Source: Bacteroidales bacterium
GTDB lineage: Bacteria > Bacteroidota > Bacteroidia > Bacteroidales > F082
Assembly: GCA_017531225.1 (NCBI GenBank)
Contig: JAFXLL010000010.1
Location: 124,001-188,000 of the forward strand
Length of the DNA: 64,000 nt
Reading direction: 5' to 3'
In this document: in pieces, positions 1 through 64,000 of the stretch
Layout: each line of letters begins with the position of its first letter
How positions within the stretch are numbered: the first letter of the stretch is position 1
The notes under the pieces: generated by a model
Database searches by the model: none
What the model was told of the DNA's origin: nothing
What the model saw: only the letters and a program-made list of their open reading frames with translations
Translations under genes and position numbers: made by a program

Positions 1-2
1 CA

Positions 3-1064
3 ATCATCTCCATGCCGCCGGAGCTATACGCACAATACATCCTCAGTCCTCGTATCAGCAATGAAATGATCGTGCCGTTCCGCCAAGCGTTTGCCACGTT
101 CTTCTCAGAGGAGGAAGCCCGCCAATTCCACGACAATCCAAGCCTGCTGGTGGATTGGACCAGACAATCCATTTCTATTAATAACGAGGCGAATCCCCAG
201 CGCATCCCCATTTCACCCTCGGGTGTGTTGAAAGCGATGGTCGCCGACCAACACTCGCGCGACATCTTCTTCGTGGCCATGGCACGTAGTCTTGGCATCC
301 CAGCCCAGATCCATCCGGTAACAGGGAAGGTCCAATATTTTGACAAGAAATGGATCGACGTGGACTTCGAAGCCGATGAGCACGTCAACAACGCCGTCGG
401 TTATCTCGACATTCAATACGAACCTCTCGCAGGAGTCACCGATCCAAAATACTACACCCATTTCAGCATCAAGAAGTTTGACGGCCAAAGCTTCCGCTTA
501 CTGGCTTACGATGCCAAGGATCCCGGCATCGACGATGGCATGATGCTCTCCACCTTCGATCATCCCACACCTTTGGACCCTGGCTATTACATCCTTACTT
601 CCGGCACCCGTCTCGACAATGGCACCGCCTTGACTCACAGCGAGTTCTTCACCATTAAAGCGGGGGAAACCACTAAGGTGAATCTCATTTTAAGGAATCC
701 CAAACAAAAGCTTCAGGTCATCGGAAACTTCGATGCAGGCGATCTTGTTAAAGACGTTGAAGGCTATTATATCCTCGGTTTGTTGGATCATGGTAGCGAG
801 CCCACCACACACGCTTTGCAAGATATTGCCGCCTTCCAAAAGGAATTCGACGAGCGGGGCATACCGATCATCTATCTTTATGATAATCAGGAAGAGTTTG
901 AAAAGATTAGACTGGAACTTGTCAACAGCTTACAGCTCAATAAAACCAACCTCCCCATTTTCATTATTGCTAATGCCAATGGAGAGGTGGTATTTGTAAA
1001 ACAAGGTTACACGATCGGGTTGGGAGAACAGATGTTAAAAATGCATTTTAATAATCAATTTTAA
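3..1064 (+). CDS. transglutaminase-like domain protein with thioredoxin-like C-terminus (5' partial)
   Basis: The reading frame is open to the left edge of the window, so the true start lies upstream; the first ATG in view is at 12. Residues about 70-120 (counted from that ATG) match the transglutaminase-like fold, with a SRDIFFVAMARSLGIPA helix. The position normally held by the nucleophilic Cys is Ser (HSRD), and I see no clear catalytic His, so this copy may be non-catalytic. A middle beta-rich part is followed by a thioredoxin-fold-like domain from about residue 250 (EGYYILGLLDHG to VFVKQGYTIG) without a CxxC motif. Related Bacteroidota proteins are large periplasmic or surface proteins. 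Function is unknown. It ends convergently, overlapping the next gene by 4 bases. Confidence 0.75.
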   Translation: MISMPPELYAQYILSPRISNEMIVPFRQAFATFFSEEEARQFHDNPSLLVDWTRQSISINNEANPQRIPISPSGVLKAMVADQHSRDIFFVAMARSLGIPAQIHPVTGKVQYFDKKWIDVDFEADEHVNNAVGYLDIQYEPLAGVTDPKYYTHFSIKKFDGQSFRLLAYDAKDPGIDDGMMLSTFDHPTPLDPGYYILTSGTRLDNGTALTHSEFFTIKAGETTKVNLILRNPKQKLQVIGNFDAGDLVKDVEGYYILGLLDHGSEPTTHALQDIAAFQKEFDERGIPIIYLYDNQEEFEKIRLELVNSLQLNKTNLPIFIIANANGEVVFVKQGYTIGLGEQMLKMHFNNQF

Positions 1065-1357
1065 TCCTTTCTCTTTTTCAGAGCATATACTGCCCCGAAA
1101 CCGATAAGCAAGATAACGCCGCCACTAAGCGGGGCGTTTTCGTTATGATCCAGACCATGCCCGGGAAGATTAGGCAAAAGTGGATCTTCATTGTTATTAA
1201 TGATGTTTTTGGTTTGATCAAGAGCGTACCATACAGAACCGTAATAGTAATCTTCTTGGTTGATTTCGCCGTATTGAAACAGGCCACCGCCCATTTGGGC
1301 ATAAGTGCTAAAATTAATGCCAAAAATAATGGCTATTGCGACAATTACCTTTTTCAT
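1061..1357 (-). CDS. small secreted protein with a C-terminal sorting-type membrane tail
   Basis: This 98-residue protein starts with a clear Sec signal peptide (MKKVIVAIAIIFG..STYAQ). After a short acidic, Asn/Tyr-rich body it ends in APLSGG, one hydrophobic segment and a basic tail KKRKD. That three-part ending resembles the proposed PID-CTERM-type sorting tails of Bacteroidota, in which a short P/G motif precedes a membrane span and a basic end. The start overlaps the stop of the upstream T9SS gene by 4 bases (ATGA), so it is the last gene of the operon and is probably translationally coupled. The stop overlaps that of the convergent gene. Function unknown. Confidence 0.75.
   Translation of the reverse strand: MKKVIVAIAIIFGINFSTYAQMGGGLFQYGEINQEDYYYGSVWYALDQTKNIINNNEDPLLPNLPGHGLDHNENAPLSGGVILLIGFGAVYALKKRKD
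1115..1140 (+). terminator. possible intrinsic terminator of the upstream transglutaminase-like gene
   Basis: The arms AACGCC (1115-1120) and GGCGTT (1133-1138) can pair, and a short T run follows on the plus strand, about 50 bases after the stop at 1064. The hairpin lies inside the coding sequence of the opposing small gene, so it may only reflect codon content. Confidence 0.35.
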
Positions 1358-3237
1358 TTGATGACGATTTTTTGAATTCTTGTTTCGTTTCCGTTGATCA
1401 GGCGCAAGACATAGATGCCCGAGAGGAAGTTAGCAGTGGGGAGTTTGAAGTTGGAAGTTGACAGTTCCTTTGCGTAGCATTGGCGACCGAGGGCATCGAT
1501 GATTTGAAGGGTTCCTTCGCCGTTGATGATGAGTTGTCCGTTGCTAATGAAGGCGAAAGGCTCGTTTTCCGTCATCTCCTCCACTCCTGTGGTCACTCTG
1601 AAGATCAACTTGAAGCGGCCGTCCATCTCGTTGCCGTTGGCATGGAAACCGTAGTTGGGATGCTGTTTCAGGTCGATCACCTCGCCCGTGATATTGTCCA
1701 CAAGCTGCAGCAAGCCGAAGGCCACATCCTTGGTACTAACCGAGAGACGGTACTCTCCGGTTGTCTTGTTGTGGAAGAACAGATCGAGAGACTCATACGT
1801 ATTGTCGACATGGGCGATGGCGTAGTCCGTGTTGTTGTCGCGCACCCATAAGATCGGTGTCTGATCCGTGAAGCCCCTCATCTTGTTCAGGCCAATGCCC
1901 TGGCCGAAGTAGACGAACGCGCGATCCTCGCCGTTGCCGCCCGTCACGGTAATTCCGATGCGTCCGATGGTGTTCTTGGCTCCGTTTGACTCAGCTGTTG
2001 CCTCAGTATTGCTTTTGACAATGGTAAGGTTCGTATTTGCCGTGGTTTTCACCAAAATACCCTGACCCGGCATGATGGCATCTTCATAGGTGTTCACGTG
2101 CCAAGCCCCTTCGTCGTTCAACGTCAAGAAGCCGGAGGCAAGATTGGCATTATCGATGGCGCCGCCTTCGCCTTTGTAGATGGCATGTGGGAATGGGTTG
2201 CCGATGAGGTTGAAGCCACTCAATCCGTCGGGGCTTTCAGAACAGGTGAGCGTGCGTGCCACGGAAGCCGCATTAAGCGTACCCACGAAAGTAGGCGAGA
2301 ACGTGTTGCTATTCGCATAGAGGTAACCTCGGCCGTTTTCGAACGTGGTGAAGTCAACGTTGGAGTTATCCTTGTAATTCTCCCATTCAAGACCGCTTTC
2401 GGGGTTTTCGTTATAACGATAGAGATCGTATGCTGGAGTGAGGAAGTCGCTTCCCGCGATGGCCATCTCATCCACTGGAGAGGCCATGGTATACCATCCG
2501 CCGTCGCTCTTGGTGTCGTAGGAGGTGATGCCCTTTTGGCAGGTGGCTTTCACATCGGTTGATTCGTTGATCACTTGGGCGCCGTCCTCGATAACCAGCC
2601 CTGTGACAGTAGTGTTGGTCAAGTCGCCAGTGACGGTAAGGGTGTTGCCGGATTGAATGGTAAGCGTGGCTCCGTCTGAGATGGATAGATTCGCCACTTC
2701 CACGTCAACATCAACAACGCAATCCACATCAATAGCCACCGTTGCACTCGCTGTGGGCACCGTCCCTCCCCAACTATTTGGGTCGTTCCAACTGCCCGGA
2801 GTGGTGTTATGAATAGTTGAAGAAGGTGGTGTGGTGAAGACAAACGGGTACCAATTTCCCATTGATCCTTGGTTCGTGTTGTGTTCAAAAGTCAATGTGC
2901 TCTCACTTTCCAACTCAAGTTCCTTCTGTGTGGTATGGTCATAAATGCGGAAAGTGATGGTCTCGCCGCTATACACATTACTGACCACAGTCAGCATGAC
3001 GGGATATTCACCCGTAGGAGGAAACAGCGCAGCCTTGCGGCTTCCACGACATTCATCACCGCAAAAAGCGCCTATTTCAAGCTGGTTGCTTGCTTGCGTC
3101 ACGCCGTCAATCACGATGATGCCTTTCACTGTCATGTTGTATTGCGTTCCTGAAATCGGTGTCCAGTGGTTACCCGACTGCGCCATGGCCCATCCCATTA
3201 GGAAAAAGCCAACTAAAGTTAATGCTATTTTCTTCAT
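1354..3237 (-). CDS. T9SS type A sorting domain-containing secreted protein
   Basis: A 627-residue secreted protein with a signal peptide (MKKIALTLVGFFLMGWAMAQ). The N-terminal domain, about residues 20-135, carries LEIGAFCGDECRGS, a module also present near the C-terminus of the adjacent 1640-residue protein. Residues about 145-225 look like a short beta-helix stretch (SWNDPNSWGGTVPT, then DGATLTIQSGNTLTV). The final 75 residues are a T9SS type A sorting domain (GTLQIIDALGRQCY, ending LSGIYVLRLINGNETRIQKI), which directs export across the outer membrane. The gene lies 15 bases after the large repeat protein. Part of the sorting-domain sequence coincides with a heptanucleotide DNA repeat. The ligand is unknown; adhesion or surface-matrix roles are possible. 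Confidence 0.85.
   Translation of the reverse strand: MKKIALTLVGFFLMGWAMAQSGNHWTPISGTQYNMTVKGIIVIDGVTQASNQLEIGAFCGDECRGSRKAALFPPTGEYPVMLTVVSNVYSGETITFRIYDHTTQKELELESESTLTFEHNTNQGSMGNWYPFVFTTPPSSTIHNTTPGSWNDPNSWGGTVPTASATVAIDVDCVVDVDVEVANLSISDGATLTIQSGNTLTVTGDLTNTTVTGLVIEDGAQVINESTDVKATCQKGITSYDTKSDGGWYTMASPVDEMAIAGSDFLTPAYDLYRYNENPESGLEWENYKDNSNVDFTTFENGRGYLYANSNTFSPTFVGTLNAASVARTLTCSESPDGLSGFNLIGNPFPHAIYKGEGGAIDNANLASGFLTLNDEGAWHVNTYEDAIMPGQGILVKTTANTNLTIVKSNTEATAESNGAKNTIGRIGITVTGGNGEDRAFVYFGQGIGLNKMRGFTDQTPILWVRDNNTDYAIAHVDNTYESLDLFFHNKTTGEYRLSVSTKDVAFGLLQLVDNITGEVIDLKQHPNYGFHANGNEMDGRFKLIFRVTTGVEEMTENEPFAFISNGQLIINGEGTLQIIDALGRQCYAKELSTSNFKLPTANFLSGIYVLRLINGNETRIQKIVIK
1442..1469. repeat. 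heptanucleotide tandem repeat, 4 units, inside a T9SS sorting-domain coding region
   Basis: Plus-strand units are AGTTTGA, AGTTGGA, AGTTGAC, AGTTCCT. On the coding strand they give the peptide around STSNFKLP of the T9SS protein. It has the same period, and a similar purine-rich unit, as the other heptamer arrays in this window. Confidence 0.6.
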
Positions 3238-3252
3238 TTTCTTTTCATTAAA

Positions 3253-6200
3253 CTATTCAACAATCAATCTTCCATGATAGGTCGTACCAGACTTGGCAAC
3301 CGCCTTGATCACATACACACCTGCCGCAGGCAGACCTTTGACGGATTTGGCGTTCACCGCTCCCGCCTCGTGGCGCACCTGTGTTCCCAAGGCATCCGTG
3401 ATGACGATTTCTATGATTGTTTCGTCATGAGGGATGTCCAAAGAGAACTCATGGCCTTTTTCAACGGGATTGGGGTACATGGCCATATTCGAAGTGATCA
3501 AGCCACCTTCGCCAAAATGCACCTCGTAAGGTTTGCCAAGGCGACCTACAACAGCGTTTTTCTTGAATATCACTTGATTCAGGCTGATCTCTTCGTTGTC
3601 AAGGATGTCCGTGTCAACAAGGTGGAACTCCACCACGTCATCTTCCTGACCTGTAATGGTCAGCATGGCATAGTAACGGTCAAGCGGTGCGAAGTAACGC
3701 AAACGGGCGCTACCACGACATTCGCCGTTGACGAAGGCACCCAGTTCAAGGTTTTCGCCACGTTGTTCCTCGCCATCGATGTTCACAACGGCTATCACAT
3801 TAAAGTTATCGGCAAAGGCATGAACGTTGTTGTTCCAATAGCGTTTTTGCGCTTTTTTAAGCTTCACAACACCGCCACGATTGTTTTCCGAATAAGTCAG
3901 CGTCTTGTTGATATTGGCATTGGAGCAATAGAGATAGCTCTGTCCAGGCACCAACATGAAGTCTTCGGGATACCAGCCATAGCCTTCGTAATAGGAGGTG
4001 AAATCCGACTGGCCTTTCAATACATCGTCAGACGATGGGTTGAAGCCCGACATGGCATTCGTCACAGCTTGAGGCGAGGCAACAGGGTAACCGATCCAGT
4101 TCCAGTTGGGACGAATGGTGATCGGATGGTTTGTGGCGACTGCGGCAACTCCCGTTAACGAGGTGTTGCATGGCTGCGCCACATTAATCAGATAACCTTG
4201 CTCATTCTGGATGCTCTCCAAGGAACCATACCAGTAGTCAACGCCCATGTCCTGATAGAAATTGTCGGTAAAGTCGTTTTGCGACTTGATGGTCAAGCCG
4301 TTGTGGCCCAAACTGTTTTCCAGCTCCACAAGACCGTCTTGACCCTCTTGTTCAAGATAGGTTGACCACCAGTTCCATCCTTGGGCGAGGACATCGGCTT
4401 GGGTGATTTGTCCAGGGCCGTCATACACAAAGATGTATTCTGCCAGCATCTCCTTTTCCTCCTGGTTGCCAGCCGAGTCGACTGCCATCACGAGGAATTC
4501 AGTAGTGGCTCCTTCGTCAAAGGTTAGCGCATAGCTGTTCTCGAAGATTTGTGCTTTCTTCACTTTCCATTCCTGTTCGGTGTTGCTATTGCGATAATAC
4601 AGGCTGTGGTACCACACGCCTGAACGGCTATCATTGGAGACGAAACTAAAGTTCAGCGTATCAGCCTCAACCGTCACTTCCTCGATGTGTGAGGTGGGCT
4701 TCACCGCATCGACGGTGTTTGTCCAAGTGTCGGTTATGACAGGTTCTTCAAGGTCAAAGATGATTCCCACGCGGTTGCTGATTTCAGTTCCGTCGGGGAA
4801 GGGCTCTTTCAGATTGACATTGAAGGTAAAGGTGGCAATGCCCTCGCCATTATAGTTGATTGGCAATGCACCTTGGTTCGGGTCGGTGGTGGGTTCCATC
4901 GTCATCGGGTCTAATGAGGTGATGGTCCATACCACGATACCCGTTTCATCATCACATTCCAATTGGATTTGGGCAATCACATACACATTGGGACGCAAAT
5001 CCAGCGTGTAGACAAAGTTATGTTCACCACTGAGTTCCAGCACCTTGTCGTGAATGGTCACTCTATAGGCAGCCAACGAAGCCACATCAAACTTGTTAAC
5101 GTCCAAGGTGTCGCGCACAATAATTGTATGTGCCGCAGCCGTGGCTGTCGTATCGTTTTCCGATTCAATCTCGTAGGTAATCGTCTGGATTTCCTTCATC
5201 ATGTAATGGCTTCCAGACTCAGCAAGATAGCCTCGGATTTCGTTGGGCTCGCAAGGTCTTGGAATGGAAGGGCTTTGACGAGGAGGTTGAGAGCAATCAT
5301 CATCCAACATACCCCAAGCAGTAAGTCCTGCATCTGCTACCTGTTGAGCATCATCAGGTAACATACCTGTACAATGTCCAATAGCATCTCTTAGTAAGCT
5401 GCCAGGAGTACGCAATCTTCTATGATATGCACTATGCCACATATCTCCTAATCCATATTGTTCAGCTTCTTCTTGACTATGAATACCAACTCCATTGAGT
5501 TGTGCTCTATGATTTAATCCATGCATCGCATTAAGCATATTGCCCAATGTTTGTCCTATTCCCATAGTCACACCACATAAACATTCTTGAACATCTCCTG
5601 CAACACTTGCAATATCACATGGATCAGGTGGTCCGTCACATGAATCATAATAAGCATCCGAGGCTGCGCCATGTGTATTGCCTCCATTTGAATTATGGGT
5701 TCCGACCGTAAAACTTGCTCCACCTGAACTGCCCCCAGAGCTGCCATGTGTGCTACCTGAATTACCACCATTTCCTCCATTATGATTACCTCCCCACCCT
5801 GGTGACCCAGAATGTGTTTGACAATAATGAGCATCTGCATTATACGCTTCATCTGTCTGAAGACTCCATGGAATGCCGCCCCATGCATAAAAGTCAAAAT
5901 CAGTTCCTCTTTCAGCATCTGCATTGAGTGTGATTTCTCTAGTGCCATGTGGCCCTAATCTTGGAATTATCAAAGGGATAATATTTCCTTCTATACCTTG
6001 ATTGAATAGATTATTGGTATAATATATGCCTCTTCCTCCGTTCTCAAAATAATCTTCCTGAACAGTTATCCAATCATTATATAATCCAAACTCAACATTG
6101 TTCACATTTGTGTGAGCAAACATGATAGGAACACCTTGATATTCAATATTACCATTATTTGTAATAGTAACTGTAATTAAGTATGGTGGTGTCGTATTGA

Positions 6201-8175
6201 ATTGGTAACTATAATCAATGTCAATTGTGCCGAATTGGGCTTCAACAACCTGAATAGCGTTGGAAAGAACCAATGTATCTAACTCTCCAACTTGGTCTTC
6301 GAAACACAACACAACATCATAATTTCCGTTGCTTGTTGCTGCGTCCATCGCAAATCGGATAGCACCTTCGCTAATATGACTATACATAATGGAGTCCATT
6401 TGCCATTCGATTGAACCGTTGACAAGGATTACATTGTTCAACTTGTCAAATCCATTGCCTAACACATCCATTTCGAAAACGCCCCAAGTGTTTCCGATTT
6501 CAGTAGGCGTATATGCCAAAACCACATACTTGTCAAGATGTTGATAGGTTACAGATAGCGTCTCCCCGCTTCCCGTCTGGTCATGCACGGCAAGATAATA
6601 CGTACCGTTTTCCCAAGCATGCAAACCACCAAGGGTTATTGACTCAGGGCCTGATACATTATACACTTCCTCGCCCGAAGGGGCGAACAATTGCATTGTA
6701 CAGGCTTTGTTAGCGATAAAGGACAACGAATCGCCCACAACAACCTCTAACTTGAACCATTGGATTTGGTTGTTGCGAGGTGCAGCAATGGTCTTCGTGG
6801 TGTTGCGCTCAAAGACTTGTGCTACAATGTCCTGCTGAACTTGTTCATCAACATAGAATGTCGATTTTTCAAGGATACGTAACTCTGCGTCCCAAAAGCG
6901 GAAATTGATTTGGTTCTTCGCATTGATGTATGGTGCATCACCATTGGGATGGAAATGGAAGCATGAGCTGCGCAAAGCGGGATGACCCACGGGTAACAGA
7001 CTGATAATGTCTAAAGTGTCGGCCAAAGCAGTGAAAACGGTTGTGGTTCTGTTGTCAAAGTCATCATTTACCCAGTAATCCCAACGGGCAATGCCGTTAC
7101 CACCCAAAGGCTGCTTGTAGAACAGATAAGACTGCGGAGCCGTGCGTGAGCCGTTGCTGAGTTGCACATTTACCGTATGGATGCCATTAGACAAGTCGCC
7201 GACTTCCAACTCGAAAAGACCGCTGCCCAATGCCCCCGTCTGGACACTGCCATAGTCTTGATCAAACCAACAGATGTATTGCATTTCAGCAGAAGGGTTT
7301 TCCACGGCCATTTTCATGAAAATGTAGCTCTGCGTAGCCGTCAAAGTGTTGCCTTGCAGCATCACATGAACGGTGTGCAAGCCGTCTTCAAGGTCGTTTA
7401 CATCCAACAGGAGATGACCCGTGCCTAAAGAGTCTATTTGTTGGTGCCCAAAGTCTTCATCGAACCAGCAATGATAAGCCAAATGACTCATGTCGATGGT
7501 GTCGGTCGTGAATTGAGCAACCTTCATAAACAAGTAGCTTTCAGCGGTCGTCAGTTGGGTACCTTCCAACATAACATGGACGGTATGCATACCCTCTTCA
7601 AGGTCGGCCACATCCAAAAGCAAATGGCCCGTGCCTAAATCATCGCTCTGTTGGTGCTCAAAGTCTTGGTCGAACCAGCAGTGATAGACGAAACTGTCAC
7701 CGCCTTGCGTTTCGGGGTCGGTTTTGAGGAACAAATAGCTTTGGGCGCAAGAATAGGTCGAGCCTTCCAACATCAGATGGAGCGAATGAAGTCCCGAAGT
7801 AAGTTCATCCACATCCAAAAGCAAATGCCCGTTGCCAAGGGTGCCGCTTTGTTTATGGGCATAGTCTTGGTCGAACCAGTAATGGTAAACATAATTGGTT
7901 CCGCCTTGTCCTGCCGCATCGATTTTGAGGAACAGGTAGCTCTGCGGCGCGCTCCACTTCATGGAAGTGTCCATCACGTGGAGGTGCAGCGAATGCAGGC
8001 CCGATGTGAGTGAGCCCACCTCAAGTTCCGCTTCCCAGCCGCTCTCACCGAAGGTGGTGGTGACCGCTTGCGCAAAGTTCTGGTCGAACCAATAGCGGCA
8101 AGTGTAAGTCACCGACTGCGCCCTTACAGCAAAGCCGAGCAGGATGGCACCTATAATTAATAAGAAACGTTTCAT
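3253..8175 (-). CDS. giant multi-repeat T9SS-secreted protein (1640 aa)
   Basis: Signal peptide at residues 1-20 (MKRFLLIIGAILLGFAVRAQ). Residues about 21-362 are five tandem repeats of 65-72 residues, each built on WFDxD(F/Y), LGxGHLLLDV, G(L/M)H(T/S)(V/L)H and QSYLFxK; a sixth, degenerate unit begins near 363. Beta-rich domains follow, then a Gly/Ser/Asn/His-rich linker at about 795-850 and a Cys-containing segment (DPCDIASVAGDVQECLCG) near 860. Next comes a domain typical of Bacteroidota surface proteins (EPFPDGTEISNRVGIIFD), a LELGAFVNGECRGS module, and a T9SS type A sorting domain starting at MAMYPNPVEKG. It is probably anchored to or released from the cell surface. Base composition turns AT-richer at about 5290-6250, suggesting a mosaic gene. 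Adhesin-like function is inference. Confidence 0.85.
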   Translation of the reverse strand: MKRFLLIIGAILLGFAVRAQSVTYTCRYWFDQNFAQAVTTTFGESGWEAELEVGSLTSGLHSLHLHVMDTSMKWSAPQSYLFLKIDAAGQGGTNYVYHYWFDQDYAHKQSGTLGNGHLLLDVDELTSGLHSLHLMLEGSTYSCAQSYLFLKTDPETQGGDSFVYHCWFDQDFEHQQSDDLGTGHLLLDVADLEEGMHTVHVMLEGTQLTTAESYLFMKVAQFTTDTIDMSHLAYHCWFDEDFGHQQIDSLGTGHLLLDVNDLEDGLHTVHVMLQGNTLTATQSYIFMKMAVENPSAEMQYICWFDQDYGSVQTGALGSGLFELEVGDLSNGIHTVNVQLSNGSRTAPQSYLFYKQPLGGNGIARWDYWVNDDFDNRTTTVFTALADTLDIISLLPVGHPALRSSCFHFHPNGDAPYINAKNQINFRFWDAELRILEKSTFYVDEQVQQDIVAQVFERNTTKTIAAPRNNQIQWFKLEVVVGDSLSFIANKACTMQLFAPSGEEVYNVSGPESITLGGLHAWENGTYYLAVHDQTGSGETLSVTYQHLDKYVVLAYTPTEIGNTWGVFEMDVLGNGFDKLNNVILVNGSIEWQMDSIMYSHISEGAIRFAMDAATSNGNYDVVLCFEDQVGELDTLVLSNAIQVVEAQFGTIDIDYSYQFNTTPPYLITVTITNNGNIEYQGVPIMFAHTNVNNVEFGLYNDWITVQEDYFENGGRGIYYTNNLFNQGIEGNIIPLIIPRLGPHGTREITLNADAERGTDFDFYAWGGIPWSLQTDEAYNADAHYCQTHSGSPGWGGNHNGGNGGNSGSTHGSSGGSSGGASFTVGTHNSNGGNTHGAASDAYYDSCDGPPDPCDIASVAGDVQECLCGVTMGIGQTLGNMLNAMHGLNHRAQLNGVGIHSQEEAEQYGLGDMWHSAYHRRLRTPGSLLRDAIGHCTGMLPDDAQQVADAGLTAWGMLDDDCSQPPRQSPSIPRPCEPNEIRGYLAESGSHYMMKEIQTITYEIESENDTTATAAAHTIIVRDTLDVNKFDVASLAAYRVTIHDKVLELSGEHNFVYTLDLRPNVYVIAQIQLECDDETGIVVWTITSLDPMTMEPTTDPNQGALPINYNGEGIATFTFNVNLKEPFPDGTEISNRVGIIFDLEEPVITDTWTNTVDAVKPTSHIEEVTVEADTLNFSFVSNDSRSGVWYHSLYYRNSNTEQEWKVKKAQIFENSYALTFDEGATTEFLVMAVDSAGNQEEKEMLAEYIFVYDGPGQITQADVLAQGWNWWSTYLEQEGQDGLVELENSLGHNGLTIKSQNDFTDNFYQDMGVDYWYGSLESIQNEQGYLINVAQPCNTSLTGVAAVATNHPITIRPNWNWIGYPVASPQAVTNAMSGFNPSSDDVLKGQSDFTSYYEGYGWYPEDFMLVPGQSYLYCSNANINKTLTYSENNRGGVVKLKKAQKRYWNNNVHAFADNFNVIAVVNIDGEEQRGENLELGAFVNGECRGSARLRYFAPLDRYYAMLTITGQEDDVVEFHLVDTDILDNEEISLNQVIFKKNAVVGRLGKPYEVHFGEGGLITSNMAMYPNPVEKGHEFSLDIPHDETIIEIVITDALGTQVRHEAGAVNAKSVKGLPAAGVYVIKAVAKSGTTYHGRLIVE
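7090..8115. repeat. tandem coding repeats (five units of about 200 bp plus a degenerate one)
   Basis: The minus-strand coding DNA for the WFDxDF units is repeated with recognisable nucleotide identity, for example the segment that encodes LGTGHLLLDV. Units 2 to 4 are the most alike, and the outer units (first and fifth) are more diverged, the usual pattern for arrays growing by unequal recombination in the middle. Confidence 0.8.
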
Positions 8176-8187
8176 GGCTGAGTGTTT

Positions 8188-9213
8188 TTATTCTTCCTCA
8201 GTAACCACTTCAATATCCACACTCAGTTTACCGTCGATGGTCGACTTGTTGGCCACATTGCAGCGCTTCAGCACCATGTAGCTGGGACGGTTGCTGTAGG
8301 GCATGAATCCTCCGTAAATACCTACTTGAGTGCCATCATTGCCATGAAAACCCGTGGCAATTTCGTCCTTTAGGATAAAAGGCTCATCCATGGAGAACTC
8401 ACCATTGAAACTTTCAAAGACTTCTCCGTAAGAAGTGTAGGTAGTGCAACCTGTAGTGTAACCTTCTCCGAAAGGATTAGTATAAATATTAGTATTACTT
8501 CCGATACCAATGCAATTGACAAAACTGCAAGTTGAGTATGGATAACCCGAATTATTATCGATAATAATACTATTATAAGCTGAAAGAGCATTGAAATAAT
8601 TTAAATTTGCCATAATTGAGTTGTATAATACAACTGGGCTATTATTAGAAATGTTATTTGGCTTCCAAACTACAGAGTTAATCAGCACAGTGTTAGTAGT
8701 GTAATTAAAATAGAATTCGTTGATAATGCAATTGACAAACTGTGCGTTACGCATCTTACTGGAGCTATTGTAGTAATCAATTCTCGTAAAATTACATCTG
8801 TTGAACTTTGGATTGTAAAGAGTTTTATGATTTACATAATTAGTAAACAGGATCCCTTCAATAGTAAGATAATTGGTTGTGTCCACCACATTGAGGGCAA
8901 TGTTTCCACCAAAGATAGTGGGATTGGAGTTGGCTACCGTATCAACAGCGCAACCAGCGCCTCGTAAGGTAATGGCTTTAGTAATTTCACATGGCACAAA
9001 AGTACCGCTTGAAAGTGTAACGATGTCGCCTGTTTGAGCAGCAGTGTGGGCTTCCACAAAGGCGTTGGCACCATAAAACGCGCTAATGTCATCGCCATGT
9101 TGAAGGGTAGCCACTTGGGTTTGAGCAAGTGCATTCTTGGAGCCCGCCACGCTCAGCAGAAGGACGAACAGGGCTGCACAAAAGGCCCTTTTCTGAAGTA
9201 AATTGTTTCTCAT
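8188..9213 (-). CDS. secreted parallel beta-helix (pectate-lyase-like) protein
   Basis: I chose the ATG at 9213, which begins MRNNLLQKRAFCAALFV and gives a normal signal peptide; an in-frame ATG at 9237 would add 8 residues. After the cleavage site (ALAQT) comes a sequence typical of right-handed beta-helix proteins: NAFVEAHTAAQTGDIVTLSSG, then many short turns rich in Asn, Ile, Val and Tyr (residues about 110-270). No catalytic residues can be assigned and no T9SS tail is seen. It is the first gene of the four-gene secreted operon, 12 bases before the giant repeat protein. The part encoding the helix turns, about 8420-8900, is AT-richer than its flanks. Confidence 0.75.
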   Translation of the reverse strand: MRNNLLQKRAFCAALFVLLLSVAGSKNALAQTQVATLQHGDDISAFYGANAFVEAHTAAQTGDIVTLSSGTFVPCEITKAITLRGAGCAVDTVANSNPTIFGGNIALNVVDTTNYLTIEGILFTNYVNHKTLYNPKFNRCNFTRIDYYNSSSKMRNAQFVNCIINEFYFNYTTNTVLINSVVWKPNNISNNSPVVLYNSIMANLNYFNALSAYNSIIIDNNSGYPYSTCSFVNCIGIGSNTNIYTNPFGEGYTTGCTTYTSYGEVFESFNGEFSMDEPFILKDEIATGFHGNDGTQVGIYGGFMPYSNRPSYMVLKRCNVANKSTIDGKLSVDIEVVTEEE

Positions 9214-9482
9214 TTTATTTGTGTTTTGATGTAACATTTCAACTATTTCGCTACATACAAAAAGAAAGCGGGGTATCTTTCAATACTTGCTGTCTTATTA
9301 GGTCCTAGGAAACCCTCCCGATAGCAAGCATGTCAGATACCCACGCTTTTAACACGTGGACACCTGCCGTTGCTTCGTTTTCGATCGGGATTGTTGAATT
9401 TCCTAGGTTCAATAAGACCAAAAACAAGCGTTGGCAAACGCCTTCTCTCAATATGTATGTCATGCCTTTTCAGGACATGACG
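9214..9482 (-). promoter_or_regulatory. long structured 5' leader of the secreted-protein operon
   Basis: Reading on the minus strand from a -7 box at 9494-9486, the leader holds a hairpin at 9481-9459 (GTCATG / CATGAC arms), a small hairpin at 9441-9428 (GCGTT / AACGC), and two long imperfect inverted repeats that interleave. Arm B' (9418-9384) pairs with B (9322-9292), and arm A' (9346-9323) pairs with A (9291-9268), giving the order B'-A'-B-A. A further small hairpin (CCACG / CGTGG) lies at 9341-9359. Because B and A touch, both long stems cannot form fully together, so the RNA could switch between folds. It could also be remains of a mobile element. Confidence 0.5.
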
Positions 9483-9485
9483 GAG

Positions 9486-9494
9486 GCAAAAATA
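9486..9494 (-). promoter_or_regulatory. Bacteroidota -7 box for the secreted-protein operon
   Basis: The minus strand reads TATTTTTGC, matching TAnnTTTG(C). Transcription would start near 9482 and give a leader of about 245-270 nt before the first gene. Confidence 0.5.
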
Positions 9495-9578
9495 CAACAA
9501 AGATCTGAGAAAAACAATTATTCGGATTTTTTGTTGCATTAAAAGGCAGAAAAGTCTCGACTTTTTACATATACGTTG

Positions 9579-9587
9579 TATCTTTGC
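9579..9587 (+). promoter_or_regulatory. Bacteroidota -7 box before the toxin-antitoxin remnant
   Basis: TATCTTTGC matches TAnnTTTG(C). It sits 10 bases before the ATG at 9598 of the decayed reading frame, so the promoter outlived its gene. Confidence 0.45.
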
Positions 9588-9597
9588 ACTAAAAGAT

Positions 9598-9793
9598 ATG
9601 CTTACATTTGCAGATGTAAAAATGTTGGGAATTAGCAAGATTTCGACGAAGCGATGGACGACATTGAAGCAGAGCTTGCCGCCGAAGAGAAGACAAGATG
9701 GTTTACCGTATTGTTAACGACCACATAGAAGTATTAGCTTTCTGGGACGTTCGACGTGAAGCCAACTCGTTGATAAGACAAATCAACCTTTGA
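9598..9793 (+). pseudogene. decayed type II toxin-antitoxin locus (RelE/ParE-like toxin C-terminus)
   Basis: Three frames hold pieces of recognisable protein. The frame at 9639 gives DFDEAMDDIEAELAAEEKT, which is antitoxin-like or the end of a small acidic protein. The frame at 9698 gives MVYRIVNDHIEVLAFWDVRR and ends SLIRQINL with a stop at 9791-9793, matching the last strands of RelE/ParE toxins. The fragments are out of frame with each other and with the ATG at 9598, so the locus is frameshifted and truncated. Family assignment is from pattern recognition only. Confidence 0.45.
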
Positions 9794-9851
9794 TCCGAAG
9801 CTCGAAACCTTCCTTAATCAAGGCTAATAGACATTGTAAAACGTTTTTTCG

Positions 9852-9860
9852 TATCTTTGC
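9852..9860 (+). promoter_or_regulatory. Bacteroidota -7 box of der
   Basis: TATCTTTGC lies 17 bases before the der ATG, with a TTG element about 18 bases upstream at 9834 as a plausible -33 region. Confidence 0.6.
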
Positions 9861-9877
9861 CGCCAAAATAGAAGACC

Positions 9878-11185
9878 ATGTCAAACATCGTAGCAATCGT
9901 AGGACGCCCTAACGTGGGCAAATCGACATTATTCAACCGCATGCTGAAGCAGCGCCAAGCCATCGTGGAAGAGACCAGTGGCGTGACACGCGACCGGCAT
10001 TACGGCAAAAGCGACTGGAACGGTAAGGAATTCACCGTGATCGACACCGGAGGCTATGTCATCGGTTCAGACGACATCTTCGAGGAAGAGATTCGAAAGC
10101 AGGTCGACCTCGCCATCGACGAAGCCGATGTCATCGTTTTCGTTGTTAACGGCAGAGACGGACTTCATGTTCTCGACGAAGACGTGGCCATCATTCTGCG
10201 TCAACAAAAGAAGCCCGTGCTTCTTGCGGTGAACAAGATCGACGAGCCTAATAAGGAAGCCTTGACCAGCGAGTTCTACGCCTTGGGCTTAGGCGACCCC
10301 TACCCCATCTCAGCCATGACAGGAGGAGGCACCGGCGACCTGCTCGACAAGGTTTGCGAGCTGTTGCCCAGCGACACCACTGACTTCGACACCAGCTTGC
10401 CTCGTTTCACTGTGGTGGGACGCCCAAACGTCGGTAAGTCGTCGTTGATTAACGCATTCCTCGGCACCGACCGCCACATCGTGACCAACATCGCTGGCAC
10501 CACTCGCGACACCAACGATACCCGCTACAACGCCTTCGGCATGGACTTCATGCTGGTCGACACCGCCGGTCTCCGCAAAAAGAGTAAAGTTGAAGAAGAC
10601 ATCGAGTTCTACTCTGTGATGCGCTCCATCCGCGCTATCGAGAACTGCGACGTGGCCATCCTCATGATCGACGCCCAAAACGGTTTCGAGGCACAGGACA
10701 TGAACATCCTCCGTCTCATCGAGAAAAACCGCAAAGGCCTGGTGGTGGTGGTCAACAAATGGGACCTCATTGAAAAGGATTCCAACACCCACCTCGCTTA
10801 CGAACGAGCCATTCGTGCCAAGACCGCACCGTTCACCGACTATCCCATCATCTTCACCTCGGCCATCAACAAGCAGCGTATTTACAAAGTGCTGGAGACC
10901 GCCCATCAGGTGTATGAGAACCGTGAACGCCGCATCCCCGTGCGCGAGCTTAACGACGTCATGCTCGAGATCATCGGCTCTGTGCCACCGCCGGCAGCAT
11001 CACGTGGACGCTACATCAAGATCAAATACATCACCCAACTGAAGAGCGTTTTCCCGCAATTCATCTTCTTCTGCAATCTCCCGAAGGATGTGAAGGAGTC
11101 GTATGAGCGTTTCTTGGAAAATAAGATTAGGGAGAATTGGAACTTTACAGGTGTTCCCATCCAGATGATCTTTAAGGAGAAATAA
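9878..11185 (+). CDS. der: ribosome biogenesis GTPase Der (EngA)
   Basis: Der binds the 50S subunit and is needed for its maturation. The 435-residue protein has the family's full length and layout: the first GTPase domain with GRPNVGKS at residues 8-15, DTGG and NKID; the second with GRPNVGKS near 182, DTAG and NKWD; and a C-terminal KH-like domain ([14 protein letters not shown]). The ATG at 9878 is supported by the promoter 17 bases upstream. It probably forms an operon with the S4-domain gene 7 bases downstream. Identification is firm. Confidence 0.97.
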
Positions 11186-11192
11186 GTCTACG

Positions 11193-11576
11193 ATGGAGGA
11201 TCAAAGTGTTAGGATTGATAAATGGCTGTGGGCCGCACGGTTGTTTAAGACCCGTGCCATTGCCACCGACGCCATAAAAGGTGGCAAGGTGAAGATCGAC
11301 GATGCACCTGTGAAGCCTTCAAGGGAAGTGAAAGAAGGCGACATCATCCAAGTGCAGATCGAACAGTTGCACAAGGTGGTTCAGGTGAAGTCGTTGATTA
11401 AGAATCGCGTTCCCGCCAAGATGGTGCCGGAAGTCTACACCGACCTCACGCCTAAGGAAGAATACGAACGCATTGAGTTCATGCATGCCTACAAGAGCGA
11501 GTGGCGCGACCGTGGTGCCGGACGCCCAACCAAGAAAGAGCGTAGGATGATTGAAAAAATGAAAGATGATCTTTGA
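11193..11576 (+). CDS. hslR: S4 domain RNA-binding protein, Hsp15/HslR family
   Basis: The 127-residue protein has an N-terminal S4 domain (RIDKWLWAARLFKTRAIATD, then GGKVKIDD) and a basic C-terminal tail (RPTKKERRMIEKM). Members of the Hsp15 family bind 50S subunits carrying stalled nascent chains and help recycle them. The gene follows der by 7 bases, consistent with a shared ribosome-related operon. The stop touches the stop of the convergent MORN lipoprotein gene with no spacer. Confidence 0.85.
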   Translation: MEDQSVRIDKWLWAARLFKTRAIATDAIKGGKVKIDDAPVKPSREVKEGDIIQVQIEQLHKVVQVKSLIKNRVPAKMVPEVYTDLTPKEEYERIEFMHAYKSEWRDRGAGRPTKKERRMIEKMKDDL

Positions 11577-12002
11577 TCACTCACCGCGGTCGATGCGGAA
11601 AGTCTCGTAGCCCTGCTCGTCATAATAGATCCACAGCCCTACCATTCTGCCTTCTTTGTAGAAGCCATCCATCCATAAATTGCCGTTTTCGTAATACACC
11701 AACGACTTGCCCGTGCGTAGGTCTTTCTCGAAGAAGCCCTTGCTCTGCACCTTGCCATCCTGGAAATAAGAAACCCATTCGCCTTCACGGAGATCGTCCT
11801 TGATATCTCCTTCCATGTATACCGCGCCGTTGTCATAGTAATGCACCTCATGGACACATTGATTGTCCTTGTTGTACAAACGTACTTTTGACGGCTGGCC
11901 ATTGTCAAAAGTAGTGATTACGCGCTCGGTCAGGCTATTGTTTCCTCCACAGCTGACAAAAACGAACAACAATGCGATGATGAAATAACGAACTATTCTC
12001 AT
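11577..12002 (-). CDS. MORN/YwqK-repeat lipoprotein
   Basis: A 141-residue lipoprotein; the signal peptide ends in the lipobox VSC (Cys18). The rest is four to five short beta-hairpin repeats of the pattern YxNGxxxxxGxxxxGxxxGxWxxY (for example DLREGEWVSYFQDG and YYENGNLWMDGFYKEG), typical of MORN-like YwqK proteins. Databases often label this family antitoxin YwqK, but no toxin partner is visible here. It is the last gene after dihydroorotase (12-base gap) and is probably membrane-anchored. Role unknown. Confidence 0.75.
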   Translation of the reverse strand: MRIVRYFIIALLFVFVSCGGNNSLTERVITTFDNGQPSKVRLYNKDNQCVHEVHYYDNGAVYMEGDIKDDLREGEWVSYFQDGKVQSKGFFEKDLRTGKSLVYYENGNLWMDGFYKEGRMVGLWIYYDEQGYETFRIDRGE

Positions 12003-12014
12003 TGATTCAAAGTA

Positions 12015-13373
12015 TTAAGCCATTCTATTAAACAACAATCTTTCTCCTTTATGCTCTTCGTGGAAAGTCCCGTTTTCGTAAACCAAATTGCCATTGACAA
12101 AGGTATGGGTCACCTGAGCATGGACTTCCAAGCCATTGTATGGCGTCCAGCCGCACTTGGAGAATTCAGCCTCGTTGGTGATCATCCCTTGATGGTTCAA
12201 ATCCACCAAAGCCAAGTCGGCATAATAACCTTCGCGGATAAACCCACGACGGTCAATCTGGTACAACACAGCTGGATTGTGACACATCAACTGCACTAAA
12301 AGCGGCATGTTGAGCCCATCGTTACGCATTGCCTCCACCATCACCTGCAGCGAGTGTTGGATAGATGGGAAGCCTGACTTGCTGGTGAAATAGTCACCCG
12401 TCATCTTCTCTTCAAGCAGATGCGGCGCATGATCGGTGCCGATGGTATCAATCAGCCCATTGTGCAGGGCTTGAAGCAGCGCCTCCCTGTCACGATGCGA
12501 CTTGATAGCTGGATTGCATTTGATGGCAAAGCTCTTGGCCTCGTAATCACGATCGTCGAACCACAGGTAATGCGGACAAGTTTCAGCCGTTATCTTTTTA
12601 TCTTTCAACGGAATGTCATTTCTAAACAACGACAATTCCTGTTTGGTGGAGATGTGCATCACATGCAGCCGTGCACCGAATTTCTCTGCCATATCTACGG
12701 CTTTCGACGATGACTTGTAGCAAGCCTCCATGGTACGGACAAAGGGATGAATACTGGCATCCGCTATGACTTCTCCTTTGGCTGCCAAGTCCTTGCAACG
12801 CACCGTGTTTGCATAAATGGTAGCCTCATCCTCGCAATGGGTGGCAATTAGGCAGGGCGACTCACGGAACAAGCGTACCAGCACCTCGTTCTTATCGACC
12901 AGCATGTTGCCCGTGCTGCTTCCCATGAACAGCTTGATACCACAAACCTTACGAGGATCTGTCTTGATGACCTCTGAGAGGTTATCGTTGGTGGCTCCCA
13001 GATAAAAGGAGTAGTTAGCCAACGACTTCTCTGCAGCGAGGTCGAATTTCTGCTGAAGCAGTTCCTGTGTAGTGGTTTGCGGATTGGTGTTGGGCATATC
13101 CATGAATGAGGTCACGCCACCGGCCACGGCAGCACGGCTCTCAGTATAGATATCTGCCTTTTGTGTCAATCCCGGCTCACGGAAATGCACATGCTCATCG
13201 ATAATGCCAGGAATGAGATATTTCCCTGTAGCGTCAATCACAGTGGCGCTGCCAGCATCGAACGGCTCACCTTCACCAACAATCTTGGCGATCTTACCAT
13301 CCGAAACAAAGACACTTGCCACGTAGGTCTGGCCTTCGTTGACAAGTGTCGCGTTTTTAATCCAATAGTTCAT
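12015..13373 (-). CDS. pyrC: dihydroorotase, class I
   Basis: Catalyses reversible ring closure of N-carbamoyl-L-aspartate to dihydroorotate, the third step of pyrimidine synthesis, in the cytoplasm. The 452-residue amidohydrolase shows the metal-binding motif DEHVHFREPG (about residue 60), the carboxylated-lysine segment GIKLFMGSSTG, ATHCED, VMHIST and the catalytic IGTDHAPH. Length and the REPG motif fit class I DHOase; allantoinase is the main alternative, but no purine-catabolism neighbours are present. It lies 3 bases after the mannose-transferase gene, so the two are co-transcribed. Confidence 0.9.
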   Translation of the reverse strand: MNYWIKNATLVNEGQTYVASVFVSDGKIAKIVGEGEPFDAGSATVIDATGKYLIPGIIDEHVHFREPGLTQKADIYTESRAAVAGGVTSFMDMPNTNPQTTTQELLQQKFDLAAEKSLANYSFYLGATNDNLSEVIKTDPRKVCGIKLFMGSSTGNMLVDKNEVLVRLFRESPCLIATHCEDEATIYANTVRCKDLAAKGEVIADASIHPFVRTMEACYKSSSKAVDMAEKFGARLHVMHISTKQELSLFRNDIPLKDKKITAETCPHYLWFDDRDYEAKSFAIKCNPAIKSHRDREALLQALHNGLIDTIGTDHAPHLLEEKMTGDYFTSKSGFPSIQHSLQVMVEAMRNDGLNMPLLVQLMCHNPAVLYQIDRRGFIREGYYADLALVDLNHQGMITNEAEFSKCGWTPYNGLEVHAQVTHTFVNGNLVYENGTFHEEHKGERLLFNRMA

Positions 13374-13376
13374 CGC

Positions 13377-14120
13377 TTATGCCTTTCGAGGTTTGATTTT
13401 TCCGGTCATCCCTCTCCAACGGAGGTTAACCACACCGAACACAGCTTCGCGGAAGATGCCTTTGCTCATCTTTGACTGGCCTTCGCGGCGGTCGGTGAAG
13501 ATAATCGGCACCTCTTCGATCTGGAAGCCGAGTTTCCAGGCGGTATACTTCATCTCAATCTGGAAGGCGTAACCGACAAATTTAACTCGGTCGAAGTCGA
13601 TAGCTTCCAACACCTTGCGTGTGTAACACACAAATCCTGCCGTGGTATCGCGAACCTTGATGCGGGTCACGAAACGCACGTAGGCCGAAGCATAGTATGA
13701 CATCAACACACGTCCCATAGGCCAGTTGACCACGTTGACACCCGTCTTGTAGCGGGAACCTACTGCAAGGTCGGCGCCATTGGCACAAGCGTCGTGCAGA
13801 CGGATCAGGTCGTCAGGGTTGTGAGAGAAGTCGGCATCCATCTCAAAGACGTACTGGTAATCACGTTCCAAGGCCCATTTGAAGCCCATGATATAGGCGG
13901 TGCCCAGTCCCAATTTCCCAGGACGTTCCAAGATGAACAGTTTGTCAGAGAACTCACTCATCAAGCCCTTCACGATATCGGCGGTGCCATCGGGACTGTT
14001 GTCGTCGATGATAAGGATATCGAACGCCATAGGCAGGTTGAAAACATATCGAATGATCTTCTCAATGTTTTCTTTTTCTTTGTAAGTGGGGATAATGACT
14101 AAGTTCTCTGACATGTTCAA
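13377..14120 (-). CDS. polyprenol monophosphomannose synthase-like GT2 glycosyltransferase
   Basis: The 247-residue cytoplasmic GT2 enzyme has DDNSPDGTADIV (nucleotide binding), EMDADFSHNPDD with the DxD metal site, GSRYK and TAGFVCYTR. This is the DPM1/Ppm family, which moves mannose from GDP-mannose to a polyprenyl phosphate. There is no C-terminal membrane domain, as in soluble DPM1 forms. The product would feed periplasmic O-glycosylation or glycan assembly, a known trait of Bacteroidota. It is the first gene of an operon with pyrC and the MORN lipoprotein. Confidence 0.88.
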   Translation of the reverse strand: MNMSENLVIIPTYKEKENIEKIIRYVFNLPMAFDILIIDDNSPDGTADIVKGLMSEFSDKLFILERPGKLGLGTAYIMGFKWALERDYQYVFEMDADFSHNPDDLIRLHDACANGADLAVGSRYKTGVNVVNWPMGRVLMSYYASAYVRFVTRIKVRDTTAGFVCYTRKVLEAIDFDRVKFVGYAFQIEMKYTAWKLGFQIEEVPIIFTDRREGQSKMSKGIFREAVFGVVNLRWRGMTGKIKPRKA

Positions 14121-14139
14121 AACAATTGTTTATTCCAAA

Positions 14140-16365
14140 TTATTGCTCCTTGACTACAATATTCTTCACTTCCCAAGTGGCTGAGGCTCCATCAATGCTC
14201 AGATACTTCAAAGCGATACGGCAAGTGGGAGTCCTGAATTCAGCCGGGATAGAAACATTACCCGAGCTCACCCATTTCCATGCTTCAGTAGCATGATTGA
14301 CACCTGTCAGTTCGGTCCATTGCACTTGTGTCGGATCCCCACCTGTGTAATTGTTAGTAGCCCAAACGGTATAGTAACCTTCAGCAACACCGACATTGAT
14401 ACTGCCCGCCGGACCTCTGGTATGATCGAAAGTAAGCACTGGAGCAATACTACCACTCAAGTCAATAGCAGGTGAAACGATCCAATCCTCATTGGCATAT
14501 GAGGTGTTGTTGGCGAAACCTGACATCTGGGCACCATAATTTGCATGAGCCGAGTCGAAGTGCCAAACTTGTTCGCCTTCAACACTATAAGTGGTAAAGG
14601 TATCGAAACTGCCTTGAGTAGTCAGAGTCTGGTTGAAATATTCCGTGGTGGGAGGTGTGGGAGGTGTGCCGCCTTCGAGGATGAAGTCATTCTCAGTACC
14701 AGGGCAGTCACGCAAGCCAGACTGGCCGAAATAAGTACGAAGTGTACCATTTACGGACAACTGCTTACCCAGATTACCTGGATTATCGACCAAGTTCACT
14801 ATGGGTTTCATCGCAGTGCTTCCCAACTCAATAATAATGCAATTCGAAACTTCATGGCAATTGGCATCATCCGCTATCAAGACATTGGTAGCGCGGGTAA
14901 ACGGAGCAGCCCAATCGATGTCATCATTGGATGAGACACTGCTGGGACCGCTTTTCACAGCACCTACAATATAACCACTCACCCATCCAGAACCTTGACC
15001 TTGCAATGAAATACCAGCTGCCACATTATATGGATCATCCTGTGTGCCGCTACCAGAGCCAGTTCCTGGTGAAGGAGGAGTCACACCGCCAGCCTCACCT
15101 TCCATGATGGTAATGCTCTTTATCTCAATGGTACGTGAGCCACTGGTTGTTGATATAAATTTCATTGCAACACTCACCGTCTGACCTATAAACTGGTCAA
15201 GATCAGCTTCTTGATCTGCGAAATTCCACGAACTTGAAGTTGAATTGTTTGCAAATCTCACAGGAAGTTCTGTCCAGGTGGCAGTTTGAGGATCTTTGCC
15301 AAATTCATAGTCAGAAGAGACTTGAACCGTCAAATCACCATCTAATGGAGCTGTGTAACAAGCAGCATAATTAATAACTGCCTTCGCATGGCTGACGCCA
15401 GAAACATCAACCGGCGATGAAATCAACCAGTCCTCATTGGCATAGTCAGTTCCACCAGCACCACCTTCGTGGCCTGTGATCTTAGCTGAGCTGTACTCAA
15501 TGGCCCAAACTTGATTGCCTTCAACATTATAAGTCGTGTAAGTGCCGAAAGAGGATTCGAACGACTGGATGTACGGCATAGCCTGGACACCGCCAGCTGG
15601 AGCGGCAGGAGTGCCCCATTCGGAGAAGATCATCTCAGTCTTCGAACGAAGCGTGATCTGGTATGTGCTATTGTAGATAGAAGCGATACCCACCAAGCTA
15701 CCTTTGCTAATCGGCATGTAGTCGTAAGCAAAATTAGCGTAGTTGCTGGTGCGGACTACAAAGTTATCATCCGAATTAGGGCTTGTGGCGTCAATCAAAT
15801 GACGGTTGGTCGTCTCACCAACTTCGCAGAACGGGACATTCTTCTCAACAAATTCCACGCTGTCGAGTTTCACCAAAGCAGCGATGTAAGCGCCTGACTT
15901 AATCTCGGCGATGGTCACCGTCTTAGGCTCAATGGGGTTGTTGTAAGGGAAGATCAACAGGTGGCCATCAGGGTTGAAGCCGTTGCCGTTCTTGTCCGTG
16001 ATCTGTGGAAGGTTGTGATACGGATTGTACATGAGGCTGGGATCCAAGCAAACGCGGACCGAGTCGCCGATACGAGCAGCTGAAGAGCTACTCAGACGCA
16101 ATTCAATAGCTTGGCCTGTAGAACGATCCTGAATGAAGACTGTTTTGTAAAGGTTGCCCGACTTCTCGTCTGCAGTAATGATACCGCAAACCGATGCCGT
16201 ATCGAAAGTGGTCTTTGCAGGCATGGCCAAGATATCGCCGATGGTCAACGTATCGCCAAACGGTACGGAATGGATCGGAGGATTTTCATACTCCTTCTTG
16301 CAGGAAGTGAACAGCATGCTCACTAAGGCAAGCAAGATAAAACTGGTTTTTACTAAATTTTTCAT
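14140..16365 (-). CDS. DUF5689 / choice-of-anchor J outer-membrane lipoprotein
   Basis: The 741-residue lipoprotein has a lipobox ending at Cys22 (FTSCKK). Residues about 35-240 form a DUF5689-like OB-fold region (SVCGIITADEKSGNLYKTVF, IQDRSTGQAIELRL). Two choice-of-anchor J-type beta domains (EDWLISSPVDVSG and EDWIVSPAIDLSG) flank a second OB-like region near residue 440 (GTQDDPYNVAAG, VSGYIVGAVKSG). DUF5689 proteins often accompany extracellular nucleases. It lies 48 bases after a TonB receptor and is probably co-transcribed with it, so a role as the receptor's surface-exposed partner is likely. Confidence 0.8.
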   Translation of the reverse strand: MKNLVKTSFILLALVSMLFTSCKKEYENPPIHSVPFGDTLTIGDILAMPAKTTFDTASVCGIITADEKSGNLYKTVFIQDRSTGQAIELRLSSSSAARIGDSVRVCLDPSLMYNPYHNLPQITDKNGNGFNPDGHLLIFPYNNPIEPKTVTIAEIKSGAYIAALVKLDSVEFVEKNVPFCEVGETTNRHLIDATSPNSDDNFVVRTSNYANFAYDYMPISKGSLVGIASIYNSTYQITLRSKTEMIFSEWGTPAAPAGGVQAMPYIQSFESSFGTYTTYNVEGNQVWAIEYSSAKITGHEGGAGGTDYANEDWLISSPVDVSGVSHAKAVINYAACYTAPLDGDLTVQVSSDYEFGKDPQTATWTELPVRFANNSTSSSWNFADQEADLDQFIGQTVSVAMKFISTTSGSRTIEIKSITIMEGEAGGVTPPSPGTGSGSGTQDDPYNVAAGISLQGQGSGWVSGYIVGAVKSGPSSVSSNDDIDWAAPFTRATNVLIADDANCHEVSNCIIIELGSTAMKPIVNLVDNPGNLGKQLSVNGTLRTYFGQSGLRDCPGTENDFILEGGTPPTPPTTEYFNQTLTTQGSFDTFTTYSVEGEQVWHFDSAHANYGAQMSGFANNTSYANEDWIVSPAIDLSGSIAPVLTFDHTRGPAGSINVGVAEGYYTVWATNNYTGGDPTQVQWTELTGVNHATEAWKWVSSGNVSIPAEFRTPTCRIALKYLSIDGASATWEVKNIVVKEQ

Positions 16366-16391
16366 GTTGATATATGTTTAATTCTTAATTT

Positions 16392-16412
16392 TTTCTTCTG
16401 TCTTCTTTTAAA
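16392..16412. repeat. heptamer-like repeat at the 3' end of the TonB receptor gene
   Basis: On the minus strand, just after the receptor stop codon, the DNA reads GAAGACA GAAGAAA. It shares the 14-mer AAAGAAGACAGAAG exactly with the array at the end of the secreted nuclease gene (20149-20183). Confidence 0.45.
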
Positions 16413-19010
16413 TTATCTTCTCACCGTCAAGCTGATAAAGAAGTTGGTTCCGTACATGTAGGAATACTTCGACGGGAACATGTCAAGATCGTTGGAGTTG
16501 AAGCGCAACTGATCGAAACCATACAGGATGACGCTCTTGTTGTTCAGAATGTTGTTCACACTGACGTTAAGCAGGAAGTAATAGCCTTTGTAGCGGCGTG
16601 AAATGCCTCCGTAAAAGTCGAGGGTGAAAGCAGGTTTCAGAGGATCTTGAGCCAACACTTTCGGGATGCGTGCATCGCCTTCAATAAACGGCAGCATGCC
16701 TGCTTTAGTATGGTTATAGGGGTTGATGTCGAAGTACATGTTGGCCACATAGTTGGCGTTCAGACTGAGCCACCAATTCTGTGGAGCGTTATATTTGATA
16801 CCAAACGAAGCAGCAGTTTCAGGACCTGATGCCACATTGTAATTCTTCAGATAGGCCACTTCGTCCTTGATATAAGCTTTCTCATTGTTATCGTCATAAA
16901 TTGAGAAGGTCGGGTTGTTGGTATAGGTATGGGAACCATGGGCAGCCGCTGCCTGCAAGGTAATAGTTGGTGTCACGTTCCATTCAGCGCCCAACTCCAC
17001 ACCAACGCTACGCTGGTTGATGCCGGTCATGACGAAGTTGATGAACTCACTTTCGTAGGAGTTACCCAACTCTGAAGGTCCGGTATAGACGTTCTCGCAA
17101 TAGAAGCTGCGGTTCCAGATGAGGTTCTGATACGTGTAATAGTAACCAGTAAGGCGGAACTTGAAGACGGGCGAACGGTACATATAACTAAGATCGATGG
17201 CGTTGATGCGTTCGCTGCCAGGATTCTCTTCCACCAAGGTATGGCGTGTGCGGGGCGAAATATAAATGTCGCGGAACTGTGGTGCTTGATGCATGTAGCT
17301 AAAATTGGCTACAATGTGGTTACGGCCATTGATAGCGTAGGTCACACCTGCTTTGACACCTGGATCCAAGAAGTTATGCATCTTGTCATTGCCATACGAA
17401 TTGTCGGCAAAAGCGCCTGTCTTGAACAGACCTTCGCGCCAAATCTGAGTGAAAGAAAGCTGAAGGCCGAGATACAGATCCCAGTTACCTGTCAAATAGT
17501 TGATCTGATCCCAAATACGGCCGTAGTTGCGGTGGGCGTTGTAGTTGTAGCTGATGATGTCGCCAACTTTTGCCACGTGGTTGGGATGGTTCAAATCTGT
17601 TTGAATCTCGTCGGACTCTTGGTTTTCAGCATACTTATTAGCATCATAATAGAAATCACCACCCAGCAGGTCATTCACTACCTCAAAGTAATGCGTGTTT
17701 GAGGAATTGATCTGGAAGCCACCCGTCATGACAAGATTGGGCATGAACTCATGCTTGAAGTAGGTGGAATTACCCGCCTGGAATCTGTCAAAGCGACGTT
17801 CTGCAACGATATACTTTGAAGCGTTACCTGTAATGGTCTCGCCGGTTCCATTGGCGTTAGTGATTGTTGCGCCATGGCTCATGTTAGCAGCATACAGCGC
17901 ATCCCAGTTGATTTGAGTCACCGAAGGATCGCGATCCAGCCATGATTGCACGGCTGATTCATACTCAGCAGTGCTGGCGGCATGGCCTGCGGCATAGCTC
18001 GGGAAGTTCTTGTAATAGTCAGGACGAGGGTCGCCTGCCTCACCCCAATCCAAAGCGGTCTGGCCACCAGGACCGGTAAAAACAAAGACCGTGGTATTGA
18101 ACTGGGTTTTCTTATTGGGAGTCCAGTACCATGTGAGTTGAGCCATTGGCTGGTGGTAATGGCTGATACGGGAGTTACGGATCACTTGCTTGCCGTTGGG
18201 CAAGGTCTGGTAACCCCAGGCTGGGTTGTAGTAACTGGTTCCTGTCAAATCATAAGCTTCTTGCACTACCGAAGACGATCCGCCACGTGATGAGGGAGCT
18301 CCAAACACGGTCAAATCGAGGCTGTGCTTTTCGTTGATTTTTTTCTCCAAAGAGACGAAATAGCTCGCTGCTTGGTACGATGTTCCTTCAGGATGTTGAA
18401 AGAAAGCACCTTCCTTGTTATAGCCTTGCGCTCCGGCATAACGGCCGCTACCAGACACCATCAAGTACCAGCCCTTGCCGATCTCGCCAGTGGCAACTGA
18501 TGCCATCAAACGGTGATGGTACGAACGGTTAGAGAAGGCGTAACTCACTGATACCTGCTTACGATACTGCGAGGCACGAGTGCTGAAAGAAGTAAGACCA
18601 CCAAGTCCACCAAAACCGGCATCGGTACGGCCAAGGCCTTCAACGACCGTCGAGTTACGGAAGGCATCGTTGAGACCTCCCCAATTGGAGTAGATCGGAC
18701 GACCTGTCTCAGGATCGTTCATCAAGATGCCGTTGATCATGACATCAGAATACTTTGAATCATTACCGCGCACACGGTAGCGGAACGATCCCAAATTGTA
18801 AGCCGCGATGGAATTGAACACATCGCGTGACGAGTTCAGCAAGGTGGATGCATCATTCACCGAAGAGGAAGACTCGTCGAAATCAGAATCAAGCAGCATG
18901 ATCGTCGGGACCTCATGTTCATTTTCCCCGATAGTATCCGCTGTTTGAGCTGAAAGCCGCACGCAAAGCAGCGCGGCCATCATCAAGAGTAATAGTTTTT
19001 TCATATGCAT
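16413..19010 (-). CDS. TonB-dependent outer-membrane receptor
   Basis: The 865-residue protein has a signal peptide (MKKLLLLMMAALLCVRLSAQ; the ATG at 19004 is an alternative start 2 codons in). The plug region follows directly (STLLNSSRDVFNSIAAYNLG, FRYRVRGNDS, INGILMNDPETG), with no carboxypeptidase-regulatory domain. The rest is a beta-barrel with alternating aromatic strands, ending in SLTVRR. It should bind a substrate at the surface and import it with TonB energy. The DUF5689 lipoprotein downstream and the divergent secreted nuclease/phosphatase suggest nucleic acids or nucleotides as substrate; that is inference. Confidence 0.9.
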   Translation of the reverse strand: MHMKKLLLLMMAALLCVRLSAQTADTIGENEHEVPTIMLLDSDFDESSSSVNDASTLLNSSRDVFNSIAAYNLGSFRYRVRGNDSKYSDVMINGILMNDPETGRPIYSNWGGLNDAFRNSTVVEGLGRTDAGFGGLGGLTSFSTRASQYRKQVSVSYAFSNRSYHHRLMASVATGEIGKGWYLMVSGSGRYAGAQGYNKEGAFFQHPEGTSYQAASYFVSLEKKINEKHSLDLTVFGAPSSRGGSSSVVQEAYDLTGTSYYNPAWGYQTLPNGKQVIRNSRISHYHQPMAQLTWYWTPNKKTQFNTTVFVFTGPGGQTALDWGEAGDPRPDYYKNFPSYAAGHAASTAEYESAVQSWLDRDPSVTQINWDALYAANMSHGATITNANGTGETITGNASKYIVAERRFDRFQAGNSTYFKHEFMPNLVMTGGFQINSSNTHYFEVVNDLLGGDFYYDANKYAENQESDEIQTDLNHPNHVAKVGDIISYNYNAHRNYGRIWDQINYLTGNWDLYLGLQLSFTQIWREGLFKTGAFADNSYGNDKMHNFLDPGVKAGVTYAINGRNHIVANFSYMHQAPQFRDIYISPRTRHTLVEENPGSERINAIDLSYMYRSPVFKFRLTGYYYTYQNLIWNRSFYCENVYTGPSELGNSYESEFINFVMTGINQRSVGVELGAEWNVTPTITLQAAAAHGSHTYTNNPTFSIYDDNNEKAYIKDEVAYLKNYNVASGPETAASFGIKYNAPQNWWLSLNANYVANMYFDINPYNHTKAGMLPFIEGDARIPKVLAQDPLKPAFTLDFYGGISRRYKGYYFLLNVSVNNILNNKSVILYGFDQLRFNSNDLDMFPSKYSYMYGTNFFISLTVRR

Positions 19011-19040
19011 AAAATCATTTATTCCTATTTATATTAATTT

Positions 19041-19049
19041 GCAAAAATA
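19041..19049 (-). promoter_or_regulatory. Bacteroidota -7 box of the TonB receptor operon
   Basis: The minus strand reads TATTTTTGC about 31 bases before the receptor ATG, within the divergent region shared with the nuclease gene. Confidence 0.5.
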
Positions 19050-19081
19050 AAAAAAACCGAGATAGGATTGACATTATTTTT

Positions 19082-19090
19082 TATTTTTGC
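19082..19090 (+). promoter_or_regulatory. Bacteroidota -7 box of the secreted nuclease gene
   Basis: TATTTTTGC lies 21 bases before the ATG at 19112, with TTGACAT starting at 19068 as a -33-type element. Confidence 0.6.
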
Positions 19091-19111
19091 AGATACAAAA
19101 CGTGTGATCAA

Positions 19112-20161
19112 ATGAAAAACAAAACCTTATCGGCCGTCCTCATCCTTATTGGATGTTTGTTTTTGAATTTCGCCAATGCCCAAAACCAACATGCCTACAA
19201 GATAGGACTTGTAGGATTCTATAACTTGGAAAACCTCTTCGACACCATTGATGATCCCAACATCAACGATGAGGAGTTTCTGCCCAATGGAGGCAACCAA
19301 TGGAACACCGAGAAATACATGTCTAAACTGCATAACATGGCTTACGCCATTTCCACTATCGGCTTAGACTACACCCCTGACGGCGTAGCGGTGTTAGGCG
19401 TTTCGGAGATCGAGAACCGCAATGTGCTGGAAGACCTGGTGATGCAGCCCGAAATCAAAGACCGCAATTACCAGATTGTACACTACGACTCACCTGACCG
19501 TCGTGGTGTGGACGTGGGTCTGCTTTACAACCCAAAATACTTCAAGGTGACCGCTACCAAGTCATATCGCACCGTGGTGCCCGATCAACCCGAGTTCCTC
19601 ACCCGTGACCAGTTGCTGGTTTCAGGTCTCTTTGATGGCGAGATGATGCACTTTATCGTAATGCACTGGCCTTCACGCTACGGCGGCGAGAAGCGTTCCC
19701 TGCCCGGCCGTGTGGCTGCCGCCAACTTGTGCCGTCACATCACTGACTCGCTCCTTGCCGATGACCCCAACGCCAAGGTCATTATGATGGGCGACTTTAA
19801 CGACTATCCTACTAACAAAAGTATCACCAAATACCTCCGTGCCAACGGTGACCGCAAGCACTTGAAAGAAGGCGACTATTACAACCCCATGTATGAGCTG
19901 CACCAAAACGGCATCGGCACCAACTACTATCGCGACGTGCCTGGTGTACTCGACCAGACCATCATGACGCAAGCCTTCCTTCCTGGCGACTTCAGCACCT
20001 ACCAGTTCAAGCACGCCAAGGTTCACAACAAGGAATTTCTGAAACAACACGGAGGTCGCTACAACGGCTTCCCATTCCGCACCTTTGGCTCTGGTGCATG
20101 GATGGGCGGTTATAGCGACCACTTCCCGGTATACGTTGTTCTTCTAAAGAAGGTAGAATAA
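19112..20161 (+). CDS. secreted endonuclease/exonuclease/phosphatase family protein
   Basis: The 349-residue protein has a signal peptide (LIGCLFLNFANAQ). The EEP fold is clear from FYNLENLFD (metal-binding Asn/Glu), SEIENR, MHWPSRYGG, MGDFNDYP (catalytic Asp/Asn) and the final YSDHFPVY (Asp-His). Such enzymes cleave phosphodiester or phosphomonoester bonds in DNA, RNA, sugar phosphates or lipids; the substrate cannot be read from sequence. Divergence from a TonB receptor and DUF5689 lipoprotein supports an extracytoplasmic role in nucleic-acid or phosphate use. Its stop codon lies inside a heptamer repeat. Confidence 0.88.
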   Translation: MKNKTLSAVLILIGCLFLNFANAQNQHAYKIGLVGFYNLENLFDTIDDPNINDEEFLPNGGNQWNTEKYMSKLHNMAYAISTIGLDYTPDGVAVLGVSEIENRNVLEDLVMQPEIKDRNYQIVHYDSPDRRGVDVGLLYNPKYFKVTATKSYRTVVPDQPEFLTRDQLLVSGLFDGEMMHFIVMHWPSRYGGEKRSLPGRVAAANLCRHITDSLLADDPNAKVIMMGDFNDYPTNKSITKYLRANGDRKHLKEGDYYNPMYELHQNGIGTNYYRDVPGVLDQTIMTQAFLPGDFSTYQFKHAKVHNKEFLKQHGGRYNGFPFRTFGSGAWMGGYSDHFPVYVVLLKKVE

Positions 20162-20183
20162 AGAAGACAGAAGTTAGAAGACT
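20149..20183. repeat. heptanucleotide array spanning two convergent stop codons
   Basis: Five units, GAAGGTA GAATAAA GAAGACA GAAGTTA GAAGACT. The TAA of the nuclease gene (20159-20161) and the stop of the convergent GH20 gene (20174-20176 on the minus strand) both fall inside the array. Confidence 0.6.
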
Positions 20184-22303
20184 TCGATCTCATCTATGAA
20201 GATCCAAGCCGGATAACCGTATCCGTCATGGTCTTCTGGTAGCATGTGGTCTTTGACGATCACTTCCACGTAACGTGCTGTAACAGGCTCAAACTCCAAT
20301 TCGTATGTAAAGTTACCATCCTTGTCCATCCAAGTGGTGATCGGGATGTCAAGTTGTGCCACCTCACGGAAGTTTTCGCCATCATCCGAAACTAACACAC
20401 TGGCATGGCTGGGATTATAGATCCACGCCCCTTTGTTCACCAAAGCGCGGAAACGCACATGACTCATCGGAGCAGGCTCTTCAAGGTCGATGACGGCATC
20501 CATGGGCTGTCCCCAGAAGCCTAACCAACGACCTGAAGTATAGGCGATGCGACCCATCTCACCGTCGTTCAAGATTACTGCACCCTTCGATGCATATTTC
20601 TCATTAGGTTGTTCACGCAGGAAGATCGGCTTGCGGGTAGCTAAGTTCGGCACCACGGTGTCGGTATAGACCTGTGGATTAAAGATCTGCTTGGCGTAGT
20701 TGTAGTGATACAAGTCGTAAAGCTGTGCCATGTGACGGCAGCGCTCCACAAAGGCATCAAAGTCGCGTTTTTCGGGATCAGGGTTGTTCCATTGGATCTC
20801 CGTCAAGGCATCCATACGAGGCATGGCCATGTATTGCACATGATGGAAAGAAGTGATGTATTCCGTCCAAATGTTGGCCTGTACGCCGATGATATGCTTC
20901 TGTTGCTCTTCGGTCAGCACGCTGGGCAAAGGCCTAAATTCATATACCCTTGACACCGGAAGGTAGCCGCCTACACATGAAGGCTCAGTAGCAGGATCTT
21001 CGCTCTGATAATAGTCAAAATACAGATGTGAAGCCGGAACCATGATCACATCATGGCCTCTTTGTGCCGCTTCGATGCCGCCTTCGGTGCCACGCCAACT
21101 CATGATGATGGCGGTCTCGGAGACATTGCCTTCAAGGATCTCATCCCAGCCGATCACACGGCGACCACGGGCTTCCACCACCTTGGCCATGCGGTTCATC
21201 ACATAGCTCTGCAGGTAGTCTTCCTTAGAGAAACGGTCGTCGCCTTTAATACCCAATTCCTTAATCTTAGCTTGACATTTCGGGCATTTCTCCCAACGCA
21301 CTTTGGGGCATTCGTCGCCACCAATATGGATGTATGGTGAAGGAAAGATATCCATCACTTCGTTGAGCACGTCCTCAACAAACAGCATCGCTTCCTCGTT
21401 GCCAGCGCAAAGCACGTCATCCGATACGCCCCAACGTTTCCAAACCTCGTAAGGACCACCTGTACAGCCTAACTGCGGATATGAAGCCAAAGCAGCCTGC
21501 ATGTGGCCTGGCAAGTCGATTTCAGGGATAATGTTGACGTGACGGTCAGCGGCATATTGCACCAGGTCACGGAGTTCCTCTTGGGTATAGAAACCGCCAT
21601 GGCGGATGCTGTCATAAAGTCTTCCGTTGCGTCCGATGACAGTGCCATCACGATAGGCACCAACCTCAGTAAGCTTAGGATATTTCTTGATTTCGATACG
21701 CCAGCCCTGATCCTCGCTGAGGTGGAAATGGAACTGGTTCATATTGTGCAACGCCAGCATGTCAATGTAGATCTTCACGGAATCCAAAGGCATGAAATGA
21801 CGGCAAGGATCAAGGTGCATGCCACGATAGCCGAAGTCTGGCCAATCTTTGATGGTACCGCAAGGGAGTTGAGAGGTGAGAGGTGAGAGATGAGAGGTGA
21901 TCGGGAGGCTCTTCCTCAAGGTCTGGATGCCATAGAACACGCCTGCTGCGTCGGCGCCTTTCACCACAATCTGATTGGGAACGACGGTGATTTCATAGGC
22001 TTCGGAATGTTCGAAATCTTCGGGATTGAGTTTCAAAACAATGCCATCTGGCTGATCTTGGTATTCCTTCAAATCCAAAGAATAACCCATAATATCATTC
22101 ACATACTCGCTCAGCAATTCCGCTTCACGCTGGAGGCCTTCCTCATAATAAACGGTTGTACTCTGTTGAAGCACAAAAGGTTTTTCCTCTGTCAGTTGGA
22201 CCTCTTTCGGCAAGGGGATGATGTCGTAAGAGGCTTCAGGAAGTTGTTGGGTGCAAGCGGCGCATAATAGCGTAACCAAGCACAGTAGATACAGTTTTTT
22301 CAT
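20174..22303 (-). CDS. family 20 beta-N-acetylhexosaminidase lipoprotein
   Basis: The 709-residue enzyme removes terminal GlcNAc or GalNAc from glycans, at the outer membrane or in the periplasm: the signal peptide ends in a lipobox at Cys17 (CAACTQQ). Residues about 25-140 are the GH20b domain. The TIM barrel follows, with GMHLDPCRHFMPLDSVK, HFHLSEDQGWRIE and the catalytic Asp-Glu pair in HIGGDECPK (about residue 330). A C-terminal beta domain (ARYVEVIVKDH) resembles carbohydrate-binding modules. An unusual peptide, TSHLSPLTS, near residue 138 is encoded by a heptamer DNA repeat. The start overlaps the upstream membrane protein gene by 4 bases. Confidence 0.92.
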   Translation of the reverse strand: MKKLYLLCLVTLLCAACTQQLPEASYDIIPLPKEVQLTEEKPFVLQQSTTVYYEEGLQREAELLSEYVNDIMGYSLDLKEYQDQPDGIVLKLNPEDFEHSEAYEITVVPNQIVVKGADAAGVFYGIQTLRKSLPITSHLSPLTSQLPCGTIKDWPDFGYRGMHLDPCRHFMPLDSVKIYIDMLALHNMNQFHFHLSEDQGWRIEIKKYPKLTEVGAYRDGTVIGRNGRLYDSIRHGGFYTQEELRDLVQYAADRHVNIIPEIDLPGHMQAALASYPQLGCTGGPYEVWKRWGVSDDVLCAGNEEAMLFVEDVLNEVMDIFPSPYIHIGGDECPKVRWEKCPKCQAKIKELGIKGDDRFSKEDYLQSYVMNRMAKVVEARGRRVIGWDEILEGNVSETAIIMSWRGTEGGIEAAQRGHDVIMVPASHLYFDYYQSEDPATEPSCVGGYLPVSRVYEFRPLPSVLTEEQQKHIIGVQANIWTEYITSFHHVQYMAMPRMDALTEIQWNNPDPEKRDFDAFVERCRHMAQLYDLYHYNYAKQIFNPQVYTDTVVPNLATRKPIFLREQPNEKYASKGAVILNDGEMGRIAYTSGRWLGFWGQPMDAVIDLEEPAPMSHVRFRALVNKGAWIYNPSHASVLVSDDGENFREVAQLDIPITTWMDKDGNFTYELEFEPVTARYVEVIVKDHMLPEDHDGYGYPAWIFIDEIEVF
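21864..21900. repeat. heptanucleotide array (GAGAGGT) inside the GH20 coding sequence
   Basis: Units are GGGAGTT, GAGAGGT, GAGAGGT, GAGAGAT, GAGAGGT. On the coding strand three units make 21 nt, encoding the seven-residue period of TSHLSPLTS. The same unit in opposite orientation lies in the S41 protease gene at 33465-33492. Confidence 0.75.
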
Positions 22304-22959
22304 GATTTTAAGGATTTAGCGTTGACACACCTGCTTTTGATATAGTCGTAAACGAAGTCAAAGTCCTCGTCAGTGACGTAAATCTGGTTTTTTTCAATAA
22401 ACTCGTTCACTTTGATGACATGCATCCAGCGGCGAGGCTTCACACGGCGCACCTTGGTGAATTCCGAGACGGACGCATCCTTCGAGGCCATCAGCATCCC
22501 TGCGCCTGCCAAAGTGAAATTGCCGCTCATCATACCCGCAAAAGCGTTGAGTTCGCCCAACTTTTTCGCCTTGCGAAACTGTTCCGACACTTGGATATGC
22601 TTGATGGTATGCTCGTCCATCTCGAACATGACGATGTATTTGCCATTGTACATGGCAGCGACTACCAACATGCCCAAAACCGTCAACACGGTAAAGATTC
22701 CCAAAGCGATCAGATAGCTCTTGGCCATCTCCCATAAGCCAGCCCAGTCGCCATGAATGGCGTAGATAAAGGTGCCGAACACGATGAAACTGACGCCAAA
22801 GATATAACCGAAGACCTTTAAAACAGTCAAGAAAATGACAGGGTTGGTGAGGAGGGGCATTTCATACACCCACCGGTATTTGCCATCATTGTACTGGCGC
22901 ACTTTGTGGTCAATGATGGATTCAGGCCCTTGGCCGAAGTATTCAACGGATTTTCCCAT
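22300..22959 (-). CDS. two-span membrane protein of unknown function
   Basis: I do not recognise this 219-residue family. Two hydrophobic segments lie at about 40-68 (VIFLTVLKVFGYIFGVSFIV) and 79-105 (YLIALGIFTVLTVLGMLVVA). A cytoplasmic-looking C-terminal part follows, with a Gly/Ala/Met-rich stretch (NAFAGMMSGNFTLAGAGMLM) and KVRRVKPRRW. It lies 13 bases after a zinc-ribbon membrane protein and overlaps the GH20 gene by 4 bases, so the three are probably expressed together. The pairing suggests a joint function at the inner membrane, but nothing shows what it is. Confidence 0.7.
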   Translation of the reverse strand: MGKSVEYFGQGPESIIDHKVRQYNDGKYRWVYEMPLLTNPVIFLTVLKVFGYIFGVSFIVFGTFIYAIHGDWAGLWEMAKSYLIALGIFTVLTVLGMLVVAAMYNGKYIVMFEMDEHTIKHIQVSEQFRKAKKLGELNAFAGMMSGNFTLAGAGMLMASKDASVSEFTKVRRVKPRRWMHVIKVNEFIEKNQIYVTDEDFDFVYDYIKSRCVNAKSLKS

Positions 22960-22972
22960 GATGACATATTTA

Positions 22973-25360
22973 TTATTGTTCTACTGACTTTTTATAATAC
23001 ACCTGACCGGAATTAACGTTACGATAGGATTTCTCATCCAAAATCTCATATTCTATTACCGTACCGTCTTTAAAGACAACCGTGATGTTACCCTTGCTCT
23101 TATCCTGATTATGCTGGAATCGGCATGATTTTATCTTTTCCTTAACATCCTTTTTGACATACTTTCCGTATTCAGCCAAGTATTCTTCAATCTCCCGAAG
23201 ATCCCCCATACCCCAATCGTTGGGTTCAGAATCATTGACTTCAGGCACTTTAGGCGCACTTCCTTCCTTAAGCAATCCCACACTTTTCAGATACTCACAA
23301 AACTTTGTAATAGCATCCGCCTTCGGGTATCTAGACGCAAAACCGACCCACTCATTGATCAAAGAACCGTAGTTGTAACTATCTTCTATTTTGGCCGTCT
23401 TTGCCAGCTCCTCCTCGTTTACATACTGCGATATAAACTCACGTATTTTCACAAGGCGTTCCAGTCGGTTGGTGATGCTGTAATCCTTATAGGATTTCTC
23501 TCCGAAAAAGCGTGCGTAATTGTACCTATGGAGTACTCCCGAATTGACATTCATCATGTCCTTCATGCATATCCGTTCCAGCTTCTTGATCTTTTCCGCC
23601 TCAGCTTCCTGCTTTCTCCGAAGCTCGAAATACTCCATTAGACCATCCTCCACGCGTTGCTCGAAAATACCCTTGTAATGCTCGTCCAGATTGTCGTAGT
23701 CGGAACGCGACCATCCGAACTTCTCGCACACCTCGGCCACCTTGTCCATGTTGTAAAACCGATATACGCCCTTGGCTTTCGTGAAGCCGCTTGAATAATT
23801 CAAATACTCGATGAAGGTTTCCCTGTCGCCCGCAATCACCTCGTTGCCGAACAGGAATTTTCCACCGTTTTTATAAATTTGGTACAGTTCCTCCACTTCG
23901 TTGGCCTTCCAATATGTAAATGCTGTGTTAGCTGTGAGCGCGAGGAACTTGGCGCCTTTTGTCCCCAGTTCGGCTGCGGGATGAATGCCCTGAAGGATGT
24001 TGCCCAATTCCTCCATAGCGCCTTTCGTATCGCCTTCAACGATGCGTCCGGCCATCGACCCGATGCCGCCCAAATTGGATGTCACGGTACTGATTGTTCC
24101 AGGCACAAACTCTTTAACATATTCCGACTTGAACAGGGCATCCGCTGCACGCTCGCCGAACTTGTAATCACTCCACACCTCCATAAGCGTGGAGTTCACC
24201 AAGTCGTTGATGCCTCCGTCCATCGCATCGGAATCCTTGTCCCATGCCGCGCGTATGGTGCTTGTCAGGGCCTTGGTGCCCGTGCCATAGGCGAAATTGT
24301 CCTGAAAATCGTAATCCGTCACCTTCCCAGTCTTGTAATCGACATTTTCTCCGAAACTTGACGTAGCCTTGCTCACCAAAGTGTTCACCGTAGCCTGGAT
24401 CAAGTCCTTGGCCGCTTCTTGGGTCAGTCCCAGCATCTTCACCTTGGCCTCCACGTATGGGGTCAATTCAGCTGCCGCCTGCTTTTGACGGCCTTTCTCC
24501 ACCGCTATTTTCGTGCAATAGCTATCCAAAAAGGCCTCCATCTCTTCCTCTTCGGTCAGTTTGGCCGACCACCACAACGAGAAGTGTGGCATGCGCAACG
24601 ACATGGTGTTCTTCTCCTGATTGTAGTCGGTTGGCCACAGATAACGCATCTGCTTCGTCTTTTCATCATAACACGCAAACACATATTTCCCGGGATCCAT
24701 GTCCTTTTCATCGACCAGTTTGGGCAATGGCATGGTCAACACGACATCCGTCCCAAAGAATGAGCCGTCATATTGGTCGCTGCTGATGTCCATCGGAGCG
24801 ACAACCATCTCAAATTTATTGCTCCGCTGAATCTTCTCTATCATTTCCTTGGATGCCGGTTGGGCCTCCACGACCGTTCCTTCGGGGAAAGTGCCATTCC
24901 CGACAAACAATTTCATGTTCGCCGTCTTCATTCCACCAAGGGTTACACCGCCTTTCGAGGCATCAACACCCACCAGTTCACTAAATCCTTGTCCAGTGTA
25001 TACCCTCGTACCAGTGCCCGTCGTATTGCTGCCTTGGCTCGCACTCTCGGGTTTTGAGTTGGTCGTTTGCGTTACTTCCTGATGGAAATCCTTCTTTTCT
25101 TTCGAGTGTTTGAAGTACGACACTGCACCCACAATCACCACCACAGCGAGAACCGCAATGAGCAAGACCTTTCCGCAGCCATCTTTTTTCTTGGGAGCCT
25201 CGGTTCTTGCCTCGGGCTTCGAACTCGTCGATGCATTGTATTTCGGTGCTTGATAATTGGTATTTACTTTTTCCGTTAAAAGCACTTTATGTCCACAACC
25301 GGGACAGAACTTCACTCCGTCCTCTAGCGGAGTACCGCAGTATTCGCAGAATTTTGGCAT
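22973..25360 (-). CDS. zinc-ribbon membrane-anchored protein of unknown function
   Basis: The 795-residue protein begins with a zinc ribbon (FCEYCGTPL at Cys5/Cys8 and FCPGCGHK at Cys19/Cys22). A Ser/Lys-rich linker and one membrane span at about 63-83 (KVLLIAVLAVVVIVGAV) put the large remainder outside the cytoplasm. That part has a beta-rich section (about 115-270; GVTLGGMKTANMKLFVG) and a long helical section to the end, rich in Lys, Glu and Tyr. The ribbon would be cytoplasmic. It lies between murF-alr (11-base gap) and another unknown membrane protein. No enzymatic motif is recognised. Confidence 0.7.
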   Translation of the reverse strand: MPKFCEYCGTPLEDGVKFCPGCGHKVLLTEKVNTNYQAPKYNASTSSKPEARTEAPKKKDGCGKVLLIAVLAVVVIVGAVSYFKHSKEKKDFHQEVTQTTNSKPESASQGSNTTGTGTRVYTGQGFSELVGVDASKGGVTLGGMKTANMKLFVGNGTFPEGTVVEAQPASKEMIEKIQRSNKFEMVVAPMDISSDQYDGSFFGTDVVLTMPLPKLVDEKDMDPGKYVFACYDEKTKQMRYLWPTDYNQEKNTMSLRMPHFSLWWSAKLTEEEEMEAFLDSYCTKIAVEKGRQKQAAAELTPYVEAKVKMLGLTQEAAKDLIQATVNTLVSKATSSFGENVDYKTGKVTDYDFQDNFAYGTGTKALTSTIRAAWDKDSDAMDGGINDLVNSTLMEVWSDYKFGERAADALFKSEYVKEFVPGTISTVTSNLGGIGSMAGRIVEGDTKGAMEELGNILQGIHPAAELGTKGAKFLALTANTAFTYWKANEVEELYQIYKNGGKFLFGNEVIAGDRETFIEYLNYSSGFTKAKGVYRFYNMDKVAEVCEKFGWSRSDYDNLDEHYKGIFEQRVEDGLMEYFELRRKQEAEAEKIKKLERICMKDMMNVNSGVLHRYNYARFFGEKSYKDYSITNRLERLVKIREFISQYVNEEELAKTAKIEDSYNYGSLINEWVGFASRYPKADAITKFCEYLKSVGLLKEGSAPKVPEVNDSEPNDWGMGDLREIEEYLAEYGKYVKKDVKEKIKSCRFQHNQDKSKGNITVVFKDGTVIEYEILDEKSYRNVNSGQVYYKKSVEQ

Positions 25361-25371
25361 AATGGGTTGTT

Positions 25372-27840
25372 TTATTCTTGATAGTAAACTCTTTTCACTC
25401 GTTGGGAGATGCGTGTCATCACCTCGTAGGGGATGGTCTGGCAGGCCTTGGCGATATCATTGATGCTGTGCTCAGCGTCGAAGACCACCACGGTATCGCC
25501 TTCCTCGGCTTTCACATGGGTCAGGTCAAGCATGCACATATCCATGCAGATGTCGCCTACAATGGAGACTTGCTGGTTGTTGACATAGAACTTGCCGTTG
25601 CCATTGCCTAACAAACGCGAGAGGCCGTCAGCATAGCCGATAGGTACGATGCCAATGCGCATGTCGTGTTCAGCCCTGCCATGACGGTTATATCCTATGC
25701 TGTCACCTGCTGGGATCTCCTTGATTTGATTAATGGTAGTCTTGAGCGAAACCACGGTCTCCAACACACCCTCGTCCTGCTTACATGTGGGTACACCATA
25801 GAGGCCGATGCCCAACCGCACCATATCAAATTGATACTTCGTGAAGCGGGTGATACCGGCAGTGTTCAAGATATGGCGCAACACCTTATAAGGGAAGGCG
25901 TCCACAATCATCTGGCTGCCTTGCTCAAACACCTTGATCTGGCTCAAAGTAAACTCATCCTCATCGGGATTGTCAGCAGTAGCCAAATGTGAGAAGGTGC
26001 TCCGCACGTGAATCAGCGGATTGGCTTGGATGCGACGGATTAGTTCGGGAAGCTCGTGCAGCGAGAAACCTAAGCGATGCATACCCGTATCAAGTTTCAC
26101 ATGGACGTTTAACGGTATGGTAGTACCAGTGACCTCCAGGGCTTTTTCAATAAAACCAAGATTCCTGAAACTAAACACCTCCGGCTCCAAATGGTATTTG
26201 ATGATGTTGTCGTAACTATTGATCTCCGGACTCATCACCATGATAGGCAAATTGATGCCTGCACGACGGAGCTCCACGCCCTCGTCGGCAAAAGCCACTG
26301 TCAAGTAATCGGCACGATGGAACTGAAGGATGTTCGACACCTCGTAGTTGCCGCTACCGTATCCAAACGCCTTCACCATCACCATAAGCTTGGTCTCTGG
26401 CTTGATGAGCGATCGGTAATGATTGAAGTTGTTGACCAGATGGTTGAAATTGATTTCCAGCACCGTTTCATGGGCTTTCTCCTGCAATTCCATGCTGATC
26501 TGCTCGAACTCGAAGGCTCGGGCTCCCTTCAGCAAAATGGTCTGGTTGCGGAACTGCGACAACGGATAACGTTGCATAAATTCAGCAACATCATTGAAGA
26601 AACGGCTATCTGGCTTGAAATGACGAGCCTGCCTGCTGATAGCAGGGCCGATACCTATCAGCTGACTGACGCCTTTTTCTTCAATTAAGTGGGCTATGGA
26701 AGCATACAATTCTTCCTCGTCACGCCCACTCTGTAAGATATCTGAAAGCACAAGCACCTTCTCCTTGTGCTGCCGTTGTTGGTTCATCACGTCGAGGGCA
26801 ATGTCCAAAGCGTTGACATCGGAGTTGTAATAGTCATTAATAATGGTACAGTTGTTGACACCTGCTTTGATCTCCAATCGCATGGCCACTGAAGTCAGGC
26901 TTGAAAGCCGCTCCGCAAGCGTCTTGACATCCATCTTCATCAGCAAGCACACAGCGATGCAATGGATGGCATTCTCGATGGAGGCATCATCGATAAATGG
27001 AATGGAAAAAGACTGGGTCTTCCCTTCATAAACCACTTCGATGGATGTTTTTTTCTTTTGTTTCTCCACCTTGGACACAAACATCGTTGCTTCCGTGAAT
27101 TTCCGACTCCAGGAAAAAAGCGATATCTTCTTGCCCAGTCCGGACCTAAGAATCACCTGCTGGATATCGAAGTAGTCCATGCAATACACCAAGGTTTTCA
27201 CTTGGGTGAACAGATTGAGTTTTTCTCCAGCTTTCTGGGTGAAGCTAATAAAATTCTCCTCGTGGGCCTGTCCGATGTTGGTAAATACGCCGATGGTCGG
27301 CTGAATGACCTTTTGTAAGGCGGTCATCTCATCGGGTTTGGAGATGCCAGCCTCAAAAATAGCCAGTTGATGGGTGTTGTTCATCTGCCACACGGAAAGC
27401 GGCACACCCACCTGTGAGTTGTAGCTTTTAGGGCTACGGACGATGCTCATATCGGGACTCATCAGCTGAGCAAGCCATTCCTTGACGATCGTCTTGCCGT
27501 TGCTGCCCGTGATGCCAATGACAGGAATGTCGAATTGGTTCCTGTGATAGGCTGCCAACTTTTGCAAAGCAAGCAACACATTATCGACCACGATATACCC
27601 AGCATCGGGATGCATCACCTCGGGTTCTTGGCTGACCACGAAGGCACGGACACCATTTTGATATAGGTCTTCGATATATTTATGGCCGTCATTTCTTTGG
27701 CTTGTCAAGGCAAAGAACAAAGTCTGCGACGCGGCATCAAGTCGCCTGCTGTCAATGAGTAAGTTATAAATCGGCCTGTCATCAGCGGAACCCATCAGAC
27801 GGCCGCCAACAATTTGAGCTATTTCGTTTAAACGATACAT
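25372..27840 (-). CDS. murF-alr: bifunctional MurF ligase / alanine racemase
   Basis: The 822-residue fusion supplies D-Ala and D-Ala-D-Ala-containing precursors for peptidoglycan in the cytoplasm. Residues 1 to about 450 are MurF-like, with the ATP-binding GITGSNGKTIVKEWL and INDYYNSDVNALDIAL. Residues about 460-822 are a fold-III alanine racemase with the PLP lysine in MVMVKAFGYGSG, HVKLDTGMHRLGF, the catalytic-Tyr-type GYNRHGRA, and a C-terminal beta domain (VSIVGDICMDMCML). This fusion is a known Bacteroidota trait. The gene lies 73 bases after ackA and may start an operon with the two unknown membrane proteins and GH20. Confidence 0.95.
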   Translation of the reverse strand: MYRLNEIAQIVGGRLMGSADDRPIYNLLIDSRRLDAASQTLFFALTSQRNDGHKYIEDLYQNGVRAFVVSQEPEVMHPDAGYIVVDNVLLALQKLAAYHRNQFDIPVIGITGSNGKTIVKEWLAQLMSPDMSIVRSPKSYNSQVGVPLSVWQMNNTHQLAIFEAGISKPDEMTALQKVIQPTIGVFTNIGQAHEENFISFTQKAGEKLNLFTQVKTLVYCMDYFDIQQVILRSGLGKKISLFSWSRKFTEATMFVSKVEKQKKKTSIEVVYEGKTQSFSIPFIDDASIENAIHCIAVCLLMKMDVKTLAERLSSLTSVAMRLEIKAGVNNCTIINDYYNSDVNALDIALDVMNQQRQHKEKVLVLSDILQSGRDEEELYASIAHLIEEKGVSQLIGIGPAISRQARHFKPDSRFFNDVAEFMQRYPLSQFRNQTILLKGARAFEFEQISMELQEKAHETVLEINFNHLVNNFNHYRSLIKPETKLMVMVKAFGYGSGNYEVSNILQFHRADYLTVAFADEGVELRRAGINLPIMVMSPEINSYDNIIKYHLEPEVFSFRNLGFIEKALEVTGTTIPLNVHVKLDTGMHRLGFSLHELPELIRRIQANPLIHVRSTFSHLATADNPDEDEFTLSQIKVFEQGSQMIVDAFPYKVLRHILNTAGITRFTKYQFDMVRLGIGLYGVPTCKQDEGVLETVVSLKTTINQIKEIPAGDSIGYNRHGRAEHDMRIGIVPIGYADGLSRLLGNGNGKFYVNNQQVSIVGDICMDMCMLDLTHVKAEEGDTVVVFDAEHSINDIAKACQTIPYEVMTRISQRVKRVYYQE

Positions 27841-27852
27841 TACGTTTTATTC

Positions 27853-27905
27853 ATAACCCAGCCCAGAGCTAACGCCCTGGGCTGGTAAATAATGCCCCAT
27901 TGGGG
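27853..27905. repeat. REP-like double-hairpin element between ackA and murF-alr
   Basis: A perfect 9-bp inverted repeat, CCAGCCCAG (27858-27866) and CTGGGCTGG (27877-27885), is followed after an AT-rich spacer by a second hairpin, CCCCATTGGGG (27895-27905). Similar paired GC hairpins with this spacing recur in many Bacteroidota intergenic regions. It lies 3' of ackA on its transcript and could also end transcription. Confidence 0.6.
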
Positions 27906-27913
27906 TGTTTCAC

Positions 27914-29119
27914 TTATTTCTGAACCAAATTAAAGGTATCTTGTGCGATCACGAACTCTTCGTCGGTTGGGTAAACCACCACGGTGACATTGGAGTCAGG
28001 TGTGGAAATGATGCCTGCTTCGCCGATGAGTTCCTTGTTAGCACGATGGTCGAGCTTGATGCCGAGGCCTTCCATGTTTTCGAGGATGGCTTCACGCATG
28101 AACCAAGCATTCTCGCCGATGCCACCAGTCATCACGATGATGTCGGCGCCGTTCATCACGGCCATGTAGCCACCGATGTATTTCTTCACACGGTGTGCGA
28201 ACATGTTGAAAGCATAGGTGCAGCGCTCGTCGCCTTCTTCCTTGCCGGCGCGGACGTCACGCATGTCCTGCTTGCCACCGGTGATACCCACGAGACCGGA
28301 TTTCTTGTTGACCAGGGTATTCATCTCCTTGGTGTTATAGCCTTCCTTGTCCATGATGTACATGAAAGCGCCGAGGTCGAGGTCGCCGGTGCGGCTGCCC
28401 ATCACGAGGCCTTCTACTGGGGTGAAGCCCATGGAGGTCTCGACGGACTTACCGTACTGCACGGCGGCGATGGAGGCGCCACTGCCGAGGTGACAGGTCA
28501 CGATCTTGGTCTTGTTCCAGTCCTTGCCAACGAAAGCGGCAGCCTTCTCAGCAACGAACTTATGGCTGGTGCCGTGGAAGCCATAGCGGCGCACACGGTA
28601 CTTCTCGTAATATTCATACGGCAAGGCATAGAGGTAAGCCTCGGGAGGCATGGTGCTGTGGAACGAGGTGTCGAACACGGCAGCCATCGGGATACCGGGA
28701 AGCACCTCCTGCATGGCGGCGATGCCCTGCAGTGCGCCTGGGTTGTGCAATGGAGCCAGGTCGCATAGATCCTTGATCATGTTGATGACCGTGTCGTCAA
28801 TGCGGACGCTCTTTGAGAACTTCTCTCCACCGTGAGCTACGCGGTGACCAACGGCGTTGATTTCTTTCAGATCCTTGATGACACCCATCTTCGGGTCGAC
28901 CAAAGCCTTCAGCACCAACTTAATGCCTTCGGTATGGTTCGGGATGGGAAGCTGTTCGTAGTACTTCTCACCGTTGTATTTATGGGTGAACTCGCCCATT
29001 TCGAGGCCGATGCGCTCAAGCAGACCTTTAGCCAGCAAATGGGCGCTGTTGGCGTTTTCCATATCCAGCAGCTGATATTTAATGGATGAGCTGCCGCAGT
29101 TTAAGACTAATATTTTCAT
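27914..29119 (-). CDS. ackA: acetate kinase
   Basis: Converts acetyl phosphate and ADP to acetate and ATP, the energy-yielding step of acetate fermentation. The 401-residue protein has the family length and all hallmarks: NCGSSSIKYQL at the N-terminus, VFDTSFHSTMP, RRYGFHGTSH, CHLGSGASI, GSRTGDLDLG and GGIGENAWFMRE. It follows pta by 2 bases in a pta-ackA operon, the usual arrangement. An REP-like double hairpin follows the stop. Confidence 0.97.
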   Translation of the reverse strand: MKILVLNCGSSSIKYQLLDMENANSAHLLAKGLLERIGLEMGEFTHKYNGEKYYEQLPIPNHTEGIKLVLKALVDPKMGVIKDLKEINAVGHRVAHGGEKFSKSVRIDDTVINMIKDLCDLAPLHNPGALQGIAAMQEVLPGIPMAAVFDTSFHSTMPPEAYLYALPYEYYEKYRVRRYGFHGTSHKFVAEKAAAFVGKDWNKTKIVTCHLGSGASIAAVQYGKSVETSMGFTPVEGLVMGSRTGDLDLGAFMYIMDKEGYNTKEMNTLVNKKSGLVGITGGKQDMRDVRAGKEEGDERCTYAFNMFAHRVKKYIGGYMAVMNGADIIVMTGGIGENAWFMREAILENMEGLGIKLDHRANKELIGEAGIISTPDSNVTVVVYPTDEEFVIAQDTFNLVQK

Positions 29120-29121
29120 GA

Positions 29122-30135
29122 TTATTTCTGTTTTTGTGCAATGGCTTGGTTACAGGTGATGGCGACCAGTTTGTAGACGTCGTCGATGGAGCATCCGCGG
29201 CTGAGGTCGTTGCAGGGCTTGGCGAGACCTTGGAGCACTGGACCTACGGCTTCGGCACCGGCGAGGCGCTGAACGAGTTTATAAGCGATGTTACCAACTT
29301 CGAGGCAGGGGAACACGAGGGTGTTGGCCTTACCTGCGACAGGGCTGCCTGGAGCCTTGCTTGAACCCACTGACGGGACGATGGCGGCGTCGGCTTGAAG
29401 TTCACCATCGAGGACGAGGTCGGGACGGCGTTCCTTGGCGATGCGGGTGGCTTCGATAACCTTGTCGACTACTTCATGCTTGGCGCTGCCCTTGGTGGAG
29501 AAGCTCAGGATGGCGGTGACTGGGTCAATCTTGGCGATAGCCTTGGCGGTGTCGGCGGTGCAGATGGCGATCTCAGCCAGCTGCTCGGCAGTCGGCATGG
29601 GGGTCACAGCGCAGTCGGCGAACACCATACGGCCGTCGGTGCCGTAAGGACAACCTTCGGGCAGGAACATCGTGAAGGCACCGCTGACGCAGCTCACGCC
29701 AGGAACGGTCTTGATGATCTGAAGGGCTGGGCGAAGCATGTCGCCAGTGGTGCTACGGGCACCACTCACGAGGCCGTCGGCCTCGCCGGCCTTCACCAGC
29801 AGGATACCGAGGTACATGAAGTTGCCAGCCAGGTCGTAGGCCTGTTCTGGAGTCATACCCTTGGCTTTACGGATTTCAAAGAGTAAGTCGGCATATTTCT
29901 GACGCTCGGGGTTGTTCATCGGGTCGATGATGCGAGCTTTTCCAATGTTCTTGAGACCAAACTCGGCAGTCATCTCTTTGATTTTCTCGGCAGGGCCGAT
30001 GAGGATGATGTCGGCGACACCGTCAGCTAACAGACGGTCGGCGGCTTTCAGGGTGCGAGGTTCGTCACCTTCAGGGAGCACAATGCGCTGCTTGTTGGCT
30101 TGGGCATTGGCAATAATTTCATGCATTAAATCCAT
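29122..30135 (-). CDS. pta: phosphate acetyltransferase
   Basis: Interconverts acetyl-CoA and acetyl phosphate. The 337-residue protein is the short, single-domain form, with VLPEGDEPRTLKAA near the N-terminus, GLVSGARSTTGDMLRPALQI and the C-terminal NTLVFPCLEVGNIAYKLVQR. A -7 box about 48 bases upstream drives pta-ackA. Start at 30135 because MDLMHEII follows directly; no competing start is attractive. Confidence 0.97.
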   Translation of the reverse strand: MDLMHEIIANAQANKQRIVLPEGDEPRTLKAADRLLADGVADIILIGPAEKIKEMTAEFGLKNIGKARIIDPMNNPERQKYADLLFEIRKAKGMTPEQAYDLAGNFMYLGILLVKAGEADGLVSGARSTTGDMLRPALQIIKTVPGVSCVSGAFTMFLPEGCPYGTDGRMVFADCAVTPMPTAEQLAEIAICTADTAKAIAKIDPVTAILSFSTKGSAKHEVVDKVIEATRIAKERRPDLVLDGELQADAAIVPSVGSSKAPGSPVAGKANTLVFPCLEVGNIAYKLVQRLAGAEAVGPVLQGLAKPCNDLSRGCSIDDVYKLVAITCNQAIAQKQK

Positions 30136-30183
30136 GTTAGATGTTTATTTGTTGAGTTATTGAATTGTTATTCGATAGAGAAG

Positions 30184-30192
30184 GCAAAATTA
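30184..30192 (-). promoter_or_regulatory. Bacteroidota -7 box of pta-ackA
   Basis: The minus strand reads TAATTTTGC. It lies only 11 bases from the oppositely directed -7 box of the DUF4271 gene, so the two promoters overlap. Confidence 0.5.
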
Positions 30193-30203
30193 GGAATTTT
30201 TAT

Positions 30204-30212
30204 TATTTTTGC
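30204..30212 (+). promoter_or_regulatory. Bacteroidota -7 box of the DUF4271-hemD-rnpA operon
   Basis: TATTTTTGC lies 20 bases before the ATG at 30233. It overlaps the TTG at 30209, which rules that codon out as the start. Confidence 0.55.
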
Positions 30213-30232
30213 AAACGTTTTTTAGCATTATT

Positions 30233-30964
30233 ATGAACGAAGTTTCAGGGTTCATCACATCGGGTTTCGGGGGCCTCATCACCCCTATGGAGAGGGTCAC
30301 TCACGAGGTGCTGGAAGAATGGAATTTGATCGTGTTAGCAGTAACGCTGTTGTTGGCAGTGCTCAACAAGCAGTTGTATCCCAGACAGTTCCGCCAGCTG
30401 CTCGCCGTCCCCGGAGGAGTGGCACACACCAACCAACTGCTCCGTGAATGGACACCCACTTCCAGTTTCATCGGCTTTTCGTTCACAGCATCATACATCG
30501 CCGTAGCCGCCCTGTTTCTCCAGAAGGCCCTCGTGATCTTTTCCAACGACATAACCCAATACAATAGTTTCAACGTTTTCAGTGTGCTTTGCGCCATCAC
30601 GGCGGGATGGATCATTTTAAGACATTTGATCATTGCGCTGATGGGATGGCTGTTCCGGCAAAACGACGTCATTATGCGCCAAAACACCGTGGAGCTATCG
30701 GTATCCACTTTCTGTTTTTTGGTTTTGGAAATCATCTTATTATTAGTGCTATACATCCCCAACTCCATCTTTGTTTGGATTGGCATCGGCATTATTTTTG
30801 CAGCTGCCTTGGTAAAGCTATTTCTCAACTTCAACGAGACAAGAGTTTTTACAAAAATGCCGACGTTATATATTTTTTTGTATTTTTGCACGCTCGAAAT
30901 CGCACCCTTGGTCCTACTCCTTGTAGGAGGGATGCGTTACTTCACATATAACACTGTATTATAA
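30233..30964 (+). CDS. DUF4271 integral membrane protein
   Basis: I start at the ATG at 30233 (MNEVSGFITSGFGG); a TTG at 30209 would overlap the -7 box. The 243-residue protein has about six membrane spans, for example LIVLAVTLLLAVLN, YIAVAALFLQKALVIF, FCFLVLEIILLLVLYI and TLYIFLYFCTLEIAPLVLLL. DUF4271 proteins are restricted to Bacteroidota, and genes for them commonly lie beside hemD, as here (11-base gap). No biochemical function is known. Confidence 0.85.
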   Translation: MNEVSGFITSGFGGLITPMERVTHEVLEEWNLIVLAVTLLLAVLNKQLYPRQFRQLLAVPGGVAHTNQLLREWTPTSSFIGFSFTASYIAVAALFLQKALVIFSNDITQYNSFNVFSVLCAITAGWIILRHLIIALMGWLFRQNDVIMRQNTVELSVSTFCFLVLEIILLLVLYIPNSIFVWIGIGIIFAAALVKLFLNFNETRVFTKMPTLYIFLYFCTLEIAPLVLLLVGGMRYFTYNTVL

Positions 30965-30975
30965 TCAGTTAGCTA

Positions 30976-31740
30976 ATGAAGATTAAATCTATTTTGGTGT
31001 CACAGCCACAACCTACGGACATCACAAAAACCCCGTATGGTGACATGATGAAGAAATACGGCGTGAATTTCACCTTCGAGAAATTTATCAAGTTGGAAGG
31101 TGTCACTGCCAGTGAACTTCGTCAAGAGCACATCAAACTTTCAGAATATACCGCCATCATCCTCTCAAGCCGCAATGCGATCGACCATTTCTTCAGAGTC
31201 GCAAAGGAGATGCGTTACACTGTCCCCGAGACCTTGAAGTATTTCTGCATCAACGAGTCGACGGCTCTTTACCTGCAGCGTTATGTCCAATATCGCAAGC
31301 GCAAGGTGTTCTTTGGCAACCAGACCTTCACCGACCTGATGGAGATCATCAAGAAGCACAAGGACGAGAAGTATCTTTACTGCTGTTCCGACATCAGTTC
31401 CGACAGCAACATAGCACTCCTAAGCGAAGCCAAGATCAATGTGACGAAAGCCGTGATGTTCCGCACCGTTTCGGCCGATCTCACCCAGACCATCAAGATC
31501 GAGGATTATGACATGTTAGTATTTTTCAGCCCTGCCGGAATCGAGTCGCTCAAGGCCAACTTCCCCAAGTTCAAGCAAAAGGAAGTCGCCATCGGCGGTT
31601 TTGGCGAGGCCACCTGCCATGCCATCACCGAAGCCGGCTTCAATCTTGACTTCCACGCTCCCACAGAGACAGCGCCTTCGATGACTATGGCCATTGAGGA
31701 GTTCATTGCTGCGGAAGCCAAGAAGAACAAGAAAAAATGA
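30976..31740 (+). CDS. hemD: uroporphyrinogen-III synthase family protein
   Basis: The enzyme closes hydroxymethylbilane to uroporphyrinogen III in haem synthesis. The 254-residue protein has the two-lobed HemD pattern: an N-terminal lobe with EYTAIILSSRNAIDHF and KYFCINESTALYL, and a C-terminal lobe with YDMLVFFSPAGIESLKANFP and GGFGEATCHAITEAG. It ends in a Lys-rich tail. Sequence conservation in this family is low, so the call rests on these motifs and on the DUF4271/rnpA context. The stop overlaps the rnpA start by 4 bases. Confidence 0.85.
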   Translation: MKIKSILVSQPQPTDITKTPYGDMMKKYGVNFTFEKFIKLEGVTASELRQEHIKLSEYTAIILSSRNAIDHFFRVAKEMRYTVPETLKYFCINESTALYLQRYVQYRKRKVFFGNQTFTDLMEIIKKHKDEKYLYCCSDISSDSNIALLSEAKINVTKAVMFRTVSADLTQTIKIEDYDMLVFFSPAGIESLKANFPKFKQKEVAIGGFGEATCHAITEAGFNLDFHAPTETAPSMTMAIEEFIAAEAKKNKKK

Positions 31741-32141
31741 TTGAGGACTTCCCGAAATACGAACACATCTGCAAAGAGAACGACATCCAGTCCCTTTTCG
31801 CAAAAGGGGCTGGTTTTTCGTGTTATCCGTATCGGGTCGTTTACCTATTCAAGCCTGTCGGCGACAAGCCTGTCACCTGTCGGTTGTTGCTTTCCGTGTC
31901 GAAAAAGCGCTTCCATCACGCCTTCAAACGCAACCGCGTGAAACGGCTCATCCGCGAGTCGTGGCGCAAAAACAAGCAGGCACTCTACGAAATCTGCGAA
32001 AGAGATACTATTTCCGTCGATGTAGCGTTAGTATATAACGCAACCGTCATCCACTCCTACGAGGAGATGTACCGAAAAACCGCTAAAGCCGTTCACGAGC
32101 TTGTCAACAGATATGAAAAGGAGATTCAGGCCACTCACTAA
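31737..32141 (+). CDS. rnpA: ribonuclease P protein component
   Basis: The protein subunit of RNase P helps the catalytic RNA remove 5' leaders from tRNA precursors. The 134-residue basic protein shows the signature [14 protein letters not shown] and the upstream [25 protein letters not shown] strand-helix region. The ATG overlaps the hemD stop (ATGA). The downstream neighbour yidD is the classic partner. No rpmH is visible nearby. Confidence 0.95.
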
Positions 32142-32343
32142 GCTGCTCATCGGGCTGATCAGGCTCTACCAGATCACGCTGTCGCCCTGGTTCGGCAAAG
32201 CCTGTCGCTACACGCCGACCTGCTCCAACTACGGCATCCAAGCCCTGGAGAAATACGGCGCCTTCAAAGGCAGCTGGCTTACCATCAAGCGGGTGCTTTC
32301 ATGCAATCCCTGGGGCGGAAGTGGGTATGATCCGGTACCGTGA
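32113..32343 (+). CDS. yidD: membrane protein insertion efficiency factor YidD
   Basis: YidD aids YidC-dependent insertion of inner-membrane proteins. The 76-residue protein has the invariant features: [22 protein letters not shown] and [12 protein letters not shown] chose the ATG at 32113 ([10 protein letters not shown]), which overlaps rnpA by 29 bases; a TTG at 32101 would add four residues. It is the last gene of the DUF4271-hemD-rnpA-yidD group. Confidence 0.95.
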
Positions 32344-32349
32344 GAGAGA

Positions 32350-32384
32350 GATAAAAGTTAATAGATAAGAGATAAAAGATAAAA
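32350..32384. repeat. heptanucleotide array (GATAAAA) between yidD and the S41 protease gene
   Basis: Units are GATAAAA, GTTAATA, GATAAGA, GATAAAA, GATAAAA. It fills nearly the whole spacer and ends just before the protease ATG at 32388, so changes in unit number would shift the distance between the upstream gene and the protease start. Confidence 0.65.
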
Positions 32385-32387
32385 TAG

Positions 32388-34049
32388 ATGAGAAAGATTT
32401 GGTTATTTGGTTTAATCATCAATTTACTGATCCCAATCACAACGGTGGCTCAGGTAAAGCAAAACAACTTCGAAATTTCGAAGAGCATTGACATCTACAA
32501 CAGCCTGCTCCGTGAGCTAAACTTGAATTACGTAGACGAGATCAACCCGGCGGAACTGAACGAGACCGCCATCAACGCCATGCTCAAGGAGATGGACCCT
32601 TACACCGTGTTCATCCCCGAGTCTGAAATTGAAAACTACAAGCTGATGACTACTGGTGAATATGGCGGCATTGGTGCCCTGATCCAGTATGACGGCGAAT
32701 ACACTCGCATCTCTGATCCATACGAGGGATGGCCAGCTCAAAAAGCAGGCCTCCAGGCTGGCGACGCCATCATCTCCGTCAACGGTGTAGACACCCACAA
32801 GAAGCCTACCGACCAGGTCAGCGAGTTGCTCAAGGGACAGCCTGGCACCGAGGTGACCATCAAAGTCAAGCGCTACGGTGTTGAAAAGCCCATCGAATTC
32901 AAACTCAAACGCGAGAAAGTCAAGATCGACAACATCCCCTACGCCACCGTGTTTGACAACGGCATCGGTTACGTGAGCCTTGGCAGTTTCACCAAAAATG
33001 CTGGCAACGAGATGAAACAGCATCTCGTGGAGATGAAGAAAGAGCACGACCTCAAGGGCTTCATCATCGACCTCAGAGGCAATGGCGGTGGACTCATGAA
33101 CGAGGCCGTCGACATCGTCAACCTCTTCATCCCCAAAGGCAAACCCGTGGTCTCCACCAAAGGTAAGTCGCAACATGCCGGAAGCGTTTACCACACCAAT
33201 AACCAGCCTGTTGACGAGCAAGTCCCCGTGGCCATCCTCGTCGACGGTGGCAGCGCCTCCGCCAGCGAGATTGTGGCAGGCTCCATCCAAGACTACGACC
33301 GCGGCGTGATCATCGGTCAGCGCACCTTCGGTAAAGGCCTGGTGCAGAACATCCTGCCTCTGTCCTATAACACCCAGATGAAAGTCACCATCGCCAAATA
33401 CTACATCCCCAGCGGACGCTGCATCCAGGAGATCGACTACTCAAAGAACAAGAAACAAGATACGCTCACTTCTCACCTCTCACCTCTCACCTCCGACACT
33501 TTAGGCAAGCCCTTCAAGACCGAAGCTGGACGTACCGTTTACGAAGGCCACGGCATCATGCCTGACGTCAAGATCGAACTTAAACAATACGCCACTGCCA
33601 CGGCATACCTCTACGCCAAGAACTACATCTTCGACTACGCCACCAAATACGTGTCCGAGCATAAGACCATCGCTCCTGCCAAGGAGTTCAAGATTGATGA
33701 CGCCACCTACAACGATTTCATGGCGTTCGTGAAGGAAAAGGGATTCTCCTACACCACCGAGAGCGAGAAGAAACTCGAGGAGCTGAAGAAAAAGGCCAAG
33801 GACGAAGGCTACTACGAAAGCATCGGCAATCAGCTTGAAAACCTTGAAGCTCAGCTGAAAGCCGACAAGGAAAACGACCTGACGAAAAACCGTGCCGACA
33901 TCGAAGACCTGCTACGCCTTGAGATTGTGGGACGTTACTATTATCAGGTGGGCCGTATCATGGCTTCGCTCGAAAACGATCCTGATCTGAAAGAGGCCTT
34001 CAACATTCTCTTGGATCAAAAACGTTACCAATCTATCCTGAAACCTTGA
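32388..34049 (+). CDS. S41 family C-terminal processing peptidase
   Basis: A periplasmic serine protease of the CtpA/Prc type. The 553-residue protein has a signal peptide (LLIPITTVAQ). A PDZ domain spans about 88-165 (YGGIGALIQ, KAGLQAGDAIISVNGVD), followed by the S41 catalytic core with GFIIDLRGNGGG, the Ser in DGGSASASEIVAG (about residues 286-298) and the Lys in RTFGKGLVQN. The C-terminus is helical and charged. Residues about 360-368 (TSHLSPLTS) are encoded by a heptamer repeat and look like an insertion between otherwise normal segments. The stop overlaps the next gene (TTGA). Confidence 0.93.
   Translation: MRKIWLFGLIINLLIPITTVAQVKQNNFEISKSIDIYNSLLRELNLNYVDEINPAELNETAINAMLKEMDPYTVFIPESEIENYKLMTTGEYGGIGALIQYDGEYTRISDPYEGWPAQKAGLQAGDAIISVNGVDTHKKPTDQVSELLKGQPGTEVTIKVKRYGVEKPIEFKLKREKVKIDNIPYATVFDNGIGYVSLGSFTKNAGNEMKQHLVEMKKEHDLKGFIIDLRGNGGGLMNEAVDIVNLFIPKGKPVVSTKGKSQHAGSVYHTNNQPVDEQVPVAILVDGGSASASEIVAGSIQDYDRGVIIGQRTFGKGLVQNILPLSYNTQMKVTIAKYYIPSGRCIQEIDYSKNKKQDTLTSHLSPLTSDTLGKPFKTEAGRTVYEGHGIMPDVKIELKQYATATAYLYAKNYIFDYATKYVSEHKTIAPAKEFKIDDATYNDFMAFVKEKGFSYTTESEKKLEELKKKAKDEGYYESIGNQLENLEAQLKADKENDLTKNRADIEDLLRLEIVGRYYYQVGRIMASLENDPDLKEAFNILLDQKRYQSILKP
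33465..33492. repeat. heptanucleotide array (CTCACCT) inside the S41 protease coding sequence
   Basis: Units are CTCACTT then CTCACCT three times, the reverse complement of the GAGAGGT-type array in the GH20 gene. The array encodes the same nonapeptide, TSHLSPLTS, in a protein of unrelated function. Confidence 0.75.
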
Positions 34050-35632
34050 GTTGGCGGGAACAGACACGGCAATACGAGCCAATGGCATATTTTATATGCT
34101 TGGCTATGATGGCGATAAGCCTAACCCTTTCGCCTTTCATGATGAGTGTATCGCAGTTTCTGCTGCTGATCGTATGGCTTTTCATGGGCGATCCCGTCAA
34201 AGTGAAATTCCAGCGTTTCATCCATAATAGGATTGCTGTTCTGCTGGTCTCACTCTACATGCTCCACGTCATCGGACTGATTTACACCTCCGATTTTGCC
34301 TACGCTTTCAAAGACCTGAAAGTCAAGCTTCCGTTGTTGGCCTTTCCGATCATACTCTCCTCGGTGAAGCCTTTGGAAAAAAGACATTTCGACTGGTTGA
34401 TGCTGGTTTATGTAATGGCGGTTTTTGTAGCCACCTGCATCAGCTTTGGCACCTACCTGAAACACGACTACGGCAATATCCGTGAGATCTCACGTTTCAT
34501 CAGCCACATCCGCTTCTGCCTGAATATCGTACTCGTGGTTGGAATCATCGCCTATTACCTATTCACACGACCAGCACCATGGTGGGAAAAGCTTTTGCAA
34601 GCGACGCTTATCGTTTGGTTCCTTTATCAGCTCTACATCTTCGAGTCCATCTCAGGCTATCTTGCCCTTATCAGCATGGTGATAGCTTCGTTGGTTTATG
34701 TGTTTTTCAACAAAGTACAAAGCACACCTTGGCGAACAGCCTTATTGATCCTTATCATTGGCATACCAACTGCAGCAGGCATCTATGGTTATCGCCTTGC
34801 CTCTTCCCTTCTTACTCCCCCTGCTGTCGATTTCGACAGTCTTGATAAGAAAACCGCTCAAGGCAACGATTACCAGCATGACACGGTTGCTTTCCCAGTA
34901 GAAGATGGCAAGTATGTCGGTTTGTATTTATGTCGAACAGAAATGCGGGAGACATGGAACAGCCGCAGCACACTTGATTACAACGGATTGACGCTCAACG
35001 GAGAGAATTTGGAGGCAACCTTAGTAAGATATCTCACTTCGAAAGACCTCAGGAAGGACGCCAAGGGTGTTGCCGCTTTGACTGACCAGGACGTCCAAAA
35101 TGTGGAGCAGGGCATTGCCAACTATGTCAACTGGAGTCATCCTGGAATTCACGCCAGGCTCTCATCCACGTTATTTGAATACGGCCTCTACCGTCGCAAC
35201 GATTATCCCAACGGAGGGTCTTTGTCGCAACGATTCGAATACACCAAGGCTTCGATTTACCTCATCGAAAAGCACCCTATCTTCGGCGTGGGCACTGGCG
35301 ATATCCCCAACGCCTACAAACAAGCTTACGACGAGTTGCAGTCGCCTTTGCGTCAAGAGTTCAGACACAAAGCCCATAACCAATACCTCTCCATCACCGT
35401 CGGGTTCGGCATTGTGGGGTTATTGCTATTCCTAATCGTACTGTTGTATCCCTATCTCTCCTCGAAACGCTATCGGACCTATCTATATACGATCTTCCTC
35501 GTCATCTTACTGATTTCCATGCTGCCCGAGGACACCATTGAGACTCAAGCTGGAGCTTCATGGTTTGCTTTTTTCAATAGTTTGCTTATCTTTGCGTCAC
35601 AAAACAAGAATTCACACCCCGAAACCAAATAA
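34046..35632 (+). CDS. O-antigen ligase family (Wzy_C-type) membrane protein
   Basis: The polytopic 528-residue inner-membrane protein has about 10-12 hydrophobic spans and a large periplasmic loop in the second half. The loop contains the Wzy_C/WaaL-type region around HPIFGVGTGDIPNAYKQAY and FRHKAHNQYLSITVGFG, which includes the conserved His. It would transfer or polymerise lipid-linked glycans. I use the TTG at 34046, which overlaps the upstream stop as TTGA and keeps a charged N-terminal segment; the ATG at 34082 is the alternative. The promoter of the next gene lies inside its 3' end. Confidence 0.85.
   Translation: MSWREQTRQYEPMAYFICLAMMAISLTLSPFMMSVSQFLLLIVWLFMGDPVKVKFQRFIHNRIAVLLVSLYMLHVIGLIYTSDFAYAFKDLKVKLPLLAFPIILSSVKPLEKRHFDWLMLVYVMAVFVATCISFGTYLKHDYGNIREISRFISHIRFCLNIVLVVGIIAYYLFTRPAPWWEKLLQATLIVWFLYQLYIFESISGYLALISMVIASLVYVFFNKVQSTPWRTALLILIIGIPTAAGIYGYRLASSLLTPPAVDFDSLDKKTAQGNDYQHDTVAFPVEDGKYVGLYLCRTEMRETWNSRSTLDYNGLTLNGENLEATLVRYLTSKDLRKDAKGVAALTDQDVQNVEQGIANYVNWSHPGIHARLSSTLFEYGLYRRNDYPNGGSLSQRFEYTKASIYLIEKHPIFGVGTGDIPNAYKQAYDELQSPLRQEFRHKAHNQYLSITVGFGIVGLLLFLIVLLYPYLSSKRYRTYLYTIFLVILLISMLPEDTIETQAGASWFAFFNSLLIFASQNKNSHPETK
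35587..35595 (+). promoter_or_regulatory. Bacteroidota -7 box of cdd inside the ligase gene
   Basis: TATCTTTGC lies 38 bases before the cdd ATG at 35634, with TTTG at 35564 as a -33-type element. Both fall within the last codons of the ligase-like gene. Confidence 0.6.
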
Positions 35633-35633
35633 C

Positions 35634-36116
35634 ATGAGAAAAGAACAATTCATTTCTGACTACGTCGTTTACGAGAGCGAACAAGAACTTGACACCAAGG
35701 ATGCCGAATTGCTGCGTCACGCTCACGAAGCGGCGAAAAACTCCTATGCCCCATATTCGAAATTCCACGTAGGAGCAGCTGTCAGACTGGCCAACAACGT
35801 CATCGTCAAAGGCAACAACATCGAGAATGCAGCCTATCCCAGTGGTTTGTGCGCCGAACGTGTAGCTTTGTTCAATGCCCAGGCACAGTATCCCAACGTT
35901 CCGGTAGAAGCCATTGCTCTCACGGCAGAGTCTGAGCACAGCAAAGTCAACGAACCCATTCCACCCTGCGGTGCCTGCCGTCAGGTGATGGTTGAGACCG
36001 AGCAACGTTCTAAACAGCCCATGCGCATCATATGCCAAGGCGACACGGGCGCCGTTATGGTGTTTGATGGCGTCGAAACGCTGATGCCCTTTATCTTTCT
36101 TGACAAGTTTCTATGA
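35634..36116 (+). CDS. cdd: cytidine deaminase
   Basis: Deaminates cytidine and deoxycytidine in pyrimidine salvage. The 160-residue protein has PYSKFHVGAAV, GLCAERVAL (zinc-binding Cys and catalytic Glu) and PPCGACRQ (two zinc Cys). I start at the ATG at 35634 (MRKEQFISDYVV): the longer frame from 35538 would add residues from inside the ligase gene and include the promoter. The stop overlaps the GtrA gene (ATGA). Confidence 0.93.
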   Translation: MRKEQFISDYVVYESEQELDTKDAELLRHAHEAAKNSYAPYSKFHVGAAVRLANNVIVKGNNIENAAYPSGLCAERVALFNAQAQYPNVPVEAIALTAESEHSKVNEPIPPCGACRQVMVETEQRSKQPMRIICQGDTGAVMVFDGVETLMPFIFLDKFL

Positions 36117-36505
36117 TTGAGCTCAACAAAGGTTTCCTTTTGAAATTCCTGAAGTTCGGCGCCGTAGGATTCTCCGGCGTGTTTGTGAATTTCGGGGTGA
36201 CTTGGTTTTTCAAGGAAATCTGCAAGCTCAACAAATACTTCAGCAACATCCTTGGTTTTGTCTTTGCGGCCACAAGCAACTATCTGCTCAACCGTTACTG
36301 GACCTTCCAAAGCACCAATCCCCAGATGGGCGCTGAATTTGCAAAATACTTCCTGATTTCAGTGGTTGGCTTGGGCATCGACACCTTGACGGTGTATCTG
36401 CTCAACGGCAAGCTGAAATGGAATTTTTACCTCAGCAAGATCTTCGCCGTAGGCGCTGCCATGCTGTGGAATTTCTTCGGAAATCTGCTATTTACCTTTG
36501 CTTAA
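36113..36505 (+). CDS. GtrA family membrane protein
   Basis: The 130-residue protein has four membrane spans and the GtrA signatures FLKFGAVGFSGVFVNFGVTW, FAATSNYLLNRYWTF and AAMLWNFFGNLLFTF. GtrA proteins are thought to help flip or move lipid-linked sugars used for surface glycosylation, in keeping with the ligase-like gene nearby. It overlaps cdd by 4 bases. The stop directly abuts that of the convergent PAS gene. Confidence 0.9.
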   Translation: MIELNKGFLLKFLKFGAVGFSGVFVNFGVTWFFKEICKLNKYFSNILGFVFAATSNYLLNRYWTFQSTNPQMGAEFAKYFLISVVGLGIDTLTVYLLNGKLKWNFYLSKIFAVGAAMLWNFFGNLLFTFA

Positions 36506-36832
36506 TTACCCCCTATCATAATGAGGCATTTCCTCTGGGAGAATGATGGAGAACTCCACCAAACCGGCAGGAGTCGTCTTGGCATCGTCATCGTACCAAG
36601 GAGTCTGATAGATCAACTTCTTCTTCCCTTTTTTCGAGATGGTGTACACGTTTGACACGTTGGCCTCGAGCATGTGGCAGATCATCTCCCATGAATGAGG
36701 GTTGTGGCATTGCTTCAGGTTGCGTCCGCGGGCATCCCCGTTGACATCGATAGAGCTGTCGTTTTGGTAGATCACATTGCCATCCTTGTCACTGACGGTG
36801 ATGGCAACATTCAGTCCTTTATAGAAATCCAT
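36506..36832 (-). CDS. small single-PAS-domain protein
   Basis: The 108-residue cytoplasmic protein is one PAS fold: VAITVSDKDGNVIYQND, a GRNLKQCHNPHS helix, and strands KKLIYQTPWYDD and AGLVEFSIILPEE. No output domain is attached. Small stand-alone PAS proteins with the CHN motif are common in Bacteroidota; a ligand or partner is unknown. It lies 6 bases after the DUF4249 lipoprotein gene, so it may be part of the TonB receptor operon. Confidence 0.75.
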   Translation of the reverse strand: MDFYKGLNVAITVSDKDGNVIYQNDSSIDVNGDARGRNLKQCHNPHSWEMICHMLEANVSNVYTISKKGKKKLIYQTPWYDDDAKTTPAGLVEFSIILPEEMPHYDRG

Positions 36833-36838
36833 AATCGT

Positions 36839-37777
36839 TTATTTATGAAGTTTTTTATTTCCAAAGAGATCAATTGTCATGGTTACCGGCTTGCTTTGAC
36901 CACTTACGATGCCCACGCCGTTCTCAACATTGGAATAGACCTGCACCGGCTCAGCGAACATGCCGATAATGCCGTTGGGATCATTCTCCAAGTATTCCTC
37001 GGTTGTCTTTTTGTTTTTGTAAAGACTCTCTTCCACTCGGCTCATTTCAACCACAAAAGGCTCAAATACCTCCACATCCCAGAAAAAATACGTGAAGTTC
37101 ACCGTGTAGGTCTTGCCGTCAAAATAAGTGTCGGTAAACAAATTATAAAGACCGGATCCGTAGTAATCGCTGCTCTCACCCATTAACTCATCCGCTCCCA
37201 AATCCAAAGGGTTCGCAAACACCGGGTCTTCGGAATAGAATGAATACATGGAATACTCCGCATCAAGAGCATTATAAAAACAAAGGTTATAGAAATCGGT
37301 GCCGGCAGGATCATCGATCTCTACAGCAAAATCGATAGTTCCATTTTCATAATCAACGCTCACGGTATCGAAACTGATCACTGTGGGAGACTCTGGCAAG
37401 GTCACCTCGGCGTAGGCCGTCTCAAACTCGCTCGAACGAACCTCGAAACGCAACTTATCGCCTTCGCACAGCTCATACTGGCCTTCACAATAAGTGAAGA
37501 TATAATCCGATATGGAATCACGCACTTGAAGCGACTCCTTGAAACTGCCGTTCACGTATAGGTCAACCTCCACATCCTTTACACGGAAATCTATTCTCGA
37601 ATCCAAGAAGAACCAGCTCTTTTCGATACATAGATTTGCCGTCTTTCCCGCCTGTTGGACGCCATTGACCACCAACAGCGGATCGGATTGTTCACCGTTG
37701 AATTCCACATCCTTGACACAGGATGCCATGCCGCATAAGAGCACGGTCAAAACCAATAATATCTTTTTCATTTTCAT
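36839..37777 (-). CDS. DUF4249 outer-membrane lipoprotein
   Basis: The 312-residue lipoprotein has its lipobox at Cys20 (GMASCVKDVEF). The N-terminal part (PLLVVNGVQQAGKTANLCIE) and the beta-rich body match DUF4249 proteins, which commonly accompany TonB-dependent receptors in Bacteroidota. It sits 5 bases after such a receptor and would be its surface-exposed partner. The body is acidic and rich in Tyr and Phe. Substrate unknown. Confidence 0.85.
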   Translation of the reverse strand: MKMKKILLVLTVLLCGMASCVKDVEFNGEQSDPLLVVNGVQQAGKTANLCIEKSWFFLDSRIDFRVKDVEVDLYVNGSFKESLQVRDSISDYIFTYCEGQYELCEGDKLRFEVRSSEFETAYAEVTLPESPTVISFDTVSVDYENGTIDFAVEIDDPAGTDFYNLCFYNALDAEYSMYSFYSEDPVFANPLDLGADELMGESSDYYGSGLYNLFTDTYFDGKTYTVNFTYFFWDVEVFEPFVVEMSRVEESLYKNKKTTEEYLENDPNGIIGMFAEPVQVYSNVENGVGIVSGQSKPVTMTIDLFGNKKLHK

Positions 37778-37782
37778 AAGGC

Positions 37783-40215
37783 TCAGAATTTATATTGCCA
37801 ACTCAAAGTCGGGATGATTGGGAAGATACACACCTGACGCAATTTGCCTTCCATTGGAATCACCACAAAAGGATTATTGTGCGCGTATGTGTTATACACG
37901 TTGATACTGAAGATATTCTCTCCCTGCTCATACTTCCAGTGGAAATTGGCCACTAGGTCGAGTCGGTGATAGTTGCTGTAACGGTAGTTGTTGCGGTTAT
38001 TGATGTAACCAACCGTCTGAGAGTAACCAAACATGTCAAGGCCACTGAGGCCATGGTAGTTTTGGAAGGCCAACGTAGCGCAGTTGCCAGTACTGTAGAC
38101 CCATGTTGCCCCCACATCAATGTGGTCGTTGAACTCATACATAAGCACAACGCTTATATCGTGACGGCGGTCATACTTGGCGGGGAAAGGCTTGCCATAG
38201 TTCAGTTCCTGTCCCGGACGGTTGAAGAGACGGTCAGAGTGCGCCCAGGTGTAACCCAACCAGCCGGTGAACTTACCCACGTTTTTCTGAACGAAGAACT
38301 CGATGCCGTAAGCCCAGCCGTCGCCCATCACCACCTTGTCCTGCCAATCGGTCTCGTCAATCGAGAAGAACGAAGCGCCGTCCTTGTACTCCAACACGTT
38401 GTTCATCTTTTTGTAATAGCCTTCCACCGAGAACTCATAGCCATTCCACTCATAAAAAGCACCCAATGCCACTTGATGGGAGTTCATCGGGACGATCTCG
38501 CCGGTGACAGGTACCCAGAGGTCTGTCGGCAGGCTGATGGCATTGCTCGAGAGCAGATGGATATACTGGCTCATGTAGGCATAACCTGCTTTAAGCGAGA
38601 GGTTTTCAGTAATCAGGGAACGCAGGCTCACCCTTGGCTGGACACTGTGATAAGTCTTTTTGTCAACGGTGAAGGTAGAGTAATGCAGGCCCAAATTCAA
38701 CTTGAAATAGTTACTGATATCCCAATTGTCTTCCACATACAGATCAGTCTCCAGTGCTCTAATGCGTGAGTCGTTTGTCACCGTATCGTAATTGAATCCT
38801 TGCTGACCACTCTCCTCCTCTTCGAGATGGATGCCCAAAGTAGTAGGCTTATAGGTGTGATGGGTGATGTTGGCACCGAACTTCACATCGTGGTTATCGA
38901 AAGGCTTGTAGTCAAAATCAGCTTTCCCACTGAAATCGTAAATACCTGAGTTCAAGTTCAACTGAGCGCTCTCAGAACTACTATAGGTTTGATTAAATTC
39001 CTTATACCAAGTGTCACTACCGATATCGGCTCCCAAATAATGGCGATACTGGGTATAAGCTCCGGTAACGTTCATGAAAAGGTTCGGACGGATGACGTGG
39101 TTCCAGCGTAGTGCTGCCACGCGGTTACCCCACATCCAGTCAAAATTCATCTTCTGCTCTGAAGACATTTCATAATCCAAATCGTAATAGTCCGCATAGT
39201 CTTGCTTGGTCCTAATTCGGGCATACACCTTGTCATCGCCCGAATAAAGGCTGAAAAAAAGACGGTCCTTATCGGAGAACTTATGGTTGATTTTCAGGTT
39301 GAGGTCATAGAAATAATAACCGCCCCAAATGCTATTGCCTTCGCCCATTTCTCCTCTGGTAATAAGAGCAAGTAGCGGAGCGGCAATGAGATCAAAATAA
39401 GTACGTCTGAACGATACGTTGAACGAGGTCTTGCCTTTGACGATGGGGCCTTCCACATTAACTTTGGCGGCAATAAGACCAAGACTGACATTGCCGTGGT
39501 ACTCATACATGTCGCCATCTTTCATGTGCACATCAATCACCGATGAGAGGCGACCGCCAAAACGAGCCGGGAAGTTACCTTTATACAAAGTGACGTTTTT
39601 GATGGCGTCGGAGTTGAAAGCGGAGAAGAATCCAGCGGCATGGTTGACATTGTAAAGCGGTATGCCATCAAGCAAGATCAGGTTTTCGTCAGGGCCGCCA
39701 CCGCGAACATACATGCCCGCAGAGCCCTCAGTGCCACTCTGTACACCAGGCAGCAACTGCAAGGCCTTGATGACATCGGTCTCGCCAAACATGGCCGGAA
39801 CCTTCTTCAGTTGGGTCACAGGCAACTCGATGGTGCTCATCTGAGCACCCTTCACATGGTTATCAATTGCCTTACCTGTCACCGTCACCTCACTCAGCTG
39901 AAGCGACTGTGCCAAAGCGATGTTGATCACCGTGTCGTTTTTCAAGTCGAAAGCCGTCTCGTAGGACTCAAAGCCCACAAACGAAGCCTTCAATTTGACC
40001 TGACCCTCAGACAATTTCAAGGTATAATATCCGAAATTATTGGTAACGGAGCCTTTCATGGTGGCCGTCTCGTAAACCGAGGCCCCAAGCAAGGTCTCTT
40101 GGCTCTTAGCATCAGTAACATAACCACTGATGGTGTGCGATTTCTTGGCGTTCTGCGCGAAAACAGAACTTGATGCGACAATCGCAAAAAACAATAATAA
40201 AACTTTAGCTTTCAT
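37783..40215 (-). CDS. TonB-dependent receptor with carboxypeptidase-regulatory N-terminal domain
   Basis: I start at the ATG at 40215 (MKAKVLLLFFAIVASSSVFAQ, a clear signal peptide). Residues about 25-110 form a carboxypeptidase-regulatory-like beta domain (ISGYVTDAKSQETLLGASVY). The plug has TVTGKAIDNHVKGAQ, FGETDVIKALQLLPGVQSG, GMYVRGGGPDENLILLDGIP and FPARFGGRLSSVIDV. The remaining roughly 560 residues are the beta-barrel, ending in IPTLSWQYKF. With the DUF4249 lipoprotein it forms an uptake pair. A -7 box ends only 4 bases before the ATG, so the mRNA may be nearly leaderless. Confidence 0.93.
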   Translation of the reverse strand: MKAKVLLLFFAIVASSSVFAQNAKKSHTISGYVTDAKSQETLLGASVYETATMKGSVTNNFGYYTLKLSEGQVKLKASFVGFESYETAFDLKNDTVINIALAQSLQLSEVTVTGKAIDNHVKGAQMSTIELPVTQLKKVPAMFGETDVIKALQLLPGVQSGTEGSAGMYVRGGGPDENLILLDGIPLYNVNHAAGFFSAFNSDAIKNVTLYKGNFPARFGGRLSSVIDVHMKDGDMYEYHGNVSLGLIAAKVNVEGPIVKGKTSFNVSFRRTYFDLIAAPLLALITRGEMGEGNSIWGGYYFYDLNLKINHKFSDKDRLFFSLYSGDDKVYARIRTKQDYADYYDLDYEMSSEQKMNFDWMWGNRVAALRWNHVIRPNLFMNVTGAYTQYRHYLGADIGSDTWYKEFNQTYSSSESAQLNLNSGIYDFSGKADFDYKPFDNHDVKFGANITHHTYKPTTLGIHLEEEESGQQGFNYDTVTNDSRIRALETDLYVEDNWDISNYFKLNLGLHYSTFTVDKKTYHSVQPRVSLRSLITENLSLKAGYAYMSQYIHLLSSNAISLPTDLWVPVTGEIVPMNSHQVALGAFYEWNGYEFSVEGYYKKMNNVLEYKDGASFFSIDETDWQDKVVMGDGWAYGIEFFVQKNVGKFTGWLGYTWAHSDRLFNRPGQELNYGKPFPAKYDRRHDISVVLMYEFNDHIDVGATWVYSTGNCATLAFQNYHGLSGLDMFGYSQTVGYINNRNNYRYSNYHRLDLVANFHWKYEQGENIFSINVYNTYAHNNPFVVIPMEGKLRQVCIFPIIPTLSWQYKF

Positions 40216-40218
40216 GTT

Positions 40219-40227
40219 GCAAAGGTA
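40219..40227 (-). promoter_or_regulatory. -7 box of the TonB receptor/DUF4249 operon
   Basis: The minus strand reads TACCTTTGC, then AAC and the ATG. With the usual distance, transcription would begin at or 1-2 bases before the ATG. Confidence 0.5.
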
Positions 40228-40240
40228 CGAGAAAAAATCA

Positions 40241-40249
40241 TACCTTTGC
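40241..40249 (+). promoter_or_regulatory. -7 box of the LptF/G-glycosyltransferase operon
   Basis: TACCTTTGC lies 16 bases before the GTG at 40265. Together with 40219-40227 it forms a perfect 9-bp inverted repeat with a 13-bp AT-rich centre. Confidence 0.55.
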
Positions 40250-40264
40250 ATTAATTCTCAACCA

Positions 40265-41641
40265 GTGAAAAAGCTTTATAAACTCATATTGAGCTCCTTT
40301 CTCGGCAGTTTCATCTTCACGTTTTTCATCGTGATCTTTGTGCTGTTGATGCAGTTCTTATGGGTTTATGTGGATGATTTGGTAGGTAAAGGTTTGTCGT
40401 TCAAGATCCTCATGGAGTTGTTTTTCCATGCCTCAGTCACCTTCGTACCCATGGCGTTGCCTTTGGCCATCCTGTTGGCCTCCATCATGAGCTTCGGCGA
40501 CCTCGGCGAGCATTACGAGTTGGTAGCCATCAAGGCTTCAGGCATATCACTCTGGACCGCCATGCGTCCGTTGCTCTTGTTCTCCGTGATGCTCAGTGGC
40601 CTCGCCTTCGTCTTCTCAAACAGCATCAACCCTGTGGCTATGCTGAAATTCAAGACCTTGCTTTTCGACATCCGAAGGCAGAAACTAGCTTTCGACATCA
40701 AGGAAGGGCAGTTCTACAAAGACATCGAGAACTATGTCATTTATGTCGATAAGAAAGGAAAAGACGGCAGCACCATTTACGGAGTCAAGATTTACGACCA
40801 CACGGATCGCGAAGGCAACAACAAAATCATAGTGGCCGACTCAGGCATGATGTCGCTCAGTCCCAACCAGCGCACCATCATCTTCACCCTTTACAATGGA
40901 CACAATTACACCGAGGACAATTCCGACGAGGCCACATTTAGAACCAAGCGACCTTTTGAGCGAATGTCGTTCAAGGAAGAGCAGATCAAGTTCAGCTTGG
41001 AGAGTTTTGACCTGACCAGATCGAACGAAGAGATGTACAAGTCGTACCAAGCCATGATGAATACACATCAGCTAAGCACTGCACTGGATTCATTGGAAAA
41101 ACGGTTTGATGAAAGACAAGTGGGCTTTCGCCAAAGTTTCAAGCAACGCCTGAGCAATTACGAACACAGCAAACGAGTAACGGAAAACGGGAATCTCTCG
41201 GAGAATGACAGTCTCCCCGTTTTAGAATGGCCTTTGCTTGAGCACCTCGACCCTGACGCTCGAAGCTCCGTGCTCGAATTGGCTGTCGGCATCTCTCGAA
41301 ACGCTAAAGAGAATGTCTCGTTCCACCGACAGGACTTCCAAAACCAAATATTGAATATCAAGAAACATAAAAAAGAATGGCATAAGAAATTTACACTGAG
41401 TTTCGCATGCCTCATCTTCTTCTTTATCGGCGCACCTTTGGGAGCGATTATCCGTAAAGGAGGACTGGGACTCCCCGTGGTAATCTCCGTGCTGTTCTTT
41501 GTCATATACTACATTATTTCAACCGTGGCGGAACGCATGGCGGAATTCGGCGACCTGAACATGTTCTTAGGCGTTTGGATTTCCTCCATCATCATCTTCC
41601 CCATCGGCCTTATCCTGACTTTCAAGGCCACTAAATACTAA
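40265..41641 (+). CDS. LptF/LptG family permease
   Basis: One of the two membrane subunits of the Lpt transporter that extracts LPS from the inner membrane. I start at the GTG at 40265 (VKKLYKLILSSFLGSF), because upstream codons precede the likely transcription start. The 458-residue protein has three N-terminal spans (FIFTFFIVIFVLLMQFLW, ASVTFVPMALPLAILLAS, LLLFSVMLSGLAFVF), a periplasmic beta-jellyroll region (about 115-310) with an unusually long charged insert, and C-terminal spans (LSFACLIFFFIGAPLGAIIR, SSIIIFPIGLILTF). Its partner LptB is encoded at 58.7 kb. Confidence 0.9.
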   Translation: MKKLYKLILSSFLGSFIFTFFIVIFVLLMQFLWVYVDDLVGKGLSFKILMELFFHASVTFVPMALPLAILLASIMSFGDLGEHYELVAIKASGISLWTAMRPLLLFSVMLSGLAFVFSNSINPVAMLKFKTLLFDIRRQKLAFDIKEGQFYKDIENYVIYVDKKGKDGSTIYGVKIYDHTDREGNNKIIVADSGMMSLSPNQRTIIFTLYNGHNYTEDNSDEATFRTKRPFERMSFKEEQIKFSLESFDLTRSNEEMYKSYQAMMNTHQLSTALDSLEKRFDERQVGFRQSFKQRLSNYEHSKRVTENGNLSENDSLPVLEWPLLEHLDPDARSSVLELAVGISRNAKENVSFHRQDFQNQILNIKKHKKEWHKKFTLSFACLIFFFIGAPLGAIIRKGGLGLPVVISVLFFVIYYIISTVAERMAEFGDLNMFLGVWISSIIIFPIGLILTFKATKY

Positions 41642-41645
41642 GCCT

Positions 41646-42863
41646 ATGAAGATACTACTGCTCTGCAACAAATCACCCTATCCTGCCTTTGAAGGCGGTC
41701 CCATGGCCATGAACAGCATTGTCACGGGACTGCTCAATGCTGGACATCAGGTCAAAATCATGGCCGTCAACAGCAAGAAGTTCAACGTCACTCCAGAGGA
41801 CATCCCGGAGGATTACAAGCAGAAAACCGGCATTGAGCTGATTGACGTGGATTTGCGAGTGAGACCATTTCAGGCTTTCAAGAACCTCTTCACCAACAAG
41901 TCGTATCATGTGGAGCGCTTCATCTCGAAGAACTTTAACAACCGCTTGATTGAGGTGCTGAAAGAAGACATCTATGATGTAGTGCAGCTTGAGACGCTCT
42001 ATATGGCGCCTTACATCGACACCATACGAAAATATACCAAGGCCAGGATCGTGTTACGTGCTCACAACGTGGAGCACCTCATCTGGGAACGCATCGCCAA
42101 AGGCACACGCTTTTTCCTGAAACGGGCATACATCAAGCATCTGGCCAAAACATTGAAGAATTACGAGCTATCGGTCATCAGCAAGGTCGACGGTATTGCT
42201 GCCATCACCCGCAAAGATGCTGCTGTTTTCAGAAAATACTGCGCTGCCAGCACCATCGACATCCCTTACGGCGTCTATCCAGACGAGTTCAAGCCGAGCT
42301 ATGCCATTGAAGGAAAGCCTTCCTTCTATCACATCGGATCGATGAACTGGATGCCCAACGTGGAAGGTATTAAGTGGTTCATTGAAAACTGCATGGATGC
42401 AGTGACCGCTAAGGTTCCTGATTTCGTTTTCCACTTGGCGGGACGTCACATGCCAGAATGGCTAAAGGTCATGAAGAACGAGCACGTGGATGTCGTCGGT
42501 GAAGTGCCTGACGCCAAAGCATTTGTGGCCGACCACAACGTAGCCATAGTCCCCCTGCTCTCAGGCAGCGGCATCCGTATCAAGATCATCGAGTCCATGG
42601 CTTTAGGTAAGACCGTCATCACTACGATGGTCGGCGCCGAAGGCATACTTTACACCGAAAACGTCAACATCATCATCGCCGAGAATAAAGCTCAGGTAGC
42701 CGAGGCGATACGCCGCATCAACGAGAATCCAGCCATGGCCGAGGAAATTGGAAGAGCGGCACGTAAGTTGGTGGAAGACGTCTACGACAACCGTAAAATC
42801 ACCGAGCGGCTTCTCATGTTTTATGAGCAGATCAAGCCTACCTCGAAAATCACATTCGTATGA
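41646..42863 (+). CDS. family 4-type glycosyltransferase
   Basis: The 405-residue GT-B enzyme has an N-terminal half with KSPYPAFEGGPMAMNSIVTG and a C-terminal donor-binding half with YHIGSMNWMPNVEGIKWF, HLAGRHMPEW and the terminal signature PLLSGSGIRIKIIESMALGK followed by TTMVGAEG. It probably adds a sugar to a lipid-linked or surface glycan on the cytoplasmic face. It follows the LptF/G gene by 4 bases and overlaps the next glycosyltransferase by 4, so the three form one operon. Confidence 0.9.
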   Translation: MKILLLCNKSPYPAFEGGPMAMNSIVTGLLNAGHQVKIMAVNSKKFNVTPEDIPEDYKQKTGIELIDVDLRVRPFQAFKNLFTNKSYHVERFISKNFNNRLIEVLKEDIYDVVQLETLYMAPYIDTIRKYTKARIVLRAHNVEHLIWERIAKGTRFFLKRAYIKHLAKTLKNYELSVISKVDGIAAITRKDAAVFRKYCAASTIDIPYGVYPDEFKPSYAIEGKPSFYHIGSMNWMPNVEGIKWFIENCMDAVTAKVPDFVFHLAGRHMPEWLKVMKNEHVDVVGEVPDAKAFVADHNVAIVPLLSGSGIRIKIIESMALGKTVITTMVGAEGILYTENVNIIIAENKAQVAEAIRRINENPAMAEEIGRAARKLVEDVYDNRKITERLLMFYEQIKPTSKITFV

Positions 42864-44050
42864 AAATCTTTGTTCTCCTACCCCGCATACCCTATCCGCT
42901 TGAAAAAGGCGACAAACTCAGGGCTTACCACCAAATCAGACAGCTCTCGAAAAACAATGAGATTGTGCTCTGCGCCCTCAACGACAATGCGAAGGTCGAT
43001 GAGCAGAAAGCCTTTCACGCCCTCCAACCCTACTGCCAATCCATCAACTTCATCAAGATATCGAAGCTTCAAATCCTGTTTGGACTGGTTCGGGCTTTCC
43101 TGAAGGGACTGCCTATGCAATGCGGCTATTTTTACAATCGCAAGGCATCACGCAAGGTCGACGAGCTCATTCAGAAGCATAAGCCCGACATGCTCTACGG
43201 ACAGCTGCTGCGCGTTGCAGAATACATCCGACATAATGACCTTCCGAAAGCCATCGACTATCAGGATATTTTCTCATACGGCATGAAACGCCGCCGTGAT
43301 ATCGCCTCGTGGATCACCCGACCTGTGTTCAATATGGAATACAAACGGCTTTGCCGTTATGAGGCCGCCATTTTCGATGACTTCGATGTGAGGACCATCA
43401 TCAGCGAGCCTGACCGCAAACTGTTTCCACATCCCGATCGCGATAAGATCCTCATCATCCCCAATGGCGTAGATCACGACTTCTTCAAGCCTCAGCAACA
43501 GGAAAAGGAATACGATGTAGTGTTCACTGGCAACATGAGCTACCCACCCAATGTGAACGCTGTGGATTACCTCGCCAACGAGATTCTCCCCATTGTTTGG
43601 AAGACGCTGCCAAACACCAAGATGTACATCGCTGGCGCCAACCCCGATCCTAAGGTCAAGAAAGCCGCTTCGGACCGTATCATCGTGAGCGGATGGCTCG
43701 ACGATATCCGCGACGCATACGCCAAAAGCCGTGTGTTTATCGCTCCCATGCGTATCGGCACCGGACTGCAAAACAAGCTGCTGGAAGCTATGTCGATGGG
43801 ACTTCCAGCCATCACCTCACCCTTGGCCAACGCTTCACTCGGCGCCAAACCCAACGAGGAAATCTTGGTTGGCAGCAATGCCGAGGAATTGGCACAACAC
43901 ATCATCACCTTGTTGACCGACAAGGAGAAAGCAACCCAAATCTCACAAGCCGGGTATGATTTCACCAACCGCGTTTATGATTGGGGAAAGGCGACGGAGA
44001 AGTTGGAGGAGGCGATGCGGAAAACGGCCTATTCTTATCAAAAACTGTGA
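42860..44050 (+). CDS. glycosyltransferase (GT4-like, TIGR03087-type)
   Basis: The 396-residue GT-B enzyme begins MKIFVLLPRIPYPLEKGDKL, the N-terminal pattern of the sugar transferases related to TIGR03087. The C-terminal half has IPNGVDHDFF, VVFTGNMSYPPNVNAVDYL and IAPMRIGTGLQNKLLEAMSM, the nucleotide-sugar site. Its position after another glycosyltransferase and an Lpt permease points to LPS or surface glycan assembly. The acceptor is not predictable. Confidence 0.88.
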   Translation: MKIFVLLPRIPYPLEKGDKLRAYHQIRQLSKNNEIVLCALNDNAKVDEQKAFHALQPYCQSINFIKISKLQILFGLVRAFLKGLPMQCGYFYNRKASRKVDELIQKHKPDMLYGQLLRVAEYIRHNDLPKAIDYQDIFSYGMKRRRDIASWITRPVFNMEYKRLCRYEAAIFDDFDVRTIISEPDRKLFPHPDRDKILIIPNGVDHDFFKPQQQEKEYDVVFTGNMSYPPNVNAVDYLANEILPIVWKTLPNTKMYIAGANPDPKVKKAASDRIIVSGWLDDIRDAYAKSRVFIAPMRIGTGLQNKLLEAMSMGLPAITSPLANASLGAKPNEEILVGSNAEELAQHIITLLTDKEKATQISQAGYDFTNRVYDWGKATEKLEEAMRKTAYSYQKL

Positions 44051-44089
44051 AAAAGTCAGAGTTTTTTTGATTTTTTCATAGTTTATGAT

Positions 44090-44098
44090 TATTTTTGC
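44090..44098 (+). promoter_or_regulatory. Bacteroidota -7 box of the AAA/DUF4143 gene
   Basis: TATTTTTGC lies 20 bases before the ATG at 44118. It supports that start over an earlier in-frame codon at 44085. Confidence 0.5.
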
Positions 44099-44117
44099 CT
44101 CGCAAAACAGCATTGTC

Positions 44118-45452
44118 ATGAAAAGAAAAATCATAGAGAGTCTACTTGCGTGGAAAAATAGGCCAGACCACAAACCTCTCATTCTGAATGGTGCCAGACA
44201 GGTGGGAAAAACCTATATACTGGAGGAATTTGGAAAACAATACTACAAGAATTACATCCGAATCAGTTTGGATTTGGTTCCTAACGTCAGGGAGTTCTTG
44301 AGTAAGACCATCGAGCCATTGGAGATTATTGCTTACATTGAATCAATGTATGACATCAGAATCCTTCCGCATGAAACATTGGTGATTCTCGATGAAATCC
44401 AGGACTGCAAACGTGCGTTGCTTGCTTTGAAATACTTCAGGGAAGACCATCCCGAATACGACATCGCTGCAGCGGGGAGTCTGTTGGGCATCGCTATTAA
44501 TAAAGGAGAAAAGAAAGACGAGAATAGTGAGGAAGAGCCCTTCTCTTACCCCGTCGGGAAAGTGGACGAACTTAGCTTGTATCCCATGGATTTTGAGGAG
44601 TTCCTTTGGGCGATGGATTATCATATTCTTGCTGAAACCATCAAAGAACATTACCAAAACGACACTCCCATGTCCGAATCGGTGCATGCCATGGCATTGG
44701 ATCTCTACCAAAAATACTTGATTGTTGGTGGCATGCCGGAAAGCGTTTCAAAATATGTCGAGACTCACAGCTATCTTGAATCCAGGATGGTCCAACAATC
44801 CATACTTACAGGCTATAACACCGACATGGGGAAATATGCCAAGCCTTCCACTACGGTAAAGATTAGGGCTTGTTACGACTCCATCCCTGCACAGCTCGCC
44901 AAAGAGAACCGAAAATTCCAATACAAGTTGGCTCAAAAAGGAGGTACGGCAGCTGTGTTTGGCGAGGCCATCGAATGGCTGCTACAGGCAGGCATCACGC
45001 TCCGATGCAAACTGATTTCGCACGGCTTCATCCCCATCTCTACTCAGGAAGATGATAGCGATTTCAAGATTTATATGCACGATGTGGGATTGCTGAACAC
45101 CAAGACGGACATTCCCGTGCAGATGTTGCTGTCGTCCATCGAAAGCGACAACACATTCTTGGGCTCAGTGGCTGAGAATTACGTGGGACAGGCGTTGACT
45201 GCCAACGGCGTTGCATTACGTTACTGGAAAAACGGGAACACTGGCGAGGTGGACTTCGTCATCCAAAACGGTATGGAGGTTGTCCCTGTCGAAGTAAAGA
45301 AAGGCAGGAAGGTAAAGGCCATTAGCATGAACGATTTCAAGAAGAAATATGATTGTTCTGTAGGTTACCGTATCTCCAGCAAGAACTTCGGTTATGCCAA
45401 CGGCATCAAATCCATACCCTTGTATGCGGTTTTCTGTATTGGAAATATGTAA
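44118..45452 (+). CDS. AAA family ATPase with DUF4143 C-terminal domain
   Basis: I start at the ATG at 44118 (MKRKIIESLLAWKN). The 444-residue protein has Walker A LNGARQVGKTYILEEF, Walker B LVILDEIQDCKRA and a sensor-type AAAGSLLGIAI. The C-terminal DUF4143 region contains the nuclease-fold-like strands GEVDFVIQNGMEVVPVEVKKGRK. This family is very common and expanded in Bacteroidota; its role is unknown, with proposed links to nucleic-acid or mobile-element functions. It stands alone at the left edge of an AT-rich accessory stretch. Confidence 0.88.
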   Translation: MKRKIIESLLAWKNRPDHKPLILNGARQVGKTYILEEFGKQYYKNYIRISLDLVPNVREFLSKTIEPLEIIAYIESMYDIRILPHETLVILDEIQDCKRALLALKYFREDHPEYDIAAAGSLLGIAINKGEKKDENSEEEPFSYPVGKVDELSLYPMDFEEFLWAMDYHILAETIKEHYQNDTPMSESVHAMALDLYQKYLIVGGMPESVSKYVETHSYLESRMVQQSILTGYNTDMGKYAKPSTTVKIRACYDSIPAQLAKENRKFQYKLAQKGGTAAVFGEAIEWLLQAGITLRCKLISHGFIPISTQEDDSDFKIYMHDVGLLNTKTDIPVQMLLSSIESDNTFLGSVAENYVGQALTANGVALRYWKNGNTGEVDFVIQNGMEVVPVEVKKGRKVKAISMNDFKKKYDCSVGYRISSKNFGYANGIKSIPLYAVFCIGNM

Positions 45453-45521
45453 GCATCAAGCCTGATCCCGAGAAGATGGCGACGGAGAGGGGAATGGAGA
45501 TGGCAGGAAAAGCCATTTTTA

Positions 45522-46862
45522 TTAATATGGTTTAAAAACATCCCACTCGTTATATTCAGCATCATCAAGAAACCCTTTGACTTCTGCCTTTATTTTAACA
45601 GGGAACATTTCTATAGCAAGTTCCATTAAGCGTTCCCAACTTCGGCTTCGATATTCTCTGAAACGCTCGCCAAATTGTTGCAAAGTAATCGTTTGATCTG
45701 ATTCCTCCGATAAAAAGGAAGGAATGTTTTGTTGAAGATATTTGTTCCAAGCAATGAATTTTACCATAGTATTCAAATTCCCTGTATTAATGAGTGTCTG
45801 GATGTAATAAGCCATATCTGGCAAAAATAAAAGCGATGGTTTGTAATCAAACATCAGAGACAAAAACTTTTCTTGGTTACTAAACAGATTATCAATATCA
45901 AATGTAGTGTGGCAATAATCATTGTCTACGGCATATTTTGGAGGCTTGTAATCAATGTCTAGAAACCGAAAAACGTGTCCAAACAATAGATTGTCGGCTT
46001 CGGCTTCGACAAGATGAATGTGACGGGCGGCCAAGATATGATAATATTGCTTTTTCGACAATCTTATTTTGTCAATTACAAAATCTTTGTCCTGAGCAAG
46101 CCTCAAGCATACTGCCAGATAATTGTCCTTCCCTAAATCTTCTTGATGTGATTTGACATATTCCAATGGGAATCTGTGTGCAATAACCCTCGCACATTCT
46201 GGCTCTCTATAGCACTTCCATGTCGTTTCTATAGCTGGCACTATGCCATCATCCCACCAATAATCCAGCAAAACCCTATACCACCAATCCCTATCAGTTG
46301 TTTTTTCAGGCAGGATGGTATTGATGATTTGGATTTGGCACTCGTTGGATTGATTCAAGAACCTGTCCTCTAATTCTGCCACAACACTCTCTTTTTCTTC
46401 TTCATCACCAATCTGATATTTTTCCAATAGAACCTCAATGGGTTCATATTTACCTTCATCAATTTCATCATTGGCCTCATCCCCATTCAAATCGTCTTTT
46501 TTACTGAAAACCAACTCGTTTTTCGACAATTCATGTAAGAATTGACGTACAAACTTAGGCTGTTCCTTTTGTAAAGTATACAAGCTTTTCGAATCAAAGA
46601 CATACTCGTTTGACCCGAATTGTTTCCGAAATGACTTTGGCATCAGACCCATAATATTGAGTTCATCCATGATGATTAGATCCTGTTCGCCAAGTTCAAG
46701 CTCATCGAGTCCTTTTTCGAGAGCTTCTGAAAGGTGCGAGTACTTTTCAGCTAATTCTTGCTGTTTTAGCTTATTGTATTCGTCTTCGCCGATTAGCGAA
46801 AGTCCATTCCTAAGCATGTCGGCAAAGACATCAAATTGTTCGAGGTCGTTTAGCATAATCAT
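45522..46862 (-). CDS. unknown acidic helical protein
   Basis: I do not recognise this 446-residue protein. It lacks a signal peptide and membrane spans, so it should be cytoplasmic. The first 160 residues are highly acidic (GLDELELGEQDLIIMDELN, NGDEANDEIDEG). The rest is mostly helical and rich in Tyr, Trp and Phe (DRDWWYRVLLDYWWDDG). The first codons, MIM, leave the start ambiguous between 46862 and 46856. Its codon use is AT-rich, like the following genes and unlike the flanks. It ends convergently 70 bases after the AAA gene. Confidence 0.6.
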   Translation of the reverse strand: MIMLNDLEQFDVFADMLRNGLSLIGEDEYNKLKQQELAEKYSHLSEALEKGLDELELGEQDLIIMDELNIMGLMPKSFRKQFGSNEYVFDSKSLYTLQKEQPKFVRQFLHELSKNELVFSKKDDLNGDEANDEIDEGKYEPIEVLLEKYQIGDEEEKESVVAELEDRFLNQSNECQIQIINTILPEKTTDRDWWYRVLLDYWWDDGIVPAIETTWKCYREPECARVIAHRFPLEYVKSHQEDLGKDNYLAVCLRLAQDKDFVIDKIRLSKKQYYHILAARHIHLVEAEADNLLFGHVFRFLDIDYKPPKYAVDNDYCHTTFDIDNLFSNQEKFLSLMFDYKPSLLFLPDMAYYIQTLINTGNLNTMVKFIAWNKYLQQNIPSFLSEESDQTITLQQFGERFREYRSRSWERLMELAIEMFPVKIKAEVKGFLDDAEYNEWDVFKPY

Positions 46863-46877
46863 TACAAATTAAAAACC

Positions 46878-47606
46878 TTAATAGTTATAGTGTAACACAG
46901 TGGTTTCATTTATTGTAGTATCCATAAGTTGCTCTTGCCTGACCTCCATACTTTTATAAGGTCTGCCGTCACGGAAATAGTAAGTCGTGGAATCAGAGCA
47001 ACAAGCTCCATCGCTTGTAAGCAACAATAGGGTTCCATTGGTTGGGTCAAATTTGCAATATGTCCGGCAAGTTTCCGTGGATAATCTGTAAAAAGGCTCA
47101 TTGTGGATTTGTACAAAGCCTTCAGGGTAATCGGAATAAAAAGTAAAATCCTCGCAGTCAAGCCAATCATCCTTATCTAACTCTCTGTATGGCCTGGGAG
47201 AGCCACAAATGACGAGGTCTTTTTTGCCATCAAAATTGTAATCTGCAAATCCCAAAATGGCTCTCCAATCCAAATAGGGCTGCATTGATTCTTGATAATA
47301 CTGATTTAGGACTATCGTGTCTGGACTTTCCGCCAATCGCGTTTCGTCAAACCAAATGTCCACATTGATTTCATGGGTCAACATTTTCGTCGTGTCGGAA
47401 TTTGAAAAATAAAAATAACCAGACCCAGAAAAGAGTTGCGTTTTATCACAAAGCCAATGAATCTTGACATTGTAGCCATTGATAGGCTGGTCATATACGA
47501 ACCATTTTTCATATAAACCAAGCTTTGTTTGGTGCAAGGGCTTGTTTTCGTGGCAAGACAAAAGCAAAGACACAATCAAAGCTAATGCTATTCTGGATAA
47601 TTTCAT
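46878..47606 (-). CDS. lipoprotein of unknown function
   Basis: The 242-residue lipoprotein has its lipobox at Cys18 (SLLLSCHEN). The body is beta-rich, with a FADYNFDGKKDLVI segment that looks like an Asp-rich calcium-binding loop of FG-GAP/integrin-like repeats, and a DGACCSDSTTYYFRDGRP segment typical of small XAC2610-like proteins. No enzyme motif is seen. A -7 box lies 25 bases upstream. It is AT-rich like its neighbours and lies 15 bases before the unknown helical protein, so the two may be co-transcribed. Confidence 0.65.
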   Translation of the reverse strand: MKLSRIALALIVSLLLSCHENKPLHQTKLGLYEKWFVYDQPINGYNVKIHWLCDKTQLFSGSGYFYFSNSDTTKMLTHEINVDIWFDETRLAESPDTIVLNQYYQESMQPYLDWRAILGFADYNFDGKKDLVICGSPRPYRELDKDDWLDCEDFTFYSDYPEGFVQIHNEPFYRLSTETCRTYCKFDPTNGTLLLLTSDGACCSDSTTYYFRDGRPYKSMEVRQEQLMDTTINETTVLHYNY

Positions 47607-47630
47607 GTGGTATGCTTATTGGTTGGAGCC

Positions 47631-47639
47631 GCAAAAATA
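47631..47639 (-). promoter_or_regulatory. Bacteroidota -7 box before the unknown lipoprotein
   Basis: The minus strand reads TATTTTTGC 25 bases before the lipoprotein ATG, suggesting a separate transcript from the operon upstream. Confidence 0.5.
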
Positions 47640-47666
47640 CTCCAATCCGAAAAGCACATCTGACTT

Positions 47667-48860
47667 TTACAAGGCTTGCAAATCTACCAATTCGCAAGGC
47701 AGGGTGATTTTCTTCGGTTCACTACGCTTGCCTATGATATAGTAATGTTGAGCGTAGGCACTATCAAACTGCTTAAGAAAAGCCTCTCGTAAGCGGGCGC
47801 ATTTCTCGTTGATGGAGTTTTTGGTCGGGTCAGTGAGGTCGCGGATGCTGTTTTCTATGTTGCTCTCAATGACACGGTTGCTGATTTGCTTATAAATGTC
47901 AAGAAGCTCCGTGTAATAGTAGCGCAATTGTTTGAAAGAAATGCCTTCAGGATGCTTTAGGAAAAGCAAGTAAACGGCTTTGGGGAGCGGCGACATGGTG
48001 ATTTCCATATTGTTGTAGTCAGGAAGGAAAAACCTGAAATCCTTAGTGATGACCAAGCGGCTCAAAGTGGGGTGTTCCTCGACAAGTTCATTCAAAAGGT
48101 GTAACTGCACACCTCTTTTCCGTAATTCGATGATTCTTTGCCGTATTTCATCTGTCAAATCATCAATGCTTTTGTCCGCAAACAAGATGTTGTCGCTGCC
48201 ATCATTGAAATAATGGTCGGCAACATCATCTTCATTTTTGGGCTTTGACAAAGCATTGAAAGAGGTTCCAGATCCTCCACGATAACTGAATGTGAGATGT
48301 TTCAGATACCTTTCAAATTGTTCGGAGAGAGGAACGGATGAATCGGCAACCAGCAGTCGATAGGTGTAATAATAGTTGCTGGGGTTTTCAGCCTCCATTT
48401 GGACAAAATGAATCAGCGCGGGGCCTTCAATGCTCCCTGAAAGAATGTGACTTTTCAGCGTTTCAATAGTGAGATTGCCATTCACAAACGAGGATTCTTG
48501 CCCAAGAAAGGGAAACATGTAATGAAGTGCTTCTTTGGAAACCTCTTGGCCGCATAGCTTTGGCAAATAGATGAAAGTAGCCTTTTTTGAAAGGAACTGC
48601 TGCTGGATTTCCTCATAGTGTTCTTGGATATACCCATTGATGGCGGGGTCATATTCGTTCTCCACATATATCACATCGTGGACATCGGGAGTGAAGGGCA
48701 GGTTGAGGTCGAATAGGAGAAATGCCTGTTCATTGGCAGTGTCATGTTGTTCAGCCGATGAAATAACTTTTTCATGCTTGACCTTTCTTACGCGCTTGAA
48801 AAACAGCAAGGCGAGAAGGATAGCGGTGAAAGCACATGTTGTTATGATGACAAAGGTCAT
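47667..48860 (-). CDS. membrane-anchored protein with conserved C-terminal domain of unknown function
   Basis: The 397-residue protein has one N-terminal span (residues about 4-21, FVIITTCAFTAILLALLFF), then a long cytoplasmic part. The C-terminal 120 residues (ITMSPLPKAVYLLFLKHPEG, DLTDPTKNSINEKCARLREA, HYYIIGKR) form a domain I associate with uncharacterised Bacteroidota proteins; the helices and the strand at the end would suit a winged-helix-like fold, but that is a guess. It is the last gene of the operon that begins with DUF1848 at 52454, 24 bases after the ADP-ribosyltransferase-like gene. Confidence 0.65.
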   Translation of the reverse strand: MTFVIITTCAFTAILLALLFFKRVRKVKHEKVISSAEQHDTANEQAFLLFDLNLPFTPDVHDVIYVENEYDPAINGYIQEHYEEIQQQFLSKKATFIYLPKLCGQEVSKEALHYMFPFLGQESSFVNGNLTIETLKSHILSGSIEGPALIHFVQMEAENPSNYYYTYRLLVADSSVPLSEQFERYLKHLTFSYRGGSGTSFNALSKPKNEDDVADHYFNDGSDNILFADKSIDDLTDEIRQRIIELRKRGVQLHLLNELVEEHPTLSRLVITKDFRFFLPDYNNMEITMSPLPKAVYLLFLKHPEGISFKQLRYYYTELLDIYKQISNRVIESNIENSIRDLTDPTKNSINEKCARLREAFLKQFDSAYAQHYYIIGKRSEPKKITLPCELVDLQAL

Positions 48861-48884
48861 GGTATGATGAGTTCGTTTTTGTAG

Positions 48885-49853
48885 TTAATAATCGCAATAA
48901 TAACCATCTATGCAAATAAAACCGCCTTTGTATTTTGTCGTTTTTAACACATCTTTAAACTTGCTTTGATCTATCCCAATTCCTTCTATTATGATGCGAT
49001 TCAGGTCATATGCCGAAGAGATTTGGGATAATAGACCAGGGTTGACTATAAAAGAATCTTTCAAAGAATACCCGATAATGTAATGTGGCAACAAACCTCC
49101 TTTTACACATATTTCTTTTTGTTCACTATACGGTGAAACTTCGTAATAAGGCAGACCTAATCTTTTTATCATCAAATCCGTATTATTAACATCATTATAC
49201 TTAATGATTTTCCTATGTCTTTCAGATGATGGAATCCATGAGACAATAATAATTCCATCTTTTTTGAATTCTTCCGCCCTTTTTAATTCTTTTGAAGTTG
49301 AAATCATGTAACTATTGGGAGAAAGTGATTTGCCAACAACATGCATCAATGAAAGATAATAGTCTTTGGCATGTTCTTTTTCTTTGTCATTTAATTTGTC
49401 AATTAACGAAATAAAACTGGTTTTGTTGGTTCCGTTAGAAAAAAACTCAAAAAAGCCTTGGTTGTTTTGGTTAAATGAATTGATGGCGGCAATGGTTCCC
49501 TGTGAATTAAACTTGTTTCCGCAGAGTTTATCGTTTAGTTTTTCAAAGATAAATTCAAATAACTCCAAAGAATGATCATCAATACAAAACAATGCATGTG
49601 TGTTTGGCTCAAAATAATGGCTTTTATCTCCAAGCGTAAACATCTTTTTTGCAAATGTCGAAATATCAAAAATGTCAGCATCGTATTCTTCAATTGATTT
49701 TGTTCCGCGATATAATATTGTCTTGTTTTTCGCTGAACAAAAGGAATCAATAAAAGTGGAAAAACTGACATAAGGAATTGAGTCATCCGTGATGGCATTT
49801 CCTTTTGAATCTTTCAATAATAAGTTGGATAGAAAAGATTTGAGTTCGTGCAT
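48885..49853 (-). CDS. putative ADP-ribosyltransferase-fold protein
   Basis: The 322-residue protein has no signal peptide or membrane span. Three motifs occur in the order and approximate spacing of R-S-E class ADP-ribosyltransferases: ILYRGTKS with Arg49, ISTSKELKRAEEF with Ser185-Thr186-Ser187, and SPYSEQKEICVKGG with Gln245-Lys246-Glu247 (a QxE-type motif), followed by a hydrophobic strand (HYIIGYSL). If real, it would use NAD to modify a protein or nucleic acid. An FRG domain is an alternative reading of the N-terminal motif. It lies 5 bases after the Sel1-repeat gene and 24 before the anchored unknown protein. Confidence 0.5.
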   Translation of the reverse strand: MHELKSFLSNLLLKDSKGNAITDDSIPYVSFSTFIDSFCSAKNKTILYRGTKSIEEYDADIFDISTFAKKMFTLGDKSHYFEPNTHALFCIDDHSLELFEFIFEKLNDKLCGNKFNSQGTIAAINSFNQNNQGFFEFFSNGTNKTSFISLIDKLNDKEKEHAKDYYLSLMHVVGKSLSPNSYMISTSKELKRAEEFKKDGIIIVSWIPSSERHRKIIKYNDVNNTDLMIKRLGLPYYEVSPYSEQKEICVKGGLLPHYIIGYSLKDSFIVNPGLLSQISSAYDLNRIIIEGIGIDQSKFKDVLKTTKYKGGFICIDGYYCDY

Positions 49854-49858
49854 AAATG

Positions 49859-50992
49859 TTATTTACCTTTGTTTATTCGTGCTAATAAACCAGAGGCTTT
49901 CTTTAACCCTTGGTTTGCTGCTTTTTTTATCCAGAATAGAGCGGTAACATCACTTTTAATAACGCCATTCCCCTTTGCATATAATAATCCCAATAAAAAC
50001 TGCGCCTCGGCATCCCCCTGTTCTGCCGCTTTTTGATACCATTTTGCCGCAATACTATAATTTTGTTCAACCCCAATTCCTTGTTGATAACAACCACCAA
50101 CAAGACCTTGCCCAGTAGAATTTCCTTGCTCTGCTGCCATTTTGTACAATTCAAAGGCCTTATTAATGTCTTTTTCAACACCTTCGCCTTTTTCGCAACG
50201 CTTTCCATATCGCCATAGAGCTTCGCTATAACCTTTATTTGCTGCCTTTTTATACCACTCTGCTGCTTTTGTCATATCTTTTTCTACTCCATAACCAAAA
50301 TGATAGCATATTCCTAAACTAGCCATTGCTCTTACATTTTCAGATTTTGCAGAAGCCAAATACCACTTCAACGCTTTGTTCTTGTCTATTTCAACACCAT
50401 ATCCTTTTTGGTAACAACAACCAAGACACATTTGTGCTTCCGAATTATCGCTATTTGCGGCCATTTTAAACCATTTAAAAGCCTCTGATTTGTTGTTTAG
50501 TTTCTCACAATATAATCGAGCTAAATCATACTGTGCTTCTACATCACCTTCTTTTGCTAATCCATAGTATTCAACAAGTTCTTGGTCTGTATTATAACTA
50601 ATGTCGAGTTTTCCCAAAAAGAAACAGTTTGTTAGACAAGTCCAAGTCTTATCTGACCTTAATTGGAATTTATCCAAAAGTTCAGGCATTGATGAATCAG
50701 CATTCAAAAGTGTAGGAAATTCTATGATTCTTGAATCCCTATTGGAGTTGCCAATAAATGGGCTTACACAAACAAAACGATTGTAACCATTAACATTTGA
50801 GTTAATCAAATTAGCAAATTTCTTTAAGTCAAATGTCGACATATCCAACACATTGGAAAAAATATGCAAAGTGGGTGTTTCTTCGCTGCAAACAATGTCG
50901 TCTTGGGTCAAGTCGTCAAACTTCTTGTTTACGGTCTTAATTTCAGCATCAAAAAAAATGTTGAAACATGAAGCGCAGCTCGTTTCAAACAA
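49859..50992 (-). CDS. C-terminal part of a frameshifted methyltransferase-Sel1 repeat protein
   Basis: The frame begins at an internal ATG, but its first recognisable residues (DAEIKTVNKKFDDLT, TPTLHIFSNVLDMSTF, NGYNRFVCVSPFI) continue the methyltransferase fold encoded just upstream in another frame. From about residue 145 there are six Sel1-like helical repeats of about 36 residues (for example AQYDLARLY, AQMCLGCCYQKGYGV, KAAEWYKKAANKG). Sel1 repeats form a superhelical protein-binding scaffold. The first 14 residues are probably not part of the true protein. Restoring one base in the A8 tract at 50951-50958 would join both parts into a protein of about 508 residues. Confidence 0.7.
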   Translation of the reverse strand: MFETSCASCFNIFFDAEIKTVNKKFDDLTQDDIVCSEETPTLHIFSNVLDMSTFDLKKFANLINSNVNGYNRFVCVSPFIGNSNRDSRIIEFPTLLNADSSMPELLDKFQLRSDKTWTCLTNCFFLGKLDISYNTDQELVEYYGLAKEGDVEAQYDLARLYCEKLNNKSEAFKWFKMAANSDNSEAQMCLGCCYQKGYGVEIDKNKALKWYLASAKSENVRAMASLGICYHFGYGVEKDMTKAAEWYKKAANKGYSEALWRYGKRCEKGEGVEKDINKAFELYKMAAEQGNSTGQGLVGGCYQQGIGVEQNYSIAAKWYQKAAEQGDAEAQFLLGLLYAKGNGVIKSDVTALFWIKKAANQGLKKASGLLARINKGK

Positions 50993-51387
50993 ATATCAGA
51001 AGGCTCAATCAAGGTAATAGTCTTTACCTTTTGCGAATAGCCATTTTCACGAAGGAAATCTGCATAACACATTGTGCCCAAAGCTTGCCCGCATCCGTAG
51101 TCAACAATGTTGATTTCAGGTAGTTCAAGGAATTCTTTTGGCAGTTTACCAAAAGCATATTCCAATTTGGCTTGGTGCATCTTGCCGAAAGCATAAAGAT
51201 AGGCGGTCATTTGTGGCTCGGAATCCAAAATGTCAATGCCTCGATTAAGGGCTTCATATAGTTCGTCTTGCAATGCTTGCGGCAGTTCGCGGTAAAATTG
51301 GGTGGACAAGTCCCTCACTTTGTCAAAAGTGGGATTGCCTATGTATTTCAGTTTGTAGGCGTAATTGGCGCTTTGTTCTATCATCAT
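50929..51387 (-). CDS. N-terminal part of a frameshifted SAM-dependent methyltransferase
   Basis: The 152-residue frame carries an N-terminal helical region (YRELPQALQDELYEALNRG) and a class I methyltransferase motif I, INIVDYGCGQALGT (residues about 93-104), then TLIEPSDICLKRAALHVS. After Phe145 the frame runs into unrelated residues and stops, where the other frame resumes with DAEIKTVNK. The switch coincides with eight consecutive T residues on the coding strand. It may be a true pseudogene, a phase-variable gene or a sequencing error. The start lies 2 bases after the DUF1848 stop. Confidence 0.7.
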   Translation of the reverse strand: MMIEQSANYAYKLKYIGNPTFDKVRDLSTQFYRELPQALQDELYEALNRGIDILDSEPQMTAYLYAFGKMHQAKLEYAFGKLPKEFLELPEINIVDYGCGQALGTMCYADFLRENGYSQKVKTITLIEPSDICLKRAALHVSTFFLMLKLRP

Positions 51388-51389
51388 AA

Positions 51390-52454
51390 TCAGTAGTCAG
51401 TTATAGTTTCCCCATCTGGGTTCATTTCGTGTCTCTTATAATTCTCAACAGCCTTTTCCTTACTCGCATTAGCATAGCAATACTCGCACAAATGCGGGCA
51501 GGTATTGTACTCGCCAATATCTTTGCTCACCATGCAGCCGCAGAACTGCCGCTGGCCTTTATCACGGTTGTCCTTTTTCTTGATGGCGTATTGCGTTTCG
51601 CTGAGTTTTATGGCATTGTCGGGAATCGGCTCTGTGCCAAACAACGAGTTTTCAACGGTCTTTATTTCCACACCGAGGAAGTCCATCAGGGCTTTGTCGT
51701 GGTGGGCGAAGCGAATCATTAAGTCGTCATCCACGCAGTGGTTGTGTTGGATGCCGTATGGCTCAAGGTCAATCTTCTCTCCACAGATGGCCAACTGGTA
51801 ATGCCACTTCTGGTTGAGTTCGGAAAGCCTTCGGGCAAAGTCCTCCATCTGCGGCACCGTCCATTCTTGATAGTTCACATGGCTTTTCTCAAGGTTAGCT
51901 TTCACCTTTTTATAAAGGGCGATGTCGGCATAACTGAAAACAAGTTTCTCTGTGTAGTCTTGCAGTTGGTCGCCAATATTTTCCACTTTTCTCAGCAGGT
52001 CGTCAATGGCGATTTGGTCGGTCAAGATTAAAGGATCGAAACGCCAAATCACACGACCTTTGCCCAACTTGTCCACCAACCTTTTGAAAGTGTCAATCCT
52101 TTCCTCCAAAGACGGAACGCCCTTTTCCAAGCCTTCTTTCTCGTAATCGTTCAGCGTGTATTGGATATAGCAGCCGATGTTCCTTTCTTTCAGTTCATCA
52201 AGGTGCTCGAGCAGTGGCTTCGGGTTCTTTGACCAAAACACGATGAAGCGGCAATTCTCATACGAAACGAAACTTTTCACGCCGTTGAAGGGATTAGTCC
52301 AAGCGGAATAGCCCACTTTCAGCCGATGGAAAAACCAGTCGGCATAGAAAGCAGGAATGTCCGTGCTTCTACTCGCTGAGATGATGACGGGGGCCTGTGC
52401 CTCAGCCATCATGCCATTATCTCGCTGGATTTGTGTCTTTTGCCATTGCGCCAT
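51390..52454 (-). CDS. DUF1848 family Fe-S-type protein
   Basis: The 354-residue protein shows the DUF1848 signature IISASRSTDIPAFYADW, TNPFN, FIVFWSKNPKP and RVIWRFDPL. The C-terminus carries a cysteine cluster, FCGCMVSKDIG, then NTCPHLCEYCYAN (Cys305, 307, 319, 323, 326), which should bind a metal, probably an Fe-S cluster. The family has been suggested to be related to radical SAM enzymes, but no activity is established. ATGs at 52454, 52412 and 52409 are possible starts. It is the first gene of a four-gene operon. Confidence 0.85.
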   Translation of the reverse strand: MAQWQKTQIQRDNGMMAEAQAPVIISASRSTDIPAFYADWFFHRLKVGYSAWTNPFNGVKSFVSYENCRFIVFWSKNPKPLLEHLDELKERNIGCYIQYTLNDYEKEGLEKGVPSLEERIDTFKRLVDKLGKGRVIWRFDPLILTDQIAIDDLLRKVENIGDQLQDYTEKLVFSYADIALYKKVKANLEKSHVNYQEWTVPQMEDFARRLSELNQKWHYQLAICGEKIDLEPYGIQHNHCVDDDLMIRFAHHDKALMDFLGVEIKTVENSLFGTEPIPDNAIKLSETQYAIKKKDNRDKGQRQFCGCMVSKDIGEYNTCPHLCEYCYANASKEKAVENYKRHEMNPDGETITDY

Positions 52455-52478
52455 CTGTCACTTCGTTTTGTTTTCACC

Positions 52479-52487
52479 GCAAAGATA
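52479..52487 (-). promoter_or_regulatory. Bacteroidota -7 box of the DUF1848 operon
   Basis: The minus strand reads TATCTTTGC 25 bases before the ATG at 52454. It would drive the DUF1848-methyltransferase/Sel1-ART-like-anchored protein operon. Confidence 0.55.
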
Positions 52488-52538
52488 TAACATCCAAATA
52501 AAATGCGTTCCTTGGTTCACCTTTTTTCAAATATTTTG

Positions 52539-52547
52539 TAACTTCGC
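52539..52547 (+). promoter_or_regulatory. probable -7 box of ettA
   Basis: TAACTTCGC deviates by one base from TAnnTTTGC and lies 25 bases before the ettA ATG. Confidence 0.4.
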
Positions 52548-52571
52548 ACCAATATTGAAACAGTTACTAAT

Positions 52572-54251
52572 ATGGCACAAACTGACGACAAAAAAATCAT
52601 CTTCTCGATGGTAGGCGTGAGCAAGGTTATCCCACCTTCAAGACAAATATTGAAAGACATCTACCTCTCCTTCTTTTATGGAGCCAAAATCGGCATCATC
52701 GGCTTGAACGGTGCAGGTAAGTCAACTTTGCTTCGCATCATCGCTGGCAAAGAGAAGTCCTATAACGGCGAAGTGGTGTTCTCGCCTGGCTACTCCATCG
52801 GAATGCTTGACCAGGAGCCTCAGTTGGATGACAACAAGACCGTCCGCCAAGTGGTGGAAGAAGGCGTGCAAGAGATCGTCGATATCCTGAAGGAATATGA
52901 GGAAATCAACAATCAATTCGCCGAGCCTGATGCCGACTTCGACAAGCTGATTGCCCGTCAGGGAGAGCTCACCGAGCTCATTGAGCAACATGACGCTTGG
53001 GAGCTCGACAACAAGTTGGAACGTGCCATGGATGCCCTTAACTGCCCCGATGGCGACACTCCTGTGAAGAACCTCTCAGGAGGTGAGCGCCGCCGTGTGG
53101 CTCTCTGCAGGCTCCTCTTGCAGGAGCCTGACATCCTGCTCCTCGACGAGCCGACCAACCACCTCGATGCTGAAAGCATCCAGTGGTTGGAGAGCCACTT
53201 GCAGCAGTATAAAGGCACCGTCATCGCCGTCACCCACGACCGTTACTTCCTCGACCATGTGGCTGGCTGGATCCTCGAACTTGACCGTGGCGAAGGCATC
53301 CCGTGGAAGGGTAACTACTCCTCATGGCTCGACCAAAAGACTGCCCGCCTCGCCATGGAAGAAAAGACCGAGAGCAAACGCCGCAAGACCCTTGAACGCG
53401 AGTTGGAATGGGTGCGCATGGCCCCAAAAGCCCGTCACGCCAAAGGCAAGGCCCGTCTGGAATCTTACGAGAAGATGCTCAACGAGGACGTGAAGGAAAA
53501 AGAAGAGAAACTCGAGATCTATATCCCCAACGGCGACCGTCTCGGTGCCAAAGTCATTGAGGCTCATAACGTCACTAAAGCATACGGTGACAAGCTCCTG
53601 TTTGAAAACCTCAGCTTCAGCCTGCCTCAAGGAGGCATCGTGGGCGTCATCGGACCTAACGGCGCTGGTAAGACCACCTTGTTCCGCCTTATCATGGGTC
53701 TGGAAAAGCCAGATTCAGGCACCTTCGAGGTCGGTGACACCGTGAAGATCGGCTACGTCGACCAGCAACACGCCGACATCGATCCTGAAAAGACCGTTTG
53801 GGAAGTCATCAGTGGCGGCAACGAACTCATCCAATTGGGCAAGCGCAGCATGAACTCACGCGCCTACGTCTCCCGTTTCAACTTCGGCGGCAACGACCAG
53901 CAGAAGAAAGCCGGCGTGCTCTCAGGCGGTGAGCGCAACCGCATGCACCTCGCCTTGACCTTGAAACAGGAAGCCAACGTGCTTCTCCTCGACGAACCTA
54001 CCAACGACATCGACGTGAACACGCTCCGTGCCTTGGAGGAAGGCTTGGAGAACTTCGCGGGCTGCGCCGTCATCATCAGCCACGACCGTTGGTTCTTAGA
54101 CCGTGTGGCTACCCACATCCTCGCCTTCGAAGGCAACTCACAGGTCTATTTCTTTGAGGGCAGCTACTCCGAATATGAGGAGAACAAACAAAAACGCCTC
54201 GGCAATGTAGAACCGAAGCGTTTCCGTTACAAGAAATTAAAGGTAGACTGA
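52572..54251 (+). CDS. ettA: energy-dependent translational throttle protein EttA (ABC-F)
   Basis: EttA binds the ribosomal E site and gates the first steps of elongation according to ATP/ADP level. The 559-residue protein has two ABC domains: the first with [26 protein letters not shown] and LLDEPTNHLDAES; the second with [25 protein letters not shown] and LLDEPTNDIDV. The linker between them is basic (MAPKARHAKGKARLESYEKM), typical of EttA. No membrane spans. It stands alone and ends 2 bases from a convergent membrane gene. Confidence 0.95.
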   Translation: MAQTDDKKIIFSMVGVSKVIPPSRQILKDIYLSFFYGAKIGIIGLNGAGKSTLLRIIAGKEKSYNGEVVFSPGYSIGMLDQEPQLDDNKTVRQVVEEGVQEIVDILKEYEEINNQFAEPDADFDKLIARQGELTELIEQHDAWELDNKLERAMDALNCPDGDTPVKNLSGGERRRVALCRLLLQEPDILLLDEPTNHLDAESIQWLESHLQQYKGTVIAVTHDRYFLDHVAGWILELDRGEGIPWKGNYSSWLDQKTARLAMEEKTESKRRKTLERELEWVRMAPKARHAKGKARLESYEKMLNEDVKEKEEKLEIYIPNGDRLGAKVIEAHNVTKAYGDKLLFENLSFSLPQGGIVGVIGPNGAGKTTLFRLIMGLEKPDSGTFEVGDTVKIGYVDQQHADIDPEKTVWEVISGGNELIQLGKRSMNSRAYVSRFNFGGNDQQKKAGVLSGGERNRMHLALTLKQEANVLLLDEPTNDIDVNTLRALEEGLENFAGCAVIISHDRWFLDRVATHILAFEGNSQVYFFEGSYSEYEENKQKRLGNVEPKRFRYKKLKVD

Positions 54252-54253
54252 CT

Positions 54254-54946
54254 TTAAACATTGTCAGCTTGCTTCTTCTTGGGAAGGATAAAGTTGTTGA
54301 TCACGAACTTTACGATAGCTATGATACCTATGGCAAAGGTGCCAAGGAGGGCGAATACATATGCAGCAAACATGATCACTACAAAGATCAAGATTGCAGC
54401 AAAAGCCAAGCCAATGATGCCAAAAATAGCATGGGTAACACCAGTACCAACAACCTTGTAAACCGTGTTTCCTATGGTCTTGATGGCAAGCGTGGGATTC
54501 AAGGCTTCACCAATCATGCCCGGAAGAGCAGCAAGGACACCACCAATCATGCCTAAAATCACTGAGAACATGGAAGCAGTGGTCTCTCCCACGGTACCCA
54601 TCACCGTATTTCCAGCCGCTTTGCTCTCTTCAAGTTCTTCAGCGGTAGCCGGAATATAGGCAATGAGGTTATAGCAAATGTAAAGTATCACGGCATACAG
54701 TCCCAATAACAGCCCACCCCATTCCGGACGATAGGGTCTGTGTTCACTGATAATGGGCAACGGCATGATAAAGGAAATGAACAGCACCGCAAGCAGACAG
54801 ATGAGCAACAACCAAGTCACCCACTTTTTTCCGTTATAAATATAACCAGCTGTGTCGGGGTCACTTTTTTTCAATCTTCTCCAAACGGAGTAAATAGCCA
54901 GAACTGGAGCTCCAATCACGGCAACGTAGACTAAGACATCTAACAT
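54254..54946 (-). CDS. multi-span membrane protein of unknown function
   Basis: The 230-residue protein has about five or six hydrophobic segments (VLVYVAVIGAPVLAIYSVW, VTWLLLICLLAVLFISFI, GGLLLGLYAVILYICYNLI, MFSVILGMIGGVLAALPG, FGIIGLAFAAILIFVVIMF, LGTFAIGIIAIVKFV), with a short charged loop between. I recognise no family. It follows no obvious operon and is convergent with ettA. An inner-membrane location is likely; the role is unknown. Confidence 0.7.
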   Translation of the reverse strand: MLDVLVYVAVIGAPVLAIYSVWRRLKKSDPDTAGYIYNGKKWVTWLLLICLLAVLFISFIMPLPIISEHRPYRPEWGGLLLGLYAVILYICYNLIAYIPATAEELEESKAAGNTVMGTVGETTASMFSVILGMIGGVLAALPGMIGEALNPTLAIKTIGNTVYKVVGTGVTHAIFGIIGLAFAAILIFVVIMFAAYVFALLGTFAIGIIAIVKFVINNFILPKKKQADNV

Positions 54947-55041
54947 AACGATAAGGTTTTAATGAAACATTAATTGAACTATTCGCAGTAAAAATAGAAA
55001 AAAACTTGATAAGTTATTATAAATGAGCAAAAAAAGTTTCT

Positions 55042-55386
55042 TTATTTTTCTTGCTGCGCGTTCAAAAACCTATTGTTTACTGAATCCATAATGCGTTCCA
55101 AGGTCGCCAAATCATGTGAATAATATTCCATATTCGCATCAAAAATGGAATCCGTAATGCCATAATGTTCCATCAACTGGTCATAATAGACACTTTGCAA
55201 TGATGTCACATTCTCACCATTGGATTTCTTTTGATTCAGCATGGCCTCTATGAGATAGCTGTCCGTCAGCACATCGATCATCTGCTGTTCTGACAACAGG
55301 GGTTCCGGCACCTCAATCGTCTTCTTGCTGCTACATGACGCAAGCAGCACCAATGCAAGTGCCCAAAAAAGCAAAAACCTCCTCAT
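55042..55386 (-). CDS. DUF4296 lipoprotein
   Basis: I start at the ATG at 55386 (MRRFLLFWALALVLLASCSS), which gives a lipobox at Cys18 and leaves 7 bases after recQ; the frame from 55407 would overlap recQ by 14 bases. The 114-residue protein has the DUF4296 pattern: PEPLLSEQQMIDVLTDSYLI, SVYYDQLMEHYGIT and FDANMEYYSHDLATLERIMD. The family is Bacteroidota-specific, outer-membrane or periplasmic, and of unknown function. Confidence 0.85.
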   Translation of the reverse strand: MRRFLLFWALALVLLASCSSKKTIEVPEPLLSEQQMIDVLTDSYLIEAMLNQKKSNGENVTSLQSVYYDQLMEHYGITDSIFDANMEYYSHDLATLERIMDSVNNRFLNAQQEK

Positions 55387-55393
55387 AACGGCA

Positions 55394-57598
55394 TTAGTTA
55401 CCGACATCCGACATGAACTTGATACGCATCAGGCGAACCTCTTCCTCACTGTATTCATCCTCGCCAAGCTCACGGAGCGCTTGTTGCACATCGTCCGACT
55501 CAGCCTCTTGGAAGTAATCTAGGATGTCCTCCTGATGATAGATGTCGATATTCTCCTCGATGTAGTAATTCAAGTCGAGACGGGTGCCGCTTGAAACGAT
55601 GCTCTCAATTTCCGACAGCAGCTCATCAAACGACAGACCCTTGCCGTAGGCGATATCCTCCAAAGGAATACGTTTGTCGATATTCTGAATAATGTGGATC
55701 TTGAGAGCAGACTTGTTAACCACCGACTTCACTACCATATCATTCGGACGAGTGATCTCGTTTTCCTCCACATATTCCTTGATCAGCTTGATGAAAGGCT
55801 CACCGAACTTCTCGGCCTTACCAGCGCCCACACCCGCAATCTGGGTCATCTCCTCCTTGGTGATGGGGTATTGGATAGCCATATCCTCCAGCGAAGGATC
55901 CTGGAAGATGACGAAAGGCGGCAGGTTGTTCTGCTTGGCAATGGTCTTACGCAAGTCCTTGAGCATAGTGAACAAGGTACGGTCGGTGCCACTGTCCTTG
56001 CTCATGCCCATCGCCATGGCTTCGGCTTCCTCGTCATCAGAAGCTTCGTAGTCATGGTCTTTGACCAGCATGATGGTGTATGGCTTTTTGATAAAGTCCT
56101 TACCTTCCTTGGTGATCTTCAGAACACCGTAGTTCTCAATATCCTTACTCAGCAGTTTATGCACCAAGGCTTGACGGATGATAGCCGTCCAGTACTTCTC
56201 GTCATGGTCGCCACCAGCGCCGAAGAACTCGCCATTCTCCTGCTTGGCAGCCTTGATGTCGCCCGTCAACTTACCGACGAGCAGCTCGGCAATCTGCTTA
56301 GTCTTGAAGAGTTGTTTGGTTTCAAACACCGCTTCAAGGATCATCTTCATGTCTTCCTTGCCGTCAAATTTCTCCTTCGGATAACGGCAGTTGTCGCACG
56401 ATCCGCAGTTTTCCTTTTCGTATTCCTCGCCAAAGTAATGCAGCAGCAGGCGGTGACGGCAAACGGCCGACTCGGCGTAGGTCACTGTCTCGTTCAGCAG
56501 TTCGCGGGCGATCTCCTGCTCAGCTACATTCTTACCTTTATTGAATTTCTCCAGTTTATGGATATCTTCGTAATCATAGAAAGCGATGCAGTTGCCCTCG
56601 CCACCGTCACGACCGGCGCGACCCGTCTCTTGATAGTAACCTTCAAGGCTCTTCGGAATGTCGTGATGGATCACGAAACGTACGTCTGGTTTGTCGATAC
56701 CCATACCGAAGGCGATAGTAGCCACGATGACATCTACCTCTTCCATCAAGAACTTATCCTGATTCTCTTTACGGGTCTGGCTATCCAATCCAGCATGGTA
56801 AGGCAATGCCCTGATGCCGTTGACCACCAAAGTCTCGGCCAACTCTTCTACTTTCTTACGGCTCAAGCAGTACACAATACCCGACTTACCCTGATTTTGC
56901 TTGATATATTTAATAATATCTTTGATGACATCTTTGGTCTTGGGACGGACTTCATAATATAGGTTAGGACGGTCAAACGACGATTTGAAGACCTTGGCAT
57001 CCATAATCTCCAAGTTCTTCATGATATCCTGTTGTACCTTCACCGTAGCCGTAGCCGTTAGTGCGATGACCGGCAAATCCTTGCCGATAGCGTTGATGAT
57101 GGGACGCAAACGACGGTATTCTGGACGAAAATCATGTCCCCATTCCGATATGCAGTGCGCCTCGTCAATCGCGACGAACGAAATCTTCAAGGTTCTTAAA
57201 AACTCAACAGTTTCATCTTTGGTCAGCGACTCAGGAGCCACATACAACATCTTGGTCTTCCCGCTCTTCAGATCCTCCTTCACTTCTAAAAGCTCAGCTT
57301 TCGACAAGGATGAATTCATCACATGGGCGATACCTAACTCGGTACCGAAATTGCGGATCATATCCACCTGATTCTTCATCAAGGCAATGAGGGGCGAGAC
57401 CACGATGGCCGTACCTTCCTTCATCAAGGCAGGCAGTTGGTAGCAGAGCGACTTGCCTCCACCAGTGGGCATCAGCACAAACGTGTTGTTACCCGCAATA
57501 ACGCTCTTGATGATGGCTTCCTGGTTTCCTTTGAACTGGTCAAACCCGAAAACTTCCTTCAATAACTTGTGGATTGATGTCTCTTCTTTTTTAGCCAT
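55394..57598 (-). CDS. recQ: ATP-dependent DNA helicase RecQ
   Basis: A 3'-5' helicase acting in recombination and repair. The 734-residue protein has Walker [19 protein letters not shown] box [51 protein letters not shown] and [11 protein letters not shown] zinc-binding domain follows ([22 protein letters not shown]), then the winged-helix and HRDC regions ([20 protein letters not shown]). A helix-rich extension after HRDC is usual in Bacteroidota RecQ. Confidence 0.96.
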
Positions 57599-57632
57599 AA
57601 GTTCTCATTTTGGTTTATCCAAACTTTTAAAG

Positions 57633-57641
57633 TATATTTGC
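57633..57641 (+). promoter_or_regulatory. Bacteroidota -7 box of kdsD-lptB
   Basis: TATATTTGC lies about 80 bases before the ATG at 57721 and gives a leader of moderate length. It is divergent from recQ. Confidence 0.5.
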
Positions 57642-57720
57642 AGTCTCAAATAAAAAGTTTTGTTGTTGTTACAAAATTATATCAAAAGCAGTTAATTTGT
57701 CAAGAAAAATCAAAGAAAAA

Positions 57721-58686
57721 ATGATTTCTTTTGAAGATATTCATAAAAGCGCAGCTCAAGTTATTGAAAATGAGGCCACTGCAATAAAAAACCTTATTTC
57801 GCTTCTGGATGAGAATTTCAGCAAGGTGGTACAACTCATGCTCCAAAACAAGGGAACCATTGTGTTTTCGGGTATTGGCAAAAGCGCCATCATCGCACAA
57901 AAGATCGCTGCGACGATGAATTCCACCGGCACCTCGTCCGTTTTCATGCATGCCGCCGATGCCATCCACGGCGATTTGGGCATCATCCGTGAGAACGACT
58001 TGGTGGTCATCCTCTCAAAAAGCGGCGAGACCCCTGAAATCAAGGTGCTGGTGCCATTGATTAAACTTCGCGGCAACACCATCATCGCCATTGTAGGTAA
58101 CCGCGAGAGCTACCTCGCCAAGCAGGCGGATTACATCCTCGACGTCACCGTCGACAACGAGGGCATCCCTGGCAATCTCGCCCCCACCAGCAGCACCACA
58201 GCACAATTGGTCATGGGCGATGCTTTGGCGCTTTGCCTCATGAAATGCCGTGGTTTCTCCAATGCCGACTTCGCCAAGTTCCACCCCGGCGGCGCATTGG
58301 GAAAACAGCTTTACCTGCGTGTTGAAGACCTTTACAAGAACAACGAGAAACCTGAAGTCGGTCCCGACGACAGCCTTGCGCAAGTCATCATCGAGATGAC
58401 CCAAAAACGTCTTGGCGCCGCCGCCGTCACCGAGCAAGGCAAACTAATAGGCATCATCACCGACGGCGACCTGCGCCGAATGTTGCTGAAACACGCCAAC
58501 ATAGAGCATGTCAAAGCCAAGGAGATTATGACCCCAAATCCTAAAACCATCAATGAAAACGACCTCGTCGCCGATGCCTTGCACAAAATGCGCAACAACA
58601 GCATCACCCAACTTCCCGTACTGCGTAACGGTACTTACGTCGGAGTCATCCATCTGCACGACATATTAAAAGAAGGAGTATTATGA
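57721..58686 (+). CDS. kdsD: D-arabinose 5-phosphate isomerase (KpsF/GutQ family)
   Basis: Makes arabinose 5-phosphate, the first step towards Kdo for LPS. I use the ATG at 57721 ([15 protein letters not shown]); a TTG at 57697 is possible. The 321-residue enzyme has a SIS domain with [20 protein letters not shown] and the catalytic-His-type [13 protein letters not shown], followed by [10 protein letters not shown] and [11 protein letters not shown]. Two CBS domains form the C-terminus ([20 protein letters not shown] and [17 protein letters not shown]). It overlaps lptB by 4 bases, an arrangement that links Kdo synthesis with LPS export. Confidence 0.93.
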
Positions 58687-59420
58687 AACTGTGGACACAA
58701 CATCTAATTAAGAAATACAAGCAACGCACGGTAGTCAACGACGTCAGTGTTGAGCTGAAACAAGGCGAGATCGTCGGCCTTTTGGGCCCCAACGGCGCTG
58801 GCAAAACCACTACCTTCTATATGATCGTCGGGTTGATCAAACCTTTCTCAGGCCAAGTATTCCTTGATGACAAGGAGATCACCACTGAACCCATGTACAA
58901 GCGCGCCCAGATGGGCATCGGCTATCTTGCTCAGGAGGCCTCTGTATTCCGCCAGATGACCGTTGAAGACAACATTTACTCGGTCATGCAATTCATGAAA
59001 AACATGACGAAAGCAGATCGATTGCAAAAGCTTGAGAACCTGCTGGACGAATTCGGTCTGCAACACGTCCGCAAAAACCTCGGCATCCAACTCTCAGGCG
59101 GAGAACGTCGCCGAACTGAGATCGCACGCGCCCTGGCCGTCGACCCTAACTTCATCCTTCTTGACGAGCCCTTCGCCGGCGTCGACCCCATCGCCGTCGA
59201 AGACATTCAAAAGATCATCGTCAAACTGAAGCAGAAAAACATCGGTGTGCTCATCACCGACCACAACGTCCACGAAACCCTCTCCATCACTGACTACGAC
59301 TACATCCTCGCCGACGGCAAGGTGCTCATGTCAGGCGCTCCGGAAGATTTAGCCGTGAACCCACACGTCCGCGATGTCTATCTCGGACACAACTTCGAAT
59401 ATAAAAGGAAAGTGTTTTAA
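58683..59420 (+). CDS. lptB: LPS export ABC transporter ATP-binding protein LptB
   Basis: The ATPase that powers LPS extraction by LptF/LptG. The 245-residue protein has Walker [14 protein letters not shown], the LptB-type [18 protein letters not shown], signature [13 protein letters not shown], Walker [14 protein letters not shown] and the switch His in VLITDHNV. The start overlaps the kdsD stop (ATGA). A candidate permease partner is encoded at 40.3 kb. Confidence 0.96.
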
Positions 59421-59427
59421 GCGGTTA

Positions 59428-60135
59428 TCAACCCTTATAGAACAGCACCGACATCAGGATGTAGGCCAAGAGGATAAAGGGCAACGCCACAAAACGGAAC
59501 ACGGCGAAGCCCACTATTGCTATAATCAGGAAAATCCAACGCACCTCGTTGCCTTTCCACGACACCGACTTCATCTTAAACGAGAAAAAATGCAGGTTGC
59601 AAACCATCATCACTGAAAACAGGATGACGATACCCAAGCACAGATAGGGATTCAGCACGGGCTGGTCCAGCAATTCCAACTGCCAGAAAGCCAAAGGCAG
59701 CGAAGCCATGAAGATGGCCATCGGCGGCGTTGGCAGCCCAATGAAAGAAGTGGTTTGACGTGTATCCACGTTGAATTTCGCCAATCTGACTGCCGAAAAC
59801 ACTGGCAGCAGAAAAGCGAAGCAGGCGAACAACGAAATCTCACCCAAAGGCCAGATCGGTTCTACCATTCCACTGCACATCACATGATACATGATGAATC
59901 CAGGCGCCACACCAAATGAAACCACATCCGACAACGAGTCTAAGTCGCCACCGATAGGCGAATGAGCGTTGAGCAAACGCGCTGTAAAGCCATCAAAAAA
60001 GTCGAACAGCCCTGCCGCAAAGATCATCACAGATGCCATCACAGGCATCCCTGAGAAAGAAAATAAGATCGAAAAACAGCCTGAAATCAAGTTGCAGCAA
60101 GTGATTGCATTCGGTATATATTGTCTTAAACTCAT
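59428..60135 (-). CDS. pssA: CDP-diacylglycerol--serine O-phosphatidyltransferase
   Basis: Makes phosphatidylserine, precursor of phosphatidylethanolamine, at the inner membrane. The 235-residue protein has the CDP-alcohol phosphatidyltransferase motif in DFFDGFTARLL and GGDLDSLSDVVSFGVAPG (DGxxAR, then GxxxDxxxD), plus about seven hydrophobic segments. It lies 1 base after a T9SS beta-helix gene, so it may be transcribed from that gene's promoter. Confidence 0.93.
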   Translation of the reverse strand: MSLRQYIPNAITCCNLISGCFSILFSFSGMPVMASVMIFAAGLFDFFDGFTARLLNAHSPIGGDLDSLSDVVSFGVAPGFIMYHVMCSGMVEPIWPLGEISLFACFAFLLPVFSAVRLAKFNVDTRQTTSFIGLPTPPMAIFMASLPLAFWQLELLDQPVLNPYLCLGIVILFSVMMVCNLHFFSFKMKSVSWKGNEVRWIFLIIAIVGFAVFRFVALPFILLAYILMSVLFYKG

Positions 60136-60136
60136 T

Positions 60137-61711
60137 TTATTTCACAGCTTTCAAAGTACAACTTCCAAGATTACTATTCACCTCAATCAGATAGACACCA
60201 GCTTTGAGGCTTTCCACAAGATTACCAATGGGCATGTTCTTAATGCCGTCTACATGGAAAGTCTTACTTAAGTCACAACGTCCAGTCATGTCATAAACCG
60301 ACAGCTTCACCTCCCCTTTCACGCTTTCGTCAAAGACAATGCGACTATCCGCGCTGAGTGGGTTGCCCATCAAACGGGCGTACGAAACGGAGCTATGCTT
60401 GAGGATTCCAGCGCCAGAATACTCGAATGGTCCAATGTCTACACGCTGATTGGCCACTCGAGGCATTCCGCCAAGATCCAGACCGTCAAGGACATATTGT
60501 GGCGTATCTGTCGCACCGGCATCACGGCAGGGGCTTCCCTCCTGCAAGCGAAAATCATGGTGTTCGGCATCCACAAACAGAGGATCGGCATCGATGTTAT
60601 TCTCAAAAGCAGTGATGTACTCCGGCGAATGTATGTATTTAAATCCGCCTTCCACCAAGCAATTATGGAACTCGGGACCGCAACCATTATACGTCCAAAC
60701 CCACATCTGGGTAGTGTCGGTTTGAAAATCGTCAGGGCTGGGATAATTACCGTAAATTATGCAATTTCTCAGTACAGAAGAACACTCTTGATAGAAGAAT
60801 ATGCCACAGCAGGACACGCCCTCTGATTCATTGTTAGTCACGAGGACATTGGATATCTCAGGTGCTCCATCCGATATAGCAAAGCCACCTGCAAAATGCC
60901 TTGAGAAATTGTCATCAAACAACAGGTTGGACATACGGCACTCCTTTTCGAAACTACGCATCATATACATTCCGCCACCATTGAGGCCGATATTGTTCGC
61001 AAAGACACCTCTGTCAAGGATTAAGGAACAACTGTCAAGACTCAATGCGCCACCGATGCATGATTCACCGAAATTTGAGCGGAACTCCATGCCCTCCATC
61101 ACCACATCGCATTTCAAGAACTGGGCAGCACCGCCATACATGGCGTAGGTATTATCTAAAGTGTAAACCATATTCTCGTACAAACGACAATCTGTCATAG
61201 TCACCTTCGAATCGATGCCATAAATGGCACCACCTTGTTCACGTGAGAAATTACACCGAAAAGTGGTATTGCTAATTTCCACATCTTCGGTCTTATAGAT
61301 ATTCATGGCTCCTCCAAAACGGTCCAAGGTATCGGCAGCCTTGCCGAACTCAAGCACACAGTAGTCCAACAGGAAATGGCCCGACCTATCGAGATGAAAG
61401 CCATTCCACCCTCCTTTGCCACTATTATAAATATGGAATCCCACGGTGTCAATCACCGTAAACACAATGCTATCCTCTTCGGAGCCCTGAGCCTCGAACG
61501 AAGCTCCCTTGCCTACCGTGATGTTATAAAATCCATCAAACAACACCATTGTACCAGGAAGCACCTGCAACGATTCTGTCACCATCACATCGCCCTTCAC
61601 CAACACCGTATCGGCATCCCAAGCACCAGCCTGAGAGCCACTCACATAGATAGTTTGAGCTTGTAGAGCAAAACTTGATAACAAAAGCAAAATAAGAATA
61701 GCGCGTTTCAT
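60137..61711 (-). CDS. T9SS-secreted right-handed beta-helix protein
   Basis: I start at the ATG at 61711 (MKRAILILLLLSSFALQAQ, a signal peptide); the longer frame would run past the promoter. The 524-residue protein is a parallel beta-helix with repeated GG(A/G)(M/I)xx turns (RFGGAMNIYK, EQGGAIYGID, GGALSLDSC) and the choice-of-anchor Q type ending (GSPCRDAGATD, GPFEYSGAG). The last 80 residues are a T9SS sorting domain (KLSVYDMTGRCD, SLKAGVYLIEVNS). It is probably a surface or secreted protein that binds or processes polysaccharide; no catalytic residues can be assigned. Confidence 0.85.
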   Translation of the reverse strand: MKRAILILLLLSSFALQAQTIYVSGSQAGAWDADTVLVKGDVMVTESLQVLPGTMVLFDGFYNITVGKGASFEAQGSEEDSIVFTVIDTVGFHIYNSGKGGWNGFHLDRSGHFLLDYCVLEFGKAADTLDRFGGAMNIYKTEDVEISNTTFRCNFSREQGGAIYGIDSKVTMTDCRLYENMVYTLDNTYAMYGGAAQFLKCDVVMEGMEFRSNFGESCIGGALSLDSCSLILDRGVFANNIGLNGGGMYMMRSFEKECRMSNLLFDDNFSRHFAGGFAISDGAPEISNVLVTNNESEGVSCCGIFFYQECSSVLRNCIIYGNYPSPDDFQTDTTQMWVWTYNGCGPEFHNCLVEGGFKYIHSPEYITAFENNIDADPLFVDAEHHDFRLQEGSPCRDAGATDTPQYVLDGLDLGGMPRVANQRVDIGPFEYSGAGILKHSSVSYARLMGNPLSADSRIVFDESVKGEVKLSVYDMTGRCDLSKTFHVDGIKNMPIGNLVESLKAGVYLIEVNSNLGSCTLKAVK

Positions 61712-61733
61712 GAGAATTAGTTTTAACGATGTT

Positions 61734-61742
61734 GCAAATTTA
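61734..61742 (-). promoter_or_regulatory. -7 box of the T9SS beta-helix/pssA unit
   Basis: The minus strand reads TAAATTTGC 22 bases before the ATG at 61711. It lies 13 bases from the divergent queA -7 box. Confidence 0.5.
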
Positions 61743-61755
61743 GCAAAACTAATAG

Positions 61756-61764
61756 TACTTTTGC
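61756..61764 (+). promoter_or_regulatory. Bacteroidota -7 box of queA
   Basis: TACTTTTGC lies 14 bases before the queA ATG at 61779 and excludes the longer frame from 61710. Confidence 0.55.
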
Positions 61765-61778
61765 AAAAATTTTTCCGG

Positions 61779-62987
61779 ATGACAGACATTAAGAACATCT
61801 CCATTGACGAGTACGATTATCCGTTGCCCGAGGATCGCATTGCCAAATATCCTTTAGCTGAACGCGATGCTTCTAAACTCCTGGTACTGAAAGACGGTAA
61901 GATACAAGCCTCACAATTCAAACACATCGGTGAGTTCTTGCCCCAAAAAGCTTTGCTGGTCTTCAACGAGACCAAGGTGATCCGCGCCAGGTTGCAGTTC
62001 CGTAAGGAAACAGGATCGCATATCGAGATTTTTTGCCTTGAGCCTGAACAGGACTACCAGATCGCTTTCAGCAGTCCCTCACCGGTCCGTTGGAAGTGCT
62101 TGGTAGGCAACTCCAAACGTTGGCGTGATGGCATGCTGCAGATGAAGCTATCCGCACAAGGTCAGGAAGTGACGCTGTCGGCTGAACGCATAGAACGAAA
62201 CGATCAGTATTCCGAGATTGAGTTCTCCTGGATGCCAGCCACACTCCCCTTTGCCACCGTCCTTGAAGCCGCAGGTGAGATACCCTTGCCACCTTATTTA
62301 CATAGGGATGCCGAACCTGAGGACCGCGACCGTTACCAAACCGTGTTTGCCCGTTATGACGGTTCAGTGGCTGCACCTACAGCGGGATTGCACTTCACCA
62401 AGCCCCTGTTGGAACAGCTAAAGATCAACGGCTTTGAGCTTGATGAAGTCACACTGCACGTCGGAGCCGGCACCTTCCGCCCCGTGGCTACCCCCACCAT
62501 CGGTGAACACGCCATGCACTCAGAAACCGTCATCGTTCGCAAATCATTGATTCAAAATCTGATACAGCATCTCAACGGCAGCATCATTCCTGTTGGCACC
62601 ACAAGCACCCGTACTTTGGAAAGCCTTTATTGGATCGGCATGATGCTTCATGAGGAAGGCTTGGCACTGCGCGACCTCCATGTCAACCAATGGTACCCCT
62701 ATGAAAGCCATCCTGACCTGAGCACCAGAGAGGCGCTGCAACTCATAATTAATTATTTGGACCAGCATCAGCTCACCCGACTCGAGGCCAGCACCGCCCT
62801 CATGATCGCCCCAAGCTATAAAATGAAGGTCATCACAGGATTGATCACCAATTTCCACCAACCCAAGAGTACCTTATTACTATTAGTCTCCGCACTCATT
62901 GGCGACCGATGGAAAGAAGCTTATCAATTTGCGCTCGACAACGGGTTCCGTTTTCTAAGCTACGGTGATAGCTGTTTGTTTTTATAA
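61779..62987 (+). CDS. queA: S-adenosylmethionine:tRNA ribosyltransferase-isomerase
   Basis: Moves the ribosyl part of SAM onto preQ1 in tRNA to give epoxyqueuosine. I start at the ATG at 61779 (MTDIKNISIDEYDYPLPED), after the promoter. The 402-residue protein has IAKYPLAERDASKLLVL, VFNETKVIRARL, LPPYLHRDAEPEDRDRYQT, APTAGLHFT, VGAGTFRPV and TSTRTLESLYW, all QueA hallmarks. No other queuosine genes are in the window. Confidence 0.96.
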   Translation: MTDIKNISIDEYDYPLPEDRIAKYPLAERDASKLLVLKDGKIQASQFKHIGEFLPQKALLVFNETKVIRARLQFRKETGSHIEIFCLEPEQDYQIAFSSPSPVRWKCLVGNSKRWRDGMLQMKLSAQGQEVTLSAERIERNDQYSEIEFSWMPATLPFATVLEAAGEIPLPPYLHRDAEPEDRDRYQTVFARYDGSVAAPTAGLHFTKPLLEQLKINGFELDEVTLHVGAGTFRPVATPTIGEHAMHSETVIVRKSLIQNLIQHLNGSIIPVGTTSTRTLESLYWIGMMLHEEGLALRDLHVNQWYPYESHPDLSTREALQLIINYLDQHQLTRLEASTALMIAPSYKMKVITGLITNFHQPKSTLLLLVSALIGDRWKEAYQFALDNGFRFLSYGDSCLFL

Positions 62988-63026
62988 TTTTTCGGCTTTT
63001 TGCTTGATTTTTTGGTATAGTTATTG

Positions 63027-63035
63027 TATTTTTGC
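63027..63035 (+). promoter_or_regulatory. Bacteroidota -7 box of the Lys/Ala-rich secreted protein gene
   Basis: TATTTTTGC lies 54 bases before the ATG at 63090. Two perfect short hairpins follow in the leader. Confidence 0.55.
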
Positions 63036-63036
63036 T

Positions 63037-63071
63037 TCGATTGTAATCGAAAATAAATCTGGTTATTAACC
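63037..63071 (+). promoter_or_regulatory. hairpins in the 5' leader of the Lys/Ala-rich protein gene
   Basis: TCGATT/AATCGA (63037-63050, 2-base loop) and GGTTA/TAACC (63061-63071, 1-base loop) can pair perfectly. Both are AT-rich and short; they could stabilise the mRNA. Confidence 0.35.
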
Positions 63072-63089
63072 AATTAAACACATTTTAAC

Positions 63090-63545
63090 ATGAAAAAAGC
63101 ATTAGTACTCGGAGTCTTGGCATTCTTCGCCATCAACATCGCAAGTGTTCAGAACGCAAACGCTCAGAACAAAAAAGGCGCTGTAACCACAACTGAAACA
63201 ACCGCCGTGCAAGAACCAAAATCTACTAACAAAACCGTTAAACAGAGCAAATCCACTGCCGCTGCAGCTGCTAAAGCTAGCGCAGCCACAAAAACTGAAG
63301 CTGGAAAAGAAAAGGTTGTGAAGCCAGCCACTGCTCCTACAAATCAAAAAGAAGCTAAAGCTTGCTGCAAAGAAGAAGGAAAGGATAATTGCAAAAAGGA
63401 AGCTGCTCCAAAAATTGGAAGCAAAAACAATGACCCAACTCAAAAAAACAAAACTCCTGAAATCGGTGTTCCTCCAACTCCTAACAAGACCAAGAAAAGC
63501 ACCAGTTCAAGCACTGCAACTACCACAACAGGTACAACTAAATAA
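63090..63545 (+). CDS. secreted low-complexity Lys/Ala/Thr-rich protein
   Basis: The 151-residue protein has a signal peptide (VLGVLAFFAINIASVQNANA). The mature part is low-complexity and basic, rich in Lys, Ala, Thr and Ser (KQSKSTAAAAAKASAATKTE), with three cysteines in ACCKEEGKDNCKKE and a Pro/Thr-rich end. It is likely disordered and periplasmic or surface-located. No family is recognised. It has its own promoter and an intrinsic terminator, so it is a separate transcription unit. Confidence 0.75.
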   Translation: MKKALVLGVLAFFAINIASVQNANAQNKKGAVTTTETTAVQEPKSTNKTVKQSKSTAAAAAKASAATKTEAGKEKVVKPATAPTNQKEAKACCKEEGKDNCKKEAAPKIGSKNNDPTQKNKTPEIGVPPTPNKTKKSTSSSTATTTTGTTK

Positions 63546-63560
63546 GAATGCTTTCTTATA

Positions 63561-63589
63561 AAAAAAGCGGGCTAAAACCCGCTTTTTTT
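63561..63589. terminator. bidirectional intrinsic terminator
   Basis: An 11-bp stem, AAAAAAGCGGG (63561-63571) and CCCGCTTTTTT (63578-63588), with a 6-base loop and T tract on both strands, lies between the convergent Lys/Ala-rich gene and the polyprenyl synthase gene. The stop codon of the latter begins inside the stem. Confidence 0.85.
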
Positions 63590-64000
63590 ATTTCTCCCTA
63601 CCCGAAAGCAAGTCGGCGTAACGCCTCAGATGCGTCTTTCGATCCTCAGGAAGCCTCACGGCATCCAGATATGCCGCAGCTTGACGGAAATACTCCGCCA
63701 TCAACTGCTCAACAGCCTCCTTCACATGTAACTTGTCGTAAATCGCAATCACCTCGTCAATCTTCCGTTGCGGATTGATGGCGACTTCGCCCGAGAACAA
63801 AGCCTCCAAACGCTCATGATCAGCTACAGGAGCTAACTCCAACGCCTTCAGATACATCATGGTCTTCTTATTCTCCACGATATCGCCGCCCGTCACCTTG
63901 CCAAACACTGCCACATCGCTGTAACAATCAAGTACGTCATCCTGCAACTGGAACGCCATGCCTAACGCGATACCAAAATCATAAAGGTTCTTTTGATCCT
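63588..64000 (-). CDS. polyprenyl synthetase family protein (partial, C-terminal part)
   Basis: The frame is open to the right edge, so the N-terminus, including the first Asp-rich motif, lies outside. The visible 137 residues hold the second Asp-rich motif in GMAFQLQDDVLDCYSD, then FGKVTGGDIVENKKTMMYLKA, which binds diphosphate through Mg, and a helical end. The enzyme joins isopentenyl diphosphate units to allylic diphosphates; product length cannot be read from this part. Confidence 0.9.
   Translation of the reverse strand, partial: DQKNLYDFGIALGMAFQLQDDVLDCYSDVAVFGKVTGGDIVENKKTMMYLKALELAPVADHERLEALFSGEVAINPQRKIDEVIAIYDKLHVKEAVEQLMAEYFRQAAAYLDAVRLPEDRKTHLRRYADLLSGREK

Follow-up and report, generated by a model that had tools for sequence, protein, structure and literature searches.

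Bacterial immune systems frequently show a core with exchanged tails and exchanged neighbouring genes, and LRR and Sel1 stretches are general binding repeats. Among the described systems closest to the locus considered here are the ARG-centred host systems, in which variable modules are likewise arranged around a core (Iyer et al., 2022; PMC9503650, section 3.8). The likeness extends to genes upstream of DUF1848 in some relatives of the locus, which by eye are Nudix-HTH-like, vWA-like and ADP-ribosylglycohydrolase-like. That section describes neither DUF1848 nor a methyltransferase core, and the words "methyltransferase" and "methylase" are absent from the main text of the article.

Layout of the locus and the interrupted methyltransferase frame

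In the window, i.e., the whole stretch of 64,000 nucleotides that was analysed, four genes follow each other in a tight series on the minus strand (Table 1). The intergenic gaps of 2, 5, and 24 bases and the -7-like box TATCTTTG ahead of the series were found as claimed in the first-pass annotation. A single copy of such a box is weak evidence, because the window contains 64 copies of TANNTTTG, against 37 expected. The four-gene unit may stop or restart at the second -7-like site, TATTTTTG, before P0006.

Table 1. Features of the locus, with positions in the window.
Feature	Position	Strand	Remarks
-7-like box TATCTTTG	52480..52487	-	25 bases upstream of DUF1848 start
DUF1848 protein P0001, 354 aa	51390..52454	-	C-terminal CxC and CX3CX2C cysteines
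Methyltransferase, N-terminal part, P0002, 152 aa	50929..51387	-	Frame lost at T8 run
8-base homopolymer	50951..50958		A8 on + strand, T8 on coding strand; methyltransferase frame breaks
Remaining methyltransferase domain and six Sel1 repeats, P0003, 377 aa	49859..50992	-	Other frame
Sel1 portion of P0003	about 49862-50578	-	Sel1 1.8e-51 (Pfam)
ADP-ribosyltransferase-like protein P0004, 322 aa	48885..49853	-	R-S-[QE]xE pattern
P0005, 397 aa, variable passenger	47667..48860	-	Hydrophobic N-terminus
Second -7-like site TATTTTTG	47632..47639	-	Ahead of P0006
P0006, lipoprotein-like by eye	46878..47606	-	Again adjoins P0005 in some relatives
P0007	45522..46862	-	Again adjoins P0005 in some relatives

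The second gene had been annotated as a methyltransferase fused to Sel1 repeats. The six Sel1 stretches are indeed present in P0003, but the single open frame is not: the gene is divided over two overlapping frames, P0002 and P0003. Fusions of this kind in one frame do exist in relatives. The frame is lost at a T8 run, which is one of two A/T runs of at least eight bases in the window. Each of the 18 other family loci extending to this site has it inside one open frame, as found in a comparison rerun without an ORF-length filter; the first homopolymer comparison took only relatives with an ORF of >350 aa, a filter that would mask a break at this position. With the frame broken at this run, the unit would be off, made at a low level through slippage, or misread in the assembly. 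A programmed frameshift at the run is possible but is not put forward here: a downstream RNA fold is not significant (z -1.23), and no such run exists in the 17 relatives with compared DNA.

The break could also mean that the unit is a relic, with a truly broken methyltransferase frame and downstream genes that are passengers. This is rather unlikely. It would agree with the break at a site that is open in the relatives, with the methyltransferase frames broken elsewhere in two further relatives (L116 and L122), and with the remnants of collapsed tandem units, which indicate that such loci decay. However, the frames of DUF1848, the ADP-ribosyltransferase-like gene and P0005 are intact, and a homopolymer assembly error or ribosomal or transcriptional slippage, the latter with the RNA structure as given above, would leave a working gene.

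The DUF1848-methyltransferase pair and its exchangeable surroundings

The assignment of P0001 to DUF1848, with a cysteine cluster, is borne out by a Pfam match (PF08902, 1.3e-92) and by CxC and CX3CX2C at the C-terminal end. The CX3CX2C motif is of the radical SAM type and is shared by 38 of the 39 DUF1848 proteins in the alignment. In P0001, it is located at residues 319-326 of 354, and not at the N-terminal side of the barrel as in the radical SAM superfamily. The radical SAM profile scored 13.5 bits against P0001, under the Pfam cut-off of 29.5, and a PDB search with DUF1848 gave no usable match. Possibly, DUF1848 is a circularly permuted radical SAM protein; this is a lead only, as the controls support nothing beyond the motif. 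Permuted copies were possible for 32 of the 39 proteins. Pfam scores of permuted copies were 13.9, 12.6, and 20.9 bits, against 11.3 and 13.5 bits for body-reversed controls. The protein of L219 was the sole relative with a clear gain (4.4e-4 permuted vs. 0.011 unpermuted), while for that of L213 the body-reversed control scored above the permuted copy, and three further permuted relatives gave no radical SAM profile match. Although the motif match is strong, the permuted fold was rejected as a firm claim, since the permuted profile (182 collinear columns) scored 58.2, equal to the unpermuted profile (57.8) and the body-reversed control (58.3), and the body without the motif scored 18.1, within the range of shuffled sequences (median 16.1, maximum 26.4).

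In an alignment of 14 diverse relatives (A1), the methyltransferase shows the conserved motifs DYGCGQ, IEPS and HxxSNxLD. The signature of class I SAM methyltransferases is present as a glycine-rich motif I (D96, G98, C99 and G100 are invariant) and an acidic residue after the second strand (E128, conserved in at least 90%). The match to the profile Methyltransf_23 reached 15.7 bits, under the cut-off of 27. Against the PDB, the top rows for the methyltransferase profile are a Rho exchange factor (0.019), surely by chance, and the matches to YecO (0.11) and tRNA cmo5U34 methyltransferase (0.39 and 0.65) are very weak.

DUF1848 and this methyltransferase form a conserved pair. At 29 of 32 family methyltransferase loci, and in 29 of 30 genomes, a DUF1848 gene lies no more than 8 kb away on the same strand (Fisher 2e-23, a value that ignores kinship). 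In a wider set, it lies upstream on the same strand at 62 of 84 loci, 45 of these 62 with a distance within 60 bp or an overlap, and in one sequence (two records), from a relative outside the 32-locus family set, the two are fused. The 32 loci come from 36 places, with second places in G090 and G119 and two in G117 left out; for DUF1848, 43 of 53 places entered the pairing count, and second, mostly C-terminal fragments were left out. These counts are not independent, because the family set (L097-L136) and the contig set (L137-L216) have contigs in common and L219/L220 and L165/L166 are duplicates. The relatives counted number 386, 80 of which were available for the analysis. The pair occurs in gut and rumen bacteria.

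Fused behind the methyltransferase is an exchangeable segment, with recognition-type repeats (LRR_5, Sel1) at some loci and helicase modules at others. A Pfam scan of the C-termini at 66 of the 84 loci (dropped were five cut at a contig end, two duplicates, two with N and nine with a short or no C-terminus) revealed LRR_5 in 43, Sel1 in 21, DEAD in three and UvrD in two. Some relatives are fused to SF1/SF2 helicases, in one case together with a REase-like stretch that scores below its cut-off. On the methyltransferase tree (80 of 84 rows, 78 of them labelled, with module labels from small HMMs), at least 18 module changes were counted, versus a minimum possible of 6 and 41.6 for shuffled labels. 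In L157 and L158, the methyltransferase DNA is ~96% identical and an abrupt switch between Sel1 and LRR occurs at the domain end. All eight different-module pairs that are >85% identical in nucleotides 1-420 drop under 50% at nucleotides 840-1140, seven of the eight sharing the member L143; such tail divergence occurs in same-module pairs too (8 of 39 under 50%).

The genes around the pair are exchanged too. By Pfam, the neighbours include, each in single representatives, AAA_15, DUF2971, PLD, radical SAM, ADP-ribosylglycohydrolase, 2CompART/2CompARG, YhcG nuclease, AlbA_2, trypsin and TerB. Upstream of the pair, L219 encodes GmrSD at a distance of three genes, and the viral contig L218 encodes a GH108 endolysin as well as a reverse transcriptase.

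A reading of DUF1848 and the methyltransferase as a metabolic or RNA- or protein-modifying pair, with Sel1 and LRR as ordinary adaptors and the mosaic as a result of genome plasticity in rumen Bacteroidales, is unlikely. DUF1848 is common by itself: of 395 genomes of the phylum, 75 encode it, with 66 of these in a single family, and 72 of them show no strong methyltransferase match, which fits a housekeeping role. The very weak PDB matches to YecO and tRNA cmo5U34 methyltransferase and the upstream flanks, which in the genus consist mostly of housekeeping-type genes when read by eye, point in the same direction. However, sharp module exchange at a domain border, helicase fusions and effector-like neighbours would be unusual for a housekeeping pair, as would the patchy presence of the family methyltransferase (30 of 174 genomes) and the occurrence on four viral contigs.

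The ADP-ribosyltransferase-like protein and P0005-P0007

The YRG, STS and QxE motifs that had been noticed in P0004 are present, and R49, S185 and [QE]xE247, the residues of the R-S-E class, are kept in all five aligned sequences, i.e., P0004 and four homologues, with R49, S185 and E247 invariant. Two of the five show a weak match to the Scabin-like family (PF22596) around the QxE region (E 0.003 and 0.015, below the cut-off). P0004 itself matched no ADP-ribosyltransferase family in Pfam, Scabin-like included, and neither the protein nor its alignment profile found a relative in the PDB. P0004 is read here as a putative ADP-ribosyltransferase effector. A candidate second family of such proteins, c66 (L137/L145), was recognised by eye only and was rejected: the catalytic Glu position is a Gln, BLASTP to P0004 gave nothing, and Pfam gave nothing useful.

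Matches to P0004 (E <= 1e-3) were found in four of 174 genomes, one of them very weak, and the gene lies near the methyltransferase in two of 32 loci. In G056/L141, it follows the methyltransferase gene with a gap of 14 bases, versus 5 in the window. The scanned viral contigs and the phage collection contained no relatives of P0004. P0005 starts with a hydrophobic stretch (by eye), in agreement with the membrane anchor claimed earlier, and matched no Pfam family above the cut-off. Counted over its 18 strongest places, it lies within 10 kb of 11 of the 32 family methyltransferase loci. A four-gene system was not supported in this comparison: among 174 genomes searched, the full set was found only in this one, and the two other genomes with a clear P0004 homologue do not have all four genes. 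Homologues are scattered for the ADP-ribosyltransferase-like gene and largely so for P0005, but not for the DUF1848-methyltransferase pair. Among the seven window proteins P0001-P0007, PADLOC gave a good match for DUF1848 only; P0005 weakly matched DrmC (E 0.006-0.007) and P0003 weakly matched PtuA (0.14).

That the locus is a store of inter-bacterial toxin and immunity genes is very improbable. In this reading, P0004 would be an antibacterial toxin or captured cassette, and P0005-P0007 would be proteins of immunity or of the surface that have nothing to do with the pair. Homologues of P0004 do occur on a Vibrio plasmid (L006), in an array that resembles cassettes, and near genes that by eye are TniQ/TnsD-like (L005), and P0005-P0007 are found together near some of the loci. 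However, a secretion signal is not obvious in P0004 by eye, and the P0004 gene starts 5 bases after the methyltransferase gene, an order repeated in G056/L141.

A putative modular conflict locus among known systems

The conflict-type reading in the first-pass annotation gains from the mosaic make-up, the helicase-fused relatives and the changing effector-like neighbours, whereas a four-gene system is not supported, since only DUF1848 and the methyltransferase travel together. The chances are about even that the locus represents a modular conflict system in one of its versions, most likely directed against phages, with the pair as its core. Here, according to the best reading of the sequences, the core would have Sel1 repeats as its sensor and an ADP-ribosyltransferase as its effector. 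Recognition of a component of the invader would fall to the repeat or helicase module. The DUF1848 enzyme and the methyltransferase would then produce a SAM-dependent modification or signal, or keep guard over it. This would release a downstream effector, here the ADP-ribosyltransferase, and the effector would either arrest growth or modify targets of the phage or the host.

Counted against a conflict-type reading are the frequency of DUF1848 without a strong methyltransferase match, the housekeeping-type flanks, the rarity of the ADP-ribosyltransferase-like gene, the broken local methyltransferase frame, the weak PADLOC matches, the nature of LRR and Sel1 as general binders and the tail divergence in 8 of 39 same-module pairs.

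More tentatively, and at somewhat less than even chances, such loci may constitute an undescribed family of immune loci. Their constant core would consist of DUF1848, possibly a permuted radical SAM protein, and a methyltransferase. Recombination at a fixed domain border would exchange the sensor tails (LRR, Sel1, helicase) on this core as well as the effector genes, some of which are of an NAD/ADP-ribose kind. Should the core be an immune device, this would tie DUF1848 and an unassigned methyltransferase family to defence in Bacteroidota and would explain the fusions of the methyltransferase to BspA-type LRR or Sel1 repeats. Natural pairs such as L157/L158 would then differ mainly in their sensor tail and, thus, allow a direct test of tail specificity. 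The C-terminal CX3CX2C motif raises a testable question as well, i.e., whether DUF1848 belongs to the radical SAM enzymes in permuted form.

Several known systems share parts with the locus. P0001 matches both the PADLOC model RTasDUF1848 (3.6e-39) and PF08902, and in L218 the pair is preceded, at a distance of a few genes, by the reverse transcriptase; in contrast, a Pfam scan of P0001-P0007, seven genes of the window, finds no reverse transcriptase, and the partner here is the methyltransferase. In radical SAM proteins of the PA0069/Rv2578c type (NF033668, NF038135), the motif NPYRGCEHGCIYCYAR resembles EYNTCPHLCEYCYAN of DUF1848 (hhalign probability 92.5 over 21 columns), but the motif sits at the other end in DUF1848, the remainder of which does not exceed shuffled controls, and the reversed-body control equals the permuted score. 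With the R-S-E ADP-ribosyltransferases (Scabin-like, PF22596), the P0004 group has the R, S and [QE]xE residues in common, whereas the matches, in two of five sequences and not in P0004, stay below the Pfam cut-off and no relative was found in the PDB. Finally, whereas 2CompART/2CompARG (PF22546/PF22545) have another architecture and no Pfam match to P0004, a DUF1848-methyltransferase relative, L207, carries both domains in the gene directly before the methyltransferase.

The conserved DUF1848-methyltransferase pair

The conserved core of the locus is the pair formed by the genes for the DUF1848 protein (P0001) and the class I SAM methyltransferase (MTase; P0002/P0003), and not the four-gene set which the first-pass annotation had proposed. 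When homologues and their neighbourhoods were inspected in the family, 29 of 32 MTase loci had a DUF1848 gene on the same strand and no more than 8 kb away, and two of the other three sit close to a contig end. The two remaining genes mostly lie apart from the MTase gene: within 10 kb of it, P0005 (with a hydrophobic N-terminus) was found in 11/32 loci and P0004 (ADP-ribosyltransferase-like) in 2/32. Matches were present in 30 (P0002), 39 (P0001), 53 (P0005, many via the C-terminal part only) and four (P0004, one very weak) of 174 family genomes.

MTase-domain relatives in named genomes numbered 386, and the best 80, mostly from rumen and gut Bacteroidales MAGs, were read together with four viral contigs (84 loci, a few of them duplicates). 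In 62/84, a DUF1848 gene precedes the MTase gene on the same strand, at no more than 60 bp or overlapping in 45 of these 62; in two records of one sequence, DUF1848 is fused to the MTase in one frame. No DUF1848 is found upstream on the same strand in 20/84; in three of these loci a DUF1848 gene is present on the opposite strand, and seven begin less than 2 kb from a contig end. The link is not symmetrical. Fourteen of the 43 DUF1848 places used in the family have no MTase nearby. Of 395 phylum genomes, 75 contain DUF1848 (66 of these belong to a single family), whereas a strong MTase match, with E below 1e-30, was seen in 4, three of them with DUF1848 as well.

Exchangeable tails and neighbours

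The MTases share an N-terminal domain of ~250 residues with the motifs DYGCGQ/DWGCGQ, IEPS, HxFSNxLD and FVCVGP, and the tail behind it is exchangeable. A Pfam scan of 66 C-termini revealed LRR_5 (43), Sel1 (21), DEAD-type helicase (3), UvrD-type helicase (2) and Fib_succ_major (2) matches. Single scans of family relatives showed a UvrD-type helicase tail in L100 and DEAD-type helicase tails in L119 and L123, of which L119 also has an MTES_1575 nuclease-like stretch below the cut-off. On a quick tree of 80 MTase domains, with several long branches, tail type changed at least 18 times, between the least possible number (6) and that for shuffled labels (41.6); tails are therefore passed on by descent in addition to being swapped. 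The border can be seen in L157, with a Sel1 tail in a gene cut by the contig end, and L158, with an LRR tail, from Bacteroidales bacterium KHT7. Their DNA is ~96% identical from ~250 bases upstream of the gene to about base 750-800, after which identity drops to background over about 50-100 bases. Among pairs with >85% identity in bases 1-420, identity at bases 840-1140 was below 50% in 8/8 pairs with different tails (seven sharing L143) vs. 8/39 pairs with the same tail. In the window's genus, identity among 17 MTase sequences is 0.82-0.83 over residues 1-60 and has dropped to 0.25-0.49 by residues 241-300; the mean identity of DUF1848 is 0.86 (14 loci).

The genes that lie in between, behind or next to the two members of the pair are exchangeable too. 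Pfam matches in single representatives include YhcG nuclease, SLFN AlbA_2 protein, trypsin, TerB, AAA_14, AAA_15, DUF2971, radical SAM, PLD, DUF6602 and ADP-ribosylglycohydrolase; a RES match was slightly under the cut-off. In L207, the gene preceding the MTase gene contains 2CompART (4.5e-34) and 2CompARG (5.6e-26); a similar MTase gene is found at five more loci, some with the upstream part cut, and the scan covered L207. L219 has a GmrSD restriction protein three genes upstream of the pair. On the viral contig L218, the pair is preceded by genes for a reverse transcriptase and a GH108 endolysin.

In L182, L186-L189, L192, L198, L205 and L212, the end of the MTase gene is overlapped by a small gene whose product has a CX3CX2C motif; the MTases concerned carry Sel1 and LRR tails, and the small gene of L182, the one scanned, matched Pfam radical SAM. 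Upstream of DUF1848 in L107, L108 and L134, Nudix-HTH-like, vWA/macro-like and ADP-ribosylglycohydrolase-like genes (named by eye) resemble predicted ARG-centred systems.

Seven of 124 loci (L115, counted as one with its duplicate L179, L129, L130, L131, L132, L164 and L175) repeat the 3' end of DUF1848 downstream. In L115, L129, L131 and L132, this copy is joined to the opening codons of an MTase gene; we read the junction as a scar left when two DUF1848-MTase units in tandem collapsed into a single one.

The locus in the window

The source genome (2.58 Mb, 14 contigs) is 98.4% complete. The minus strand carries P0001, P0002/P0003, P0004 and P0005 in that order, and the coordinates bear out the gaps of 2, 5 and 24 bases reported earlier. 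P0006 and P0007 follow; since a -7-like site precedes P0006, the unit may end after P0005. P0005 matched no Pfam family. Its C-terminal ~130 residues recur in separate proteins of many genus genomes, mostly open frames of about 450-550 aa.

Features with coordinates
Feature	Position	Sequence
-7-like box	52480-52487	window
Second -7-like site	before P0006	window
Region encoding the C-terminal part of P0005	47667-48100	window
Second A or T run of at least 8	19049-19056	window
P0004 homologue in a cassette-like array	7569-8537	L006, Vibrio parahaemolyticus plasmid
TniQ/TnsD-like genes (by eye) near a P0004 homologue	10115-11870	L005, Paraburkholderia
Reverse transcriptase, GH108 endolysin and DUF1848-MTase	353-4950	L218, viral contig

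Both parts of the MTase-Sel1 fusion described in the first-pass annotation are encoded, but over two frames: P0002 comprises the first half of the MTase domain, and the second half with six Sel1 repeats lies in another frame. The break coincides with a stretch of eight Ts; A or T homopolymers this long or longer occur twice in the 64 kb. The site is crossed in one stop-free match (≥60% identity) by 18/20 family loci, with the exception of the window and of L122, in which the match stops short; it is open in 34/34 such loci of an overlapping wider set. MTase frames are broken elsewhere in two relatives, L116 and L122. Seen in one consensus sequence, the break may represent decay, phase variation, slippage or assembly error.

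P0004 is a putative ADP-ribosyltransferase. Its homologues are found in two genus relatives (~50% identity), Paraburkholderia and a Vibrio plasmid (~25%). R49, S185 and E247 are invariant in 5/5 aligned sequences, with a [QE]xE Glu motif in each; as 26 other columns are invariant too, this pattern is suggestive and not proof. Two of the five sequences weakly match a Scabin-like family around the Glu motif (0.003 and 0.015). Since P0004 had neither a profile match nor a PDB match above threshold, the assignment draws on the residue pattern.

In an alignment of 39 DUF1848 sequences, SASRSTDIP-type and WRFDP motifs are invariant, and cysteines near the C-terminus form CxC and CX3CX2C. The latter segment resembles its counterpart in radical SAM proteins of the PA0069 type (hhalign probability 92.5, 21 columns). 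When the profile was permuted, 182 columns aligned in order with these proteins, but the score (58.2) equalled those of the unpermuted profile (57.8) and a reversed-body control (58.3), and without the motif the match fell inside the shuffled range. A permuted radical SAM fold is therefore kept as a lead only.

A possible conflict system and its relation to known systems

The locus type bears the marks of a conflict system, by criteria similar to those of Iyer and colleagues (PMC9503650, section 3.8): recognition-type tails are swapped near a fixed border, effector-type genes are exchanged beside a core that stays constant, some versions carry helicases, the distribution is patchy, and some copies lie on viral contigs. 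In such a system, the MTase tail would sense, the DUF1848-MTase core would license via a SAM-dependent step, and a neighbouring gene, in the window a putative ADP-ribosyltransferase, would act. The anatomy is what is established; this scheme is our reading of it.

In the literature searched, DUF1848 occurred in no paper and topic combinations gave nothing relevant among the matches listed, which is weak evidence as subscription papers and preprints lay outside the scope; the comparison drew on parts of PMC9503650, PMC7159879, PMC13092281 and PMC11833690. The arrangement on L218 may bear on the reverse transcriptase-associated DUF1848 model contained in PADLOC. Because of that model, finding DUF1848 in the vicinity of defence genes is not entirely novel; a DUF1848-MTase core whose tails can be swapped seems to be new as far as our searches reach.
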